This document shows positions 1-64,000 of a stretch of DNA of 64,000 bases, piece by piece (positions within the stretch are counted from its first letter, which is position 1; each line of letters begins with the position of its first letter). The position numbers were made by a program, and so were the translations under genes. The stretch is from Picocystis sp. L7. Its lineage: Eukaryota; Chlorophyta; Picocystophyceae; Picocystales; Picocystaceae. The stretch is from contig QXJR01000007.1 in the NCBI GenBank assembly GCA_020975725.1, positions 372,001 through 436,000 of the forward strand. The letters run 5' to 3'. The notes beneath the pieces were generated by a model. That model searched no databases. It was not told where the DNA came from and was given only the letters and a program-made list of their open reading frames with translations.

Positions 1-1985
1 ACGTCTTTCTGGAGGACATGCTGGAAGAGTCACGGTACATGGTTCAGGATAAAAGCAATAAAAGTTCATCGTCCAAGCGCTGGTACGATCGCGAGAAGAA
101 GGGAGGTCAGAATGAAGGGCAGACCGACCCACAGTTCAATCCAGCAGAATACTCAGCGTTTAGCAGCCGCACTGTTCAGTCTCTTTCTACTTGGTACGGA
201 AACAAGGAAAAGGGCGTAGACTTGGAACTTGCAGAAGCTGCAATCACCCACATCGTGCAAACGGAAGGGAGCGGTGCGATTCTAGTGTTTTTGACGGGAT
301 GGGATGAAATAAGCAAGCTCTTCGATGCTTGCAAGGTCAATCCAATCTTGGGCGATACTAGCAGATGTGTTGTGCTTCCTCTGCATGGAAGTATGCCAAC
401 CACAAGTCAGAGGCAGATATTCGAGCGGCCGCCGGACGGTGTTCGCAAGATTGTGCTAGCCACCAACATTGCAGAGACTTCGATCACGATTGACGATGTT
501 GTCTTTGTTGTGGACTGTGGAAAGGCAAAAGAGAAGACATACGATGCTATCAACAAGTTGGCTTGCCTTTTGCCAACTTGGATATCGAGAGCCGCAGTGA
601 AGCAACGAAGGGGACGTGCAGGCCGTTGTCAGGCGGGCAAGTGCTATCATCTCTTTCCGCGAGGTCTCCACGAATCGATGGATGAGTACCAGACACCGGA
701 GCTTTTGCGTACGCCTTTGGAAGAGTTGTGCCTTCAGATCAAGTCCTTGCAGCTTGGGGGTGTGGAACCTTTCCTTGCTAAGGCGGTAACTCCTCCAGAT
801 GGGAGGTCGGTGCACAATTCCTTGGAAAGGCTGCGCTTCATCGGTGCGCTCGATGCGGATGAAAATCTCACCCCACTGGGCAAGCATCTTGCCCATCTCC
901 CGGTGGACCCTTCGGTAGGAAAGATGCTCATATTGGGGGCCGTCCTCGGCTGCCTCAATCCGGTCTTGACAGTTGCAGCAGGGATGGCCTATAGAGACCC
1001 TTTCATCCTGCCTCTGGACAAAAAGAAGGAAGCGGACGCTGTGAAGCAACGCTTTGGAATCGAGCATCGATCGGATCATATTGCCATCCTGAATGCTTAC
1101 AACGGCTGGATGGAGGCACGGCGGCGCGGCAGAGCCGCTGCGAGAGATTACTGCTGGGACAACTTCCTATCGCATTCTACGATGGAGATGATTGCAGATA
1201 TGAGGAGGCAATTCCTTGATTTGCTGGGGGAGATAGGATTTGTGCACGGTGGATTTCGCCCTTGGGTTGGGAATGCAAGTGAGGACGAGGAGGATGAGCA
1301 GCCTTCGCGTGGAGGGAGCCTGAGGGATCTGGAGGTGGAGGTTCAGTCTCTCAGCTCTCACGCCAAGGACCTGACCTTGCTACGTGCGGTGTTGTGTGCA
1401 GGGATGTTTCCCAACATCGTTTCCGTGCACCAGAAGAAGCGAATCGCCACGTTCAAGACTCACGAGGACGGTTCGGTCACCATGCACCCCTCCAGTGTCA
1501 ATTCGGCCCAGGTTTACTATCCCCACCGTTGGCTGGTATACAGTGACAAGGTGAAGAGCACGGGCATATACGTCCGTGCATCCACCATGGTGAGTGATTA
1601 CGCGTTGCTCTTGTTTGGCGGGGATTTGGAGCCCGGAGCAGATCCTGGATCGTTCAGCATGTGCGATGGATACTACAAGTTCAACGCATCCTCGAAGGTG
1701 GCGGAATTGATCCAGCATCTCCGTCGTGACTTGCATGATTTGTTGGCTCAGAAGGTGGAGGATCCACGTTTGGATTTGCTCCGCGAGGGCGGTCCGATCG
1801 TGCAGGCTTGCTTGGCCCTCCTTCATGCGGAGGACGAGGAGTCTCGTGGCTTCTCCAGCTTCTCCGACCTGTCGGAGCATCGCTATCATCGCAAGCAGGA
1901 GGCCAAACAGCCTGCACCACGTCGTGGCGGTCGTGGGGGTCGTGGGGGTCGTGGGGGTCGGGGTCGTCCACGAGGTTTCGGCTGA
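1..1985 (+). CDS. DEAH/RHA-type RNA helicase, C-terminal part (5' end outside window)
   Basis: The frame is open from the first bases (VFLEDM... precedes the first Met), so the gene starts upstream and motifs I-III are not in the window. Visible parts in order: helicase C domain with the ATNIAETSITI motif and QRRGRAGR (motif VI); the winged-helix/HA2 region with RTPLEELCLQ and LTPLGKHLAHLPVDP; the OB-fold (HA2-associated) region around YYPHRWLVY; and a C-terminal RGG-type tail of GRGG repeats. This order is typical of DHX36/DHX9-like ATP-dependent helicases that unwind RNA or G-quadruplexes in nucleus and cytoplasm. The RGG tail is a likely RNA-binding and arginine-methylation segment. It ends 198 bp before the WDR48 start on the same strand. 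The exact DHX subfamily cannot be settled without the N-terminus. Confidence 0.93.
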   Translation, partial: VFLEDMLEESRYMVQDKSNKSSSSKRWYDREKKGGQNEGQTDPQFNPAEYSAFSSRTVQSLSTWYGNKEKGVDLELAEAAITHIVQTEGSGAILVFLTGWDEISKLFDACKVNPILGDTSRCVVLPLHGSMPTTSQRQIFERPPDGVRKIVLATNIAETSITIDDVVFVVDCGKAKEKTYDAINKLACLLPTWISRAAVKQRRGRAGRCQAGKCYHLFPRGLHESMDEYQTPELLRTPLEELCLQIKSLQLGGVEPFLAKAVTPPDGRSVHNSLERLRFIGALDADENLTPLGKHLAHLPVDPSVGKMLILGAVLGCLNPVLTVAAGMAYRDPFILPLDKKKEADAVKQRFGIEHRSDHIAILNAYNGWMEARRRGRAAARDYCWDNFLSHSTMEMIADMRRQFLDLLGEIGFVHGGFRPWVGNASEDEEDEQPSRGGSLRDLEVEVQSLSSHAKDLTLLRAVLCAGMFPNIVSVHQKKRIATFKTHEDGSVTMHPSSVNSAQVYYPHRWLVYSDKVKSTGIYVRASTMVSDYALLLFGGDLEPGADPGSFSMCDGYYKFNASSKVAELIQHLRRDLHDLLAQKVEDPRLDLLREGGPIVQACLALLHAEDEESRGFSSFSDLSEHRYHRKQEAKQPAPRRGGRGGRGGRGGRGRPRGFG

Positions 1986-2183
1986 AACCCTCCTCCATCC
2001 CGGGTATCACCCGTTTCCCTTCGGGTCTCCACCGACCTCGCTCCCTTCTCCCCTCCTCGGTGGCGAAAGGTGCATCGTCTGAAACCCCTCGTTGGTTCGG
2101 GTCCCTTGGCCAGGGGTGGGATGGACCCGAGACGAGCCAGTGGCAGAAGGAAGGACGAAGCCACACGTCCATCGCGACGAAGG

Positions 2184-4340
2184 ATGGCGCGTCGCACGTC
2201 TGCACCGCGCCTCAGCTACGCGCTGCGTGCGTCCGACAGGCGAGAGGAAGCCCACTGCGCGGGTGTGAACGCACTGCTCCTGGACGAAGGAAAAGGGAGG
2301 CTCTTCAGCGCGGCCCGAGACGCGTGCGTGCGACAATGGGACGTCGCCGCAGACGTGCCGAACTGCGTGACCAAGTACGAGGCGCACGCAGGATGGGTGC
2401 ACGCGCTCGCCATGGTGCAGGAGGACGTGCTCGTATCCGCCTCCTCCGATCAATGCGTGCGGTTCTGGAACGCAAGGACGAAGGACGATGGGAGAGATGG
2501 AAGGTGTCGCCTGGAAGCGAATCCGTCCTGCGGCTGCGAACACGAAGACTACGTGGTCGCGTTGGCCGCCGCCACATGCGCGCCTCGCGTGGTAAGCGGC
2601 GGACTGGACGCCCAGGCGGTGCTCTGGGACGTGACCAAGGCACGTGCGTGTGCCAAGCTGGCACCTGGTAGAGGGGAGGCCGAGGCAAGGTCCATCTATG
2701 CGCTGGCTTGCGACGCTTCGGCCACGCTCGTGCTGGTGGGATGCACTGGTGGTGCACTGCGGATGTGGGACACGCGAACAAATGGAATGGTGGGTTGGTC
2801 GGACACAAGCGCGTTCGTAGGACACGCCGACACTGTAAGGTGCCTTGCACTGGACACACAAGCACTGCTTTGCCTGTCAGGAAGCTCCGACCGCACGCTG
2901 AGGATGTGGGACGTAGGCACGAGAAGGTGCATCACTGCAGCTGCGCCGCATCGAGATAGCGTGTGGGCTCTGCAGGCCGACGAAACACTGGCACATGCCT
3001 ACACCGGGGGGAGAGATGGACGCGTGTGTGTGACAGACATGTACGCACAATCTGCCAAGACCATCGCGCAAGAAGAGCGCGCGATCCGCGCAATTGCCGT
3101 GGAAGCAGGAGGCATGCGGGTTTGGACGGCTACCGACGATTCCTGCATCCGACAGTGGAGTGTGCCAGACACCACCAGTCCGTCTGCGGAAGCAGACACA
3201 CCCAGGCGAACCAGAAGGTTAGGCAGACTGGTCGGTGGCGTGGGTGCGTGCGCGCTTAGATCTGCTGCAGCCGAAGAGGATGCTTTCCGGGAGGCTCACG
3301 TGGACGACGATTTTGATGCTAGCAAAGTGGCCCCGACCAAGGTCATCGCGGGCGTTCCAGGCATTGTGGCCTGTGCAGTTGCCAGCGATAGGATGCACGT
3401 GCTAAGCAAGGATGCCAGTGGGATGGTCAAGCGCTGGAATATCTTGCAGGGGATGGTAGTAGAGGACTATGGCAAGGCAGATTTTGATGCGCTGCTTAAG
3501 GAGCTAGAAGAGGAGCGCACGTTGCAGTCATGGTTTACGGCAGACACAGGATTGGGGACAGTGTCCATTCACTTGGAACCGCCCATGTGCTTTGCATCCG
3601 AAGCATACGCAGTAGACTTGGGTGTGAGGGGTGCCCCCCATGACTTGCGTGTGAATATTGGCGAGCAGGTGATCAGAGCTCTCTTTCGAACCTGGCGGGA
3701 GAGGAGGAAAGCCCTCGAAGACGAGGCGAGGAAGTGCAGCAACATGCTTGTGAAGGAGGAATCCAAGGAAGATGGACTCCAGGCGAAGAAAGATCGCATT
3801 TTCCAGAAGCTTCCTTTTGATTTTTCACAGCACCCTCCGGCGATCATGTCCAGAGGAGAGAATGGCGTTCCGTGGAAGCGAGAACTGGTTGACTTTACTG
3901 GAAGGGAAGGGCCGGACGAGATTCCAATGTGGATTGTGGACTGTCTCCTGTACAACCGTTTGCAAGGCGTAGAGACACTCGTGCAGAAGTGCACCTTCTC
4001 TCTGTTTCCTCTGGAGGGTTCGGAACTCCCATACCTTAAACAGACGAAGCTGACAGCCCCCAGGATACTTCACGTGGCCAAGATCAAGAACTACGTCGTG
4101 CAGAAGCTACTTGACTCAGGCGTGGACCTCAGGGCAGAGGCAGGAATCCGCGAGGGCCAAAGCTCATCCATGGCTGAGAGTTTGGTCGTCAGCGATGGAC
4201 TGGTCGACATCATTGGAAACGGGAAGGTTTTGGAGCCAGACATGAGCTTGGCCACTATTTGCAAGTACACGTGCAAGAGGACCAACGACATCGAACTGTT
4301 TTACTGCCGTCGAGCAGAGAATAATGGAGGCGTACCTTGA
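2184..4340 (+). CDS. WDR48: WD40 protein WDR48/UAF1 homologue
   Basis: A 718-residue protein from the ATG at 2184; in-frame ATGs at 2121 and 2070 would add an Arg-rich extension without conservation. Residues about 10-360 hold seven to eight WD40 blades, including HAGWVHALAM, VSASSDQCVRFW, CLSGSSDRTLRMWDVG and YTGGRDGRV, in the order seen in human WDR48. The C-terminal half carries the WDR48-specific region (VEDYGKADFD, then an ubiquitin-like end with VLEPDMSLATICKYTCKR). In known systems WDR48 activates the deubiquitinases USP1, USP12 and USP46 and acts in DNA repair and endosomal sorting. No intron is evident. It converges with the nitroreductase-like gene, leaving 60 bp between stop codons. 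Confidence 0.92.
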   Translation: MARRTSAPRLSYALRASDRREEAHCAGVNALLLDEGKGRLFSAARDACVRQWDVAADVPNCVTKYEAHAGWVHALAMVQEDVLVSASSDQCVRFWNARTKDDGRDGRCRLEANPSCGCEHEDYVVALAAATCAPRVVSGGLDAQAVLWDVTKARACAKLAPGRGEAEARSIYALACDASATLVLVGCTGGALRMWDTRTNGMVGWSDTSAFVGHADTVRCLALDTQALLCLSGSSDRTLRMWDVGTRRCITAAAPHRDSVWALQADETLAHAYTGGRDGRVCVTDMYAQSAKTIAQEERAIRAIAVEAGGMRVWTATDDSCIRQWSVPDTTSPSAEADTPRRTRRLGRLVGGVGACALRSAAAEEDAFREAHVDDDFDASKVAPTKVIAGVPGIVACAVASDRMHVLSKDASGMVKRWNILQGMVVEDYGKADFDALLKELEEERTLQSWFTADTGLGTVSIHLEPPMCFASEAYAVDLGVRGAPHDLRVNIGEQVIRALFRTWRERRKALEDEARKCSNMLVKEESKEDGLQAKKDRIFQKLPFDFSQHPPAIMSRGENGVPWKRELVDFTGREGPDEIPMWIVDCLLYNRLQGVETLVQKCTFSLFPLEGSELPYLKQTKLTAPRILHVAKIKNYVVQKLLDSGVDLRAEAGIREGQSSSMAESLVVSDGLVDIIGNGKVLEPDMSLATICKYTCKRTNDIELFYCRRAENNGGVP

Positions 4341-4400
4341 GAAGGAGAAGCGTGTGCGAGGGGTTGGAGGGGCAAGGACGGGTTTGATTTGTTCCATTGG

Positions 4401-5201
4401 TCACCTGATCCATGTTACACGTTTCTCGATGGGCTCCCTGGCCGGTTTGTACCTCTTGCTTTCTACTGCACCCACGAGAAGCATGCCCAAGCACACCTCC
4501 CCTCGCTCGAATCCAAAGAACGATTGCGCTTTCCGGACGTTTCCACGTTCCCTTCCCAAAGCGCCGAGCGTGTTCCAGAAGCATCCCACGCCGTCGTGGG
4601 CGCACGCGATCAACTCCATGTTCTGCACACTGGCAGCGGTGGCCGCAAGCTCTTCCCATTCCGGCGCTCCTTCCCTCTCCGTCTCGTCCAGTGGCACGTA
4701 GCTGATTACGATGGCGTGCGACGCCGACGCCAGTCCTTCCAGGTCCTCTCCGGCGCGTCCTTGGCCAGCCTTCGCGTCGATGCGGATCGACTGTAGAAAA
4801 TCCATCAGGCGTTTCCTCGCCGATTTGCTGGCGTAGACTTGGTACCTCCACGGTTGCTTGGCGGTGTGGATCGGTGCCCAACGCGCAGCTTCGAGCATCG
4901 CTTCGACGACTTCGTCCTCGACACGAACGCGCGCCAGGAACTCCTCGGACCTCGTGGACCGGCGTGCACGCACCAGGGCCATGGCGGCTTCCTTGGGCGG
5001 TGCGACGTCATCACGCACGGCGTTGGCCAGGAAACGAAGCGCAATCGGCATCCACGGCATGGCCAACAGCGGCAGTCCGATGGACATCGCGGCCATCACG
5101 TCCATTCTCCCTCGCACGTAGACCAGGTGGGCGCCGAAGGCGGCGCAGAGGGCGCACAGGGTCCTCCAGAGGGCTTTGACGTACACTGCAATGGTTGCCA
5201 T
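4401..5201 (-). CDS. nitroreductase-family protein with N-terminal membrane segment
   Basis: A 266-residue protein starting at the ATG at 5201 (MATIAVYV). The frame is open further upstream but that extension is Arg/Ser-rich and unlike protein. Residues about 33-62 form one or two hydrophobic helices. The rest is an FMN-dependent nitroreductase fold: RARRSTR at the start, WAPIHTAKQPWRY in the FMN-binding region, then SVQNMELIACAHDGVGCFW, the usual helix and loop of the family, and a VTWI terminus. Family members use FMN and NAD(P)H to reduce nitro compounds, quinones or other substrates; the substrate here is unknown. A membrane anchor ahead of the domain is unusual. It shares a 380-bp upstream region with the divergent amino-acid transporter. 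Confidence 0.78.
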   Translation of the reverse strand: MATIAVYVKALWRTLCALCAAFGAHLVYVRGRMDVMAAMSIGLPLLAMPWMPIALRFLANAVRDDVAPPKEAAMALVRARRSTRSEEFLARVRVEDEVVEAMLEAARWAPIHTAKQPWRYQVYASKSARKRLMDFLQSIRIDAKAGQGRAGEDLEGLASASHAIVISYVPLDETEREGAPEWEELAATAASVQNMELIACAHDGVGCFWNTLGALGRERGNVRKAQSFFGFERGEVCLGMLLVGAVESKRYKPAREPIEKRVTWIR

Positions 5202-5581
5202 CCTTCCACGCACCTTTCGGATCCGATTCGATCGCGCTCTTCGCGTCGGAACGCGCGTGATCTCGTGCTTCGAGACGTCGTCTGCGACACGTCCGTTCGA
5301 TCGAGGAAAACAGACCCGGACGACGTCCCCTTTCGAAAGGGAAGGACGGTCCGATGCCAAGGGGAAGCTTAGTCGGGAGGTCTCGGTCGACCATCCCGGT
5401 CGAGTCCCTTCTGGGGCGAAAGGGTGACCCACGTGACGTACCTGGAAATCGGTGGCGAGGAGACCGCCCATCGAACGCTCAACCGGGCTGGATCGAGATC
5501 TTGGGGAATTCATCGATAGGTAATGGGGTAGATCTCGATGAATGGGGGTCTCGCAGTGGACCAACCGTCGGAAGGCACGAG
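5202..5581. promoter_or_regulatory. divergent intergenic region between nitroreductase and amino-acid transporter
   Basis: No supported gene. The 14-bp perfect palindrome CCCTTTCGAAAGGG lies at 5328-5341 and a related GGCGAAAGGG at 5416-5425. CGAAAGG-type motifs recur in several intergenic regions of the window, so this may be a shared promoter element. That role is inference only. Confidence 0.4.
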
Positions 5582-7150
5582 ATGAGCAATCGTCCGGCCG
5601 CCATGGACGATAACACGGCACGTGAAGAAGCGACTCAACCGCTCATCGAGGCTGCCATAGGTGCCGCAAGGGCGTCGAGGAGATCCGTGCACCGAGAAAC
5701 CTGGGAGGAACGGGCGGACTCCCTCCGAAGGGCCAGCTTTCAATCCAATGACGAAACCGACGACGTCGCCGTACACCACTGGCTCGAACAAGTGCACTAC
5801 GAGCAGGTGCTGGATGTGGATGGTGAAGTGATCGACACCGAACTAGAACCTAGGAGGATCGGATGGGCCCACGAAAAACTAGCACTGCAACTCGCGCCGG
5901 GCTCGATCAAGTCTTCCATCTTCACGCTGGTGATCACCATCATGGGAACAGGAGTGCTCTCTCTGCCGTACGCGTTTCTCAAGTCAGGGGTCATCCTCGG
6001 AATCATTCTGGTGGCCATATGCTCCGGTCTACTCTACTTCTCCGTGCAACTGTTGATCGCCTGTCGGGACCGCTCACAAATTACAACCTACCCGGGCCTT
6101 GCGTTCGTGGCCATGGGGACCCCAGCTGCTGTGTTCACGACGGTCATTCTGTTGCTTAACTTGTTTGGCGCCGGCGTGAGTTATCTGGTTGCACTGGGGA
6201 ACATTGCACCTACCATTGTGAAGGATCTCACGGGATGGAAGTATATTTTCTACGAACACGGGAAATACATCAACGACTCCAGCATCATTATCGCAGCTAT
6301 TGTGTGCTTTGTGCAGCTGCCCCTAGGATTCAAGAGAGAGTTATCCTCCCTACGGTTCACATCGCTGCTGGCATTTTTCTGCATAGTCTACCTGGTGGCT
6401 TACGTCACCCTCAACTATTTCAACTACTGCATCGGGGACGGCGTAGGAACTGCACACTGCATTTGGGAGAAAGGTTTTTACAAAGAGGTCAACTTATTCT
6501 CCACAAGCTGGTCTGACATCATGACATCCCTGCCGATCATGGTGTACGCTTTCACCTGCCATCCCTATGTCCTGCCCATATTCCAGGAATTGCATCACCC
6601 CATCAAGAGAAGGATGGAGAAGGTGCTCTACAGGGCAACCTTCCTTTCTGCCGGGCTGTATCTTTCTATGGGTCTGTTTGGGTACTTGACATTTCTGAAC
6701 AAGACAAATGGGAACATTCTACTGAACAACTTCCAGCATTCCTCTGGCTATCTGCTGGGATGCCTCGGGATATGCTCTTCGGTCACTTTGACGATGCCGC
6801 TGCTTGTGAACACAATGCGCAGGAGCCTGCAGCTGCTCTACCATGCCAGGTACGAAGACGCGACACACATACCACCTTTAGGAACACTGGCCCATGTCAC
6901 TGTCACGGTGGTGCTTTTGGTGTTGGCATTCCTTACTGCGGTGGTTGTTCCGGACTTGTCCTTAGCTTTCGGCCTCCTTGGTTCCACGGTCAATCCAATG
7001 GTGTGCTTCATCCTGCCGGCGCTTTTTTACTTGAAGATATATTCCCCTGGTGAGAACACGCTCACCAGGCTTGCGGCGGTGTTCATGGCGGTCACGATGT
7101 TCGGCTTTGGTGTCATCGGGCTGGTGCAGGTGATCAGGATTTGGAAATAG
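5582..7150 (+). CDS. amino acid/auxin permease family (AAAP) transporter
   Basis: A 522-residue protein from the ATG at 5582; an ATG at 5603 sits in a near-perfect Kozak context (gccgccATGG) and may be the real start. Residues 1-100 are hydrophilic and cytosolic, followed by about 11 transmembrane helices beginning at SSIFTLVITIMGTGVLSLPYA. That is the AAAP/SLC38-SLC36 signature segment, with GTGVLSLP in helix 1. Later landmarks include MVYAFTCHPYVLPIFQEL in helix 6-7 and a C-terminal helix ending in QVIRIWK. Members co-transport neutral or cationic amino acids with H+ or Na+ at the plasma membrane or vacuole. The substrate is not predictable from sequence alone. No intron seen; it converges closely (11 bp) on the DedA-like gene. 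Confidence 0.88.
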   Translation: MSNRPAAMDDNTAREEATQPLIEAAIGAARASRRSVHRETWEERADSLRRASFQSNDETDDVAVHHWLEQVHYEQVLDVDGEVIDTELEPRRIGWAHEKLALQLAPGSIKSSIFTLVITIMGTGVLSLPYAFLKSGVILGIILVAICSGLLYFSVQLLIACRDRSQITTYPGLAFVAMGTPAAVFTTVILLLNLFGAGVSYLVALGNIAPTIVKDLTGWKYIFYEHGKYINDSSIIIAAIVCFVQLPLGFKRELSSLRFTSLLAFFCIVYLVAYVTLNYFNYCIGDGVGTAHCIWEKGFYKEVNLFSTSWSDIMTSLPIMVYAFTCHPYVLPIFQELHHPIKRRMEKVLYRATFLSAGLYLSMGLFGYLTFLNKTNGNILLNNFQHSSGYLLGCLGICSSVTLTMPLLVNTMRRSLQLLYHARYEDATHIPPLGTLAHVTVTVVLLVLAFLTAVVVPDLSLAFGLLGSTVNPMVCFILPALFYLKIYSPGENTLTRLAAVFMAVTMFGFGVIGLVQVIRIWK

Positions 7151-7161
7151 AGTTTTTTTGG

Positions 7162-8028
7162 TCAGGCACTGCTTTCGTTTGCTGGCCTGTCTGTGCTTTC
7201 GTACGTTTTCCCTTCCTTTTTCTTGGCTTTCCACTGCGCGAAGGAGTACCCTAGGCCTGCTAGGAGAGGTCCAATCACATGTCCCACTGCGTTGGGCCCC
7301 GTCACGATGGCCAAAGCTGCCAGGTAGGGGCTGGCTGTGTTTCGCAGCGCATAACCCACCGCCAGCTGCAAGGGCATGGTGATCAACGCCCCTGCACACA
7401 CACCTTGGAAGAACTGCAAGGAGCTCACGCCGACGTATCCACAGATGATGCAGAGCGGTCCTCGGAATCCCAAGGAGAAGCGTTCCACCGCGCCAATCAT
7501 GTATCCCCATTTTCGCACCATGGCCATGGCTCGATCGAAGCTTCGTTGGTCCTTCACGAGCGCCTCTCGCATGCGTCGGAAGAGTCCCACGCGCAGTCCC
7601 ACGCCGACGAGGAAGGTGACCATGTCCGAGAGCACCACGCCCACGTACACCACCGCCAAGCATGCTGCCATCTGCGCCTTCGACGCGGCGTAGATGGAAG
7701 ATCCGTTGCTCAAGGTGGCGCCGATCCACACCACGAACGCGTCTTCGCTCAGTGGAACGCCCAAACCGGCGAGGACGAGGTAGGCGAAGTGGAACTGCAG
7801 CGGCATGGCGTGCGCACCTTCGAAGTAGGCGGCCACATGGGCGGTCCATTGTCCCCAGGACGTTCGACAAACGCACGTGGAACGTCTCGAAGGCGCGCGA
7901 AAGGTGCGTGGTGCGCGCCTGGGTCCGTGGAGGCGCGCCAGGCGCGTCGGCGTGGCCTGCATGGACGCGACGTTGTGGTGCGCGTACGTGTGCAGGACGT
8001 GCCTTTCGGATGGAGGCCGGGACATCAC
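7162..8028 (-). CDS. DedA/SNARE-associated (VTT-domain) membrane protein
   Basis: Up to 288 residues from the ATG at 8028; a second plausible start is at MQATPTRLARL, giving a basic, acid-poor N-terminus that looks like an organelle-targeting peptide. From about residue 70 there are four to five hydrophobic segments. GLGVPLSEDAFVVWIGA matches the re-entrant loop of DedA proteins, and RFSLGFRGPLCIICGY the second conserved loop (R-F-x-P-G-x-R in bacteria). DedA and VTT proteins are lipid scramblases or transporters of bacterial, ER and chloroplast membranes. The C-terminus is a lysine-rich tail. The call is by family pattern; cellular location is inferred. Confidence 0.75.
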   Translation of the reverse strand: MMSRPPSERHVLHTYAHHNVASMQATPTRLARLHGPRRAPRTFRAPSRRSTCVCRTSWGQWTAHVAAYFEGAHAMPLQFHFAYLVLAGLGVPLSEDAFVVWIGATLSNGSSIYAASKAQMAACLAVVYVGVVLSDMVTFLVGVGLRVGLFRRMREALVKDQRSFDRAMAMVRKWGYMIGAVERFSLGFRGPLCIICGYVGVSSLQFFQGVCAGALITMPLQLAVGYALRNTASPYLAALAIVTGPNAVGHVIGPLLAGLGYSFAQWKAKKKEGKTYESTDRPANESSA

Positions 8029-8070
8029 GCGTTCGATCCGCGGATCCTTCCATTTATTTCCTGGCGCATC

Positions 8071-8613
8071 TCAAGCACCGCCATGGGCGCTTGATCCCGC
8101 GTCGACGAGGTAGTTCTGTGGCAGCTCGTATCCGCGCACCAGAGGGACGTTCCCTACGCGTATCATGCCGACTTTCGGGAGCGCTTCCCAGTACAGCGTC
8201 ACGTTGAGCGCATTTCCGCGGAGTGCACGTCCTCTGCTGACGATGGGATACTCGTTCCTGATGTCTTCTTCGTGGAACACTTTGCGATCCGTCGAACGCA
8301 CGATGTGGTCCAAGAAGGTGATCTGGTTGTTCTCGTGGCGCGAGGTGGCGTACTCCGCTTGCAGCCAGAAGAACACCTGCTTGGTGTTCCAAGAGAAGAG
8401 CTTGCTGGTGTCCAGGTCCAGCTCCATGTTCAGCACGAGCATCTCGTTCCCTTTCGTGACGGGTTTGAAGTTCTCCACACGTCGGATCTGCAGCCGCGCA
8501 TCCACGTCTTTCCCGTGCCACCATTCGGTGGCCGCCGCCAGGACGCACACGAACGCCAAGCACGAGGTCGAGAACGAAAACAGGAGGTTCGCACGCGACG
8601 TCCAGGTGTGCAT
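8071..8613 (-). CDS. SPCS3: signal peptidase complex subunit 3 (SPC22/23)
   Basis: 180 residues from the ATG at 8613 (MHTWTSRANLLFSF), the family's usual length. One N-terminal transmembrane helix (about residues 9-33) anchors a lumenal domain. Conserved family landmarks are FSWNTKQVFFWLQAEY, the HENNQITFLDHIV stretch, YPIVSRGRALRGNALNVTLYWE and a final PLVRGYELPQNY. It is a non-catalytic but essential subunit of the ER signal peptidase that removes signal peptides from secretory proteins. An upstream in-frame extension to 8676 exists but breaks the expected topology, so I start at 8613. No intron. Confidence 0.94.
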   Translation of the reverse strand: MHTWTSRANLLFSFSTSCLAFVCVLAAATEWWHGKDVDARLQIRRVENFKPVTKGNEMLVLNMELDLDTSKLFSWNTKQVFFWLQAEYATSRHENNQITFLDHIVRSTDRKVFHEEDIRNEYPIVSRGRALRGNALNVTLYWEALPKVGMIRVGNVPLVRGYELPQNYLVDAGSSAHGGA

Positions 8614-9386
8614 GGCGATCGGATCCTCCGCGTCAGACGCGCAATCCGCAATCCGCAATCCGCCACTGGGTGCCACGGCTTCGATAAACCCTACGCTTAA
8701 ACCCCTTCGGGGCGAGCTTTACAACGGGGCATTACAACGGTGAGGGGGGGAGGGCGTGTGGGAGGGGGAGGGGGGGAGCCTCATCCAGCGGGTCACGTGC
8801 AGCGCCGTGCGATGGACGAACGTGGTGGAGCGGAAGGGAACGCACGAGGCTTGGCGGGAAGCGCAAGCGTGCGAGACGCGGGAGAGGATGCGAGGACGAG
8901 GACCGGCGGCGATGGCGGGAACGGACGTGCCGCATTGCTGTACAAGGGAACCTGGCCTCTCGGACGAGGGATGGGGTCCCCTTCACCAGGACCCGGTGCG
9001 GGTGTGAAAGCGACGACAAGCGTCGCACCAGCACCGCCCATCCGCGCTTCGAATGCTCGGGGCGCACGCGCAAGCGAAGCCGACCTTGGAAGCAGCACAC
9101 GTGTGTGGGAACCGGGACCCGACCAGAGCCTCGTGGTAGCGAAATCAACGGCGGTACGATCGGACGAGGTCCACATTTTCGCACCACGTCGCGTGTCGGA
9201 AGCAACCAACCAACCATGGGAAACCTCCACCCCTCGAAGAGAAAAAACTCCCTCGACCCTTCGGTCCCCGGCCCAAGGGAGGGCGAGGGGGCCGTTTCCG
9301 AGATCTCGCCCCAAGATATCGATAAGAGAGATCGAGATCTCGGTGCAGGGAGGGAAGGTGTCGATGCCGAGGACCGACGCGGAAGC
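8614..9386. other. divergent intergenic region between SPC3 and ABC transporter
   Basis: Long open frames run on both strands here but they overlap one another, change with strand, and have Arg/Gly/Pro/Ser-rich composition typical of GC-rich non-coding DNA. An in-frame extension of the ABC transporter reaches back to 9105 and could hold an alternative start. I see no other gene. G-rich runs lie at 8742-8775. Confidence 0.5.
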
Positions 9387-11396
9387 ATGGCGGCAAGCGC
9401 GACGTTGCGCGTCGCGACCGCGGTGTCGAGGCGGAAGAAAGGACCCTCGTCCTTCGAAAGGATCGGAAAGAAGTTCAGAAAGTCTTCCAGGACAACAGAC
9501 GAGAAAAACAAAAGGAGAGGCGTAGAAACCGCGGCAAGTAGCATCGAAACGAGGACGCTTCAGCAAGGAGCGACACCGTTCAAGAGCAATTCGCTCTTGC
9601 AGCTGGCCTCTTTCGTGCCCTGGTGGAAGGTCTTGCTGGCCTGGTGCACAACAGGAATAGCACTGGCAGCACTGCTCATCGCCGTGCCGCAGTTCGGCGT
9701 CGTGGGAGGACGACTCGGACAAGGGGACCTCATCGGACTCACAAGTAGTGCCAGTGTCCTCTCGCTTGCACTGCTGGTTCGGTCCGCAGCGCAGTACCTG
9801 CAGGATACTTGGCTGTGGGAAGTGGCTGCTCAAGTGACGCAGAGGACGCGCAACTCAATATTCGCACACTTGCAGTCAGCTGACATACGCACCTTCGAAT
9901 TGCAACGATCCGAGAAGGCTGGGGAAGGAGCTGCAGGATTCGAAATGGGGGACCTTACGTACCGCCTGACAGCAGAAGCAGAAAAGGCAGGAGACATGTG
10001 TTTTGCGGCCCTGCAACGCCTCGTTCCTGGAATACTGCAGCTTGTTTCCATGCTTGTCCGAATGCTACTGATCAGTCCGCTGTTGACAATGAGCACATTG
10101 GTGGTTGCCCCCGTGATGGGGGCCACCATTGCTTGGATCGGTAGTCTGGTGCGTGCACACTCAGAAGATACGCAGGCCGCCACTGCGGCTCTTTCTTCGT
10201 ACTTGGCAGAAGTCTTCCCGGCCATGCACATCATACGCACCCACGCTGGCGAGGAGCACGAAAAGAAACGATTTTCCCGCTTGGCCAATGCATGCAGGAT
10301 TAGGAAAGCAAGAACCGAACGCGTGAGAATGGTGCTTCCTGCCGCAATGACCATTATATACACATTCACCGTTCTAGTACTATTTTATGCCGGTTGTTGG
10401 GCGATCAACAAGAAGCAGATATCGGGCGAAGATATGATTTCCTTCCTAAGCGCGGTAGTGCTACTAGTGGAGCCAATACAAGGCTGCTCGATCGCGTACA
10501 ATGAGCTCAGACAGGGAGAAGCTGCAGTCGAGAGGCTCCTCTCCCTGCTCTCCATCGGCTCATCCACAGTTTTTGCACGCACTGGAACACACACTACGGC
10601 GACTGCACCTGCAGAGCGCAGTTCAACCACTCAAGCCCTCCCCCTAGAGACACACAACTTGACATACAGATATGATTGCGATGGCGAGGACGCGCTGCAT
10701 CAAGTCTCTCTCTCCATAAAAGCAGGTCAAACGGCATGGATTGTTGGGGCTTCAGGCAGCGGAAAGTCCACCCTGGCCCGTTTGCTTTTGGGATTGTATA
10801 CCCCTTCCTATGGGCACATCACTTTGGGTGGGCATCGAACCTGTGACATGGATGTATATTCCTTCCGTCGCTCAGTGGGTTATGTCCCGCAAGACGCTCG
10901 TCTGTTGGCAGGAACCATTGCAGAGAACATCTCCTATGGACTCGAGATGGACCTCGAACGTATTCAAGAGGTAGCAGCAGCGTCTCAAGTGACTGCCTTT
11001 GTCCATCATCTCCCACAAGGCATGTCCACCCAAGTGGGTCCTGCAGGATCGGCCTTGAGTGGCGGACAGAGGCAACGAGTGGCCATTGCACGTGCGCTGT
11101 ATCGCCGACCAGGCGTGCTCGTACTGGATGAGGCCACATCTTCGCTCGACAATCGCACCGCAAGGGACGTCCGTGAAGCACTGTCGCGTGCAGCCAGTGG
11201 CATCACCACCGTAGTCATTGCACATCGCCTCGACGGTGCACCGTCGGCCGACGTCATCTTCGTGTTGGACCGCGGTCGCGTGGTCGAACGAGGCACTCAC
11301 GACGAGCTCCTGCAGCACGGAAAAGCTTACAGCGACCTGTGGACACGTTCGAAACAGGACGCTGACGTCGTATGGCCCAGCCAGGAGCGCGTGTAG
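9387..11396 (+). CDS. ABCB-type half transporter (TAP-like), probably organellar
   Basis: 669 residues from the ATG at 9387 (MAASATLRVATAVSRRKK), whose Ala/Thr/Arg-rich start resembles a plastid or mitochondrial transit peptide; the frame is open to 9105. An ABC transmembrane domain of six helices spans roughly residues 70-370. One nucleotide-binding domain follows: Walker A GASGSGKST near residue 454, Q-loop VPQDARL, signature LSGGQRQRVAIARAL near 556, Walker B VLVLDEATSSLD, and H-loop VVIAHRLDG. All ATPase motifs are intact. Half-size exporters of this type dimerise; plant relatives sit in chloroplast or mitochondrial membranes. The substrate is unknown. Its last 25 nt overlap the annotated start of the amidase gene. 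Confidence 0.88.
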   Translation: MAASATLRVATAVSRRKKGPSSFERIGKKFRKSSRTTDEKNKRRGVETAASSIETRTLQQGATPFKSNSLLQLASFVPWWKVLLAWCTTGIALAALLIAVPQFGVVGGRLGQGDLIGLTSSASVLSLALLVRSAAQYLQDTWLWEVAAQVTQRTRNSIFAHLQSADIRTFELQRSEKAGEGAAGFEMGDLTYRLTAEAEKAGDMCFAALQRLVPGILQLVSMLVRMLLISPLLTMSTLVVAPVMGATIAWIGSLVRAHSEDTQAATAALSSYLAEVFPAMHIIRTHAGEEHEKKRFSRLANACRIRKARTERVRMVLPAAMTIIYTFTVLVLFYAGCWAINKKQISGEDMISFLSAVVLLVEPIQGCSIAYNELRQGEAAVERLLSLLSIGSSTVFARTGTHTTATAPAERSSTTQALPLETHNLTYRYDCDGEDALHQVSLSIKAGQTAWIVGASGSGKSTLARLLLGLYTPSYGHITLGGHRTCDMDVYSFRRSVGYVPQDARLLAGTIAENISYGLEMDLERIQEVAAASQVTAFVHHLPQGMSTQVGPAGSALSGGQRQRVAIARALYRRPGVLVLDEATSSLDNRTARDVREALSRAASGITTVVIAHRLDGAPSADVIFVLDRGRVVERGTHDELLQHGKAYSDLWTRSKQDADVVWPSQERV

Positions 11397-12265
11397 TGCG
11401 ACATGGAGACGAAGTCTTCTGTTGTGGGCAGATGTTCCACACCGGAGGAGCACGCGTGGTCACTTGGCTGGATCCTGGAGGTTACGATGGATACTGCTGC
11501 ACGAGTTTCTTTCAGTACGAGACCGAAAGGAGCGTGGGACCTCGCTACAGCGCACGGCGCAGGCAAGGAAAGCGCGTGAGGCAATGGACCTTGGAGGAGC
11601 TGCAGGACATGGTGCATCAGGTGGTGGTGCATTACGACGGCTGTGGCACTGCAAGGAGATGTTTCAAGGTCCTCCACGACGAAAGGGGTCTGAGCTGCCA
11701 CTTCATTTTGGATCTTGACGGGACCATCTATCAAACCTTGGATCTCAAGGAGCGTGCATGGCATGCTACCAGCGCGAATGACGTGTCTGTGGGCATCGAA
11801 GTGGTTAACCTGGGCGCGCATGGTGGCGAAGAGGGTTTGCCTTGGGAGGCGTGGTATAGCACGGGAAAAGATGGAAAAGTTGCTTTGAAGGTCCCCAAGG
11901 AGTTTGTCAATCCTAGCGATCCAATGCTGCGTGAGGGCGCTCCAATTCTTCACCCGGCCACGAACTCATTGGTGGAGGGAAGGATCCACGGGTTGCCCTA
12001 CAAGCAGTATGACTTCACAGAACCGCAGTACGAATCGATGTGTAAGCTTCTTGCCTGTCTGTCCGTGATTTTTCCACGTGTCAAGTTGGCGTATCCTGTA
12101 GACAAGTTTGGGCTAGTCACCACCAAGCTTTCGGACAAGAAGCTGGCACGATTTGAAGGCGTTCTTGGGCATTATCATGTACAGTTGAACAAGATTGACC
12201 CAGGTCCTGCCTTTCAGTGGGAGAAGGTCATGGTTGGTGCCAAGCGTGATCTACTTTTGGGATGA
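11372..12265 (+). CDS. N-acetylmuramoyl-L-alanine amidase (Amidase_2 family), bacterial type
   Basis: 297 residues. The core is an Amidase_2/AmpD-PGRP fold: VVHYDGCGTARRCFKVLHD holds the first zinc histidine, then HFILDLDGTIYQTLDLKERA, WHATSANDVSVGIEVVNLGA with the second histidine, and a late GHYHVQLNKIDPGPAFQWE with the third ligand and the conserved Lys-x-Asp-Pro-Gly segment. All expected active-site features are present. The enzyme cleaves the bond between N-acetylmuramic acid and L-alanine of peptidoglycan. An ATG at 11432 is an alternative start, but the preceding residues and the following FHTGGARVVTWLDPGGYDGY look like family sequence. No signal peptide is evident. It overlaps the upstream ABC gene by 25 nt and converges with TRM10. 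Probably of bacterial origin by transfer (inference). Confidence 0.87.
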   Translation: MAQPGARVVRHGDEVFCCGQMFHTGGARVVTWLDPGGYDGYCCTSFFQYETERSVGPRYSARRRQGKRVRQWTLEELQDMVHQVVVHYDGCGTARRCFKVLHDERGLSCHFILDLDGTIYQTLDLKERAWHATSANDVSVGIEVVNLGAHGGEEGLPWEAWYSTGKDGKVALKVPKEFVNPSDPMLREGAPILHPATNSLVEGRIHGLPYKQYDFTEPQYESMCKLLACLSVIFPRVKLAYPVDKFGLVTTKLSDKKLARFEGVLGHYHVQLNKIDPGPAFQWEKVMVGAKRDLLLG

Positions 12266-12340
12266 TCTACACTGAAGTTGATCAAAAGCGCTGGCAACCG
12301 GCACTTTCGTGGCTGGGCGAAAGGATTCCAGTGAGCAGAT

Positions 12341-13264
12341 TTATTCCATGGTAGATTTTTGTGGCTGTGCAGTAGATGTGCGTTCTAAGTCTGTTTCTTC
12401 TGCCTCTTGGAAGGTTCGTTTTCTCTCTGGAATTGCTCGCACCAGGGCGGCTTTCCAATCCTTGAGTTCGCGGTACGCCAGGAGGATGTCGACCACTTGG
12501 TTCACGGTGAGGACTGCGCTGGCGCTGAGTTGGACATGCTGATGAACAGGCAGACGTGCGGTGGCGATGCCCTGTTCCTTGGCTTTGTCAAGGGTGACGT
12601 TTTTGTGGCGGTTTCGATCCACAATTCCCCCAATGATATAAATTTTCTGATCGTCAAGCTGTGGTATTTCTTCTTCTGCATCGGCGGTGAGGTAGACCAG
12701 ATCCTGTTTCCTGTCTTTGAATTGCTCCACGTAGCACTGCTTCGTCTTGTGCACGAGCCACCTGTCCGTTCCGCACAGCCTTTTCAATGCTCCATCCATT
12801 TCCCCACCCTCTTCCACCCCTGTCATCCACAGGCTCATGGGTTGCCTTGCTCTCGAGTTGGACGCATAGGCGAACATCAGCTGCGAACCGAGGCTGCATC
12901 GCTCCTGTTCTCGCATCATCTCACCGAAGGCCAGGTCCAGCACGAGTGGCGTTCCCGATTCGAATGCTTCCTCCGACCTCTTCCTCCTGTCCATCTCTTC
13001 TCGGTTGCGTGTTTCTCTGGCCGCGGCCGCTTGTCGTCGGCGTTCGGCTCGTTCCGCCTCGTTCATCTCCTGCCACGCCGCCTGCGCCTCTTGGGCCCGC
13101 TTCTGTTTCTTTTCCTTCCTCCTGGCCTTATCCCTGGCCTTCCTGTCCGCCTTTCCGGCCTCCCTTTGCGCTCGTTTCGCCATCTTCTTTCGCTGGGTTT
13201 TGCTCATGCCGTTCGTTTCCATCGCGAACCGTTTCTTCGGCGTCTCTGTCCCTTTCGAAGCCAT
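12341..13264 (-). CDS. TRM10: tRNA (guanine-9)-N1-methyltransferase TRM10
   Basis: 307 residues from the ATG at 13264 (MASKGTETPKKRF). The N-terminal third is a highly basic, Lys/Arg/Glu/Ala-rich coiled segment (tRNA contact, as in yeast and human TRMT10A). The SPOUT methyltransferase domain follows with VLDLAFGEMM, LVYLTADAEEEIPQL and the diagnostic knot segment YIIGGIVDRNRHKN, then KNVTLDKAKEQGIATARLPV and LTVNQVVDILLAY. TRM10 methylates N1 of G9 in cytosolic tRNAs using S-adenosylmethionine. The C-terminal tail is polar. Its 5' end lies only 66 bp from the insertion point of the Copia element, which may affect its promoter (inference). Confidence 0.93.
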   Translation of the reverse strand: MASKGTETPKKRFAMETNGMSKTQRKKMAKRAQREAGKADRKARDKARRKEKKQKRAQEAQAAWQEMNEAERAERRRQAAAARETRNREEMDRRKRSEEAFESGTPLVLDLAFGEMMREQERCSLGSQLMFAYASNSRARQPMSLWMTGVEEGGEMDGALKRLCGTDRWLVHKTKQCYVEQFKDRKQDLVYLTADAEEEIPQLDDQKIYIIGGIVDRNRHKNVTLDKAKEQGIATARLPVHQHVQLSASAVLTVNQVVDILLAYRELKDWKAALVRAIPERKRTFQEAEETDLERTSTAQPQKSTME

Positions 13265-13329
13265 CTGACCCGAACCTTCACCCGGACCCCTCCCGGTCAA
13301 GCATCGATCTGAAAGGAGGATCTCGATCG

Positions 13330-13334
13330 GAAGG
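13330..13334. repeat. target-site duplication, left copy (GAAGG)
   Basis: The five bases GAAGG directly precede the left LTR of the Copia element and recur directly after the right LTR at 25588-25592, the signature of integrase-mediated insertion. Confidence 0.85.
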
Positions 13335-13776
13335 TGTTGAAAAATATTTATAGCTCAGTTAACCTACACTGCCTTTGGTTGAGTGAGTCTCTCGCACTTC
13401 TCCTCTAGGAGGTGCCCCTTCTCCTAAGTGGACCTGCGCTCTTTGGGTCTCGCTTGGAGGTGATGCTCCCGCGCCCGTTTGGTGTGGGATGCCTGACTTT
13501 GCAAAGACTCAACTGATCAATTACATGCATGCTTGCTCCCTTATATAGGGTGGATGTATCTGCGCTGCATTACATCATCCCCCCAACCGTGCAAGACTAT
13601 TCGTACAATCACAACACTATCACAACTTAGTATCTCCCCTTTTAGAAGGTGGGTACCTTCCTTCTAGACCCACTCCCTTGACCGGACTGGTCTTACATCA
13701 TCCTGCTATAGCCAGTACGGGTATACCGATCAAGTGTTTAAACTTCTCATGGTTGGAAACTTGTCATATTTTAACA
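13335..13776 (-). repeat. Copia LTR, left copy (3' LTR of the element)
   Basis: 442 bp, starts TGTTGAAAAATATTT and ends TTTTAACA. It matches the copy at 25146-25587 along its whole length by eye. It carries a TATATA-containing motif (13541-13550 on plus) that would be the TATA box of the element promoter on the minus strand in the other, 5' copy. Confidence 0.93.
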
Positions 13777-13806
13777 CTCCCGCCCAACCAGAGAAGTGAC
13801 CATTCT

Positions 13807-16800
13807 TCACATCTGTCGTACACCAATGTTCTGTACCAACTCGTTGAACCTTTCGGGTCTCAATACCTTTGTCAAGTAGTCTGCCAACATGTTTTCTGAA
13901 GGGCAGTACTTGTATACCATCTCACCTCTCACTCCACGCTCTCTGACAAAATGATGTCTCACATCAATATGCTTTGTCCTGCTCACACAATTCAAATCCT
14001 TGGCCATATGAAGCGCGGGCTGGTTATCACAATATATGGGTACTGGTTGTGATGCTTTTCCAAGTAATTCTGCAAGCATTGTTCTGAGCCAAAGTGCCTT
14101 TTTCACACATTCTGCAAGTGACATATATTCAGCTTCTGCAGTACTTGTGGCCACTGTGGATTGTAGTTGACTTCTCCAATCAATTATGCTTCCATTCACC
14201 ATGAACAGATATCCTGTTCTCGATCGCCGTGTCTCTTTGTCTGTCGCGAAATCGGCGTCGCAATATCCTTCCAATGCTATTTCACTTGGGTCACTCTGCT
14301 TCAAATCTCCAAGAACAATTCCATGACCTTTTGTTCCCTTGAGATAACGTAGCACTCCTTTTGCTACTGACCAGTGTTTCTTGCTTGGCTTACTCATGTG
14401 TCTTGAAAGAACTGCGGCGGCATGTCCAAGATCCGGTCGTACCGTCGTGGATAGGTAGAGTAACTGTCCAACCAATTGCTGATAGCTTGGCACAATTTCT
14501 GGATCACATACTTGTTGTGGCTCGCTCACGTCCTCACATATAGGTATCTTCTTCTCCTTAGCTTCACTCATTCCATACGCCTCTACCATTCTCTCAACCT
14601 TAGATGGTTCACTGAGGTGTAATATTCTTTTGCTTCGGTCTCGTTTGACTTGCATTCCACAAAAGGTGTCAATCTCACCCTTCGATCCAACTTTGAATCT
14701 CTCGCATATTTTCTTGACCAATTCTTGCATAAGATCTTGGCAACTTGATGCCAATAGTATGTCGTCCACGTAAACGCACACAAAGCAAACTTCATCTTGT
14801 TTCTTGCATATGAGCAAAGTTTCATCCACACTTACGCATCGGCACTCCAAATCATTTGACAAGAATGATATGAGTTCCTTGTTCCATTCTCTTGGCGCTT
14901 GTTTAAGTCCATAAAGACTCTTCTTAAGTTTGTAGACATTTCCTGGTTCTTCCTCGATGCCTTCCGGAATGTCCAAGTATATCTCTTCTCTGAGATTTGC
15001 ATGTAGAAAGGCTGCCTTTATATCTAGTTGCTGTATGTCGTAGTCTTTTATCGCTGCCACTGTCAAGAATAGGCGTACTGCTGGCTTCGAGACAACCGGA
15101 GAAAAAATATCCGTGTAGTCTACGCCTTCACGCTGCTGATAGCCTTTCACAACTAACCTTGCCTTGTACCTTTCCACGTTCCCAAGTCCGTCTCTTTTCA
15201 CCTTGAAGATCCACTTCGTTTGCAACGGTTTTCTACCTTGGGGCAACCTTGAAACTTCCCATGTTTCATTTTCCAATAGTGCTCGTTTCTCGTCTTCAAT
15301 TGCTTCTTTCCACATGGATTTCTCGGGCCGTTCCATTGCTTCATGATAACCTGAAAATTCATCGGGTAGAATCGTGGCTTTAGCATTAAGTCCCTTGCTC
15401 GCCATGTGTTTGTAGTCCAAGGTTTTCCTCTCTCTCAAGTTGTATACGCTTGTTGGCTCTTTCATTGCTTCATCTTTATCCGCTTCAACATTGTCGTCTT
15501 CGATTGCTTGACTTTGATCTACCTCAGTCTCTCTCTGAGGATCCAAGCTTTCGTCCATTTGTTGAACGGTATCGCTATCCATAGTAGTCTTCACAGTTGC
15601 TTCACTTGGTGTTGTTGTTGGATAACTACCTTCGTCATGGCTTGGTTGAGAAATGATGTTCGGTTCCATGAGTAGCTCGGGCACCGTTCCACTCGTTAGG
15701 CTATTATCCATCTTGCCCGCTTGGTCTTCCAGGAACACCGCAGTGCGCGATCTCAACACATTCATCTTCACAAGAAAACGATAAGTAGTGCTGTTAGCAT
15801 ATCCAACGAAGATTGCGGGTTCCGCCCGTGGTCCAAGTTTCCCAACTTGACGGTCTCGTGGTACATGCACGAGAGCTTTGCATCCCCAACGTTTGAGTTG
15901 TTTGTAGTTGGGTTGCTTTCCAGTCAGCATCTCTAATGGGCTCTTGCTTTGTTTTCCATTTATGTTGCATGGCTTCAAGTTTCTCACGTAGTTGACGGTT
16001 CGCATTGCTTCTCCCCAAAGGACGGTGGGTAGCTGGGTGTCTTCAAGCAAAGCTCTAGTCCCTTCCATCAACGTGCGATTGAGTCGTTCCACTTGACCAT
16101 TTTGTTGTGGCTCATATCCTGCTGTCGTCTCGTGATTGATCCCTTTTTCGCTCAACCAAATTCTCATATTCTCTTGTAGAAACTCTTTGCCACAATCGGT
16201 CCGTATGCATTTCACATGTTCACCGGACAATTGTTCCAGCCATGTGATTGCTTGCTTTGCTGCATCTGTAGCTTGACCCTTGTTTGGGAGTAGTGTGACA
16301 AGACTAAACTTCGTTGCGGCGTCCACCGCTACAAGAGCATATGTTTGTCCTCCAACGGCCTCCGGTGTGACTGGTCCAATCAAATCCATTGAGACCCTAT
16401 CTAACGGCTTCTTCAATGTCTCATCACGTGCATACGCTTTACGGCTTAGTTTCGCTTTGACACATGCTTCACACGATTTCATGTCATCCGGCAATCCAAT
16501 TTGTTTCAATGTGTTGGAACTTGCATGGCACAATCGTTTATGCCATAGATCCGCCTCCGCTTGTAGGGCATGCACACCGTCCGTGTGTGTGTGCAACTCC
16601 ACGATGTCTTGATCTCGTTGAAGTACGCAAGTTCCATCACTCCTCATAATTATGTTAGCTCCCATTTGGCGACCCATCTTTGTCGCGGAGATCAAGTTGT
16701 ATGCCATGTTTGGAACATACAACACATTTGAAAGTCGAACCTCCAACTTTCCAATCTTGAGCGTCACGTTTCCTTTACCTGCAATGGCCGTGCTCCGACC

Positions 16801-17646
16801 ATCGGCCACCATAATTTGACCGCTTGCTTGTTCCAAAGTTCCCTCGTCAAACTTCTTTAGGTCTCCTGTCATATGATCTGACGCTCCACTATCGAGTATC
16901 CAGTCCCTTATGCTTGGACTGCTTTCCATTGTTACTCGCATACTCCGACCTTGCTTGTCGGTCTCGGTACCTTGTCGGCAATAACGGGCCATATGTCCTT
17001 GCTTACCGCACTTGTAGCACTTGCCATTGAATTTCCTTTTCTTTTCCTTGGCGTGTCCAACTCTCGCAACTAGTGGTTGGCTTCCTGTCTCATTTCGATC
17101 GTGGTTCACATTTGCTTGTTCCATCACCACGTCGTCACCTTGCATGTTGTACTCTTCGTTTACGAGTATCATCTTCAATCGATCCAATGTTGGCATTTCA
17201 CCGCTTGCATTGATCGTTGTCTTCACGAGATTGTAATCTCTCGGTAACCCATTGAGTGTTGTGGCGACTATGTCAGCTTCCGATATCTTCTCGCCACTTT
17301 CTCGGAGTTCGCTCGCTAGCGAGAGTGCCCTTGTGTAGTATTGCATCACGCTCTCGCTCGGCATTTTCTTCAATGTCCGATACTTCCCAAGTATGCGCAT
17401 TGATGTTGCGGCATTTTGTATCCCATAGCTTGCATGTAGGCGGTCCCAAACATCCTTGGCAGAGAGCATCGTGTCTCGTTGCAATAGCGAGCGTTCTTCT
17501 TTGTTGACTCGCCGAAGCATTGCTGCTCGTACCATCTTTGACTTTTGTTTGGTTTCCGAATCCATTTCATCATGCGACATTGCATTCTCCAACACATCGT
17601 CGAGCCCTGCTTCTTCCATTGCTAGGAGCACTGACCCTTTCCACAA
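13807..17646 (-). CDS. Copia gag-pol polyprotein (main open part)
   Basis: 1279 residues in one frame. Order from the N-terminus: gag (UBN2-like) region, zinc knuckle CYKCGKQGHMARYC, aspartic protease WILDSGASDHMTGD, integrase with the HHCC finger (HKRLCHAS...CEAC) and the catalytic core beginning DLIGPVTPEAVGG, reverse transcriptase with YVDDILLAS, and RNase H with GYCDADFATD. This order (integrase before reverse transcriptase) defines Ty1/Copia. The Gypsy element lies just beyond the N-terminal end of this frame. The annotated start is the first Met of the continuous frame and is not claimed to be the element's original start. Confidence 0.92.
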   Translation of the reverse strand: MWKGSVLLAMEEAGLDDVLENAMSHDEMDSETKQKSKMVRAAMLRRVNKEERSLLQRDTMLSAKDVWDRLHASYGIQNAATSMRILGKYRTLKKMPSESVMQYYTRALSLASELRESGEKISEADIVATTLNGLPRDYNLVKTTINASGEMPTLDRLKMILVNEEYNMQGDDVVMEQANVNHDRNETGSQPLVARVGHAKEKKRKFNGKCYKCGKQGHMARYCRQGTETDKQGRSMRVTMESSPSIRDWILDSGASDHMTGDLKKFDEGTLEQASGQIMVADGRSTAIAGKGNVTLKIGKLEVRLSNVLYVPNMAYNLISATKMGRQMGANIIMRSDGTCVLQRDQDIVELHTHTDGVHALQAEADLWHKRLCHASSNTLKQIGLPDDMKSCEACVKAKLSRKAYARDETLKKPLDRVSMDLIGPVTPEAVGGQTYALVAVDAATKFSLVTLLPNKGQATDAAKQAITWLEQLSGEHVKCIRTDCGKEFLQENMRIWLSEKGINHETTAGYEPQQNGQVERLNRTLMEGTRALLEDTQLPTVLWGEAMRTVNYVRNLKPCNINGKQSKSPLEMLTGKQPNYKQLKRWGCKALVHVPRDRQVGKLGPRAEPAIFVGYANSTTYRFLVKMNVLRSRTAVFLEDQAGKMDNSLTSGTVPELLMEPNIISQPSHDEGSYPTTTPSEATVKTTMDSDTVQQMDESLDPQRETEVDQSQAIEDDNVEADKDEAMKEPTSVYNLRERKTLDYKHMASKGLNAKATILPDEFSGYHEAMERPEKSMWKEAIEDEKRALLENETWEVSRLPQGRKPLQTKWIFKVKRDGLGNVERYKARLVVKGYQQREGVDYTDIFSPVVSKPAVRLFLTVAAIKDYDIQQLDIKAAFLHANLREEIYLDIPEGIEEEPGNVYKLKKSLYGLKQAPREWNKELISFLSNDLECRCVSVDETLLICKKQDEVCFVCVYVDDILLASSCQDLMQELVKKICERFKVGSKGEIDTFCGMQVKRDRSKRILHLSEPSKVERMVEAYGMSEAKEKKIPICEDVSEPQQVCDPEIVPSYQQLVGQLLYLSTTVRPDLGHAAAVLSRHMSKPSKKHWSVAKGVLRYLKGTKGHGIVLGDLKQSDPSEIALEGYCDADFATDKETRRSRTGYLFMVNGSIIDWRSQLQSTVATSTAEAEYMSLAECVKKALWLRTMLAELLGKASQPVPIYCDNQPALHMAKDLNCVSRTKHIDVRHHFVRERGVRGEMVYKYCPSENMLADYLTKVLRPERFNELVQNIGVRQM

Positions 17647-17684
17647 GTTCCAATTTCCTTGTACAAGGATTGGAATGTCGCCCT

Positions 17685-18206
17685 TGTAGCGTCCGACTGA
17701 TGTGGCACGTGCTCAGGGTCTCACCAGCACCGAAAAGAGCGTCGTTTGAAGGTGGCGAAGTGGAGGAGGCGTTGGGAAGGCGGTAGCTCTTCCGAAAGAA
17801 AGCAAGTGAACTAAAAAGACAAGGGGAGGGACCTAGGGGTCTACCTCTCTCTCAACCGCCCTTGAGCGGTTGAAGACAGCCTGGCGGGGCTCCCCAACTG
17901 CCCACGTGGGGGGCGAGCGATGCATTGGATGGTCCCGAAGGGTCGTTTCCAAGCGACCCTGGCCTGTCCGTCGCATCGCCACCGTTGAGTTGCCCCAGCC
18001 CTACCTTCTAGAAGGGATTGAGGGAAGGGATTCCAAACACCACAACCCTTCAATCCCGGTCTGTTCCGTTCGAGTCCTCGATGGGGAGGTCCCTTAGTAA
18101 GGGGCGAGTCCCCTTACTACAAGGGTTCTGACCGGACCAGGTCTCGACCCAACTTGGAGAGGGGTTCGAAGGGGCCCTCTCATGGATAGGGCCTCTAGGG
18201 CCTACA
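17685..18206 (-). repeat. Gypsy LTR, left copy (3' LTR)
   Basis: 522 bp with TGTAG/CTACA inverted ends. It contains two good stem-loops: CAACCGC/GCGGTTG (7-bp stem, near 17864-17883) and AGTAAGGGG/CCCCTTACT (9-bp stem, near 18096-18118). Short open frames inside it recur identically in the other LTR and are not genes. Confidence 0.93.
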
Positions 18207-18237
18207 TTCTCCTGGTTCCTGTCACTAACTGACACAC

Positions 18238-21200
18238 CTAAGCATGATTGAAATCATAAATGTAACTGATGGGGTCATAGAGCATAGTCTGAATGTCTGC
18301 CACGGTATGTGTTGATTCATATCCATCTGTCCATTGCACACGGCATGTATTGTCATGCTTCTGGATCACTGTTCCCTGGTAGAATTCTGATTTGTCATCG
18401 GTGACATGGAAGAGGTCCTGTACCACGGCATGCAGCAGGTTCGCAGGTGGTTTGAACCGCGGTCGTTTACGGACTTGCATGGGCAGGTGGCTTGAGGTCC
18501 AGGTGTTGACCATGATGGGTGCAGGACTCTGCAAATATACCTGTTGTTTGTGCTGCTTAACATGCTGAAAGTTGTTCTGTGTTATACCTGTTTCTGGTAT
18601 GCAGCCATTTGTTTCTTCCAATGAGAGGAATTCTTCCAAAAGATAGCTTGTTTCATCGATCCACATGAACGGGGTCGAGACGGAGTCCGTTTGGACCCAA
18701 TATCGAACGCTGGCTGCTGGGAACAACGAATAATCTCGCAACAAGTAACGGATGGTGTGATGAACTGGCTCCACTTGAGTGTCTGGAGGCAGTAATGCAT
18801 GCTGCGGATGTCCTGAATGTGCAGGAAATACTGTGAGGTCCGAATCCACCCATTTTTCCAAGCGGTCTGCATTAATACGATCAGAATATGGGGAGTTGTT
18901 GGGTAGCTCCAGGCGATACGCTCCTTTCCCCAACTCCTCTGCAATGGTGAATGGACCTACATAGTAGGGATCGAGTTTGTGTTTGTCAGTAGGACTTTTG
19001 AGTCCATACTGAACCTTGACCAAATCTCCTGGCTTGAAGCTACGTGGCGTACGATTGTTTCGCAGTTCACGGAATGAATCTGCCTGTTTCTGCAATTTCT
19101 GCAGAATAGCTTTGTATACCTGTTGCTGTTGTTTCAAAAAGGTTTCAATACGATGATCGGTTGAACAAACAGATGTGTTTGCATAAGCATCCTGCATAGT
19201 GGGTAATTGCAGGTGCCAGGGTAATCTAGAGGGGCACCCATAAACTGCAACAAACGGCGAAACCTTGGTGACAGCGTGCTCGCTGTCATTATATGCATGG
19301 GCAGCAGCCTGCAAGTAGTTGTCCCAGTTGCGGCGATCGTCGCAGGTTAGTCTCAAGGTCTGTAGCAAGGTTCGGTGTTGTCGTTCGGCTCCGCCCTGTG
19401 ACTGTGAATGATATGGGCTACCTGTGGTATGTTGAACCCCGAGCGCAGAACAAAAGGCCCTAAATAATGAGCGGTAAGCTGGTCCATTATCTGTGTGGAT
19501 CCTCTGTGGGGTGTGAAATTGATATATCAGACTGTCCATGATACACTGTGCTTGGCGGAATGCGCTCCAGGTGGTATGGATAGGAATATAGATCGCAAAT
19601 TTGGTGAAACGATCAACGATTGTTAGTACTCCATTGTGGCCTTTGCTGGTAAGCGGGAGGCCTTCCACGACATCTAAGACCACAGTATGAAATGGATATG
19701 GGTAGAATGCTGTCTCTGGAAAGTATGGCTGGTGACGCGAGGCTGTACCTGGCTTTTGTAATTGACAGGTAGGACACCGCGCCACAAAATGCTGAATTTG
19801 GTTGTGCATATTCTTCCATCGGAAGTGCCGTTTCGCTGCTGCGTAAGTGCGAGCGGTTCCAAAGTGGGCCTGGTCATGCACCAGGTGCAAAAGGTCTTGA
19901 CGGAGAGCGTCATCGGCTGGGACCCATACCACTGCTGGACCATCATAGGAAGTAAAGCTATTAGCTGTTGGCTTGTCAAACAGCAGCCCATCTCTAACCT
20001 GCAGGTGATGGGGAGGACTGTTTACCATGGCGTTGTATTGAGAATCTGATATTGCTGCTCTCTGCAATCTTTGGATGATAGGTGTGGCCTGTGAATCTGT
20101 GAGCATGGCTGCAACTTTGGAGGGGCTGCGAAGAACGCACACAGTCGGTGTATGACTGCGGCTAGCTAGCGGTCGAAGCGTCCCTGTGTGGTTCTGTAAA
20201 AAGGCAGTCAGCAAATTTGCAATCCACGCTACAGGAAAGGCATTGCCGCACATTCGATGGCGAGAGGCCTCTGAAACTTGGGCAGCAGCGGTGTCATTGG
20301 CCTCCATTCCAACTAAGCGCTCTTTTTCCTGAATCTGTAGTGGCCTCAATGTTCCATCAGAGTTTTGGACCCAGGTAGACCGACTTCGGTCGCTGTGCGA
20401 TTTGTGGGAGGCCATCAAGGTGGGGCACTTTGTAATAGGTTGCCCCAGTTCGTCGGTAGGCACAGTAGATCCGGGTGTTAAGCAGTCTTGCCATAGAACG
20501 GGGAGGTCCTGCAAGGGTAACAATTCTGAAGGGTTAGGCAGGGAGGTCCAGCAGTAACGGACGCGTCTCTGCGGGCAGCATTGTGCCAAATCATGTAAAT
20601 GTGGCTCTCCTAACAGGTCACTAATCTGCTGGAAATCAGCCCCCAAATGCCCCGCAAAGGGGGTACATTCAATGATGTAGCTTGGGTGGCCCAGTCGCTC
20701 CAGCAAGCGATGAGCGGAGGTAAACAGTTCTCGATGGTCGCGTAAGCCATAGCTCGGATGATCCTTTGAATTATTGGCCTTGGAAAAGGGCTGGCATGGA
20801 ACGCCAGCGATGACCAAGTCTACTGGAGGCAGTTTGCGGCGGTCCGTTAGTAGGCGGACATCGTTACCATAACGAAAAATGTCGGTCCGCGAGAAAAGGC
20901 CAGGTCGGTCAAGACTGACATCTGCAAAGACGCGTTGAATGACTTGGCGTGCGTCGTGATCGAGTTCTACTGCGATGTAATCAATCTGTAATGTAGCACC
21001 AGGGGGAACTAGATGCCACAGGGCCCGTAACACGGTACCCATTCCTGCACACACATCCAGGATTCTGACAATGGGCTGTCTGTCTTGACTGCTGTGCCTA
21101 GAAAGGTAGTCTGCAGTAATGTTTTCGGGACCCGGGCGATAGTGAACTTCGAACGGTGCGAAGTACGATAATTTAGCTATCCAGCGCTGATCGCGTGGAC

Positions 21201-23265
21201 TTAATTGTTCTGATGACTTGCTCTGAAGATACATGCTGGCCCGGTTATCGGTGATGACTGAAAACTGTTGTCCAAATAGTAGGTGACGCCAATGCTGGAG
21301 CGCATAAACGATAGCGCAGGTCTCTTTCTCTGCTGGATGATAGTTTTTCTGGGCAGAATTGAATTTTTTGGACCAAAACTCCACAGGTTTCCATTGATTT
21401 GTGGAAACATCTTGTAACAGGACGGCCCCCATACCGTGATCTGATGCATCTGTCTCGATGCGGATGGGGCGGTCTGCGTGGAAAAGCTGTAGCACTGGCC
21501 TGGAAGTGAGTAACTGTACCAGTTGAGTGAAGGCAGCATCATGCTGTGGTTTCCAGTAATGCTGAAAGTCGTGTTTATACTGTTTACGACTGAGCTCTGT
21601 GAGTGGGGCTGCAATGTCTGAATAATTCTGCACGAAGCGCATGTAAAACTGGCAGAGGCCTAGGAAGGCCAAATTCTGCTTGTGGGTTGTTGGTTTGGGG
21701 AATTTCTCGATCCGCGAAACCAAGTGGTCAGCACATGTTAGTTGTCCTTCGCGAATGCGAAAGCCAACCCACTCCAGGGTGCGATGAAAGAAGAAGCATT
21801 TCGATCGCTTAAGTCGGATGTCACTTTGCTGGCAGGTGTCCAAGAATTGCTCAAGGTGTGCAAAATGTTCTGGGATGTTGGCAGAATGGACCAAGATGTC
21901 ATCCATGTATACCTTCAGAAAAGGTAAGGTACCGAAGATTCGGTTCATCATGCGTTGAAACATGGCTGGAGCATTAGCGAGCCCCATCGGCATAACCCGC
22001 CATACGTAACTCCCGAACGGGGTCACAACAGCAGTCTTCTCCACGTCGGCCGGGTTCATCGGCACCTGGTGGAAACCATCCAGGGCATCCACTGACGAAA
22101 AGACATGGGACCCTTGTAAATTCTGCAGGTGGTCATCAATGCGGGGTAACGGGTAGCGGTCCTTGATTGTTGCCGCGTTAAGCAGCCTATAATCAAAGAC
22201 AACTCTCCAGCCCCCATCCTTCTTTGGTATAAGCAGCACAGGTGCCCCCCAACTGGATCCAGCGCAGATGTCCATCTTCCCCGCGTCAACGTACTCCGTA
22301 AGCAGTTCACGTAGAGCTTCTTGCTGTTGCGGTGACAAGCGGTAGTAGTTGCGGTGTACAGGTTGTGTGCCTGGTTCCACATTAATATTGAAAGACTCCC
22401 CAGGTGTCCGTTGAGGGGGAATCGAGGTTCGTTTCTCGAAGCAAGACTTGTATTGTAATAGAAGTCTGTCCAAGTGCTCCTGATCATCAGGGCTTAGCTT
22501 GTAAGCTTCGCTGAGCTGGCTGCGGAAACTAGCCAGATCCTGTTCCTCGCTCGTCAACTCAAATGTTGAGTCCAGGGGCTGTACCATTAAAAAGAGACAC
22601 TCAGTTGACTGTAGAGCTTCCTTCACCTCTGATGGGGGTACAATCAGGTCCAGTTTACGGGCTTTGATGAATGACTCATCGCCCTGGACTCGATGAACAG
22701 AACCCGCTGGATCGCGGAGTTCCATATACTGCTGCTGCCAGTTGAGCTGCAGCAGATACTTATGACAGAAATCGACGCCGAGTATGCAACTGAAGGTTTC
22801 GATTGGCGCAACTCCAAAAGTGTGGGTTGCCTGAAAAGTATCGATGGTCAGCAGGACTTCGATTACTGGCGCTTGGTATGTCTCTGTTCCTACAGCCAGG
22901 CTGAAATTGAAGAAGTGTCCAGTAGGCTTCCAATTCTGCAGGGCAGGATCTTGATGTTTGAGTTGTTGAAAGGCTTGGGTACTCAAGAAGGAGTTGCTCG
23001 CAAGCGTGTCCACATAAGCTTGAGTCTGCAATGTGGGAACCTCGGTGTTTCCCAGGTAGCATCTCGCCGTGAGAAATTCACAGCGAGGACGGGGATTGGG
23101 TGATGCTCTGAGGGATACCACTTGGCCTGGATATAAATTTGTATGGCTTGCTGTCTCCATGCATGCACCAGGTGGTGGTTCTTCTCCCGGCTCCATCCTG
23201 ACAGCCCCAACTGTCAGGTGGAGCCCCTTTAGTTTTTTGGAGACATGGGGGACGAATGACGGCAT
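18238..23265 (-). CDS. Gypsy pol polyprotein with embedded DNA methyltransferase
   Basis: 1675 residues. Approximate order: retropepsin-like protease (about 75-175), reverse transcriptase (about 325-505, with YMDDILVHS), RNase H (about 600-725, with TDASDHGMGAVLL and ITDNRASMYL), cytosine-5 methyltransferase (about 731-1023), integrase (about 1120-1400, with the HHCC finger H...H...CPTCQ and the core beginning VLDVVEGLPL), then an SH3-like GPF segment (DPYYVGPFTIAEELG). A final small domain (TCRVQWTDGYESTHT) resembles a Tudor/chromo-type barrel and may act in targeting, which is inference. The frame is continuous and looks whole. Confidence 0.95.
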   Translation of the reverse strand: MPSFVPHVSKKLKGLHLTVGAVRMEPGEEPPPGACMETASHTNLYPGQVVSLRASPNPRPRCEFLTARCYLGNTEVPTLQTQAYVDTLASNSFLSTQAFQQLKHQDPALQNWKPTGHFFNFSLAVGTETYQAPVIEVLLTIDTFQATHTFGVAPIETFSCILGVDFCHKYLLQLNWQQQYMELRDPAGSVHRVQGDESFIKARKLDLIVPPSEVKEALQSTECLFLMVQPLDSTFELTSEEQDLASFRSQLSEAYKLSPDDQEHLDRLLLQYKSCFEKRTSIPPQRTPGESFNINVEPGTQPVHRNYYRLSPQQQEALRELLTEYVDAGKMDICAGSSWGAPVLLIPKKDGGWRVVFDYRLLNAATIKDRYPLPRIDDHLQNLQGSHVFSSVDALDGFHQVPMNPADVEKTAVVTPFGSYVWRVMPMGLANAPAMFQRMMNRIFGTLPFLKVYMDDILVHSANIPEHFAHLEQFLDTCQQSDIRLKRSKCFFFHRTLEWVGFRIREGQLTCADHLVSRIEKFPKPTTHKQNLAFLGLCQFYMRFVQNYSDIAAPLTELSRKQYKHDFQHYWKPQHDAAFTQLVQLLTSRPVLQLFHADRPIRIETDASDHGMGAVLLQDVSTNQWKPVEFWSKKFNSAQKNYHPAEKETCAIVYALQHWRHLLFGQQFSVITDNRASMYLQSKSSEQLSPRDQRWIAKLSYFAPFEVHYRPGPENITADYLSRHSSQDRQPIVRILDVCAGMGTVLRALWHLVPPGATLQIDYIAVELDHDARQVIQRVFADVSLDRPGLFSRTDIFRYGNDVRLLTDRRKLPPVDLVIAGVPCQPFSKANNSKDHPSYGLRDHRELFTSAHRLLERLGHPSYIIECTPFAGHLGADFQQISDLLGEPHLHDLAQCCPQRRVRYCWTSLPNPSELLPLQDLPVLWQDCLTPGSTVPTDELGQPITKCPTLMASHKSHSDRSRSTWVQNSDGTLRPLQIQEKERLVGMEANDTAAAQVSEASRHRMCGNAFPVAWIANLLTAFLQNHTGTLRPLASRSHTPTVCVLRSPSKVAAMLTDSQATPIIQRLQRAAISDSQYNAMVNSPPHHLQVRDGLLFDKPTANSFTSYDGPAVVWVPADDALRQDLLHLVHDQAHFGTARTYAAAKRHFRWKNMHNQIQHFVARCPTCQLQKPGTASRHQPYFPETAFYPYPFHTVVLDVVEGLPLTSKGHNGVLTIVDRFTKFAIYIPIHTTWSAFRQAQCIMDSLIYQFHTPQRIHTDNGPAYRSLFRAFCSALGVQHTTGSPYHSQSQGGAERQHRTLLQTLRLTCDDRRNWDNYLQAAAHAYNDSEHAVTKVSPFVAVYGCPSRLPWHLQLPTMQDAYANTSVCSTDHRIETFLKQQQQVYKAILQKLQKQADSFRELRNNRTPRSFKPGDLVKVQYGLKSPTDKHKLDPYYVGPFTIAEELGKGAYRLELPNNSPYSDRINADRLEKWVDSDLTVFPAHSGHPQHALLPPDTQVEPVHHTIRYLLRDYSLFPAASVRYWVQTDSVSTPFMWIDETSYLLEEFLSLEETNGCIPETGITQNNFQHVKQHKQQVYLQSPAPIMVNTWTSSHLPMQVRKRPRFKPPANLLHAVVQDLFHVTDDKSEFYQGTVIQKHDNTCRVQWTDGYESTHTVADIQTMLYDPISYIYDFNHA
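20197..21075 (-). other. cytosine-5 DNA methyltransferase domain inside Gypsy pol
   Basis: Pol residues about 731-1023. C5-methyltransferase motifs appear in the canonical order: motif I ILDVCAGMGTVLRAL (AdoMet binding), motif IV VIAGVPCQPFSKA with the catalytic Pro-Cys-Gln, motif VI region YIIECTPFAG, motif VIII QRRVRYCWTSLP, motif IX-like PLQIQEKERLVGME, and motif X-like MCGNAFPVAW. The PCQ form of motif IV and the RYCWTSLP segment mix bacterial and DNMT3-like features by eye. The domain is in frame with the preceding RNase H and the following integrase, so it would be made as part of the polyprotein. Confidence 0.93.
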
Positions 23266-24524
23266 TGTTTTGCATCATGTCCATAACGGCGGCATCGCAA
23301 ACATAGGGAATTGGCAGTACACTGTTTTTGCTGATCTGGAGAGAGAGTGGCTCCCAAAGGGAGGTCCTTCAAGTCTGTTTGGACCCTGACGATGCGTTCT
23401 TGAAGTTCCTTGGAGAGGTCAGCAAACCTTTTGGCGATGCGGCCAGCAGGGGTAGTTGCTGCCCTCTTTGATGTAGGATCAGAATGGGGCATCGCACGGA
23501 TGGTGGCGGTCGATGTTGTGCGGACCGTATTGGCTCCTGTAAGCTTGTTGCCGCGGGCTGCAGCTTTGGCCCGTTCTCGTTCTTCAGCCTCTACCTTCAA
23601 GGCGGCGGCACAGACCCCCCAGGGGGACATGTCCGGAGCGCGTCCAAGTTCCACTAGCAACTGAAAGTGTTGTTCTATTTTGTTGCTCATCGAGTAAGGT
23701 AGGCCGACACGCAGTTTCGTGGCGATGTCGCATTCGCTGATTTTCATGCACGTAGGGTCTGTGCTCATGTTTACCACAAAACTCAGCAAGAGTAGCCGAT
23801 TCAAGAATTTCACCACGTCTTCCTTGATCGGGTGCATGCGGGCGCGCTGAAATTCCTTCCACGCATCCGGCCCAGGATCGCGTCGCTGAAATGTTTCTTT
23901 CAACAAATCATAGAGAGCCGGAAGATGCGATACGCGATTCTTGTCACCCATTATGATGTTGTCCATCATGATTCTTGCGGTTCCGCTCAATGTTTGGAGG
24001 GCAAGCACAACTTGTTGGGTATCGTTCAAGGCGTAACCTTGTACCCAGCAAGACACTTCACGATACCAATGAGTAAGTGAATATGGGTCATGGGTGAGTT
24101 CGGCACCTGAGAATGACTTGGGCTTCGTGAGCGTCACACCTTGCAAGCGTTGCGAGGCTCCCATGGCTTGGTACATATCAGTGAGGGAATGCAACCCTTT
24201 CTCGGAGAGGGGATGCACCGCAAGAGGAACGTGCTCTGATGGTTTTAAGTCTTGGTCTGATGGTTCTTGCGGAGGAGCCTCATGTGGAAGCTCCTCTTCT
24301 TCCTCTTGCGCTTCATTTTCCACGGGGTCTCTGCCAACGGGCGGTGCACCAACAACTCCATGTCCGGTAAGGGAAAGCGTACGAAGTTGTTCGAGCTCAC
24401 TTTCCAGCAACGAATTCCTCGCTTCGAGGTCTTTCCGACCTTCTTTCTCTCTTTCGAGCTCCTCTCTCATTCGTTGAAAACGGGTGAGGGTCCCCAAGGG
24501 GACATCTTCTTCAACATCACTCAT
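23229..24524 (-). CDS. Gypsy gag protein
   Basis: 431 residues starting 22 nt from the 5' LTR. The N-terminus is an acidic and basic coiled coil (RMREELEREKEGRK...). The central part is a retrotransposon gag-type helical capsid region (SLTHWYREVSCWVQGYAL, LYDLLKETFQRR). One C-terminal zinc knuckle, CLRCRRYGHDAKQC, would bind RNA. It overlaps pol by 37 nt in another frame. Confidence 0.9.
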   Translation of the reverse strand: MSDVEEDVPLGTLTRFQRMREELEREKEGRKDLEARNSLLESELEQLRTLSLTGHGVVGAPPVGRDPVENEAQEEEEELPHEAPPQEPSDQDLKPSEHVPLAVHPLSEKGLHSLTDMYQAMGASQRLQGVTLTKPKSFSGAELTHDPYSLTHWYREVSCWVQGYALNDTQQVVLALQTLSGTARIMMDNIIMGDKNRVSHLPALYDLLKETFQRRDPGPDAWKEFQRARMHPIKEDVVKFLNRLLLLSFVVNMSTDPTCMKISECDIATKLRVGLPYSMSNKIEQHFQLLVELGRAPDMSPWGVCAAALKVEAEERERAKAAARGNKLTGANTVRTTSTATIRAMPHSDPTSKRAATTPAGRIAKRFADLSKELQERIVRVQTDLKDLPLGATLSPDQQKQCTANSLCLRCRRYGHDAKQCRHSSPMSPKN

Positions 24525-24546
24525 CGGTGGGTGATGGCTTCGACAA

Positions 24547-25068
24547 TGTAGCGTCCGACTGATGTGGCACGTGCTCAGGGTCTCACCAGCACCGAAAAGA
24601 GCGTCGTTTGAAGGTGGCGAAGTGGAGGAGGCGTTGGGAAGGCGGTAGCTCTTCCGAAAGAAAGCAAGTGAACTAAAAAGACAAGGGGAGGGACCTAGGG
24701 GTCTACCTCTCTCTCAACCGCCCTTGAGCGGTTGAAGACAGCCTGGCGGGGCTCCCCAACTGCCCACGTGGGGGGCGAGCGATGCATTGGATGGTCCCGA
24801 AGGGTCGTTTCCAAGCGACCCTGGCCTGTCCGTCGCATCGCCACCGTTGAGTTGCCCCAGCCCTACCTTCTAGAAGGGATTGAGGGAAGGGATTCCAAAC
24901 ACCACAACCCTTCAATCCCGGTCTGTTCCGTTCGAGTCCTCGATGGGGAGGTCCCTTAGTAAGGGGCGAGTCCCCTTACTACAAGGGTTCTGACCGGACC
25001 AGGTCTCGACCCAACTTGGAGAGGGGTTCGAAGGGGCCCTCTCATGGATAGGGCCTCTAGGGCCTACA
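24547..25068 (-). repeat. Gypsy LTR, right copy (5' LTR)
   Basis: 522 bp, matches the copy at 17685-18206 over its full length by eye. As the 5' LTR it would drive transcription toward lower coordinates. It is followed directly by the remaining 5' leader of the Copia element (25069-25145). Confidence 0.93.
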
Positions 25069-25127
25069 CCCTTGTCTATCTTGTATCGCGCCATGATGTG
25101 TTCTTCCATTGTGTAGGTGTCTCCGGG

Positions 25128-25145
25128 CAACCAAGGCTCTTAACC
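25128..25145 (-). promoter_or_regulatory. Copia primer-binding site, apparently against a tRNA-Lys(CUU) anticodon arm
   Basis: On the minus strand the 5' LTR is followed by GGTTAAGAGCCTTGGTTG. Its complement reads CAAGG-CTCTTAA-CC, the anticodon stem, loop (C32 U33 CUU A37 A38) and start of the 3' stem of a tRNA-Lys(CUU). Drosophila copia is known to prime from an internal, anticodon-region fragment of tRNA-iMet in the same way. The assignment is by base complementarity only. Confidence 0.5.
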
Positions 25146-25587
25146 TGTTGAAAAATATTTATAGCTCAGTTAACCTACACTGCCTTTGGTTGAGTGAGTC
25201 TCTCGCACTTCTCCTCTAGGAGGTGCCCCTTCTCCTAAGTGGACCTGCGCTCTTTGGGTCTCGCTTGGAGGTGATGCTCCCGCGCCCGTTTGGTGTGGGA
25301 TGCCTGACTTTGCAAAGACTCAACTGATCAATTACATGCATGCTTGCTCCCTTATATAGGGTGGATGTATCTGCGCTGCATTACATCATCCCCCCAACCG
25401 TGCAAGACTATTCGTACAATCACAACACTATCACAACTTAGTATCTCCCCTTTTAGAAGGTGGGTACCTTCCTTCTAGACCCACTCCCTTGACCGGACTG
25501 GTCTTACATCATCCTGCTATAGCCAGTACGGGTATACCGATCAAGTGTTTAAACTTCTCATGGTTGGAAACTTGTCATATTTTAACA
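25146..25587 (-). repeat. Copia LTR, right copy (5' LTR)
   Basis: 442 bp, matches 13335-13776 by eye. The motif CTTATATAGG at 25351-25360 reads as a TATA box on the minus strand. Confidence 0.93.
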
Positions 25588-25592
25588 GAAGG
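25588..25592. repeat. target-site duplication, right copy (GAAGG)
   Basis: Matches 13330-13334. Confidence 0.85.
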
Positions 25593-25969
25593 TCCTCGAT
25601 CGAAACGGACGGGGAGAGCCCAGCACGACTGCCGACGCGCTGGTCGAACGACCGTGGACCGTTTCCTACGTTGGATGGACGAACGGACGTCCCAAGCTCC
25701 AACGAAGACGATCGGTTTCCTTCGTTGGACGTGCATCGCAACGCCATCCCACCACGCCACGACTACGAGGCTCGACGGTCGAGGCGTAGATCCGAGCTCG
25801 CTTCTCCTCCAAGCACCCAGGCACGCACGGCACCGGTTCCCTACCCATCACGCATCCCACCTCCTCTGGCCCGCACCGCATCGCTCCGCCGCGAGCGTGT
25901 TCTTCGTCCCACGCGGTCGTGCGTCCAACCTCGGATTCCTTCCGTCACTCGCGAAAGGGTCCCAAAAGG

Positions 25970-26107
25970 CCAAGGCAGAGAAGAAACTCCCGAAAGGGAA
26001 GGGAAGGGTCCCGACCGGCCAAGGCAGAGAAGAAACTCCCGAAAGGGAAGGGAAGGGTCCCGACCGGCCAAGGCAGAGAAGAAACTCCCAAAAGGGAAGG
26101 GAAGGGT
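25970..26107 (+). repeat. 49-bp tandem repeat, about 3 copies
   Basis: The unit begins CCAAGGCAGAGAAGAAACTC and ends with GGGTCCCGACCGG; it is repeated almost exactly near 25970, 26019 and 26068. It lies 380 bp from the Copia insertion and directly upstream of the next gene, so it may be in its promoter or 5' UTR. Confidence 0.85.
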
Positions 26108-26191
26108 CGACTACGGTTCCAGCTTCGAAACGTATCCGAGGCGGTGCGGCATGCGAAAGGAGCGTTTCCATCCGCATCGAAAGGACGAAAG

Positions 26192-27281
26192 ATGAACGAA
26201 GAGGAGAAGAAACGCATGCCCGTTGCTGCACGCAGGGTCGTGGAAGAATTGGAACGGTGCGTGGAGGAAACGACGCCGCAGGAACCCGAGGAGATCGACG
26301 TCGAAAACTCGAGCTGGAGCGCACCGATCGTCTGCAGCTCGCGCAGGAGACGAGGCGCGCGAACAGCTCCAGGAACGAGAGACTGACGCGAGCGCGAGAC
26401 GTTCCCTCGACAGCGAAAGCCGGGACTGGAAAATCGCCGCCGAAGTCAAGGCCTCGTGCGAGGAATGGGAGAGCCGATTCACCCATCGAAAGGCGAGTGC
26501 ACTCAGGCGGTTGGAGGAGGTGCTCCAACGCTCCACGTGCGATCTAAACGACGTGGACGCTTTTTGTGTGGCGCTGAGGGATGCAGACGCGAATTTCGTG
26601 ACGAGCCTGTTCGCGGTTTGCTTCCACGAAGCATCGACGCAGGGTGAAGAGAAACCGTGGGAAGCGTTGGACGACAACCTGCGACGGATGGCCCTTCGAA
26701 CGCTGAACGGCATCTGTCTGGTGGATGCACGCGCATGTCGCGAACTGTCGAAGGCTACGTTCCTGGAGAAGATCTTGGAAGGCACCCAGCAGGATGGGAA
26801 CCTTCGTGTAGCGGATCCAGTCGCTGCGTTGGCGTTGCTGCAGACGCTCGCACTTCGCGACCACAGGGTCGATCAGGAGTTGCGTCGATTGGGAGGTGTG
26901 CGTGCACTGGGTTCGATCTTGGTGGATGCGTCTACTGCGAACGAAGCGAGGAAGAAAGCGGGAGAAACACTTGCGTATTTGCTACACGACACGGCACAGG
27001 AGGCACTGGAGGTCGACGTCATGGAGGCGCGCACTCGAGACCGACAAGAAGCCGAGGAGGTGCTGGGGGAACCTTTGGTGCGATGGTTGGCCTCCGGTCT
27101 GCCGCTTCGTGGCTGGCAGAGCGAAGAGGAACAGGACCAGGTCATGCGGGATTGGTGGGAAGACCTGTTTGGGAGGTTGAACACGCAAAACGGGACGGTC
27201 CACGGAGTCGGCGAGGGAGCTGCTTCGAAGGAAGCGACGCGTCCACCTTCGGAAGCCGAGACCGGCGTTTCGAACGCCTGA
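26192..27281 (+). CDS. unknown armadillo-like helical protein (two exons inferred)
   Basis: The main frame (to 27281) has no ATG near its 5' end. An ATG at 26192 (MNEEEKKRMP) in another frame joins it if an intron 26257-26413 is removed: donor GTGCGT, ACTGAC branch-like motif near 26380, acceptor CTCGACAG. The product is then 310 residues and the frame is kept. The protein is almost all alpha-helical; the segment from about residue 115 to 215 (PVAALALLQTLALRDHRV, LGGVRALGSILV, AGETLAYLL) looks like two or three armadillo/HEAT-type repeats, and the C-terminus is acidic then polar. No family was recognised. The upstream region carries the 49-bp tandem repeat. The intron is inferred from motif and frame only. 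Confidence 0.5.
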
Positions 27282-27792
27282 TTTCGCGTCCGACGCTTCC
27301 TGCTCCGCGTTTCGTTGCTTCTTCGCCTGGTCCGTGCTCGCCGGACGGCCCTTGCCAGCTGGCAGCCACGTCCTGTGCTCTCGGGACCGACCCTTCGTTC
27401 TGCCGGCATCTTCGAGGGTTCCACCTTTGGCTTTCTCTTCCATTCGACCTCCAAATCCGCCCATCCGCTGTGCATCTCTCCCCCGCCTCTCGCCTCGTGC
27501 GACGTCTCTTCCTCCATCTTGGCTTCGCTGCGCATCACCGTGTCGACCTTCGTCCACGTGAGGGACGACCCCTGCCCTCCTCCTCGACGCAACCCGCCCC
27601 CCTTCCCGCGCGGACCCCCGTCCCGCTCGCCCAAAACCGTCGTCCCTTCCGTCACCCGCAGAGGACGGGTGGGTTCCCCCTCCTCCCCCAACCCCTTCCC
27701 TCCCCCTCTCGGACGGTGGGTTTGGTGGGGTGCTGAGGGATGGGACAGGGTGGGCAACCGTGTCCCAGCCTTCGAAACCGGTGCCAGACGCG
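27282..27792. other. intergenic region
   Basis: No supported gene. C-rich on the plus strand (many CCCCTCC and CCCTTCC runs around 27570-27710). Long open frames crossing it on both strands have low-complexity Arg/Pro/Ser composition and are rejected. Confidence 0.5.
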
Positions 27793-28214
27793 ATGATGCT
27801 GGCGCAAGCCGCTTCTGGACCGCACTTCGGACGTTCCATGGCGGTGCGTGGAGGCATGCCGAGGGAGACGAGGGCGAAAGGGAGGGGAGAAGACGAGACT
27901 GACGGAACGGATGGGACGTGCAGCTCGGAGGACTGGCGTTCCTGGTCGCGGCCAGCTACGTGGCCTACGGGAAGGAACACGTACGAGATGCGCCACGAAC
28001 AAGACAGGCCAACTACATCGTCAAAAGCGACAGTGGAGAATGCCACTATTACGGGTTCTGGGAGTGCAGTCGCAGAGGGGGAGACTGCGAACAATTGCTG
28101 CGAGAAATCAACGATTGCGTGGCGGCCAAGTGGGCGGAAGCCAAACAGATGGTGGGACACTCCGGAAGAACGCAGCAAGGTCAAACCAAAAAGAATCCAG
28201 ACAACGCAAGGTGA
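27793..28214 (+). CDS. small cysteine-rich membrane-anchored protein, two exons
   Basis: Exon 1 27793-27843 and exon 2 27924-28214, intron of 80 nt with GTGCGT donor and GTGCAG acceptor, keep the frame and give 113 residues. After MMLAQAASGPHFGRSMA comes a hydrophobic helix (LGGLAFLVAASYVAY) and then a short domain with cysteines spaced CX7C and CX9C (ECHYYGFWEC ... CEQLLREINDC), ending in a basic polar tail. The size, single helix and CX9C spacing resemble small mitochondrial intermembrane-space or complex-subunit proteins, but no named family was recognised. The first in-frame ATG could also be at 27796. Confidence 0.6.
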
Positions 28215-28744
28215 ACGTGAAAGCACACGAGACGAGACCGACGAAAGGGGGGAAACCCGCAACCGTAGAATGGAAGGTCCATGCAGGCACCAAAGACGGG
28301 ACTGCCCAAGGAAGTCGGACAGGGAGCACCAGATGGGAAACCAACGAGTCACCAGCCATTGAGGAGCGATTCGCTCTCAAGTCGACACCGAGCACGAGCA
28401 CTTCAAAGCAAGAACACGGTGGAGATTTATTTTTTTGGCAAATCTTGAATCGCCTGCGCAGCAGATCGATCGTTAGACAGCGGGTGCAGAAAGCAGCACG
28501 TTGTCCCGCGTCCGAGTAAGAAATCCAATCCAGCCAAGCTCAAAACGGCGGAACGAAAGCTAGAAAAGCATCTTCGTATCTTCGTGTTGTCCTCTTTCAC
28601 GGGTTCTGGATCCGATCCTCATGTGTCCGTGATGCGGTTGCCTCTTGCTGTCGACAGGAATAGCCAAGCGCTTCGTTCATCTCGTCCTGGCCACCTCTTC
28701 CACCTGGAAGGATCTACCTCAACTTCCCGCTCTTGTTCACCGGA
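28215..28744. other. intergenic region between convergent genes
   Basis: No supported gene or repeat; it contains the 3' flanks of the small cysteine-rich gene and of the EMI1/PANTS-family gene. Confidence 0.45.
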
Positions 28745-29168
28745 CTACACCGTCCTTCCAGCGCCCATCTTCGCGTCTTGCCGTTCTCTCAGGTGTCCAA
28801 ATTGCTTCTCCCAGAACTCCTGGGCTTCTTCCTTCGTCCGCAAGTCCCACAAGACCGACGTGGTGGGAAGCTCTTCGTCCGCGGGTGTCCCTCGTGCTTT
28901 GTTGCGCATGCATTTCCACAGGTCGGTCCACTTTTGATTGCAGCTGTCCAGCTCGCCGAACTTGTAGTATTGAGACAGTTGGTACACCGGAGCTAAGGAT
29001 GGCAAGGGAGGTGTCAGCGACAGGTGAGACGGCGCAATCGAACACTCCTCGCTTCCAGCGCCAAATCGAAACGCCCGCGCGTCGTCGCGTACAGTGGCAG
29101 AACCAGAGCTCGTCTAGTCGAGGAAGGCAGTCTCCTCTCGGCACACTCGCCGGCTTCTCCTCCGACAT
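28745..29168 (-). CDS. EMI1/PANTS family (DUF3128) protein, two exons
   Basis: Exon 1 29093-29168 and exon 2 28745-28992 on the minus strand, separated by a 100-nt intron (GTACGC donor, CCTTAG acceptor, phase 1), give 107 residues. The joined segment LDELWFCHSPVYQLSQYYK followed by FGELDSCNQKWTDLWKCMRN matches the family pattern of a conserved LWFC...P..Q...YY..G....C..KW.D...C motif. Four conserved cysteines suggest disulphides or metal. Members include yeast EMI1 (early meiotic induction) and human C22orf39/PANTS; some are linked to mitochondria. The junction falls inside the conserved motif, which supports the intron. The tail after residue 85 is polar. Confidence 0.8.
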
Positions 29169-29314
29169 GGGAAACGTCGCAACACCTGGTGCCGCCGGTC
29201 CCAACTGCAGCAGACAGTCAACTCGGAACGATGGACCCGATAGGAAGGGCAACTGATCTACACCTGCAGGAAGTGGGGAGGGAGAGAGGTTGCAAAGAAA
29301 AGGAAACTTCGGAT

Positions 29315-30808
29315 CTAATGGGCTGGATTGACGTCCAAGTACGCACGTAGCTTCTGCACCTGTTCCAACACTGAACGGCTGGAGGTTCCTCCCTCTGTGT
29401 CCCGCTTCTCTGCGCTGGCATCGAAGCTCCAAACTTCTGAAACGTCTTCTTCAAAGAGATCGCATATGGGCTTCAGATCATGCACTGTCAGGTCTGAAAG
29501 CTGGCATTTCTTATCTTCAGCAAGCTTCACTGCGGCACCAGCCATGTGATGTGTCTCGCGGAAGGGAACACCTTTGCGGACGAGGTACTCGGCCAAGTCC
29601 GTGGCCAGCATGTCTGCAGATAGGCTCGATCTCATCTTTTCTGGGTTTATTTTGAGAGTAGCAAGACAACCAGACGCTATTTGAAGACAGTCGAGCAGGG
29701 TGTCGACCACATCGAACAAAGCCTGCTTGTCCTCTTGAAAGTCCTTGTTGTAGGTGGTAGGAGTCCCTTTCATCACAGCAATCATTCCAGTGAGCTGTCC
29801 CAGGCACCTGCCAGCCTTTCCACGCAACAGCTCCAACGCATCAGGGTTCTTCTTCTGGGGCATCAGACTGCTGCCAGTACTGTAGGCATCGCTGCATTGC
29901 ACCATACCAAATTGACCGCTGCTGTAGATGATGAGGTCTTCCGCCCAGCGGGAGATGTGTGTGCTCGTCATGGTGCCCCAGAACAAGGTTTCGATCACAA
30001 AATCACGATCTGAGACTGCGTCCATGGAATTGGGACAGACTCCGCCAATAAACCCAAGCTCTTTGGCGAGAAACTGCCTGTCCACCTTGAATGGATTTCC
30101 CGCTAGGGCTCCCGATCCAAGTGGCAATCTTGCCACACGAGGAAGCAAGTCACGCAGGCGCTCATCGTCCCGTTGCCACGCCGCAGCATGGGAGAGAAGC
30201 CAGTGCGACCACCTCACTGTCTGCGCTGGTTGTAAATGCGTGAAACCGGGCATGACCACGTCCACCTCCCTTTCTGCCCGGTCGGCAGCGATCCGAATGA
30301 GCTCTTGGAGGCATTCCCTCGTTCGGATCAGCTGTCGATAGAGCCAGAGGCGTGTGTCCGTGGCCACTTGGTCGTTCCTGGACCTCCCTGTGTGTAGCTT
30401 CCCACCAACCGCTCCCACGATCTCCGACAGTCTCCTTTCGTTTGCCGTATGGATGTCTTCGTCTCCCGAGACGACCTGGAACTGTTCCTGGGCCCATTCT
30501 TCGGCCACTTGCTTCAACCCTTCCACGAGGGCGTTTGCTTCGTCTTCCGTGATGACGTTCGCCTTGGCCAACGCCTTAGCATAGGCCATGCTGCCTTCGC
30601 AATCCTCTTGTGCCATCCGACGATCCACGTGCAAGCTGTCGTTGAACTTCTCCATCAGAGGGTCGGTCTCGCCGCTGAATCTCCCCCCCCAGAGCTTCTT
30701 CTTCCCCTCCGTCGCCGCCATGACCCTGCTGCCACGTCTTCCCGCCACACAGCCCGTCTTTCCCCTCGCGATTCGCGTCGATGCGGTCGTGCAAACGTGA
30801 GCGCGCAT
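29315..30808 (-). CDS. ARGH: argininosuccinate lyase
   Basis: 497 residues from the ATG at 30808; a second ATG at 30721 (MAATEGKKKLWGGRF) would start exactly at the conserved core, so the 29 residues before it (Arg/Thr/Ala-rich, one acidic-free stretch) are probably an organelle-targeting peptide. Conserved elements: KLWGGRFSGETDPLM, HTGRSRNDQVATD, PGFTHLQPAQTVRWSHW and the fumarase/aspartase superfamily signature GSSLMPQKKNPD with the catalytic serine loop. The enzyme splits argininosuccinate into arginine and fumarate in arginine synthesis; in plants and algae this occurs in the plastid. No intron. Length fits the family (about 460) plus a transit peptide. Confidence 0.95.
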   Translation of the reverse strand: MRAHVCTTASTRIARGKTGCVAGRRGSRVMAATEGKKKLWGGRFSGETDPLMEKFNDSLHVDRRMAQEDCEGSMAYAKALAKANVITEDEANALVEGLKQVAEEWAQEQFQVVSGDEDIHTANERRLSEIVGAVGGKLHTGRSRNDQVATDTRLWLYRQLIRTRECLQELIRIAADRAEREVDVVMPGFTHLQPAQTVRWSHWLLSHAAAWQRDDERLRDLLPRVARLPLGSGALAGNPFKVDRQFLAKELGFIGGVCPNSMDAVSDRDFVIETLFWGTMTSTHISRWAEDLIIYSSGQFGMVQCSDAYSTGSSLMPQKKNPDALELLRGKAGRCLGQLTGMIAVMKGTPTTYNKDFQEDKQALFDVVDTLLDCLQIASGCLATLKINPEKMRSSLSADMLATDLAEYLVRKGVPFRETHHMAGAAVKLAEDKKCQLSDLTVHDLKPICDLFEEDVSEVWSFDASAEKRDTEGGTSSRSVLEQVQKLRAYLDVNPAH

Positions 30809-32038
30809 CCCGACACTTTGGCGACGTTCCGAGCGCCGCCGCCCAGACCACGTGGGTCCTCCTTGAGTTAACAAGGTCGCTTAACTTCCCTCCTGCACAA
30901 CCGCCTCCTACCCCCCTTCGGACGGACCCAGTGGAAGACCCAAAGGACAATGCCTGGGACATCCAAGGCGGGGTGGGAGATGGTGGAGCAAGGTTGGCGT
31001 CCCATGAAGAACGACGCCATCCGCGTTCGTTGTCCGCGTGGGAGAACGAAAGCACATGAAAGATCGGCACGGCCGTGTGTAGCCCGCTCTCCCTGCGTAT
31101 GGAAATTGTTGGCTCTTGGATTGACCTCTGAAGCGCAAGGGCTCGGTCTGCATACACAATCCACTACCGTAGAGCCCTTGATTGAAGGTCGTGCGAGTGG
31201 TCTGTCGTTCACAAAAAAACGGTCATAGCGAAGGTGCATTCGTTTCCGCTCCGTTTGGTGCTGTAACCAATCCGCTTGACCCGTGTTGATAGCGCAAAGC
31301 CTTACCGCAAGAATGTATCAACGAGCAAAACCAACCAAAGTCAACCTTGCCCTTTGAGGGGGATTTGACAAGAAGGTTGCTCGAACTTCTTCAGCTCGCT
31401 ATGCCGAAGGGTTGAAATGCACTTGCAAGTTATTCTTAGCCAGTGATGACTAGGATGTCGGGCGTCGATGCGACCTCGGTCAGCTAGACCTCGTTCTATT
31501 CCCAGATACGCGCGACTTGTACATTGGACAATATATTGCGAGGTGCACTTTCATGGACGTCATTCGTACCCTACAATTATACTTCCCGTTCCAATCCGAT
31601 ATCCAACAGCGAGACCCTCCTCGATGGCTATTTCTGGTTTCATTTTGAGATGCTCGGCTTTCCGATTGCCCAAGAGTGCATCGAAGTGCACGGGTACGAA
31701 CTTCGGCCTAACATTGTAGGTAGAGAAATTTCGTGCTGAGTTCGGGTTGTATGATCCGGGAATTCGCGTGCCGAGTTGATGGGCGAGTTGCGGGGTGAAG
31801 TACGGCCCTTTCATCTGCGAATTCCGACAGTAAAACACATGGCTTGTGATTCCTCCAGAAAAAAAAAGAGCGAGAAGCAATCACGGGGTGCGCCCATTCC
31901 AGGAGGGAAAGTCCTCATGTTCGCCTTTCCGTAAGGCTTTGAGACAAGACCCCTCCAGAATTACCGAGGGAGTCTGGGTGGGCCCAAAACCATCGACGCA
32001 GACGAATCGAAGGGGAGGACCGTCGGCCGCCGGGAGTT
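30809..32038. other. intergenic region (1.2 kb)
   Basis: It separates the divergent ARGH and WDR12 genes. From about 31240 to 31900 it is less GC-rich than its neighbours. I find no convincing gene, RNA or repeat; short open frames on both strands lack recognisable sequence. Confidence 0.45.
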
Positions 32039-33539
32039 ATGGCGGCGGAACGCAGCGATGCACAGGTGCGAGGGGGTCCAGGCATCGTGAAAAGGCGTGG
32101 GAATGAGAACGATCGGATCGAGGACCGCGGTGCTGACCCTGGTTTTGATGGGGAGGGCGCAGGTCACCTGCAAGTTCGTGACCAAGCTGCCGAAAGAATG
32201 GAGAGTGCCGGAGCAGCTGCTGGCTGTGCCGGCGCAGATCACCCGACATGGACTGTCGGAAATCATCAATCAGATGCTAGGAGTAGGTGCGTTTCAGTAA
32301 GGAACATGCGGAGAGAAGGGAGTCTGCATGGCTGGAACGCGAACCTCAACGGCTGACCAGTGAGAGAAACAACTTTTGCAACGAGAAGGTGAACCGAAGA
32401 TATTTGACTTTCTCATCCAGGGAGAACTTGTGCGTGGTTCGGTAGAACATATGTTGCTGGACAAAGGGATTTCGACCGAAACATCTGTTGAAATTGAGTA
32501 CATTTTGGCTGTACCACCACCCAAGGACAATGCTGCGCACAAGCAAGACGATTGGTTATCAGACCTTTCCTCATTCAGAGCGGATGGCGAAACGTTTGTC
32601 GTAGCAGCTCTCTATGACGGCTACATCACAATGCACAAGGTTGATGGATGTGAGAATGTGACACTCCAATCAAAGGTGAGGGTGTCAGATGGGCAAGTAA
32701 ACGCTGTCTCCCCCTGCCACAGCAGGGATGATGGTGTTCCTCAGGGCCTTCTAGCAGCCACAAACGAGTATGATATCAAGTTGTTCAACGTCAGCATTAC
32801 ACGTGAAGATTGCTTTGAACTTGTTCTGTCGTATGCAGGCCATACTGATGGCGTGGAATGCCTGTCTGTTGCCCCGGATGATAGTAGGTTTGTGTCAGGT
32901 GGATGGGACAACACAATTTGCTTGTGGGAATCAGCATGCCCCACCAAATTCCTTGATTCTGCATTGGGAAGCAAACGGCAAAAGGTCAGAAGGTCCTCAC
33001 AAGCCGTCGAAACTGCCGAGCCACTGCTGAAGCTTGCCGAACATAGTCAGTGTGTTTCTGCTTTGGACTGGGTCACGGCTAACTGCGTGTTCTCTGGGTC
33101 GTGGGATCATAATGTGAAATGCTGGGATGTATCCTCCACCAAGGTGCTAGCATCGTATCATAGCCCTCACCCTGTCTATGCCGTTTCGGCGGAAACCGGC
33201 AAGGACACCCCATGTGTTGCGATTGGGGGCGGAGACAATGTTGTCAGGCTTTGGGATACAAGAGAACAGCAAGGAGAGCAATCCGCATCCATCAAGCTGA
33301 TGACTCCATCCCACGAGGGATGGATCACTGCTGTACGCTGGTGCCCTGCTTCTGAGTACCATTTCCTGTCCGCTTCTGTGGATGGGCACGTGAAGCTTTG
33401 GGACATTCGTTCGAAGGTTCCTCTGGCTACGCTTAGCACGCACACAGGAAAGGCATTCTGCACGACGTGGATGGGCAAGAGTTTCGTAGCGAGTGGTGGT
33501 GAGGATGCAATGCTGAGGATAGCAGAGATTGCCATATAG
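32039..33539 (+). CDS. WDR12: ribosome biogenesis protein WDR12/YTM1, three exons
   Basis: Exons 32039-32065, 32163-32286 and 32389-33539 give 433 residues with the frame kept. Introns are 97 and 102 nt; donors are GTGCGA and GTGCGT, acceptors GCGCAG and GAGAAG, and the first has a GCTGAC branch-like motif. The joined N-terminus (VTCKFVTKLPKEW, RHGLSEIINQMLG, FDFLIQGELVRGS) is the NLE ubiquitin-like domain, which binds the AAA ATPase Rea1/MDN1. It is followed by a seven-bladed WD40 propeller (VSGGWDNTICLWE, FSGSWDHNVKCWDV, LSASVDGHVKLWDI). In yeast and animals it forms the Ytm1-Erb1-Nop7 (PeBoW) complex needed for 60S subunit maturation. Converges with eS4. Confidence 0.93.
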
Positions 33540-33657
33540 ACTACGACGCTTCCGAGGTTCGAATAAACGGCTCTACAATGTGACACACTGTCAACTACAA
33601 AAGCCTCTCTCGCATCCAATCGTTAGATCATTCGAAAGAAAGATCGCCGGTTCCACT

Positions 33658-34778
33658 TCACTTGTTATTGCGCCTTGCTGCCTCCTCCAAGATTGTCAAC
33701 TTCACACCCTTGCCCTTGGGCATGGTGATCAGAGGTGTGGTCCCCTTACCGATAACAAACACGTTTGCCATGCGCGTGGCAAAGGTGTTTCCAGCCGCAT
33801 CCTTGACATGACAGATATCGAACGTTCCTTTGTGCTTCTCGCGGTGAATCATGATACCAGCGCGCCCTCTGTTGCGCCCACCAGTGATGATCACCATGTT
33901 GCCGACATCGAACTTCACGAAGTCTTTGATCTTTCCAGTCTCGATGTCCAAAACAACAGTGTCGTTGGCCTTAATCAGAGGGTCCGGATAGCGGACGGTA
34001 CGCCCATCATGCGTAATAATGCATGGGATACCCTTGCTACCATATTTCACATCCTTCACACGGCAGAGCTTGTACCCAGCTTCTTCCTTGGAAATGCGGT
34101 GGACGACAAACCTACCCTTCACATCGTAGAGGAGACGGAAGAACTCGTTCGTCTTCTCGATCTCCACCACGTCCATGAGGCCAGTGGGGTAGGTCTTGTC
34201 CGTGCGCACCTTTCCGTCCACCTTGATCAACCTCTGCATCATGATGGAGGTCACCTCCTTGCCGGTGAGCGCGTACTTGAGGCGGTTCCTCAGCAGCAAG
34301 ATCAGAGGAAGGCATTCCCTCGACTTATGAGGTCCAGGGCTGGGCTTCGGGGCCTGTATCGTGCGAATGGCAGATCAAGTCGCGATGGACGGATCGTGTT
34401 CGGTTAGCATCATTCCCACATCTTCCCTTTCGCGAAGATCTTCCTTCGGGACCTTCCTTCGAGGTTTCGAGGTCAAACCCTGACCGTCGTCCGGAACCCC
34501 CATTGGATCTGTGCCACTTTCCCTTCTTTGCGACGTTCACGTGTGTACCCCATCGATTCGGTTGTTCCGTCACTTCCGGCTCCCTTTCACGGCCGTCTCT
34601 GGGATTCTCGTTGCGTTCACGTCGTCCCACGGCATCTGGTGGCGGCCCTTTGTCCCAGACCCCTTCGGATCGCGTCGCGTTTTTCGCCACGTACGAAGAT
34701 ACCGCCCAGCTTGTCCAACATCCAGTGCTTGGGTGCATTGAGGCGCTTGAGATGCTTCTTGGTCCCGCGGACGCCCAT
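33658..34778 (-). CDS. RPS4: cytosolic ribosomal protein eS4, two exons
   Basis: Exon 1 34695-34778 (28 codons, starting [20 protein letters not shown]) and exon 2 33658-34353, separated by a 341-nt intron (GTACGT donor, ATACAG acceptor, phase 0), give 259 residues, the usual length. The junction rebuilds the family sequence [21 protein letters not shown]. Exon 2 has the S4 RNA-binding region, the [15 protein letters not shown] segment, the KOW-type region [17 protein letters not shown] and the C-terminal [15 protein letters not shown]. It is a small-subunit component near the mRNA entry side. Confidence 0.96.
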
Positions 34779-36376
34779 CGTGTGCGGTTCGAGAGGCGAA
34801 GGTGGCGGCGGTGGCGATCGTCCAAAGACGTTCAAGTGACCTCTTCAGGGCTTCCCCACAGGGCGCCGCCAGGACCCACCCCCGAATATTCGCATGGGAA
34901 AACAGGACCCGAGGAAGAGAAGGCGCCCCCATCCTGGAAAAGGGGGGGTCCAACCCGGCCACGAAAGGGAGGGGCGAAAGGGGACGTAGACCCGAAACCC
35001 GAACCACCATCCGGTTCACACGCCTTGTGCGCTTGGCGGAGGGCGGGAACGAGAGCGGAGATCGTGAGGCGTCGCCCGGCGATCGAGACGAGGATGGCGA
35101 ACCTCGACGCCTACCGCGAACGGATCCACCGCTCGCGATGAAGAGGGAACTCATCCATCAAGTCGAAGGCTTTCCCTCCGATATACAACGATTCGTTGCT
35201 TGCGCACCTGGCGCCATGCGCGGAGGGCGATATCTTGCAAGACGAACGATAAATCTTGGTGGGAATGGTACGCCCAAGCGCATTGTCAAGCTCTTCTCGA
35301 CGCCCGAAGTGCTCCCAAGTCGAAAAGACGGGCTTGAATAAAATTTTATCTCATTCGATTCCACGTGCATAGCCCACACTTCACTTCGTCTTGCAATGCG
35401 TACAATAAGTATGATGTTGCTTTGGCCTTGAATGTAACTACTCTTGCCATGCGTGTCCTTTCATACGAAATTGCAAGTGTCGAGCAGTCGAGCCGATGTC
35501 AATCCTCGAGGACATAGTTTCTCACCGTCATAATTTACCTCTTGCAATTTCGAAAGGTGAGCAAGGACCCGTGGAAATACTTGCATACTTTAAAGTCCTG
35601 ACGATGCTGCACCTTCCCGAGGCTTGTCTTGCACGCGAACTTGAGTGTTTAGTGCATTCAAGCTGTGATAGAGGCGGCCTCATCGGTCCTCCAACATCCT
35701 TCCATGCGACAAGTAGTTGAGGTTCGAGTGGCGATTGATGGGGCGAGCATGTTTCGAATGTGGCTAAAAAATGCTCCGTTGTCGTCATGATGCACCTGCC
35801 GTGGGGCTTCACATGAAATCTGAATGTAAACTCTCAAGGTTGTCTACATAAAAGCATGCGTTGCAATGTATCGTCGTATTCCCCTCTAATACGTTCCACG
35901 TATTCCAATGAGAAACGATCGAGTAGACTTGGCAAAGCGATCAAAAATAGATCCTCTAAGGGCTCCCACACGTGCTCAAGCGCGTCTGCAAAGATAGTGC
36001 CGACATCCATCTTCATCGTAGTGAACTAGTGATTAAAATTAAGTTGGAACTACAGGTGCAAAGGCTCCCTCCCATCCACACACATAAGCATAGGAGCTAG
36101 ACTTGCGCTTGTCAGTGTCTTGCCGTGCAAACATTCTTCACGAAAGCACTTTAGAAGGCCAATGTGTCGCATGGAACATCCTTACACCTCCAATAATGCG
36201 AGAAGGAAAAGCACACGAGCATTGACCAAACATGTATCCTTATGGAGCAAGGCTGGGGCCGACGGGGAAGACCGAACGTGACATGACATTGCTTCGGAAA
36301 CCGCAACGTGACGGTGCGAACATTGTTCTAGTACAATATCGATGGGCCGTGGTGCACCACATACAAAGACAACAGT
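34779..36376. other. gene-poor region (1.6 kb)
   Basis: No supported gene. The first 550 bp are GC-rich with CGAAAGG-type motifs (34963-34982) and hold frames such as one ending at 35139 (ANLDAYRERIHRSR), which could be a short terminal exon but cannot be supported. From about 35340 to 36370 composition shifts to more A+T. No tRNA-like or repeat structure was recognised. Confidence 0.4.
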
Positions 36377-36941
36377 TTATTGCACTTCTAACAACTCGAC
36401 GTCAAACACCAATGTGGAACTCGGTGGGATTACTGGTGGGAAACCGTCCTCGCCATAAGCATAATCAGGTGTGCACGTCAATGTCGCACGCTGTCCCACA
36501 GACATCTGGGACACACCTTCGTCCCAGCCCTTGATCACCATGCCCATGCCAATCGTGAATCGAAAAGGCTGACCGCGATCACGGGACGAATCGAACTTCT
36601 TGCCAGAAGTCAAAGCACCAGTGTAATGCACTGATACAAGGATGCAACAGGAATCGATACGAAGAGAGAACATGCGTTGGGGTCAGCACCAGAGAGGTGT
36701 GGGGATGCTCGCGCGTCGCCGAAAAACGAACGCCGGCGCAAGGCCAGCACGCACCTGTCACCACTTGTCCAGGTTTGGGAAACGTCTGTCCGTCACCTTC
36801 CTTCACGCTTTCGACCGTGACTCCAGCTTTCATGACGTGAGATCGTCTGGACTGCCCTCGGACTGCGCGGGCATCCGCACGGCGCGCTCGAATCGAGGCC
36901 ACGGGCTTGCCTCTCAAGGCGCTGAGCTGGCTGGTGGCCAT
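36377..36941 (-). CDS. FKBP-type peptidyl-prolyl isomerase with N-terminal extension, two exons
   Basis: Exon 1 36755-36941 and exon 2 36377-36630 with a 124-nt intron (GTGCGT donor, GTATCAG acceptor, phase 1) give 146 residues. The junction rebuilds the strictly conserved KPGQVVT/VHYTG strand. The FKBP core (about residues 38-146) keeps the binding and active-site residues: [34 protein letters not shown] and FDVELL. The first 37 residues ([21 protein letters not shown]...) are basic and nearly acid-free, suggesting an organelle-targeting peptide; alternatively translation starts at the internal MKAGVTVE, giving a cytosolic FKBP12. The enzyme catalyses cis-trans isomerisation of prolyl bonds. 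Confidence 0.92.
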
Positions 36942-37510
36942 GGTCAACGATCGCTGAGAAACGGTGCAATCCAGTTCGTCCGTCAGCACCACGTGCGATC
37001 AACAGGCATGTCGAATCCCTTCTTCCTTTCGTTCCTCGTTCATGCACGGATTCATTCACGTCTGCGCACCTGCTTCGTCGTGTTTGGTACGACTCCTCGG
37101 CGTCTGCTTTTGCCAATGGATGTGTCCTGATGGTTCCACCTCATCGCCATCCTCGCCGCTACACGTTAGAAGGCCCCCAATCCTCGATTCATCGGGGTTC
37201 CTTTCCGCGTCCAGGCGACAGAACCCGTGGAGGAGCTTCCCAACGCGAACCGGTCCACGTTGCAACGGCCAGCTCCTCTCGGTTCCTCTGAGGAGGACAT
37301 GGACGTTGGGTTCGGGGCGTCCTATCCCAGCTCGTGCGCCTACGTCCCATCGTCCTTCGCACTTCGCGCCGCCATCGTCCGCACCTCGCCACGCGAAACA
37401 GGCGGTTTTTCGGGCGGAAAGCGAGCAAGGAGCGGCGTGGGAGGTGGACAAGATGCAGTCCTCGATGACCACCAGGTGCGAAACGGAGCGAGTCGGACGA
37501 GGAACGCTCG

Positions 37511-37825
37511 ATGGCGGTCGGGAACGGATGGGTGCGGGAGCATGCGTCGCGGACGAAGCAATGGAAGATGCTACGGGAACGTGCGCAAAAATACCATGGA
37601 GCCGATTGGAACGATCGGAAGAGAAATTCGGTCGCAGTTGTTGGCAGTGCCAACCCGAAGGGTGCTCGATGGACCCTTGAAGTTCCTGCGCAGGAAGCGG
37701 GACCGCTGCCGACGTCATCCGAGGTCGCCGCGTCGTTGCTCTACGGGCCGCGTGGAATCCTCGACGATCTGGAGGAAGCCGTGCGTCGCTGTTTTTGCTG
37801 TGGCTCGACGACGAACTCACGCTGA
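37511..37825 (+). CDS. possible small protein of unknown function
   Basis: An ATG-initiated frame of 104 residues with fairly protein-like composition (RAQKYHGADWNDRKRNSV, GPRGILDDLEEAV). Opposite-strand and other-frame ORFs of similar or greater length overlap it, and it lies where 5' exons of the uL10 gene might be. A GTGCGT donor at 37781 cuts through it. It could therefore be a separate gene, part of the uL10 gene, or nothing. No family recognised. Confidence 0.25.
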   Translation: MAVGNGWVREHASRTKQWKMLRERAQKYHGADWNDRKRNSVAVVGSANPKGARWTLEVPAQEAGPLPTSSEVAASLLYGPRGILDDLEEAVRRCFCCGSTTNSR

Positions 37826-37900
37826 CTTGTTCGTTTTTTCGCTGCGATCTTTGTTTCCGAATAACCCTACGGACGGGACAGCTCGAGTCGCCGTAGCCAG

Positions 37901-38593
37901 TTCCAAGGAGCAAGGCTTGCTGCACCACAAAGGAACTGTGCACGCGTTGCAGCTGTGTCTCCCAAGGTGAGGATCGCCAGCCTGTCCCGTTTCGGATGGG
38001 TCGCGACCGGTTCGTTCGGTGATCAGCGTCTGACGGTGTTCTGCTGGCATTAGGTCGTGGGTGCCCTCACGAGGGAGAGGAAGGAGGAGACGGTGACGAA
38101 GCTGAAGTCCAAGTTGGAGAACAGCACGGTTGTGCTTGGGCTCAGCTACAACCAGTTCACGGTCAAAACCATCTCACAGTTTAGACGGGAACTTCCTGAG
38201 GGCACGGAGCTGGTTGTTTGCAAGAACACGCTGATGAACAGGGCAGCTTCGGAGGTGGAAGGTTGGTCGGCACTTTCAGAGCACTGCAAGGGACCCAACG
38301 CATGGCTTTTTATTGGCGAGGACATCCCTGGATCCATCAAGCCCTACCGCAAGCTTCAGAAGAGTCTCAAGAAGGGCGGCATCGAGACGGAGTTCTCCGG
38401 GGGTTGCTTGGAGGGTCAGAGCTTGCAGTTGTCGGACATCAAGAACTTGGAGAGCCTTCCCACCAAATTAGAGCTCATTGCGAAGATCGCTTCCATGATC
38501 AACCAGCCGGTGAAGAAGATCGCGGTGGGCGTCCGGCAGGTGCCTTCGAAGATCGCCTACGGCGTCAAAGCCGTCAGCGAGAAGGAAGAGTAA
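37901..38593 (+). CDS. plastid-type ribosomal protein uL10 (5' end unresolved)
   Basis: The firm part is exon 38054-38593, 179 residues of bacterial-type L10: TRERKEETVTKLKSKLENST, VVCKNTLMNRAASE, GPNAWLFIGEDIPGSIKPYRK, FSGGCLEGQSL, LPTKLELIAKIASMI. It has no ATG at its 5' end. It begins after a good acceptor (CTGAC branch, GGCATTAG), and a GTGAGG donor at 37967 closes an 87-nt phase-0 intron. The upstream exon ends ...NCARVAAVSPK, in frame and typical of a transit peptide; it begins at 37882 or 37901 (both preceded by AG). The ATG must lie in a further exon that I could not place. uL10 forms the stalk base that binds L7/L12; in algae and plants this type is nucleus-encoded and imported into plastids. 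Confidence 0.82.
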
Positions 38594-38827
38594 ATCGAAC
38601 GAGGCACACCCCGACCTCCCACGTACCTGCTTCTACGTCCATCCGCCTGCGACCACCCCCCCTGTGTTTTCTCCCTCCCACCTCCCATCGATACCTTACC
38701 AGGAGATCTCGATGTCCAGCCGCCACCCCCCTCCTCCCCTCACGTGTGGGGTGGGACAGGGGGGGGACCCAGTGGCCACCACACCAAGCCGCAGACGAAT
38801 CGGAAGAAGGAGCGCCGCCAGGAGCGA

Positions 38828-39362
38828 TGGTGCGGATCGCAAGGACGAACGAACGCGTCACGGGAAGGAACGAGGATACGTGGTGGACGGGAGAACACGG
38901 GAAGGGGAAGGGAAACCGTGGCGAAGGAAGAACGGGAACGCGAAGATCCGGCCGCCGACCACGAGGGTTTTCGGAAACGGTGGAAGAGAGGCGTGAGACG
39001 TGGTGCAAAAGGGTGGGATGGAGCGCTGACGAGCGGATGAACACCGTGAAACGAAATGAAACGACGATCCACTCCCGCACGCACAGGCCAAACGCACCAA
39101 GAAGGTTGGAATCGTGGGAAAGTATGGCACGAGGTATGGTGCGTCCCTCCGTAAGCAGATCAAGAAGATCGAAGTGAGCCAACACTCCAAGTACCTGTGC
39201 GATTTCTGCGGCAAGTACTCCGTGAAACGCCAATCCGTCGGTATCTGGAAGTGCAAGTCGTGCGGGAAGGTCATCGCAGGAGGTGCATACTCCCTGAACA
39301 CCGCGTCCGCACTCACCGTCAGGTCGACCATTAGGCGTTTGCGCGAGGCAAGCGAAAAGTAA
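38828..39362 (+). CDS. RPL37A: cytosolic ribosomal protein eL43, two exons
   Basis: Exon 2 39087-39362 starts right after an ACGCACAG acceptor and encodes [20 protein letters not shown]..., i.e. everything but the initial Met of eL43. The zinc ribbon C-x2-C ... C-x2-C ([14 protein letters not shown]) is intact and the C-terminus ([13 protein letters not shown]) is normal. The likely first exon is just ATG at 38828-38830 followed by GTGCGG, giving a 256-nt intron and the standard 92 residues. A first exon consisting of only the start codon is known for ribosomal protein genes. The exon 1 position is inferred; exon 2 is certain. Confidence 0.9.
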
Positions 39363-39450
39363 ATCAATCTGCGCTGCAGGACATTGGCTATCAAGGAGAC
39401 GCCGTCGTCGTAATTCGTGCGTGCTTTTTTACATGTGAAGTGCGAGGCCG

Positions 39451-41016
39451 TCAGGCCTGGAGCAATCTCACTGCGGGCATGCAAAAGCCTGCGCAGAATT
39501 GCACCAACCATTGCGTTGCCTCGCGTAGAAAGAATGCAAAATCCACTAGCTCCAATCTCATGCGCACATGCCCAAGGTCCACCACGTGCATTGTGCCCTG
39601 CCAAATCCCAAGAGGCTCTCGAAAGGTCTGAAAAGGTGCATCCGCATCCGCCTCCGCGCTCCGATCGTACCGAGCCCTGTAGGTCAAGCCCCTCGTTGCC
39701 GTCAGTGCTTGGATTCGCAGTCGTTTGTTTTCCTTCACCCCTAGCTCCTGCACGACATTTCTCACCAACCCGTTCGAACGGAGTGCGAGCAACAAGGGCC
39801 TTGGCAAGTCCTCCAGTATTTTGACAAAGTCGCCAATCGTGGACATCTTGAGTTTCTTACGCAGTTCATGCCGCTGTTCCCGGTTCAGCTCTAGACGAGA
39901 CGAACCAAAGCTGAGGATTGCCGGCAGGATATCCCCGAACGGACCCAGGAGCTTCCGGGACACCTCTGTCAGTTCCTTCTTGTCCTGCAGGACCAAGCTC
40001 TTCCAAAGCAAGCACCAATCGCGACGCAAGGGATCCCTGAGCTCCACGTAAAGTCCATGGTCGAGCAGCACGATTTCTGGATACGTACCGCCTCGCTTGG
40101 TCTTTGCTGTGCGCACCAAGAGGTTTCCAGGATGTGGGTCGCAGTGTACAAAACCATGAATGAAGATCATGTCTGCAAACACCTGCGCCATTTTCTCGGC
40201 CACCAGGCTGGGCTTGAACCCCATCTTCCTGATCCCTTCTGCGTCTGTGATTTTGCACCCATCTGCCCATTCCATGGTCAGCACTTCTTTCGAGCTGAGT
40301 TGCCATACGATGGCGGGCACTGCCAATCCAGGACGGTTGGCGAAGTTCTTCGCCGTCCTCTCTGCGTTCTTCCCTTCCCGGACGAAGTCCAGTTCCTTCT
40401 CCATGTTGCGTTCCAGCTCGGGCACCATCCATTCGAGTTCGAATCCTTCGAACAGCATCTTGGCTGCTTTGGCTAGCCAACGGAAGGTGGCGATGTCCGC
40501 TTGCGCCTCCTTCAACAGTCCTGCGTGTTGCACTTTGACCGCCACGTTTCGACCGTCGTGCGTGCGAGCACGATGCACCTGGGCGAGCGAGGCGGCGGCT
40601 GCCGCTTCTTCCTCGAAGGAGGCGTAGAGTTCCTTCGCTCCAGCGCCCAAGGAGGCGCGCAGCGATGCCTCCACGTCCGCGAAAGGACGCACTGGCGCAC
40701 GGTCGTGCAACTGGGCGAGCGCATCCCGCACTTCCTGCGGCACTGCACGCACCGTGGCGGCCATCTGGGCTGCTTTGACGTAGGCACCGCCGTGCTTCCT
40801 CGCCAGCTCCAGCAGCCTCGCCGCGGTGTTTTCGTGCGCTTGCTTCCATCGCGCCTCGGCTCCTTCCGTCGTGGACCGACGCGCCAAGGAGTAGTCCCAG
40901 GCGCACGCGCACCACGTCCACGCCGCACGTGCGCCGCGCACGCCCATCGAAGCGTCCGCGTCCGAAGCCCACGCCAGGCCCAGGAACGCGGTCGAGGCGA
41001 TGGCGGCGCGACGCAT
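39451..41016 (-). CDS. ABC1/ADCK (UbiB-like) atypical kinase
   Basis: 521 residues from the ATG at 41016; the hydrophobic N-terminal stretch AAIASTAFLGLAWASDADA may anchor or target it. The ABC1 domain spans about residues 75-360: HGGAYVKAAQMAATV aligns with the KxGQ motif, SLAQVHRA, nucleotide-binding AVKVQHAGL, EKELDFVREGKNAE, catalytic loop HCDPHPGN and metal motif LLDHGLY. Family members (UbiB, COQ8, plant ABC1K) support coenzyme Q or plastoquinone and prenyl-lipid metabolism in mitochondria or plastids. The sequence around VPQEVRDALAQLHDRAP is closest by eye to the ADCK1/ABC1K group. The KxGQ motif reads KAAQ. It lies 108 bp downstream of the epimerase gene in the same orientation. Confidence 0.88.
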   Translation of the reverse strand: MRRAAIASTAFLGLAWASDADASMGVRGARAAWTWCACAWDYSLARRSTTEGAEARWKQAHENTAARLLELARKHGGAYVKAAQMAATVRAVPQEVRDALAQLHDRAPVRPFADVEASLRASLGAGAKELYASFEEEAAAAASLAQVHRARTHDGRNVAVKVQHAGLLKEAQADIATFRWLAKAAKMLFEGFELEWMVPELERNMEKELDFVREGKNAERTAKNFANRPGLAVPAIVWQLSSKEVLTMEWADGCKITDAEGIRKMGFKPSLVAEKMAQVFADMIFIHGFVHCDPHPGNLLVRTAKTKRGGTYPEIVLLDHGLYVELRDPLRRDWCLLWKSLVLQDKKELTEVSRKLLGPFGDILPAILSFGSSRLELNREQRHELRKKLKMSTIGDFVKILEDLPRPLLLALRSNGLVRNVVQELGVKENKRLRIQALTATRGLTYRARYDRSAEADADAPFQTFREPLGIWQGTMHVVDLGHVRMRLELVDFAFFLREATQWLVQFCAGFCMPAVRLLQA

Positions 41017-41124
41017 CCCGTCCGCGACGACTTGCTCGAATGGGAAATGCCCAACGAGGATCGGTCCCACCACGTCGGAAAGCTGGATCCCAAAGATGAA
41101 AGTACCAAAGAAGGACCTGGAACG

Positions 41125-42588
41125 TCAATCAGGAAACAAGGGGACCATCCCGATGCCCGATGCACGCGACAGACGTACATACCCATAGGCACCGCGGAGG
41201 AGCGGTGCCATCGTATCTGGCGGGATGTGCTCCTCTGCAGGATCGCGTTGGACGGACCACCGGAAACCACCGCGGAAACGCTCCCCATCGGATTGGACCA
41301 ACAAGGCACCGTCCAAGTCGCAAGCGGTGTCGCTCAAGAAGAGGACATGAGCGGAGATGGTGGAATTCAAAGAAGAACCCACCATGCAACCAATCCAGAC
41401 CCGAAGGCCGCAAAGACGGGCGCACTGCGCAGCTCGTATCAGCCCACGGATTCCTCCCGCCTTCTCCAGCTTCAAATTCACTCCGGAACAGACGGACACG
41501 AGCGGTGGGATATCCTCAGCAAACCTGACACTCTCGTCCGCAAACACCAGCACTCCTCTGCGCTCCCATTCTCCTTTGACCCGTGCCCATCTGGCAAGGT
41601 CACCATCCAGGTCGCTGCTGCTTCCTGCCTCCCTTCGGCCTCGGGTCAGGTCGTGAGGAAACGGCTGTTCAATCATGAAGAGGGCCAGAAGAACGTGTGC
41701 GGGCATCATCTCCAGAAGCAGCAGTGCCTTTTCCGGGTCCAAGCATGCGTTCGCATCGATGGACCAGGACCTGTTCGCGACGCGATGCCCTCTGGCTTCC
41801 ATCTCCTCGTACAAGGTCTTCAGGACCTGGATATTGCTCTGCAGGCAAGGTCCGAACTTTATCTTCAAGAATGGGGTGTGCTGTAGGCCGAACATGGCCG
41901 ATGCTACCATTTCTCTTCTGTCTTCGTTCATGGCCACGGTGTAGAAGGAAACCCGCTGCCGCGAATCTGCCAGCGGGCAGATGGTCCGATGCAAGGGAAC
42001 ACCTTTGATCCTAGACCAACAGTCCAACAGCGCGACCTCGATCCCAGCGCAGGTTGGGAGAGCCACCGTCCCCTCGTCGACTAGGCATCGATCCAGTGAT
42101 CGCAGGAGGCGTTGGAAGGTCGAATTGAACGCACTGTGAATCCGCAGCTCAGAAAAGAAGCATTCATCGAGACTTGCGAATGGATCTTCCGCGGTGGAGT
42201 TGGAAGCGTTCTTCACTGAACGTCGGTCCTTCGCTTCTCCGTTTTCGAGGCGGACGAGGGATGCAGGACGCCCGTCTACTGCGACTTGATCGAGCGCAAA
42301 GAACCAAGCGAACTTGGCTGCAACGCGCACGACGTCCTCAAAATCGGATTCATAAATCCCAGCTTTTTTGGGCGGCAGTCCGACCTCCGCCACACCCGTT
42401 GCGACACCTCCTTCCAACCGCAATCGCATCGTGAACAGGGCATTCGTTCGCTTCACCGTTTGCGAATGACTGGTCCCGAACTTCGACCTCAACCGCATCA
42501 CGTACGGATTCAGCTCGATTTCCGCCAGAGAAACCTCGTCTTGGAGCACTTTCCACGTCCATGAGCGTCTCTCCGACACTGGTTCCAT
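41125..42588 (-). CDS. enolase-superfamily dipeptide epimerase (L-Ala-D/L-Glu epimerase type)
   Basis: 487 residues from the ATG at 42588. The C-terminal barrel carries the muconate-lactonizing subgroup catalytic set: LKIKFG (Lys-x-Lys), SIDANACLD, FMIEQPF and VFADESV (metal ligands), and VNLKLEKAGGI (second catalytic Lys), then IGCMVGSSL. The motif CDLDGALL near the C-terminus matches the Asp-x-Asp that binds the dipeptide amino group in L-Ala-D/L-Glu epimerases, which argues against o-succinylbenzoate synthase. The enzyme would convert L-Ala-D-Glu from peptidoglycan to L-Ala-L-Glu. The N-terminal capping domain is longer than in bacteria (insert around residues 115-150). It shares a 92-bp divergent region with the lipase gene. 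Substrate is inferred. Confidence 0.8.
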   Translation of the reverse strand: MEPVSERRSWTWKVLQDEVSLAEIELNPYVMRLRSKFGTSHSQTVKRTNALFTMRLRLEGGVATGVAEVGLPPKKAGIYESDFEDVVRVAAKFAWFFALDQVAVDGRPASLVRLENGEAKDRRSVKNASNSTAEDPFASLDECFFSELRIHSAFNSTFQRLLRSLDRCLVDEGTVALPTCAGIEVALLDCWSRIKGVPLHRTICPLADSRQRVSFYTVAMNEDRREMVASAMFGLQHTPFLKIKFGPCLQSNIQVLKTLYEEMEARGHRVANRSWSIDANACLDPEKALLLLEMMPAHVLLALFMIEQPFPHDLTRGRREAGSSSDLDGDLARWARVKGEWERRGVLVFADESVRFAEDIPPLVSVCSGVNLKLEKAGGIRGLIRAAQCARLCGLRVWIGCMVGSSLNSTISAHVLFLSDTACDLDGALLVQSDGERFRGGFRWSVQRDPAEEHIPPDTMAPLLRGAYGYVRLSRASGIGMVPLFPD

Positions 42589-42680
42589 GGCCGACAGCTC
42601 CACATTCGATTCGTTTGCGGGCTTTTCTTTCTTCCGAGATAAGACCTTCGGACCACGAACATGCAGATGTGTTTCGGAAT

Positions 42681-44627
42681 ATGGTTCTAAGAGCGTCTAT
42701 CGCACAGGTTTGGACGCTTTCCAAGCGGCATGCGCGCGCGTTCAGTTCGTGGACGCTCGGCCAGGCCTTTGGACGGTGTCCCTTTCACTCCCGGGTTCGT
42801 CCAACTAAGTTTTCCTTTCATCCCCCGTCGGAACTTCCGATCGATCCCACCGGACCTGGTGGCGGTGGCCCACGGGCATCCCCACTGGGACCTCCTGAGG
42901 AGTTTCTTCTCTCGGCGGGCCGAGGGGAACCAGCTCGGCTTCACGTGGGATGTGAAGCACGTGACACCTGCGGCGTGGATCCAGGGAAGGACCTCCAGCG
43001 CCTTCGTGCACTCGACGTGCCCGACCTCGATCGCACGACGCCGCTCTTTCCAGGCCCATGGCCCGCGGTTCATGCGACGTGGTTCCTACCGTTCCCCATC
43101 GGGAACCCTCGGCTCCATCTGTCCGGTTCAGACCGGTCCTTCGAACCGGGAGCAGCCCCAATCGACAGGGGATCGATCCGGACAGGATCCAGGTCTGGTT
43201 TGGCTCTGGAGCGAACCGAGACGACGGAGCCAGGGAGAATCTTCTCGACGATCGTCGGACGAGCACCGACGCAGGCGGACGCGTCCTTCGCCGCGCTTCG
43301 TGCGCGCATGCACGCGTCCCTTGCGTTCCGAAACTGGACTCTGAAGCCGTGGAAGGCACTTCCGGACGCCAAAAGACGCAGGTGCGCGGCAAGGAGCATG
43401 GACAGGTCGCACTCGGAGCTCGTGCGGGATTGGAGCGCTTGGTTGGGTTCTTGGGTCGAGTCCGAGCTCGAATCTGTCCTTCCGTCCACATCCGCACCTG
43501 CCGCGGAGACACCGAGCAAGGACATTCTAGGTGGAAGTAGGGGAGCAGAAGAAAAAGACGCAGGCTTGGTGCCTCGCAAGATCTCCGCAGGACCGCACAC
43601 GCACTTGGTCGTTCTCGTAAACGGGCTGCTCGGCAATTCGGGCAACTGGGAGTGCTTCATCTCGAATCTCAAGGCAGACGATGGCACGGGACACTTCCTG
43701 CTTCATCCAAGCCGAACAAACAATATGTTTGGCACGTACGAAGGGATAGACGTGTGTGGTCAACGTCTGGTGGAGGAAATTCGGGACGTTGTGTCCGAAA
43801 ATCCAGGCCTAGAACACATCAGCTTGGTGGGGCATTCGATGGGGGGGCTGCTGGCACGGTGGGCGGCGGGAAAGCTATTTGACACCGAGAATCGAACGGT
43901 CGCTGGTTTGAAACCCGCACATTTCATGACGCTGGCAACCCCTCACTTAGGATGCAGTGGCGAAAGTGCTCAACCAAATCATGTTCCCTTCATTGCGTGG
44001 ACCCCGGAGCCTCTGGGGAAGTACCTGGAAAGGGCCGCGGTTCCTTTTGCGGGGATGTTCCTCAAGAGAACTGGGCAGCACTTTTTCCTGAAGGATGGCC
44101 TTCCGTTGGAGCTGGCTGTGAATGATGTGGACGCAGGTCCACTGCTGTTCAGAATGTGTCATGACTGCGCGGATGCTCCTTACTTGAGCGCACTGAAAGC
44201 TTTCCATACGCGAACCTGCTATGCCAATGTGTCTGGCGATTATCTTGTTGCCTGGGCCAACAGTGCCATCTGCCATCCTTCTGTGTTGAAGACCTTGGAA
44301 AGACTCGAGAGAACCGAAAACGGCTGCCGGTTCATTGTGTCTGACGATGGGCTTGCAGCTGCCACGAACCGCTGCTTGCAACTAGACAATGAGCTGGTGT
44401 CTCCAACTCGGACAGAATCAGTCATGCTTCGAAACCTCAACTCGATGCCGTGGAGAAGGGTGCACGTTGACTTTAAGGAAACGGTTGTGCCGCTCCTTGC
44501 GCACAACCACATCCAGGTCACTCGTCGGTGGTTGAACTGGGAAGGGGAGGAGTTTGTCAAAGAAGTGGTCAAACACATTTTGGAGTTGGAAGAGAGCTGG
44601 AAAAATTCTCCCAACAGTGGAAGCTGA
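42681..44627 (+). CDS. DUF676-family serine esterase/lipase
   Basis: 648 residues from the ATG at 42681 (MVLRASIAQVWTLSKRHARAFSS), an N-terminus resembling an organelle-targeting peptide. The next 250 residues are Pro/Arg-rich and poorly defined; a cryptic intron there cannot be excluded. The alpha/beta hydrolase domain begins near residue 310 with LVVLVNGLLGNSGNWECF, has the nucleophile elbow LVGHSMGGLLARW (about 384), ATPHLGC, an acidic-residue region NVSGDYLVAWANS and a likely catalytic His in LLAHNHIQV. This is the DUF676 (ROG1-like) family of putative lipases or acylhydrolases. Substrate unknown. Confidence 0.82.
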   Translation: MVLRASIAQVWTLSKRHARAFSSWTLGQAFGRCPFHSRVRPTKFSFHPPSELPIDPTGPGGGGPRASPLGPPEEFLLSAGRGEPARLHVGCEARDTCGVDPGKDLQRLRALDVPDLDRTTPLFPGPWPAVHATWFLPFPIGNPRLHLSGSDRSFEPGAAPIDRGSIRTGSRSGLALERTETTEPGRIFSTIVGRAPTQADASFAALRARMHASLAFRNWTLKPWKALPDAKRRRCAARSMDRSHSELVRDWSAWLGSWVESELESVLPSTSAPAAETPSKDILGGSRGAEEKDAGLVPRKISAGPHTHLVVLVNGLLGNSGNWECFISNLKADDGTGHFLLHPSRTNNMFGTYEGIDVCGQRLVEEIRDVVSENPGLEHISLVGHSMGGLLARWAAGKLFDTENRTVAGLKPAHFMTLATPHLGCSGESAQPNHVPFIAWTPEPLGKYLERAAVPFAGMFLKRTGQHFFLKDGLPLELAVNDVDAGPLLFRMCHDCADAPYLSALKAFHTRTCYANVSGDYLVAWANSAICHPSVLKTLERLERTENGCRFIVSDDGLAAATNRCLQLDNELVSPTRTESVMLRNLNSMPWRRVHVDFKETVVPLLAHNHIQVTRRWLNWEGEEFVKEVVKHILELEESWKNSPNSGS

Positions 44628-45219
44628 ATCGCTGCCTCTCAATGTTTTTCTTGCGTGCGTGCCAATGCACGCGCAGTATGGTTGCATGGAAGGATTCTGC
44701 CCCAAGTGGCTCGAACGTCTCTGGCACAGGGCTGAATCCATGTGTTTTGCAGAACGAGCCTTCTGCTCGATTGTTTGTTAGACATCCCTTCTTTTTTTTA
44801 CTCGCTCAACGATCGCGAGAGCCCTGCATTGGGCTTCCTTTCGCCCCTTCACCGCGTCTTCTTTTCCCTTCGTGGAGCCTTGTCCCACCGACCACACCGA
44901 CCGTCCCGTCCCAAGGTTGGTCTGCGAATCGACCGTCCATTCTCGGGGCCGGGTTCAGGAAAGGCAAAACGGACGGTGGCGATCGTCGGTGTTCCACCCG
45001 GGAGGCATTCGGCCCATCCGAGAAACCCCGTCTCACTCTCCCAGGTCCCGGACCCCTGCCCTTGGAAGCAGGAGAAGGGAAGCTTCCCTTTTGTTGGGAA
45101 AGATCCCCGGTTCGTCGCCTCCCATCGACTGGGATCGAAGTCCAACGAAAGGGGTCCATCGCCTTGGCAAGCCCAGAAGTCTCCGAGCAACCACTCCCTA
45201 GCGGCGTGCGATCCAGAAC
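44628..45219. other. intergenic region
   Basis: No supported gene. T- and C-rich near 44785-44890; CGAAAGG at 45147-45153 close to the downstream start. Confidence 0.45.
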
Positions 45220-47823
45220 ATGGCGTCGCGAAGGCTGTTCGCGCTCGTCGCGCTCGTCGCCTTGGCCATTGCCGCGGCCGCAGATGTCGTGGAAAGCGGT
45301 GTGAACCCCAGTGCGTGCGGAATCGGGCGTCCAGAGGTGATCGAAGCCAACGAAGGGTTCATACAGGTCGGGGAACGTGGAGGGGAGCACGAGCCGAATC
45401 TGTACTGCCAGTGGCTCATACAATCCAACAGATCGCAATTCCAGAATGGGAACAGATCTGTCCTTGTGCTGAGCTTTGATTGGTTCGCGACTGAGGCTTG
45501 TTGTGATTATCTGGTGGTATATGGGACAGAGCAGGCCACAGATCCACTTGCGGTGTTGTCTGGTAGCATAGATGCAGAATCTACGCTCATCGTGAGTCCC
45601 ACAGGAGTATTCCTGCTGGAGTTCCGGAGCGATGAACGCTTGCAAGAGAGTGGGTTTAGGGCTAGGTTTGCGCTGACAGACCCGCCACGCAAGCCTTTGC
45701 TTATCCAAGAAGGTGGACAACTGCGCCAGAATTTGGCTGATTACGCGGTGGAAACGTTCTCCACACAGCTTGAACCTGAATCTGTTCAGGACTTGGAGGG
45801 GTTGGGACAGGACATTGACTCAGATGTGGTGGTTGTGCTTGATTCAAGCAACTTCACCTCCAATGCAATGCCTTTTCTTGGCGCCATCCGTTCCATCAAC
45901 GGTTCGATGCTTTTACAGGACATCAGGTTACCAACAGCCCTGGACCTGAGCTTCTTTGAAAATTTGGAGGAGATCTCAACGTCTCTGGCCATTGTTGAAA
46001 GCAACACGGCGTCATTGCTTGGGCTGGAGAAAATTAGAAGGCTGAATGAAAATCTTTTGCTCTATAACAACAAGCTGTTTGATAGTCTGGAGGGATTAGC
46101 AGGCTTGGAGTTTATCGACGGGTCCATTATCATTGTAGGGAATCAACGTTTGTCTACTCTGCACGGGCTGGAAAAAGTGAGGACGATTGAAGGGGACCTC
46201 ATCATTCGAAACAACCCCAGGCTTATTTCGTTGCAAGGCCTGGATAGTCTGGAATCGATTGGTGGCAGCCTGCAAGTAGAGTTGAACAGTGGTCTTAGCT
46301 CTATGGACGGACTAGGTTCCTTGCTTTCTGTAAACGGGAGCCTGGTAATTAGATCGAACAGTGGGCTAGGATCACTCAGTGGTCTTGATAATTTGTCCAG
46401 TGTTGAAAGAGACATTTTCATCGAAGACAACCCTGCTCTGCTGACCATGGAGGGTATAGAAAACTTGACAGAATGCAAGGGAACCTTGCGCATAAACTCC
46501 AATAGAGGTCTGACCTCGTTGCGAGGGCTTCAAATTGTTGCCATCGAAGGGGAGCTAGATATCTGGGACAACGATGCCCTTTCTTCTCTTGTAGGTCTTG
46601 AGACCATCAGGACTGCTTCTGCAGGGGTCATCATAGACAATAACGATCAGCTTATATCTTTGAAAGGGCTTGACAACATATCTTCCATTGGCGGATCACT
46701 TCTTTTGAGGTTCAACGAGGCCCTTTGGGAACTTGAGGGTCTGGGCCTGTTGAAAGAAGTGAACGGATCCCTTGTTATTTGGAAGAACGGAGCACTGGGA
46801 AAAATAAGTGCCTTGGGAAATCTGGAAATTGTAAGAGGGGATGTCACCATTGAAGACACGGATGCTCTTCCAAGCCTGCATGGGCTGGAAAAGCTCAGGA
46901 GGATTGATGGTAACTTCAACTTGCTAAACAACAACGGAATCATCAGTCTCAATGGATTGCAAAGCTTGCGCTTTGTTGGCGGGGATGTCGATGTCGCTGA
47001 CAACAGTGCGCTCTCTAGTTTTTTGGGCCTTGGAAACCTTGAAGATGTGGAGGGTACGTTGCTGATACGAATGAATCACAAGTTAGTCAGCCTGCAAGGC
47101 CTTGGGAAGTTGCGGAACCTTGGAGAGTCTCTAATCATTGAGAGCAATGATGGCTTGAATACCCTGGCTGGGCTTTCGTCTCTAACTTTGGTTCGGGAGA
47201 CGCTGTTCGTATCGGCCAATGCAGGCCTCCGGTCCCTGAACGGCTTGTCCATTCGTGAAGTGAAGGATGCTACAATTATCAACAACAATGTCCTTTCAAG
47301 TTTGGAGGGTTTGGAGAGCCTGCTGAAAGTATTTGGAAACTTAGATGTCACGCGAAATCCCCGCTTGCAATCGTTGCTTGGACTCAAGGAGCTGAGTGTG
47401 ATAGGAGGGAATTTTTCGCTTACTACTAATGGTCAGTTGGAAACTCTTGATGGTCTCGACAATTTGGCAGAGATCGGTGGGAACGTTGATATCCGGGGGA
47501 ACTTTTTGCTGGCGGAGAGCGAGAGTTTGACGAGAACACCAATGCAAACCCCCATTACTGCAGTCATGGGTAACTCGATCAACCTTTCCCAAAACAGCTT
47601 GTCAGGAGCGATTCCAGTGAGCTTTTTGCTTGGGTCTGAGCCAGTTAACATGGACCTATCTTACAACAGGTATGAAGGGCCTCTTGATCCCAGCCTTTGC
47701 AATATCGAAGGTCTGCTTCTATTGGACGTGTCCCACAATCACTTGCTGTGTGGAGACGTGCCAGAAAAGTGCGGCCCGGCTCTGAAGTACGACTTCACGA
47801 GCCTCGGATTTCCATGTCTATAG
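45220..47823 (+). CDS. secreted protein with CUB domain and receptor L-domain-like repeats
   Basis: 867 residues. A clear signal peptide (MASRRLFALVALVALAIAAAA) is followed by a CUB domain (about residues 28-150) with CGIG, LYCQWLIQ, CCDYLVVYG and the closing SGFRARF. From about residue 190 to 790 come some 12-13 repeats of roughly 45 residues with the pattern L.GL..L..I.G.L.I..N..L.SL.GL, as in receptor L-domains or bacterial BspA-like beta-solenoids. A short plant-like LRR end (LSQNSLSGAIPVSFL, MDLSYNRYEGPLDP) and a Cys-containing C-terminus close it. No transmembrane helix, so probably secreted or wall-bound. Many N-x-S/T sites. The combination is unusual; partner and role are unknown. Confidence 0.85.
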   Translation: MASRRLFALVALVALAIAAAADVVESGVNPSACGIGRPEVIEANEGFIQVGERGGEHEPNLYCQWLIQSNRSQFQNGNRSVLVLSFDWFATEACCDYLVVYGTEQATDPLAVLSGSIDAESTLIVSPTGVFLLEFRSDERLQESGFRARFALTDPPRKPLLIQEGGQLRQNLADYAVETFSTQLEPESVQDLEGLGQDIDSDVVVVLDSSNFTSNAMPFLGAIRSINGSMLLQDIRLPTALDLSFFENLEEISTSLAIVESNTASLLGLEKIRRLNENLLLYNNKLFDSLEGLAGLEFIDGSIIIVGNQRLSTLHGLEKVRTIEGDLIIRNNPRLISLQGLDSLESIGGSLQVELNSGLSSMDGLGSLLSVNGSLVIRSNSGLGSLSGLDNLSSVERDIFIEDNPALLTMEGIENLTECKGTLRINSNRGLTSLRGLQIVAIEGELDIWDNDALSSLVGLETIRTASAGVIIDNNDQLISLKGLDNISSIGGSLLLRFNEALWELEGLGLLKEVNGSLVIWKNGALGKISALGNLEIVRGDVTIEDTDALPSLHGLEKLRRIDGNFNLLNNNGIISLNGLQSLRFVGGDVDVADNSALSSFLGLGNLEDVEGTLLIRMNHKLVSLQGLGKLRNLGESLIIESNDGLNTLAGLSSLTLVRETLFVSANAGLRSLNGLSIREVKDATIINNNVLSSLEGLESLLKVFGNLDVTRNPRLQSLLGLKELSVIGGNFSLTTNGQLETLDGLDNLAEIGGNVDIRGNFLLAESESLTRTPMQTPITAVMGNSINLSQNSLSGAIPVSFLLGSEPVNMDLSYNRYEGPLDPSLCNIEGLLLLDVSHNHLLCGDVPEKCGPALKYDFTSLGFPCL

Positions 47824-48288
47824 AAGAATCTGAGGGGTGTATCGATTTGTGCATGTGTGCTTGCTTGCCTTCTGGCCCTGGGCCATCCCAGGTTTGCTGC
47901 TTGAGAGTTCCAACCCGTCCGTGACCCTGATGAAGAATATTCTCCCCAACCTCGAGGGGGACATCGACCGACCGACATGGCGCATGTCCAAACGTCGCAC
48001 GACACCTCGCGTGTGCAATTCGTGGCAGTGCCGCTTCGTCCAGACCTCTTCGGTAAGAAATTGTGATTCAGGCTCGAGCGTGGCGGATGATGTCACTTCG
48101 GAAGCGAATTGCGGCTTGTCTTGCTACGAATACGAATGGAAGTGCAGACTCACACGCACATGTGGTGCATGTGCGCGCCAGGGAAACTTGCGGCATGGGT
48201 TCAACACCTTCCTGGACTCTATCCTCGTGTTCTAGCAACTGATCGTTTGTTTCGCGTGACTATCGATTTCAGTTAGGGACGCTTCACC
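47824..48288. other. intergenic region
   Basis: No supported gene between the tandem CUB/L-domain and CD36 genes; a short plus-strand frame ending at 48235 has no recognisable features. Confidence 0.45.
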
Positions 48289-50580
48289 ATGGACGAAGAT
48301 GCCCTGACTTCGCCAAGGCGCAGGCTCACTAGGCCCAACATGGAGGGAGGTAGCACAAAGGATGCTGGCCTGGAGGATGTCCTCGACCCAGTGAGCAAAA
48401 AGTGTAGTGAGACGCACAACGAACCCTACGAACATAATGGCGTGATCAGATCATACTTCATGAACGACGATGGCCAAATTGTCCATGGCCGCAGTTATTT
48501 TTGTCTGAACCTGTGTGGTTTGACCGGCCTGCTGATATTATTCGTAGGATTCGTGTGTGGCTTGATTATCGTCCCTGGGAAAACAGCCAACGATATCTAC
48601 AATGGATTTGTCATATCCACAAGCACAGAGTGCTACAAGAACGATTCCTCCATTCCACAAGTTTGTGGTGGGGAACTCACCTACGAGTACTTCTTCTGGA
48701 ACATCACAAACCCCCAGGATTATGTCGATGGAATCTCACCCCCACTATTACGTGAGGTTGGCCCCTACACATTTGCAGTCAAGCAACGTCATTACAACGT
48801 GCATTTTTCAAGTGGGAGAAAGACCGTCGGATATGACACCGCCCAATTTTTCAGTTTCAAACCAGACAAGTCATGTCCAACATGCACGCTTGGAGACATG
48901 GTAATATCTCCCAATGCTGTCTACCTAGGGATCCTGCAATCTCAACAGGTACCGGAGCACCAGGCAGGAAAAGCAGAAATTGCTGTGGGGACACTGGCTG
49001 TTGGGTCGATAGTCTCAGGTGTGGTCCAGAATATAGCTACGTTGATCGATCCTACTCAGTCAAATCCAACGGGCAGCAAGAGTATGGCGATCCTCCAATG
49101 GGCCAGGGGGCAGATTTTTGAGGACTTTTGCGTGCCTGGAGAACTTCCACCTACTTTACCTCCAGAATCCTATCTTGTGTACAGTGTTTGGGCTACATGC
49201 ATTGCTGGGCAGCCACCATCCCTTGCCTTCCCTGATGAATCGCAAGCCCTTGCTCTCTTTGATTTCATGGAGAGCTACCCAGGTTCAGCACATGCCGTTT
49301 GGAGCAGGGCCCCTGGCCAACCGTTTGCAGCACTAGCCAACTTTTCTGAAGTTCACTTGCTTCTTTTTAGTGCTTACATTGAATTCCTTTCTGCAACATT
49401 GGCAATTCCGGGCATTCAATCAACCCTTGGCAATTTCTTAGATCCTGAAGCAGGAGGCATTCTGGTGCACCGCTCAGTTGGAGGTCGTCTTTTCGGCTGG
49501 CAAGACCCCCTCCTTACCTCCCTGATTGGTAATGTGACTGAAGCAACCCAAAGGATTGTTTTTGGGTTCCTGCCTGACTTCAACGACACTTCAGAAGAGT
49601 TCGGGTTCGAAACGCATCCCTTTGTGAACAGCATTCTACTCAGCACAGGTTACGGGGAGGACGCTTCCACTAGCCGCAATCTCACACAAGTAATGGAATA
49701 CAACGGGCGAGGTGCATGGAATGCTAAACTTGTCAGTGAGTACAATCGCCCGGGCAGCACCGCAAATTCTGAGGATAACGGTGGAATGCTAGATAGCTGG
49801 GTAGGAATGGTTGAAAACTTGCAAGTCCCTGTGAGAGGAAGCAATGGTGGACTGCATGGCCTAAATATAGAGAAAGAGGAGAAACTTGTAACCTTTGACC
49901 ACGAATCCTTCCGGCCAACTGAATGGACTCTGGCAGAGGAAGTTGAAAAGCATGGGCTGCAAATCTACATTTACGAGCTCGCCGAGTCCGAGCTAACACC
50001 ATGCCCTTCTTGCCCCTTCCCTGAGCACCTTTACGGTGTCCAGAATCGAAGCTTCATCTCCGGTGTTGAATCCATTGCCAGTAGAGCGCACTTCTATCAG
50101 GCTGACCCAGTCATCGTGAAGACCTGGGGGAATGCATCCAGCGTTTTCAGCCCTGAGCCTTCGACGCACGAATCGCGGATGGAAGTTGAACCTAACCTCG
50201 GACTTACCGTTTCTATCCAAACGACATACCAGTTCAGCGTGAAGTTGTCCCCGACAGATGTGTTGTATCCTCAGCTTTGGACCACCCGTTCCAACGCAAC
50301 CGGATCTGGAGGCGGCGATGAAGGCTACGACTACTTGTGGGTTCCAGATTTCTGGCTCAAAGTCTCTGCAGAGGCCAGCAGACGGGACATTAGTGACATC
50401 AAGAAGCTCGTAACCTTGGAGAGGAACCTGCAGGGCTTATGTTTGGTGGTCCTTCCCCTCGTCGGTGTCGCGTTGTTGGCGTTTTCGTTGTGGAACCTCC
50501 GACTGAAACCAAGTGCAAGGGCTCTACAAGCCGAAATAAAGAAACTTCGCATGTCCCGTGCCAAGCAGTTGGCGATGTAG
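48289..50580 (+). CDS. CD36/LIMP-2 (SCARB) family membrane receptor
   Basis: 763 residues with the class topology: a cytosolic N-terminus of about 70 residues, a first helix (NLCGLTGLLILFVGFVCGLI), a long extracellular or lumenal domain, a second helix (LCLVVLPLVGVALLAFSL) and a short basic tail. CD36 landmarks: YEYFFWNITNPQDYVDG, PPLLREVGPYTF, the FFSFKPDKS strand, and QTTYQFSVKL before the exit helix. Several N-glycosylation sites. In animals and amoebae the family binds lipids, lipoproteins and bacteria at the surface or transports lipids and enzymes in lysosomes. At 763 residues it is longer than animal CD36 (about 470); the extra length is in the ectodomain. No intron. Confidence 0.88.
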   Translation: MDEDALTSPRRRLTRPNMEGGSTKDAGLEDVLDPVSKKCSETHNEPYEHNGVIRSYFMNDDGQIVHGRSYFCLNLCGLTGLLILFVGFVCGLIIVPGKTANDIYNGFVISTSTECYKNDSSIPQVCGGELTYEYFFWNITNPQDYVDGISPPLLREVGPYTFAVKQRHYNVHFSSGRKTVGYDTAQFFSFKPDKSCPTCTLGDMVISPNAVYLGILQSQQVPEHQAGKAEIAVGTLAVGSIVSGVVQNIATLIDPTQSNPTGSKSMAILQWARGQIFEDFCVPGELPPTLPPESYLVYSVWATCIAGQPPSLAFPDESQALALFDFMESYPGSAHAVWSRAPGQPFAALANFSEVHLLLFSAYIEFLSATLAIPGIQSTLGNFLDPEAGGILVHRSVGGRLFGWQDPLLTSLIGNVTEATQRIVFGFLPDFNDTSEEFGFETHPFVNSILLSTGYGEDASTSRNLTQVMEYNGRGAWNAKLVSEYNRPGSTANSEDNGGMLDSWVGMVENLQVPVRGSNGGLHGLNIEKEEKLVTFDHESFRPTEWTLAEEVEKHGLQIYIYELAESELTPCPSCPFPEHLYGVQNRSFISGVESIASRAHFYQADPVIVKTWGNASSVFSPEPSTHESRMEVEPNLGLTVSIQTTYQFSVKLSPTDVLYPQLWTTRSNATGSGGGDEGYDYLWVPDFWLKVSAEASRRDISDIKKLVTLERNLQGLCLVVLPLVGVALLAFSLWNLRLKPSARALQAEIKKLRMSRAKQLAM

Positions 50581-50619
50581 TGGTGGTAGCTTGTCCTGAT
50601 GTGGTGCTGCCGGGATGCC

Positions 50620-51603
50620 TCATACCTGGTCGAGGTCCTCGTGGACCAGTCCATCCAGCACGAGGGCTCCTTTGCGCATGAGACGTCTTACCGCTCCCTC
50701 GAACGTTTCCTGACATCCGGTAGCTCCCAGGTGGATCCGCCTGCGACCTGTGTCGGATCCATTCTCGTGCTTCTTCGAGTTCTTGGTCTTCACACCGTTC
50801 TCCTGGATTTCGACGAGCCTCCGGATGGCGTGTTGTGCCACAGGCAGTTCTGGATGGACCACCGTCACGTGAGCGGGCAGCATCCGGCTCAGTTCTTCCT
50901 GCACGAAGCTGTAATGGGTGCATCCGAGCGCAACGACGTCGACGCCTCGTTCCAGCGGCTCTTCCAGCGCTCTTTCCAGCAGGTTCCTCACCTGCGGTCC
51001 GTCGACTTCGCCTGCTTCCACGAGTTCCGCCAATCCCACCATGGGGACGAGGAACACGTCCGCGTCTTTCGCGTAGGTGTGGCACAGCCTCGCCAATCGC
51101 TTCCCTTGGACGGTCCTGCGCGTGGCCAGGACCGCGACGCGGCGACTGGCGCTCTTGGCCATCGCTGGTTTCAGCGGCGGTTCCACGCCCACCACCGGCA
51201 CCTGTGCGCCGAGCTGTCGTCGCAAGGCTTCCAATCCTTCCGAACACGCGGTGTTGCACGCCACCACCACGAGCTCGCATCCTTCGTCCACCAGCTGCTT
51301 CCCACACGCAAGCACCCTTTCGCGCACGTACGTCCTGTCCTTCTCGCCGTAAGGAAAGTGCGCCGAATCCGCCACGTATCGCACGTTCACGTCCGCACGT
51401 AGACGTTGCAAGGCAGAAGCCACCGCAAGCCCTCCCACGCCCGAATCGAAGACGCCCACCGTGCGCGTCGACAGGCGCGCGCCTTCGTGCGGCATGCCGT
51501 CGGTGGCGATGGAGCCACACCCGATGGGTGCCTGCACCTGCACCTGCACGTGGGTCGGTGAAGGGATGTGCAAAAGGATGGACAGCATGGAGCCACGCCC
51601 CAT
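50620..51603 (-). CDS. murI: glutamate racemase
   Basis: 327 residues from the ATG at 51603. The catalytic core starts near residue 45 at TVGVFDSGVGGLAV; then ADSAHFPYGEKDRTYVRER, VVACNTACSEGLEAL with the first catalytic Cys, VVGVEPPLKPA, and DVVALGCTHYSF with the second catalytic Cys, and HPELPVAQHAI. The two-cysteine, cofactor-independent mechanism interconverts L- and D-glutamate. The core is complete, so the gene looks functional. The 44-residue N-terminal extension has no obvious signal; an internal ATG (MPHEGARLS) lies close to the core. The C-terminus has a 50-residue extra tail. In bacteria it supplies D-Glu for peptidoglycan; a eukaryotic copy suggests bacterial or cyanobacterial origin (inference). 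Ends 40 bp from the CD36 stop, convergent. Confidence 0.92.
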   Translation of the reverse strand: MGRGSMLSILLHIPSPTHVQVQVQAPIGCGSIATDGMPHEGARLSTRTVGVFDSGVGGLAVASALQRLRADVNVRYVADSAHFPYGEKDRTYVRERVLACGKQLVDEGCELVVVACNTACSEGLEALRRQLGAQVPVVGVEPPLKPAMAKSASRRVAVLATRRTVQGKRLARLCHTYAKDADVFLVPMVGLAELVEAGEVDGPQVRNLLERALEEPLERGVDVVALGCTHYSFVQEELSRMLPAHVTVVHPELPVAQHAIRRLVEIQENGVKTKNSKKHENGSDTGRRRIHLGATGCQETFEGAVRRLMRKGALVLDGLVHEDLDQV

Positions 51604-51798
51604 CGCGTTGGAGACACCAACCAACCATGGTGGGCCTGCTTCAAGTGGACGCGTCGTACGTACGCATCCTCACGTGCGCACACGCAGGAAGGAGATGGAC
51701 GCACGGGTCGTGGTGAGTAGAGGCGGGGTTCCCATCCATAACGTGTATGAATTCGCGCGGGGTTCGTGGGCTCTGCCCGCTGCCACGCACAAGGGGAG

Positions 51799-52967
51799 CT
51801 ACATGATGATCTGAGGCGTAAGGACGTTGCTCTTGATCTCCTTGTGCGGGAGAACGATCGCCCCGTTCGTGTACACCTCGTCCTTGCAGTGCACGTCCTC
51901 GCCCAGCACGGTCATGTTCTCCATCCTTACCCATCTTCCGATGACCGAATCCCATCCGATGATGCTTCCGCTCACGCAAGCGTAGGACTTGATGTGCACG
52001 CCTCGCATGATGGTGCAGTGCTTCAGACGCACCCCATCGTCCACCACCACGTTGGGACCGATGGACACGTCCGGGCCGATGATGCAGTTCTCCCCGATCC
52101 GGGCCGACTTGTCGATGACCACGTTCCCGACGATGTACGGGGCGGACGCCAGCCTGTGAGGAGCGCTGGCACGCAACGAGCTCAGGTACAGGCCCAGGCC
52201 CGTCAAGTAATCCCTCGGCTGTCCCACGTCCATCCAAAATCCAGGCAGGACCATGGCATACAGGCTACCGTCCTCGGCGATCTTGGGGAAGATTTCCTTC
52301 TCGATGCTGGTGGGCCTCAGCTCGATGCGATCCAGCACCGAAGGGTTCAGGATGTAGATCCCAGCGTTGATTTTGTTGCCCACGAACGTCTGAGGCTTCT
52401 CCACGAACCTGTCCACTTTTCCATCCTCTTCCACGACCACGACCCCGTACTTGGACGGTTCGTCGACCTTGGTGACCAGGATGGTGGCTTCCGAGCCCTT
52501 CTCTCGATGGTACTCGATGAGTTCCTTGAGCGGATACTCGCAGCTGACGTCGCTGTTGAGGACGAAGAACGGACGATCGGGATCTTTCGGATCCACGAGG
52601 TGGTCCCTGGCCAGTGCCAGCGGTCCTGCGGTGCCCATGGGTTCGACTTCTTGAGAGCAGGTGATCTTGATGCCCAGCTTCTCCTCGTATTCTTTCAAGA
52701 AGCTCATCATCACGCCCGGCTGGTAGGCGATCGCCAGCACCACCTCGTCCACGCCTGCCTCCTTCAACGCCTGTCGATGCACGTGGTTTCCCTCCCGTCA
52801 GCTTCCACACGCCACCTTCCCTCGCCTCTACGCTTCCCACCGTGGCGCACCTCGATCTGGTGCAGGATCATGGGCTTGTTGGCGAAGTCCACCAGCGGCT
52901 TGGGCACGCTCAGGGTGAGTGGACGGAGCCTCGTGCCATATCCTCCCACCAAGATCAGCGCCTTCAT
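51799..52967 (-). CDS. GMPPB: GDP-mannose pyrophosphorylase, two exons
   Basis: Exon 1 52851-52967 (39 codons) and exon 2 51799-52770 with an 80-nt intron (GTGCGC donor, TCGACAG acceptor, phase 0) give 362 residues, the family length. Exon 1 has the nucleotidyl-transferase loop [17 protein letters not shown]. Exon 2 continues [50 protein letters not shown] and a C-terminal left-handed beta-helix ([14 protein letters not shown]...) ending [14 protein letters not shown]. It makes GDP-mannose from mannose-1-phosphate and GTP for N-glycans, GPI anchors, wall polysaccharides and ascorbate. A (TC)n repeat lies in its 5' flank. Confidence 0.95.
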
Positions 52968-52994
52968 CGCGTCCTTGGCGTCCAATTCCACCTC

Positions 52995-52995
<1 letters not shown>

Positions 52996-53031
<36 letters not shown>
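52996..53031. repeat. (TC)n microsatellite, about 18 units
   Basis: An uninterrupted run of TC on the plus strand (GA on the transcribed strand) 29 bp upstream of the GMPPB start codon, so probably in its 5' UTR or core promoter. Length is likely polymorphic. Confidence 0.95.
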
Positions 53032-53033
<2 letters not shown>

Positions 53034-53370
53034 AGTCGGACACCGACCTGGGCTGGCAAAAAGGGGAGCAGCGTCTCAAACCCTCGCCTCGGGAGGGGGA
53101 GAGGGGGGACAGGAGGGAGGATTTGAGGAGGACCGGAGGGGGTCCCTCGGGGAGGCGGTGCGTCCTCGACGGCACAGGATTCGGTCGGCGCACCGCGTCC
53201 CTCGGGACCCGGACAGGAAAGCGCGGGTGGAGACGTCGGGTGCGTAGGATCCGGGTCCCTCCCTCGACCCCGAGGTGGACGGAGAGGGTCGCCATCGATG
53301 CAGATGGACGTCCGAGGGAGAGCGATGGACACGTGCGAAAACGCGGTTCCATGGAGGATGGAAACTCGCG

Positions 53371-53709
53371 ATGGCGGGATCTGACACGCCGAGGCCTGAC
53401 TCGCCGACCCGCTCGGCACGTGCAGAAGCGTGGTGGGGTCCCGTCGCCGAACGCGTCCGCGAATGGGCGTTCGCAGATCACTCCTCGGACGTCCTCGTCG
53501 GCCAAGTCCTCTGCAACGGCGACTGCAAGGACGCTCCCACGGCTTCAGAAGCGCACGAGTTCGGCCTGCGCAATCGGCGATCCGATCCCGACGGACACCA
53601 CGCACGCGGATGTGCTTGTCCCGCGCAAGCGGCGTCTGATGGCGCGAAGGCCGTGAACAGTCGAACCGCGCCAACCGCACGCTTTCCGTCCATCCAGGCC
53701 GCTCCTTGA
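53371..53709 (+). CDS. possible small protein of unknown function
   Basis: An ATG-initiated frame of 112 residues divergent from GMPPB. The stretch RAEAWWGPVAERVREWAFADHS followed by SDVLVGQVLCNGDC is protein-like, the rest is polar and Ala/Arg-rich. Other frames are open across it too, so coding potential is uncertain, and it could instead be a first exon. No family recognised. Confidence 0.3.
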   Translation: MAGSDTPRPDSPTRSARAEAWWGPVAERVREWAFADHSSDVLVGQVLCNGDCKDAPTASEAHEFGLRNRRSDPDGHHARGCACPAQAASDGAKAVNSRTAPTARFPSIQAAP

Positions 53710-53970
53710 ACGGCGAATCAGGCAGAAGCGCGTGTCTCGATCAGAGCGGAACATGTCGGACGCACGCGATGGTCCGGATGCCGGTTGCTGTCGAGCAGAG
53801 CGATTGCACCGGGAACAAACGGACCACAACGCCGACGCAGTGAATAAAGAGACGGATGCAACAAAATGCTCGTCCAAGATGAACTGGACAGAAAATGTAC
53901 ATGCATGCGCATACAGCGAGCAGAAATTTGTACAGTCGAACAACGGTGCGTAGGATGGAGCAGGAGACGA

Positions 53971-55569
53971 TCAGGATGGGGGAGCGGGCGCACTCGCGGG
54001 CCCGCTGGAGCACGCCTGATCTCCTCGGATCTCTAAGCTGTCATCTGAGGGTTGCTCTGAAGGGCTGGTGGGCCACCACGTCGGCTTTTCCCCAAAAAAG
54101 TAGCCCCTCTGCTTCAATTGTTGCGCCTGGCATTCGCGCACCAATAGGTTGCGAAAGCGTCCTTTCCCGCCATCGGAATCCTCGGTCGCAAGGTCCAGCT
54201 GCGCCTCCAGAACTTCCAGAGCTTCAGCAGGGTCGTTGATTTCCCACATGTCTTGAGGTCGTGCTGTGTTGGGGTCGGCTCGTGCGGGTGGCAAGTTTGG
54301 GTCCCTGCCACTTGGCAGCCGCGGCGGTGGCGGCATATCGTGACCCCACAAGGAATTGTCCATCCGCGGGAACAACTCCGACCTCGGTAATCCCTCGAAA
54401 TACATGTGTTCCAGTGCTTCTTCCACCATGCATCTTTGGGAGGGATCGATGACCAACAGACGGCGCAGCAAGTCCACCGCACTCCGATCAAATGTCTTGG
54501 TGAGCTCGTCAAACGTCCCAGGTCTTCCTCGTATGCGATTCAAGTAGTGCCGCCATTTATCCGAAGGGACGGAAGCCACGCATCGCCACGTTGGCGTACC
54601 TAGCACGTCGAATATTACATCCAGCTCAGCTGCACGCCTTGCGCCCACTTCGTGCTCCTCCTGGTACAATCGGTCACTGGAAGGGGTGGCCGCACGTCCA
54701 TCGCATCCTCCGGGCACCTGGAACAAGGACCGTGAGTAAGGCTTGGTGGTCCTCTGCAAGAGTTCGAAGAATATGCATCCCAGACCCCAGCTGTCTATTG
54801 CATCTGTGTAGCTCCCGTGAATCATGACCACCTCTGGTGCTCGATAGCAAGGTGTGCACACTGTGCCGGTCAGCATGGCAAAGTTCCGCATCTCGGAGTT
54901 TTGTATCCTGTTCTTTCGATCGTTTGCCAGAGCTTCATGCTCGTCCTTCGCTTCGAGAGGCCCAGCAAACATGGGTCCCCCTCCGGAAGATCTTGCCAAC
55001 CCAAAATCGCAGATCTTCGCCACACCATCGCCCAGCAGGACGTTCCCGCTTTTGAGATCGCGATGCCACACCCCACAGGAGTGCAGGAACTGGACACCTT
55101 CGAGGACCTGCTTGAAGATGATCTTGGCCTGCTGTTGGTCCAGCATGGTTCTGAGCGAGTACAAGTCCCCGTTGGAATAGTAATCGGTGACGAGGTACAC
55201 GTCTAGCGTTTCGGAGACCAGCTTTCCGTCGACCATGGTGAACTTCCCTCCCGATCCCGCCTTCGTGAAGACGTCTCGCAGTTTGATGATGTTGGGATGG
55301 TGGGAGAGTCTCCTCAGAATGCACACTTCTCGCAGCACGCGTTTCGCGTTGAGCATGCTGGAGAATATGTTCGGGATGCGTTTCACGGCCACGAGGGCCT
55401 CGTCCCGCACGTCTTTGGCCAGGCAGACTTGGCCGTACGATCCGGATCCCACCAGCCGTATCAGTTTGTACCCGGATCCCACGCTCCACACGCTGTCTCC
55501 CACGCAGTAGGCCCCTTCCTCCTCGCCCAAGCGGCGCACGCCTCCTTCGCCTGCCGCTCGCGCGGCCAT
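53971..55569 (-). CDS. CMGC-type (MAPK-like) protein kinase
   Basis: 532 residues from the ATG at 55569. Kinase domain about residues 30-410: glycine loop GSGSYGQVCLA, VAVKRIPN (ATP lysine), REVCILRRLSHHPNI (helix C Glu), HRDLKSGNVLL, CDFGLAR, activation segment ending TPCYRAPEV, and the CMGC-type region DSWGLGCIFFEL with a MAPK-like layout to RRLLVIDPSQRCMVEEALEHMYF. All catalytic residues are kept. Two oddities: the activation segment reads LTGTVCTPCYRAPE, without the MAPK Thr-x-Tyr pair, and the catalytic loop has HRDLKSGN rather than HRDLKPSN. There is an insert of about 35 residues between DFG and APE. The C-terminal 130 residues are Pro- and Asp-rich. Substrate unknown. Confidence 0.88.
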   Translation of the reverse strand: MAARAAGEGGVRRLGEEEGAYCVGDSVWSVGSGYKLIRLVGSGSYGQVCLAKDVRDEALVAVKRIPNIFSSMLNAKRVLREVCILRRLSHHPNIIKLRDVFTKAGSGGKFTMVDGKLVSETLDVYLVTDYYSNGDLYSLRTMLDQQQAKIIFKQVLEGVQFLHSCGVWHRDLKSGNVLLGDGVAKICDFGLARSSGGGPMFAGPLEAKDEHEALANDRKNRIQNSEMRNFAMLTGTVCTPCYRAPEVVMIHGSYTDAIDSWGLGCIFFELLQRTTKPYSRSLFQVPGGCDGRAATPSSDRLYQEEHEVGARRAAELDVIFDVLGTPTWRCVASVPSDKWRHYLNRIRGRPGTFDELTKTFDRSAVDLLRRLLVIDPSQRCMVEEALEHMYFEGLPRSELFPRMDNSLWGHDMPPPPRLPSGRDPNLPPARADPNTARPQDMWEINDPAEALEVLEAQLDLATEDSDGGKGRFRNLLVRECQAQQLKQRGYFFGEKPTWWPTSPSEQPSDDSLEIRGDQACSSGPASAPAPPS

Positions 55570-55668
55570 GCCACCCACTCCTCTCTCTGTCTCGGTGTTC
55601 TCCCTGCCCACGTCTTCCCGACGGTGCTGTTCCCGAAACCCATCGGGTCCACGTGCGTGCCTCTCCAG

Positions 55669-56775
55669 TCAAGGGGATGGGACGACCCCTTTCAAACCCA
55701 TCCCTTTCCCTTCGTAGACGGCGGTGAGCGAGCCTGTGGGAGGTGGATGCACGCGAGCGAGCGGTCGCACGGAACCTGGACCGCTCGCAGAAGCACGCAG
55801 GCGACGTCTGCGGAGGTGGGCGTACAGCTCGTCCCGCGAGGACAGCCGATGGGCGTATGCGCTCCGTGGATCGCGCAGCTCCGGCAGGACCTGACGATGG
55901 ACCCGACGGAAGATCCAAGGTGCAATCACCTTCAACACCAAGTTCACGAGGAAAGCAGGAGCCCAACGAAGACGTGGATCCCGAACGCGCAGCTCCATCT
56001 CGCAACGGGTGACCTCCGTGCCGTTCGAAGAGACGGTCGGCTGCATGGCAAGGGCACACCCGTCCAGCAGCTGGATCTGCAAGCGTTCGGAACGCCTCGT
56101 CGCCTCGTCGCGCTCCGAACGGATCGAGATGAGGTACTTGCCGGTGTCTTCCAGCACGTCCGAAGCCTGGGCCGAAAACAAGACCTCGCGGTCTGCGACC
56201 GGCCACGGCAGGTTCAGCTCGCAACGACACACCACGTGCATGAGACCCAAGACCTCCACGAGCACCGACCTTTCGGCGTATTTGTTCCACGTCTCTACGA
56301 GGTCGAACTCTCGGAGGAGGCACACGAGCTCCTCCAACGCGGCGCTCACGTAGGCCTGGCTCATCAGCACGTGCGTGTTGGTGGCAGGTTCGAAGGCGTA
56401 CGCCACCTTCAGCGGTGCGGATTCGTGGACGGAAAGCTTCTCCACGCTCTTGGCGAGTTCGTCCAATCGGCCCTTCACCCGTTTTTTTTCTTCCAGCACT
56501 CTATCTCTCAGGGACAGGAAGTAGGGGATGTCTTCGACCACGTGTCGTTTCCTGTCGATGTCCTTCCAGGCGCGTTCTGCTTCGTCCACTTTCCCTTCCC
56601 CTTGGAGGATCCATGCGTGTCTGACCCTTTCCATTAGCTGCATGGGCACCTCCCTTTCCTCTCCCAGCGCCTTCCTCAGCCCCTCTTCCGACACGTCTGC
56701 GACCTCCATCGCATCGTAGTAGATGTCGCCGTCTGTGGAGAGGTGCATCTTCTCGTACACCACCATCCGCGCCAT
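55669..56775 (-). CDS. START-like lipid-binding domain protein
   Basis: 368 residues from the ATG at 56775 (MARMVVYEKMHL). An N-terminal helical part (about 1-110, with a coiled coil EEKKRVKGRLDELAKSVEKL) precedes a domain with START/Bet v1-like features: FDLVETWNKYAERSVLVEVLG, CRCELNLPWPVADREVLF (the conserved L-P-W-P-x-x-D-R-x strand), GKYLISIRSERDEA and RLQIQLLDGCALAMQP. Such domains bind lipids or sterols in a hydrophobic cavity. The helix VLKVIAPWIFRRVHRQVLPEL closes the domain. The tail is Arg/Pro/Gly-rich. It is divergent from the JmjC gene, with the pyrimidine minisatellite between them. Confidence 0.7.
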   Translation of the reverse strand: MARMVVYEKMHLSTDGDIYYDAMEVADVSEEGLRKALGEEREVPMQLMERVRHAWILQGEGKVDEAERAWKDIDRKRHVVEDIPYFLSLRDRVLEEKKRVKGRLDELAKSVEKLSVHESAPLKVAYAFEPATNTHVLMSQAYVSAALEELVCLLREFDLVETWNKYAERSVLVEVLGLMHVVCRCELNLPWPVADREVLFSAQASDVLEDTGKYLISIRSERDEATRRSERLQIQLLDGCALAMQPTVSSNGTEVTRCEMELRVRDPRLRWAPAFLVNLVLKVIAPWIFRRVHRQVLPELRDPRSAYAHRLSSRDELYAHLRRRRLRASASGPGSVRPLARVHPPPTGSLTAVYEGKGMGLKGVVPSP

Positions 56776-56892
56776 CCCATCCCACCGCCCACTGCTTAAC
56801 TCGATCGTGAACCTCGGAGGAGGCCATGGGTCGCTCGACCGGCCTCCCCCTCTCCCTGCCTCTCCTGTCTCCCTGCCCCGCTGCCTCGACCC

Positions 56893-57272
56893 GTCTCTCC
56901 TACTGTCTCTCCTACTGTCTCTCCTACTGTCTCTCCTACTGTATCCTTCGGTCTCTCCTTCTGTCTCACCCGGTGTCTCCTTCTATCTCTCCTTCTATCA
57001 CTCCTGTCTGTCTCTCCTACTGTATCCTTCGGTCTCTCCTTCTGTCTCACCCGGTGTCTCCTTCTATCTCTCCTTCTATCACTCCTGTCTGTCTCTCCTA
57101 CTGTATCCTTCGGTCTCTCCTTCTGTCTCACCCGGTGTCTCCTTCTATCTCTCCTTCTATCACTCCTGTCTGTCTCTCCTACTGTATCCTTCGGTCTCTC
57201 CTTCTCCATCACCCGGTGTCTCCTTCTATCTCTCCTACTATCTCTCCTACTATCACTCCTGTCTGTCTGTCT
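56893..57272 (+). repeat. polypyrimidine minisatellite (12-bp and 81-bp tandem units)
   Basis: First about four copies of a 12-bp unit GTCTCTCCTACT (56893-56940), then four 81-bp units starting at 56929, 57010, 57091 and 57172, the last one expanded. The plus strand is almost wholly C and T over some 380 bp. It ends just before TTTGGATTGCAG (57274-57285), which reads as a 3' splice site ahead of the JmjC frame. Long frames translated across it (Ser/Leu-rich on plus, Arg/Asp-rich on minus) are repeat artefacts. Confidence 0.93.
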
Positions 57273-57336
57273 CTTTGGATTGCAGTCCCTGGTGGAAAGG
57301 CCCAAACGACGGACGAGGAAACGAATCGGCGCAGGA

Positions 57337-58917
57337 ATGGGCGCGAAGGAAGAGGCGAAGAAAGACGCGGTGCTGGAACTGCGAGGTGCCGCCACACCCG
57401 TGCTGGAGACCAAGAGAGGGGAAGGAAGAATCACGGTGCGGAAAAAACAACTGGAACGAGGAGAAACGGAGGTGAAATGGAGTGGGAAACGGATCGCAGA
57501 GGTGGCGCACGAGAGCCTCCTGCAAGGTGAAAAAGCAGGAGATCCGAAACCCAGGTTCCCGAAGGAAATGGCCAAGGAATGGGTGGAAAAAGCCTCCGTA
57601 GAAGATCCGGTGGAACTGAGCCGAAGCATGATACAATGCCGCAAGGGCCAGCCAGTCGCATGGAAGAAATCGTCCATGGTACAAGGACTGCTGGGCAAAT
57701 GGACGCTCGAATACCTCGCAGTGGCGATGGGAAGGACGAACAAAAACCACACCGTCCTGGTGAGCGATGCAGAAAAACACAGGTTCTTTCATTTCGACGG
57801 CCTGAAGAACCTGTACGGTAGCATCTACCATGTGCGAGAACCAGAAACCATCCGAATGAACATGTCCTGCGAAGAATATGCAGATTGCGCCAGAAAATGG
57901 AATGAAAAACGACCCAGGCTCAGCGTGCAGATGCTGAAATCAGCCTTCATGCCCGACAAGCAGGAACCGTGCATGACGGACGATCTCGGACAAGCTACCA
58001 AGGAGGACTTTCGCAGCTGCGTGGACTGGGCCTGGTGCAAGAACCTCCTACTCGTCCAAGGATTTGGTGCGGTGAGTGGTTGCGAATTGCAGTGCTCCAC
58101 GCGAAATGCCCTCATGCCCACGCGGTACGATGAATGGGATTCCCTGTTTGTGCAGATCACCGGACGAAGAAGGGTTTTGCTGGTGGACCCATCTCAAGCT
58201 TTCGATGGATTGTATCCCTACCCAGTTGCACACCCCTACGACCAACAGTCCATGGTCGATTTTGACCATCCAGATTACGGGCAATGGCCAAAGTTCAGCC
58301 GCACTCATGGTATGGTGTGCATACTGGAACCTGGAGACGTGCTCTACGTACCTCGGTACTGGTTTCGGCATGTTCAAACCCTGGATATAGAGGAAGTTAG
58401 CTTGGACATGAGGCTGGGCCCTGGCAATCGGACCCTCAAGGAGGATTGCTTTCCCCTGGCCGTGAGCAGGTTGCTGGAAAGCCGGATGGTTGCTGCCGAA
58501 GGATTCGAAGGAGCAAGGTTGTGGCTTGAACGCATCGCCACCGGGGATGATATGGACTACATCGACTGGAAGACTGTGCAGGGCTACAAGAGGATCCAGC
58601 TTGTTCAGATGGTGAAAGACGAGGTTGCAGACGCCATTGGCAAGGATGCAGTGTCTTCTTTCCTTCTGGACATGATCGATGGTCGCATGCTACCCACCCC
58701 TTGGCTCAACCAGAACTTTCGCGAGCCGCTTTATCTGCAGGACCGGCCATACCTGGTGGAAGACACCCGCACCGAGTGGGAGCGCAAGTATCCGGAGCTC
58801 TTTCGCAAGAGGCTCCTCCAGGAGGGTTACGAGGTCCAGCCCAGTGCGTCTACGGTTCCCATCCCGGGGTACAACATGCCTACCGATGCAGATTGGCGCA
58901 CTTGGGGTCTGGAGTGA
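57337..58917 (+). CDS. JmjC-domain protein, FIH/HIF1AN-like, with altered iron site
   Basis: 526 residues from the ATG at 57337; the frame is open to 57280, where an AG could be an acceptor joining an upstream exon. The first 110 residues are basic and polar. The JmjC (cupin) domain lies at about 120-390: LVQGFGAVSG, RYDEWDSLFVQITGRRRVLLVDPSQ, LYPYPVAHPYDQQSMVDFDHPDY and LEPGDVLYVPRYWFRHV, closely following human FIH, an asparaginyl hydroxylase using Fe(II) and 2-oxoglutarate. However, the two iron histidines (HxD and the distal His of YWWHH) are both Arg here (RYDEW and YWFRH); only the Asp remains. It is therefore probably not an active dioxygenase. A helical C-terminus, as in FIH dimerisation, follows. 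Confidence 0.85.
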   Translation: MGAKEEAKKDAVLELRGAATPVLETKRGEGRITVRKKQLERGETEVKWSGKRIAEVAHESLLQGEKAGDPKPRFPKEMAKEWVEKASVEDPVELSRSMIQCRKGQPVAWKKSSMVQGLLGKWTLEYLAVAMGRTNKNHTVLVSDAEKHRFFHFDGLKNLYGSIYHVREPETIRMNMSCEEYADCARKWNEKRPRLSVQMLKSAFMPDKQEPCMTDDLGQATKEDFRSCVDWAWCKNLLLVQGFGAVSGCELQCSTRNALMPTRYDEWDSLFVQITGRRRVLLVDPSQAFDGLYPYPVAHPYDQQSMVDFDHPDYGQWPKFSRTHGMVCILEPGDVLYVPRYWFRHVQTLDIEEVSLDMRLGPGNRTLKEDCFPLAVSRLLESRMVAAEGFEGARLWLERIATGDDMDYIDWKTVQGYKRIQLVQMVKDEVADAIGKDAVSSFLLDMIDGRMLPTPWLNQNFREPLYLQDRPYLVEDTRTEWERKYPELFRKRLLQEGYEVQPSASTVPIPGYNMPTDADWRTWGLE

Positions 58918-59022
58918 TCCATCCCAACTGTCCACACAGGAGACGGGCAGTCCTGGACCTCACCCAGTTGAATCCACACCACACAAGTCTCCGAAACGGT
59001 GTCGGAGACCACGAGGCGCAGG

Positions 59023-61293
59023 ATGGCATGGATGCGACTTGAAGGGACTGAACCGCTCGCCGACATCGCCGCGGGACGGACGGGAGGGCTCCAGGTGCGG
59101 TTCGGAGAGCCGTGGGAGGCGTCCGACGATGCTGAGGTGGTGCGGATGGACGTCGAACGCGACGGTTCGACCCTTCGCGTAGGAGAGTCCATCCTGAGAC
59201 GGGAAAGGCGAAGGGAAACTGGACCGGAAGAAACAACGCAGAGAGGATGGAAGTCGCTTCTGGACGACGTGCCGGGTGTTTTCGACCATGTGCCGAAAGC
59301 CTTGCTCCAGGAATGTGACGAAGACGAGGCCCACGTAGCTGGCAATTGCGTTGCGACCTTCCCGGAGAAAGGGGTGCGTATGAAAGGAGGCAAGGACGTA
59401 CACATGTTGTTCCAAACGGCAGGAAAGTGGGAACAAGAGTGTGTCATGCACACCTTCAATCCATCTCCTCAAGCTGCTCAACAAGGAAAAGACCTGGTGG
59501 AAGTAGGCCGCCTGGATGCAGGATTCCCCATACGTTTGCTTTCGTGCTCCAGGTGTCCTCGGTTGGCTTACTGCAACGCACCGGGCACATTCCAAACTGG
59601 ACTTCCGGACCTATCAGATAGCCATCCACCACTCCTAGCAGCGATAGGAATGTACGATGCGTGTTTCATTTGCCCATCCTACTCAGGAATGGATCATAGA
59701 TGGACGATGGAGAGAGTGACAAGTGGGTGCATTGCCAGCCGCTCAATTTGCGACTTTGCCTGGAACCAGTTCTTGCAACGGCAGGGAGTGGTAGCAACAG
59801 AAGGAGGTGGACTAGCCCTCATTCAAGTAGCACCGTCTGGGAGCCAAGTATTCTGCAGCAAAGTTGGACCAACTGCCAGTTCAGAAAGCAGCGGAAGGAG
59901 AGATCAACCGTACAGAGGAAAAGGCTCATGGAAATGCACGTGGGGATCAAGCCCTACTTCAGTCATACGCTCATCTTCCAAACAAATCGGAAAGGTAGAT
60001 GTACGCCAACAAAGTGGCTACGTGCCCCTCTTTTCTGTCCAAAGCGGAGTGATTTTGGGCGTCGGGGGACTCTGGCCAATATGGGATGATGTTTTCTTGA
60101 GCCAGGTAACAGCAGGAGGATTGCAGCTGAGTTCAAACCTTGGGGACTTGGCATGCCTGTACGCTGCATCTTCTACATCTCACTTGTACTTGTTGGATGA
60201 CAGGTACCCAGGACGACCAGTGCTAAGCTGGGAAAGAACCCACACTAATGCCTGGGACGATATGGTGCTTCCATTCACAAACCATCGCATGAGGGAAAGC
60301 ACAACGGAGTACTCTGTGGATGTTTCAATCGGTCTTTCTCCTTCTAAAGGCGCAAGTACAACTTGTTACCCGTTCACGGTGTCACTGGAAAAAGAAAGGA
60401 ATGGTGATGCCTTGGGGGTGCTTGGTTCAGGTTATGGTGTGGTTGCTGGTGGCTTGCCCTTTCAAATCGAACATTCCTATGGCAAGTCAAGAGACGTACA
60501 CGGCGTAGCGATCTTATGCCCTGCGGATACTACTCCCTCCTCCCAAGATTGCGAAATGTTTGCTTTCAGTGCTTTTGATGAAGGTCAGTACTGTTTGCAG
60601 GAAGCACGCCTGGAGGCTTCTACACTAACCTTATCGAAGAATACTTATTCTCCATTGCAGCCCCAAGCAGAGGCACCAAGCTGCATAGCCAGGAAGGTGG
60701 AAAGAAGGGCTGTCTACCTTCCGTTGGTTTGCGGTGTCCTTTTCCAGGACGTTGATTCAGGAATCGATGACATCGTACCACATAACTTGCTAGATGTTTT
60801 ACGTTCCGTGGTGCAGCAGAGCACTCACCCCTTGACAGAGCAGGAGATAGCTAGCAGGATGCACGCTGAGCACGCATTCGAGCTTTCTGCCATGCAGCTC
60901 ACGGAAGTGCCTTGGTTTCCACAGAAGAGGCTTTACGGGCACAAAAATTGCACATGTAGGATATGTGAGCGGATGTCTAGGAAGAGAGCCGCAGCAGCAA
61001 ACCATCCCCAGAACAGGCCCGTTCTCCACTTGGAAGATGCGTTGGATTTTTTTCGTTCACAAACTAGCTTTGAACAATTTGTTGTGGAAATGGCTGACCA
61101 AATCGACTGCCTGGTTTTGGAGGAAAGCGATTCAACTGCTCAAGGGGCCGATGCCCAGACACATCTAGTTTTATGCAATGACGATGTGGAAGAACTTACT
61201 GGTTCTTGGCTAGAAAACCCTGATAACTGTGTAGGAGATGCAATGAGAATCCGCCAGCGGCTTTTGAGCAAGTTTGCAATTGGCGAGCGGTGA
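59023..61293 (+). CDS. unknown large protein, possibly TAF1C/RRN6-like
   Basis: 756 residues from the ATG at 59023 (MAWMRLEGTEP). No signal or membrane segment. The centre (about residues 150-480) looks like a beta-propeller with irregular blades. The segment LYLLDDRYPGRPVLSWERTH resembles the 'LLD.R.P..P.L.W.H' blade typical of TAF1C and yeast Rrn6, subunits of the RNA polymerase I initiation factors SL1 and core factor. The C-terminus holds helices and a small cysteine cluster CTCRICERMSRKR. The match is short and by memory of the family, so treat the function as a suggestion. It follows the JmjC gene by 105 bp in the same direction. Confidence 0.7.
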   Translation: MAWMRLEGTEPLADIAAGRTGGLQVRFGEPWEASDDAEVVRMDVERDGSTLRVGESILRRERRRETGPEETTQRGWKSLLDDVPGVFDHVPKALLQECDEDEAHVAGNCVATFPEKGVRMKGGKDVHMLFQTAGKWEQECVMHTFNPSPQAAQQGKDLVEVGRLDAGFPIRLLSCSRCPRLAYCNAPGTFQTGLPDLSDSHPPLLAAIGMYDACFICPSYSGMDHRWTMERVTSGCIASRSICDFAWNQFLQRQGVVATEGGGLALIQVAPSGSQVFCSKVGPTASSESSGRRDQPYRGKGSWKCTWGSSPTSVIRSSSKQIGKVDVRQQSGYVPLFSVQSGVILGVGGLWPIWDDVFLSQVTAGGLQLSSNLGDLACLYAASSTSHLYLLDDRYPGRPVLSWERTHTNAWDDMVLPFTNHRMRESTTEYSVDVSIGLSPSKGASTTCYPFTVSLEKERNGDALGVLGSGYGVVAGGLPFQIEHSYGKSRDVHGVAILCPADTTPSSQDCEMFAFSAFDEGQYCLQEARLEASTLTLSKNTYSPLQPQAEAPSCIARKVERRAVYLPLVCGVLFQDVDSGIDDIVPHNLLDVLRSVVQQSTHPLTEQEIASRMHAEHAFELSAMQLTEVPWFPQKRLYGHKNCTCRICERMSRKRAAAANHPQNRPVLHLEDALDFFRSQTSFEQFVVEMADQIDCLVLEESDSTAQGADAQTHLVLCNDDVEELTGSWLENPDNCVGDAMRIRQRLLSKFAIGER

Positions 61294-62643
61294 GAGCCCA
61301 GCCTTTTTCATCTGCCAGCAGTCCGATTCTGCAGATGGTTTGTACCGTCTCGAACCATGCAAGCAATTCTTCGAAGATTCTGCAGGGTTTGCTTGTGTAA
61401 TACCTCAATCAATCGTGAAGCTTTTTGCTTTCTGCCGCTTCATTGATGTTGGAAAACCAAGTGGGCCGCACACACCTTCCGCACTGGCCTTGTTTGGCTC
61501 GATAGACCCTCTTCAGAATCATCTACTTGATGCATCCGCTCCTACTCGGGGCTGGATCATCTTCTCCCCCATCCTTCCCGGTGGTTTCTGATTGCAGTTG
61601 TGCATACTCACATGTCCTAGAGTTGGTCGCGGTCCACTTCCACGAGAGGGATTCGGATTTCGGTCACGCGAATTTCGGTGCGTAGGGGATCGCACCAAGT
61701 TGCTGCATCGCTCTTCCAGGTCAAACGTTTCAGATTGTGGATGTAACGCGAAGAAACGAAGAATTCGTCCATATGTCGGTGGTGTTTGTTGGATCGACGT
61801 TCCCACCTTCCGGATGAAGCACGAAGAGGTCTTGCTTCGAGACGGATCTTTCCGAGTTGACGGCGGCCCTTCCGGTTCTACGCACGATCAAACGAGTGCA
61901 TATGAGAGCACAATCTGGTTGTGTGATGCTGCCACGTCCTCGATGGCGAACTTTCGCGCCGCCTTGGTGGCAGTTGTCGATCTGCCATCCATCCCATTCG
62001 GATGCGGATGCGACAGGTCTCGTCGAGGACGCACCACGGTCCCAGGCAGGCCCACGGCCTCGAAGGCCATGTTCTTCCAGAAGGCGTTTCATCGATCGAA
62101 TCCTGTTGGAAGAACCCCCTGAGGACCTTCCTCGAATGTATCGAAAATCCGACGGCCTGTGCCTCAAATTTACCGAATGAATCGCGCCTCTTCCGAATTT
62201 CGGTGCGGGTGGATCCGTTCCAACCCGGGTACAAAGCTCCCTGTAGCAGCAATGCCCCGGGTTGGACCCGATGGGTGCCACCAGTGGGGTCCCTGGGTCC
62301 ACTGGTTCTTGGTTCGGGGTTGACCCACGTGGGATCACCACCTGGAATCGGGAATCTAGCTCCCCACCACCATGGCCTGGACGCCTCCCGCGCCCTCGTT
62401 CCCGCCTCGGCCGTCCCCTTCCTCCCCGGACGGCGTACCCGTACGGAGATTTGGCGTTCCCTTCCCGATCCCCGATGGATCTCCGTTTGAACCCGAGGTT
62501 GTGTCGGAGAAGCACCCCGGTTGATCTGGGTCTTTATCAGGACAACCCACGAACGAGTCTACGACACGACTCGGAACGGGAGGACCAGGAACGAGGCGGC
62601 GCGGGAAACAAGCGCAGGCGAAAAGGACGTCCAGAGACGCGCC
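61294..62643. other. intergenic region (1.35 kb)
   Basis: Open frames exist on both strands (for example 61730-62515 minus and 62002-62490 plus), but they overlap and have no recognisable sequence. Probably 3' flank and 5' regulatory or leader DNA of the flanking plus-strand genes; an upstream exon of the phosphatase gene is possible. Confidence 0.4.
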
Positions 62644-64000
62644 ATGGGCTGTGCCACGTCTCGAGACACGATAGAAACCGGGAATGCCGCCTACAAAACG
62701 AAAGCGAGCGCCGAGGGGAAGGACCGCGCGGGTCACGCGGGCCTGCAACGCAGCTCGTCGAACATGCATATAGGAAACAGCGAGGGCCTCAGCGTGGAAG
62801 CGTCCTCCTCCGGATACAGTGCCAACAAGCCGTTCGAAGACGCCCACGTCATCGTGGGATCAGGTGGAAGTGCACACATGCCACCGCACGTCTTTTCCGC
62901 GGTCCTAGACGGACACGGTGGCCACCACACCGCTGAGTTTGTCAAAGGCAGGGTCTACGAGACCTTCGTCCAAAGAATGGCCAAAAACGGGAACGACGTC
63001 AAAGAAGCTTTCGTATGGACCTTTCAAACCATAGACGCACAGTTCTTGGCACAAGCAGCCAAAGACCAGCACATGCTCACTTGCGGAGCCTGCGTCTGTG
63101 CCGTTTACATCGATCTCAGCACTGCGAAACTCTGGGCTGCCAACCTGGGGGATGTGAGATGCGTGCTAGGACGCTGCGGGGAAACTTTCACACAGGAAGG
63201 AGACTACGTTAGGAAATGTAGATTGGAACAGCAAGTTGGACATGCGGTCACGAAGGACCACAATGCGAAATATGAGTCAGAGAGAAAGAAGCATCTGAGA
63301 GGGGTGAAGGAGGAACATCGAAAGGACGTCTTTAGAGTGCGGGATGGGGTCTGGCGTGTCAAGGGCGTGCTTCAGGTAACCAGGGCAGTCGGTGATGGGA
63401 TATGCAAGGAAAAGCGGTTGGCAATGACCTTCAACAGAAGCGCATCACCAGACTACCGGATTCTTCCGTTGCCAGGAGACGGGGGTCGTCCACCGTACGT
63501 AAGTAATGTCGCTGAAGTGCACATGGTGGATCTGACTCCTAAAGATACGCATGTGATCATTGCATCTGATGGACTATGGGACGAAGTTGGGAACACTGAA
63601 GCAGCCATGCGTTGCATGTGTTACGATTCGTTTCGCTCCCAACCACTTGGCAGGAAATCATCTGCAACCCCAGGACCAATACAGCATGTGCCATCATTTG
63701 TTTCTCTTACTAAACAGCCAGGCAACATGTCTGCAGATCTTGTGTTTTATGCACTTTGGAAGGTAGTGAGGCGAGTGGATCCTGTGAGTGCCACATTGCA
63801 AAACCTGGTTAGCGTGCCGCAATTGGACACTATGCATATGCTGGATGCGTATTCCATACTGTTATCGCGAAAGGCGTTTCATGACGACATCACAGCTGTG
63901 GTTCTAAAGCTGAACTGGCCGGATGAGGATCCTTCTCCCCAGGTCGTCCTACCACATGGCATCAAGCCAGCATCTGATACTCGTACCAGCAGTCCTTCTG
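62644..64000 (+). CDS. PP2C-family protein phosphatase (3' end outside window)
   Basis: The frame from the ATG at 62644 is open to the last base (452 codons), so the gene continues beyond the window. MGCATSRD at the start is an N-myristoylation signal (Gly2) with an adjacent Cys3 for palmitoylation, implying membrane attachment. The PPM domain motifs are in order: FEDAHVIV, VLDGHGGHHTAEF (metal Asp), LTCGACVCAVYID, AANLGDVRCVLG, AVTKDHNAKYESERK, VTRAVGDGICKEKR, IIASDGLWDEVGN (metal Asp) and HDDITAVVLKL (metal Asp). All metal-binding Asp are kept, so it should be an active Mn/Mg-dependent Ser/Thr phosphatase. An insert with Cys/Ser residues lies between the IASDG and DDITAVV motifs. Confidence 0.93.
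   Translation, partial: MGCATSRDTIETGNAAYKTKASAEGKDRAGHAGLQRSSSNMHIGNSEGLSVEASSSGYSANKPFEDAHVIVGSGGSAHMPPHVFSAVLDGHGGHHTAEFVKGRVYETFVQRMAKNGNDVKEAFVWTFQTIDAQFLAQAAKDQHMLTCGACVCAVYIDLSTAKLWAANLGDVRCVLGRCGETFTQEGDYVRKCRLEQQVGHAVTKDHNAKYESERKKHLRGVKEEHRKDVFRVRDGVWRVKGVLQVTRAVGDGICKEKRLAMTFNRSASPDYRILPLPGDGGRPPYVSNVAEVHMVDLTPKDTHVIIASDGLWDEVGNTEAAMRCMCYDSFRSQPLGRKSSATPGPIQHVPSFVSLTKQPGNMSADLVFYALWKVVRRVDPVSATLQNLVSVPQLDTMHMLDAYSILLSRKAFHDDITAVVLKLNWPDEDPSPQVVLPHGIKPASDTRTSSPS

Follow-up and report, generated by a model that had tools for sequence, protein, structure and literature searches.

A DNMT3-like cytosine methyltransferase domain inside the pol frame of Ty3/gypsy retrotransposons in a small green algal genome

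Methyltransferases carried by mobile elements

Cytosine methylation is a widespread eukaryotic weapon against transposons. Some genomic parasites nevertheless seem to write the marks usually used for silencing them. C5-methyltransferases are reported in LINE and DIRS elements of Symbiodinium and in gypsy elements of Klebsormidium in the retrieved portions of de Mendoza et al. 2018 (PMC5890265), where the DIRS enzymes are described as methylating CG in yeast and self-methylation is proposed, while no activity in yeast was obtained for the LINE and gypsy enzymes, a result called inconclusive by the authors. Both algae had been named as precedents in the original prediction made from the sequence studied here; elements are indeed reported from both hosts, but gypsy ones come only from Klebsormidium.

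Other accounts are broader. A 2025 survey (PMC12344493) reports, in the part available, retrotransposon DNMT3s in streptophytes and dinoflagellates and names LTR Copia and DIRS elements, and the available text of a 2019 opinion article (PMC6338049) speaks in general terms of Ty3/Gypsy and DIRS elements of green and red algae that carry methylases. Related domains are described, in the sections obtained of each article, as an N4/N6 methyltransferase in a brown-algal DNA transposon (PMC12477816) and an m6A demethylase domain in orchid gypsy elements (PMC9289625); in the accessible parts of PMC9033089 and PMC12542154 nothing on methyltransferase-bearing retrotransposons was found. Beside the general remark of PMC6338049, the open-access descriptions of such elements, as far as the retrieved texts extend, concern dinoflagellates and streptophytes only, and no description of a chlorophyte gypsy element with a DNMT3 domain was recognised in the open-access literature.

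The element in the window, its methyltransferase domain and the host enzymes

The window, that is, the whole stretch of 64,000 nucleotides analysed (G000:C5:372001-436000, in a genome of 20.5 Mb and 30 contigs), contains a complete LTR retrotransposon whose features are listed in Table 1. The element is assigned to Ty3/gypsy by the order reverse transcriptase (RT), RNase H and integrase in a single Pol and by TG..CA LTRs with a short target duplication, the 4-bp CCCT at 17681-17684 and 25069-25072. Along the pol frame the Pfam order is RVT_1, RNaseH, DNA_methylase (PF00145), Integrase_H2C2, rve and SH3_Tf2-1. The upstream ORF has no Pfam match and is labelled gag by its position and CCHC knuckle only, and for the protease region a weak Asp_protease_2 match was obtained only in the relative L076. 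A chromodomain in the Pol tail was considered and dropped, as it was a by-eye reading of a predicted model and the comparison covered the barrel alone.

Two recent transpositions are nested at window positions 13335-25587, where a copia element is split by the gypsy insertion. The copia element, so named from a reading of its ORF 13807-17712 without a profile search, has 442-bp LTRs that are 100% identical and a 5-bp duplication, GAAGG; given the identical LTRs and the target duplications of both elements, both insertions are recent. Elsewhere in the window, a tandem array of units of about 80 bp (56881-57260) overlaps ORFs on both strands.

Table 1. Coordinates of the features discussed (window positions unless another locus is given)
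Feature	Position	Strand	Details
Copia element, host of the gypsy insertion	13335-25587	minus	LTRs 13335-13776 and 25146-25587, ORF 13807-17712
Complete Ty3/gypsy LTR retrotransposon carrying the methyltransferase	17685-25068	minus	LTRs, TG..CA termini, target duplication
5' LTR	24547-25068	minus	522 bp, 100% identical to 17685-18206
3' LTR	17685-18206	minus	522 bp, 100% identical to 24547-25068
Gag-like ORF	23229-24524	minus	ends in CCHC knuckle CLRCRRYGHDAKQC; frame other than pol, overlaps pol
Pol ORF from first ATG	18238-23265	minus	open frame to 23274, 1678 codons without stop
Protease-like motif VDTLASN	22993-23013	minus	by eye
Reverse transcriptase RVT_1	21754-22230	minus	pol residues 349-507, Pfam E 8e-35
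RNase H	21160-21555	minus	pol residues 574-705, Pfam
C5-cytosine methyltransferase domain, DNMT3-type by profile and predicted fold	20176-21072	minus	pol residues 735-1033
Methyltransferase motif I	21034-21063	minus	
Methyltransferase motif IV	20782-20802	minus	
Methyltransferase motif VI	20659-20676	minus	
Methyltransferase motif VIII	20545-20571	minus	
Methyltransferase motif X	20224-20253	minus	
Catalytic residues of methyltransferase			Cys 827, Glu 869, Arg 904, Arg 906 (pol numbering)
Integrase	19405-19914	minus	H2C2 zinc finger 19750-19914, rve core 19405-19695, Pfam
Integrase C-terminal SH3-like domain SH3_Tf2-1	18889-19023	minus	35 bits, cut-off 30
Possible Tudor-like barrel, Pol tail	18283-18426	minus	
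L074 sister gypsy	G000:C19:155158-165148		ORF 1253-9256 minus, LTRs 956-1722 and 9081-9849 (locus coordinates)

The original prediction had placed five C5-methyltransferase motifs in a continuous pol frame between RNase H and integrase, and all five were located there (18238-23274, minus strand); the domain is present as described, with limits of 20176-21072 instead of the 20197-21075 first given. A match of the isolated domain to PF00145 at 44.3 bits (cut-off 22) bears out the predicted enzyme class. With its many matches in the genome, the public proteins of like composition and the predicted fold, all described below, the identification goes far beyond what chance would give. Motifs I, IV, VI, VIII and X stand in un-rearranged order with the catalytic Cys, Glu and Arg-x-Arg, unlike the DRM arrangement, in which motifs IX-X precede I-IV. 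The predicted fold is confidently DNMT3-like and closer to DNMT3 than to other C5-methyltransferases, with phage and giant-virus methyltransferases also among the fold matches. Judged by profile and model, the window enzyme is classed as DNMT3-type, though its motif IV reads PCQPFS, and it looks catalytically intact. The catalytic domain of DNMT3A/3B is both the best PDB profile and the best structural match of the retrotransposon domain and has the same motif order and catalytic residues; on the other hand, identity in the structural alignments is 23-28%, motif IV of DNMT3A/3B reads PCNDLS, and the retrotransposon domain is embedded in Pol.

In a tree with long branches and a single DNMT3 included, the retrotransposon enzymes group with the DNMT3A segment (92/68), and these together with a marine phage C5-methyltransferase, L047 (100/98; contig IMGVR_UViG_3300030328_000292). 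Among the outgroup rows tested with the retrotransposon profile, this phage enzyme scores highest (66 bits, against 50 for the DNMT3A segment and 44 for the best bacterial enzyme), but it is a freestanding gene and 29% identical to the retrotransposon domain. From these comparisons, the source of the domain may have been phage-like.

The host encodes C5-methyltransferases of its own, including a MET1-like gene (L001), a DNMT2-like gene (L002, classed by eye and tree) and a chromomethylase-like gene (L003, G000:C1:788062-791451), whose BAH-chromo-methyltransferase architecture is colinear with PDB 4fsx/7ubu (E 1.7e-123), which we take to be the maize chromomethylase ZMET2. A DRM-like methyltransferase with rearranged motifs (L087, G000:C20:154900-157900, ORF 1537-2742 minus) has PDB 4onq, presumably tobacco DRM, as its best match (E 7.5e-38), followed by DRM2. 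Another C5-methyltransferase, L004 (G000:C1:535012-538299), has a C-terminal PWWP domain and a long branch in the tree, and is perhaps a ChloroDNMT, resembling the PWWP-bearing ChloroDNMTs named in the available part of PMC12344493. The same part restricts DRM to streptophytes; L087 is a DRM-like gene in a green alga.

An intron-blind genome search with a human DNMT3A segment returned 131 matches which, read by eye and with C4:801453 left out, are retrotransposon places or lie beside retrotransposon domains, the DRM-like gene excepted; no un-rearranged native host DNMT3 was found by this search. The idea that the retrotransposon enzymes are the host's sole DNMT3 was rejected in that form, as the DRM-like gene with rearranged motifs exists.

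A red-algal host was ruled out by green-type light-harvesting genes (Lhca/Lhcb), matching PDB chains from organisms that we take to be green, and by an intron-blind genome search in which no phycobilisome linker was found. Over the 648 residues searched, the host MET1 matches a EukProt protein labelled Pavlova lutheri at 100% identity, while the next named proteins, from Coccomyxa, Picochlorum, Micractinium and Trebouxia, reach 54-59%. Two methyltransferase fragments of the Pavlova lutheri set are likewise 100% identical to copies found here. This green alga, or one very close to it, is thus represented in the set, and a spread to haptophytes was dropped. The EukProt entries P0058, P0021 and P0026, which carry that label, are 100% identical to this alga over the aligned stretches; mislabelling or culture contamination is the probable explanation.

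Copies, selection and relationships among gypsy families

With the window domain as query, at least 131 matches at 52-100% identity were found in the genome, and the addition of the L005/L066 family, whose domain is 34% identical to that of the window, and of a few partial matches gives at least 159 non-overlapping methyltransferase places; these counts are lower bounds, the best candidates of each search having been scored. The window RT has 150 matches in the genome. Of the 136 close ones (64-99% identity), at least 125 are followed on the same strand by a methyltransferase, about 700 bp away in 120 of these 125, so that the domain does occur in other copies of the family, a check proposed with the original prediction. 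Eleven close matches are without a counted methyltransferase; one of them ends at a contig edge, and C3:649159 has a weak DNMT3A match downstream. No methyltransferase was found downstream of the remaining 14 RT matches (55% identity).

The domain is free of stops in 114 of the 131 copies, and 55 of the 131 are part of open frames of 1650 codons or more. Conservation was assessed in 56 distinct uninterrupted domains of at least 270 residues, 35 from places of this genome and 21 public, five of the 43 loci entered having no uninterrupted domain of this length. All 56 have the catalytic Cys, the two Arg and the Asn of motif X, and 55 have the catalytic Glu, which is replaced by Lys in L044. Selection was measured on 55 pairs of 11 representatives, all but three of which were saturated, unmeasurable or had dS above 2 (for instance L024-L066, with dS 2.69 and a ratio of 0.29). 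The three pairs with dS below 1.5 gave methyltransferase dN/dS values of 0.057 (L017-L024), 0.062 (L076-L065, the latter a public contig) and 0.072 (L066-L069), and, where measurable in the same pairs, values of 0.052 and 0.045 for RT and 0.027 and 0.048 for integrase; the constraint on the domain is thus close to that on the core enzymes. The RT first entered for L077 in this set comes from a neighbouring truncated element and was left out, its own RT being used in the trees and the identity comparison.

The public contig L065 (PUNI01000121.1) is 4.7 kb long, is binned in a Rhodobacteraceae MAG and encodes this gypsy Pol, with a methyltransferase 96% identical to that of L076 of this genome; it is probably eukaryotic contamination of a bacterial genome.

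In each of five groups, identity is 10-18 points lower for the methyltransferase than for RT, as in the window group, W (RT 83%, methyltransferase 71% identity), and between groups W and X the values are 70% for RT, 58% for methyltransferase and 69% for integrase. This order is reversed between the window-type groups and the L077 family (RT 36-39%, methyltransferase 47-48%, integrase 32-33%), with a methyltransferase-RT difference of +0.08 to +0.11 and lower bounds of 0.003 to 0.033 in column bootstraps of single pairs. No reversal was seen between the L066 family and W (RT 42%, methyltransferase 36%, integrase 34%), and between L066 and L077 the methyltransferase (36%) is about as similar as RT (35%), with integrase at 41%. 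The domain is present across families whose RTs are merely 35-42% identical, and on these identities it appears to have moved between gypsy families as a cassette; the simplest reading of the reversed order would be a transfer of the methyltransferase between L077 and window-type elements whose RTs were already divergent, into the same position between RNase H and integrase.

The L074 sister family has a gag-pol of 2668 codons, in which the roughly 280 residues between RNase H and integrase hold no recognisable C5-methyltransferase. A dead remnant of one was dropped as suggestive only, the profile comparison being weak (hhalign probability 0.8%, score equalled or exceeded by 18 of 2000 shuffles). 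The family joins the window clade in trees that are midpoint-rooted without an outgroup and in which the L074 branch is long (RT-RNase H 85/85; integrase split 100/99), and from this position, either the family has lost the domain or its lineage separated before the window clade gained it. The L074 gag-pol frame enters the 3' LTR, where its C-terminus is a Dam-type domain (PF05869, E 1e-11). There are 101 Dam matches in the genome, 23 same-strand pairs of which lie 7.9-8.3 kb apart among ten contigs, the spacing expected of a domain present in both LTRs. A speculative idea, in our opinion rather doubtful, is that self-methylation is a standing requirement of gypsy elements here, served by interchangeable modules, either the DNMT3 cassette or the LTR-encoded Dam-like adenine methyltransferase of L074. 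If this were true, elements in this alga would mark their own copies with 5mC in some families and with 6mA in another; according to the retrieved part of PMC12633428, the two marks differ in location and meaning in green algae.

Possible roles and comparison with known systems

The element's architecture and copy number, the conserved catalytic residues, the purifying selection, and the DNMT3-like profile match and predicted fold together form the basis for considering its function. Its place in Gag-Pol makes de novo methylation of new cDNA of the element the likeliest job of the enzyme as judged from sequence, the support for methyl transfer itself being conservation, and we regard it as moderately probable that a recently active gypsy element methylates its new DNA with a Pol-borne DNMT3-type enzyme and that host enzymes keep the mark. 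The methyltransferase would travel with the reverse transcriptase and integrase and would methylate fresh copies of the element DNA, probably at CG, ahead of integration or while it takes place, and the host MET1-, chromomethylase- and DRM-like enzymes could maintain the methylation of the new copy. The likely benefit would be that incoming DNA resembles methylated host DNA and that the new copy is damped, so that the host survives. Counting against self-methylation, no C5 domain is recognisable in the related family with 14 RT matches, which thrives nonetheless.

The CpG observed/expected ratio is 0.73 in the window gypsy element and 0.68-0.80 in 12 related loci, against 0.96-0.97 in the rest of the window and 1.00 in L074. 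The comparison set consists of one copia element, one L074-family element and one host gene; the copia element, which carries no methyltransferase, has a ratio of 0.79 (0.51 in its LTR) and the host gene 0.86. Between copies, CpG transitions occur at a median of 1.65 times the non-CpG rate per site (range 0-3.7), and the ratio exceeds 1 in 53 of 64 pairs, which overlap and are non-independent. As the copia element is likewise depleted, CpG depletion is not element-specific, and CpG loss as a proof of self-methylation was set aside as not diagnostic, the depletion also being modest. The pattern fits methylation of elements generally, without singling out self-methylation.

Depletion in the copia element would also be expected of an enzyme that acts mainly in trans on host DNA or other elements, shaping the methylome with little effect on its own cDNA. 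The abundance of intact copies (a long open frame in 55 of 131) and the failure of the DNMT3A search, with C4:801453 left out, to find an un-rearranged native DNMT3 point in the same direction; the host MET1-, CMT- and DRM-like genes can, however, account for the methylation of all elements, and the domain is tied to Pol, favouring action in the particle, so that we consider trans action unlikely. A lower probability still is given to a domain retained because it helps Pol to bind DNA or RNA, to fold or to integrate, and not for methyl transfer: fused domains can acquire structural roles, and L074 manages with its roughly 280 residues at that place, but a structural use would not need the Cys and both Arg in 56/56 and the Glu in 55/56 domains. 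It is slightly less probable again that the enzyme is a weapon or shield directed at competing elements or DNA viruses, which it would mark or silence, a role put forward for accessory retrotransposon domains in the available text of PMC6338049; the phage and giant-virus fold matches would suit this, but no virus link was seen, and the sole copia element examined is also young, with identical LTRs, so no exclusion is visible. A one-off chimera or assembly join, for which no supporting point was found, is refuted by the at least 131 copies, by 17 long public proteins that join the methyltransferase with RT, RNase H and H2C2 domains, and by a 60%-identical copy in another sequencing project.

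With a DNMT3-type domain under selection in more than 100 copies and several gypsy families, the question of why a transposon would write this mark becomes directly testable, and the small genome (20.5 Mb), together with a gypsy family without a recognisable C5 domain, makes a side-by-side comparison of methylation feasible.

As the original prediction had proposed, the gypsy pol of this compact genome, with its conserved C5-methyltransferase in frame, adds an algal case to those of Symbiodinium and Klebsormidium. The following likenesses are to the systems of PMC5890265 as described in its retrieved portions. SymbioLINE-Dnmt of Symbiodinium is likewise an algal retrotransposon of many copies that carries a C5-methyltransferase, but it is a LINE, and its enzyme belongs to an orphan lineage and has an ORF of its own, upstream of that for RT. 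SymbioDIRS-Dnmt3, from the same alga, also has a DNMT3-type domain and a reverse transcriptase in a common ORF, but combines them with a tyrosine recombinase and split repeats, whereas a DDE (rve) integrase and plain LTRs are found here. The closest system is KnitGypsy-Dnmt3 of Klebsormidium nitens, which is also an LTR gypsy element whose Pol ORF contains a DNMT3-type domain, with the catalytic residues conserved and under purifying selection; the likeness is drawn from the published description, and none of the public protein matches listed was named Klebsormidium. KnitGypsy-Dnmt3 differs in having DIRS-like repeats (Fig. 4 legend), in contrast to the ordinary direct LTRs and 4-bp duplications here, and a charophyte host, in contrast to the chlorophyte-like one here, where several deeply divergent families share the domain and have seemingly exchanged it. 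The elements of this alga would thus follow the same principle as KnitGypsy-Dnmt3, and what appears new in their sequences is the ordinary LTRs, the host lineage, the prevalence of the domain (at least 125 of 136) and the signs of cassette exchange.
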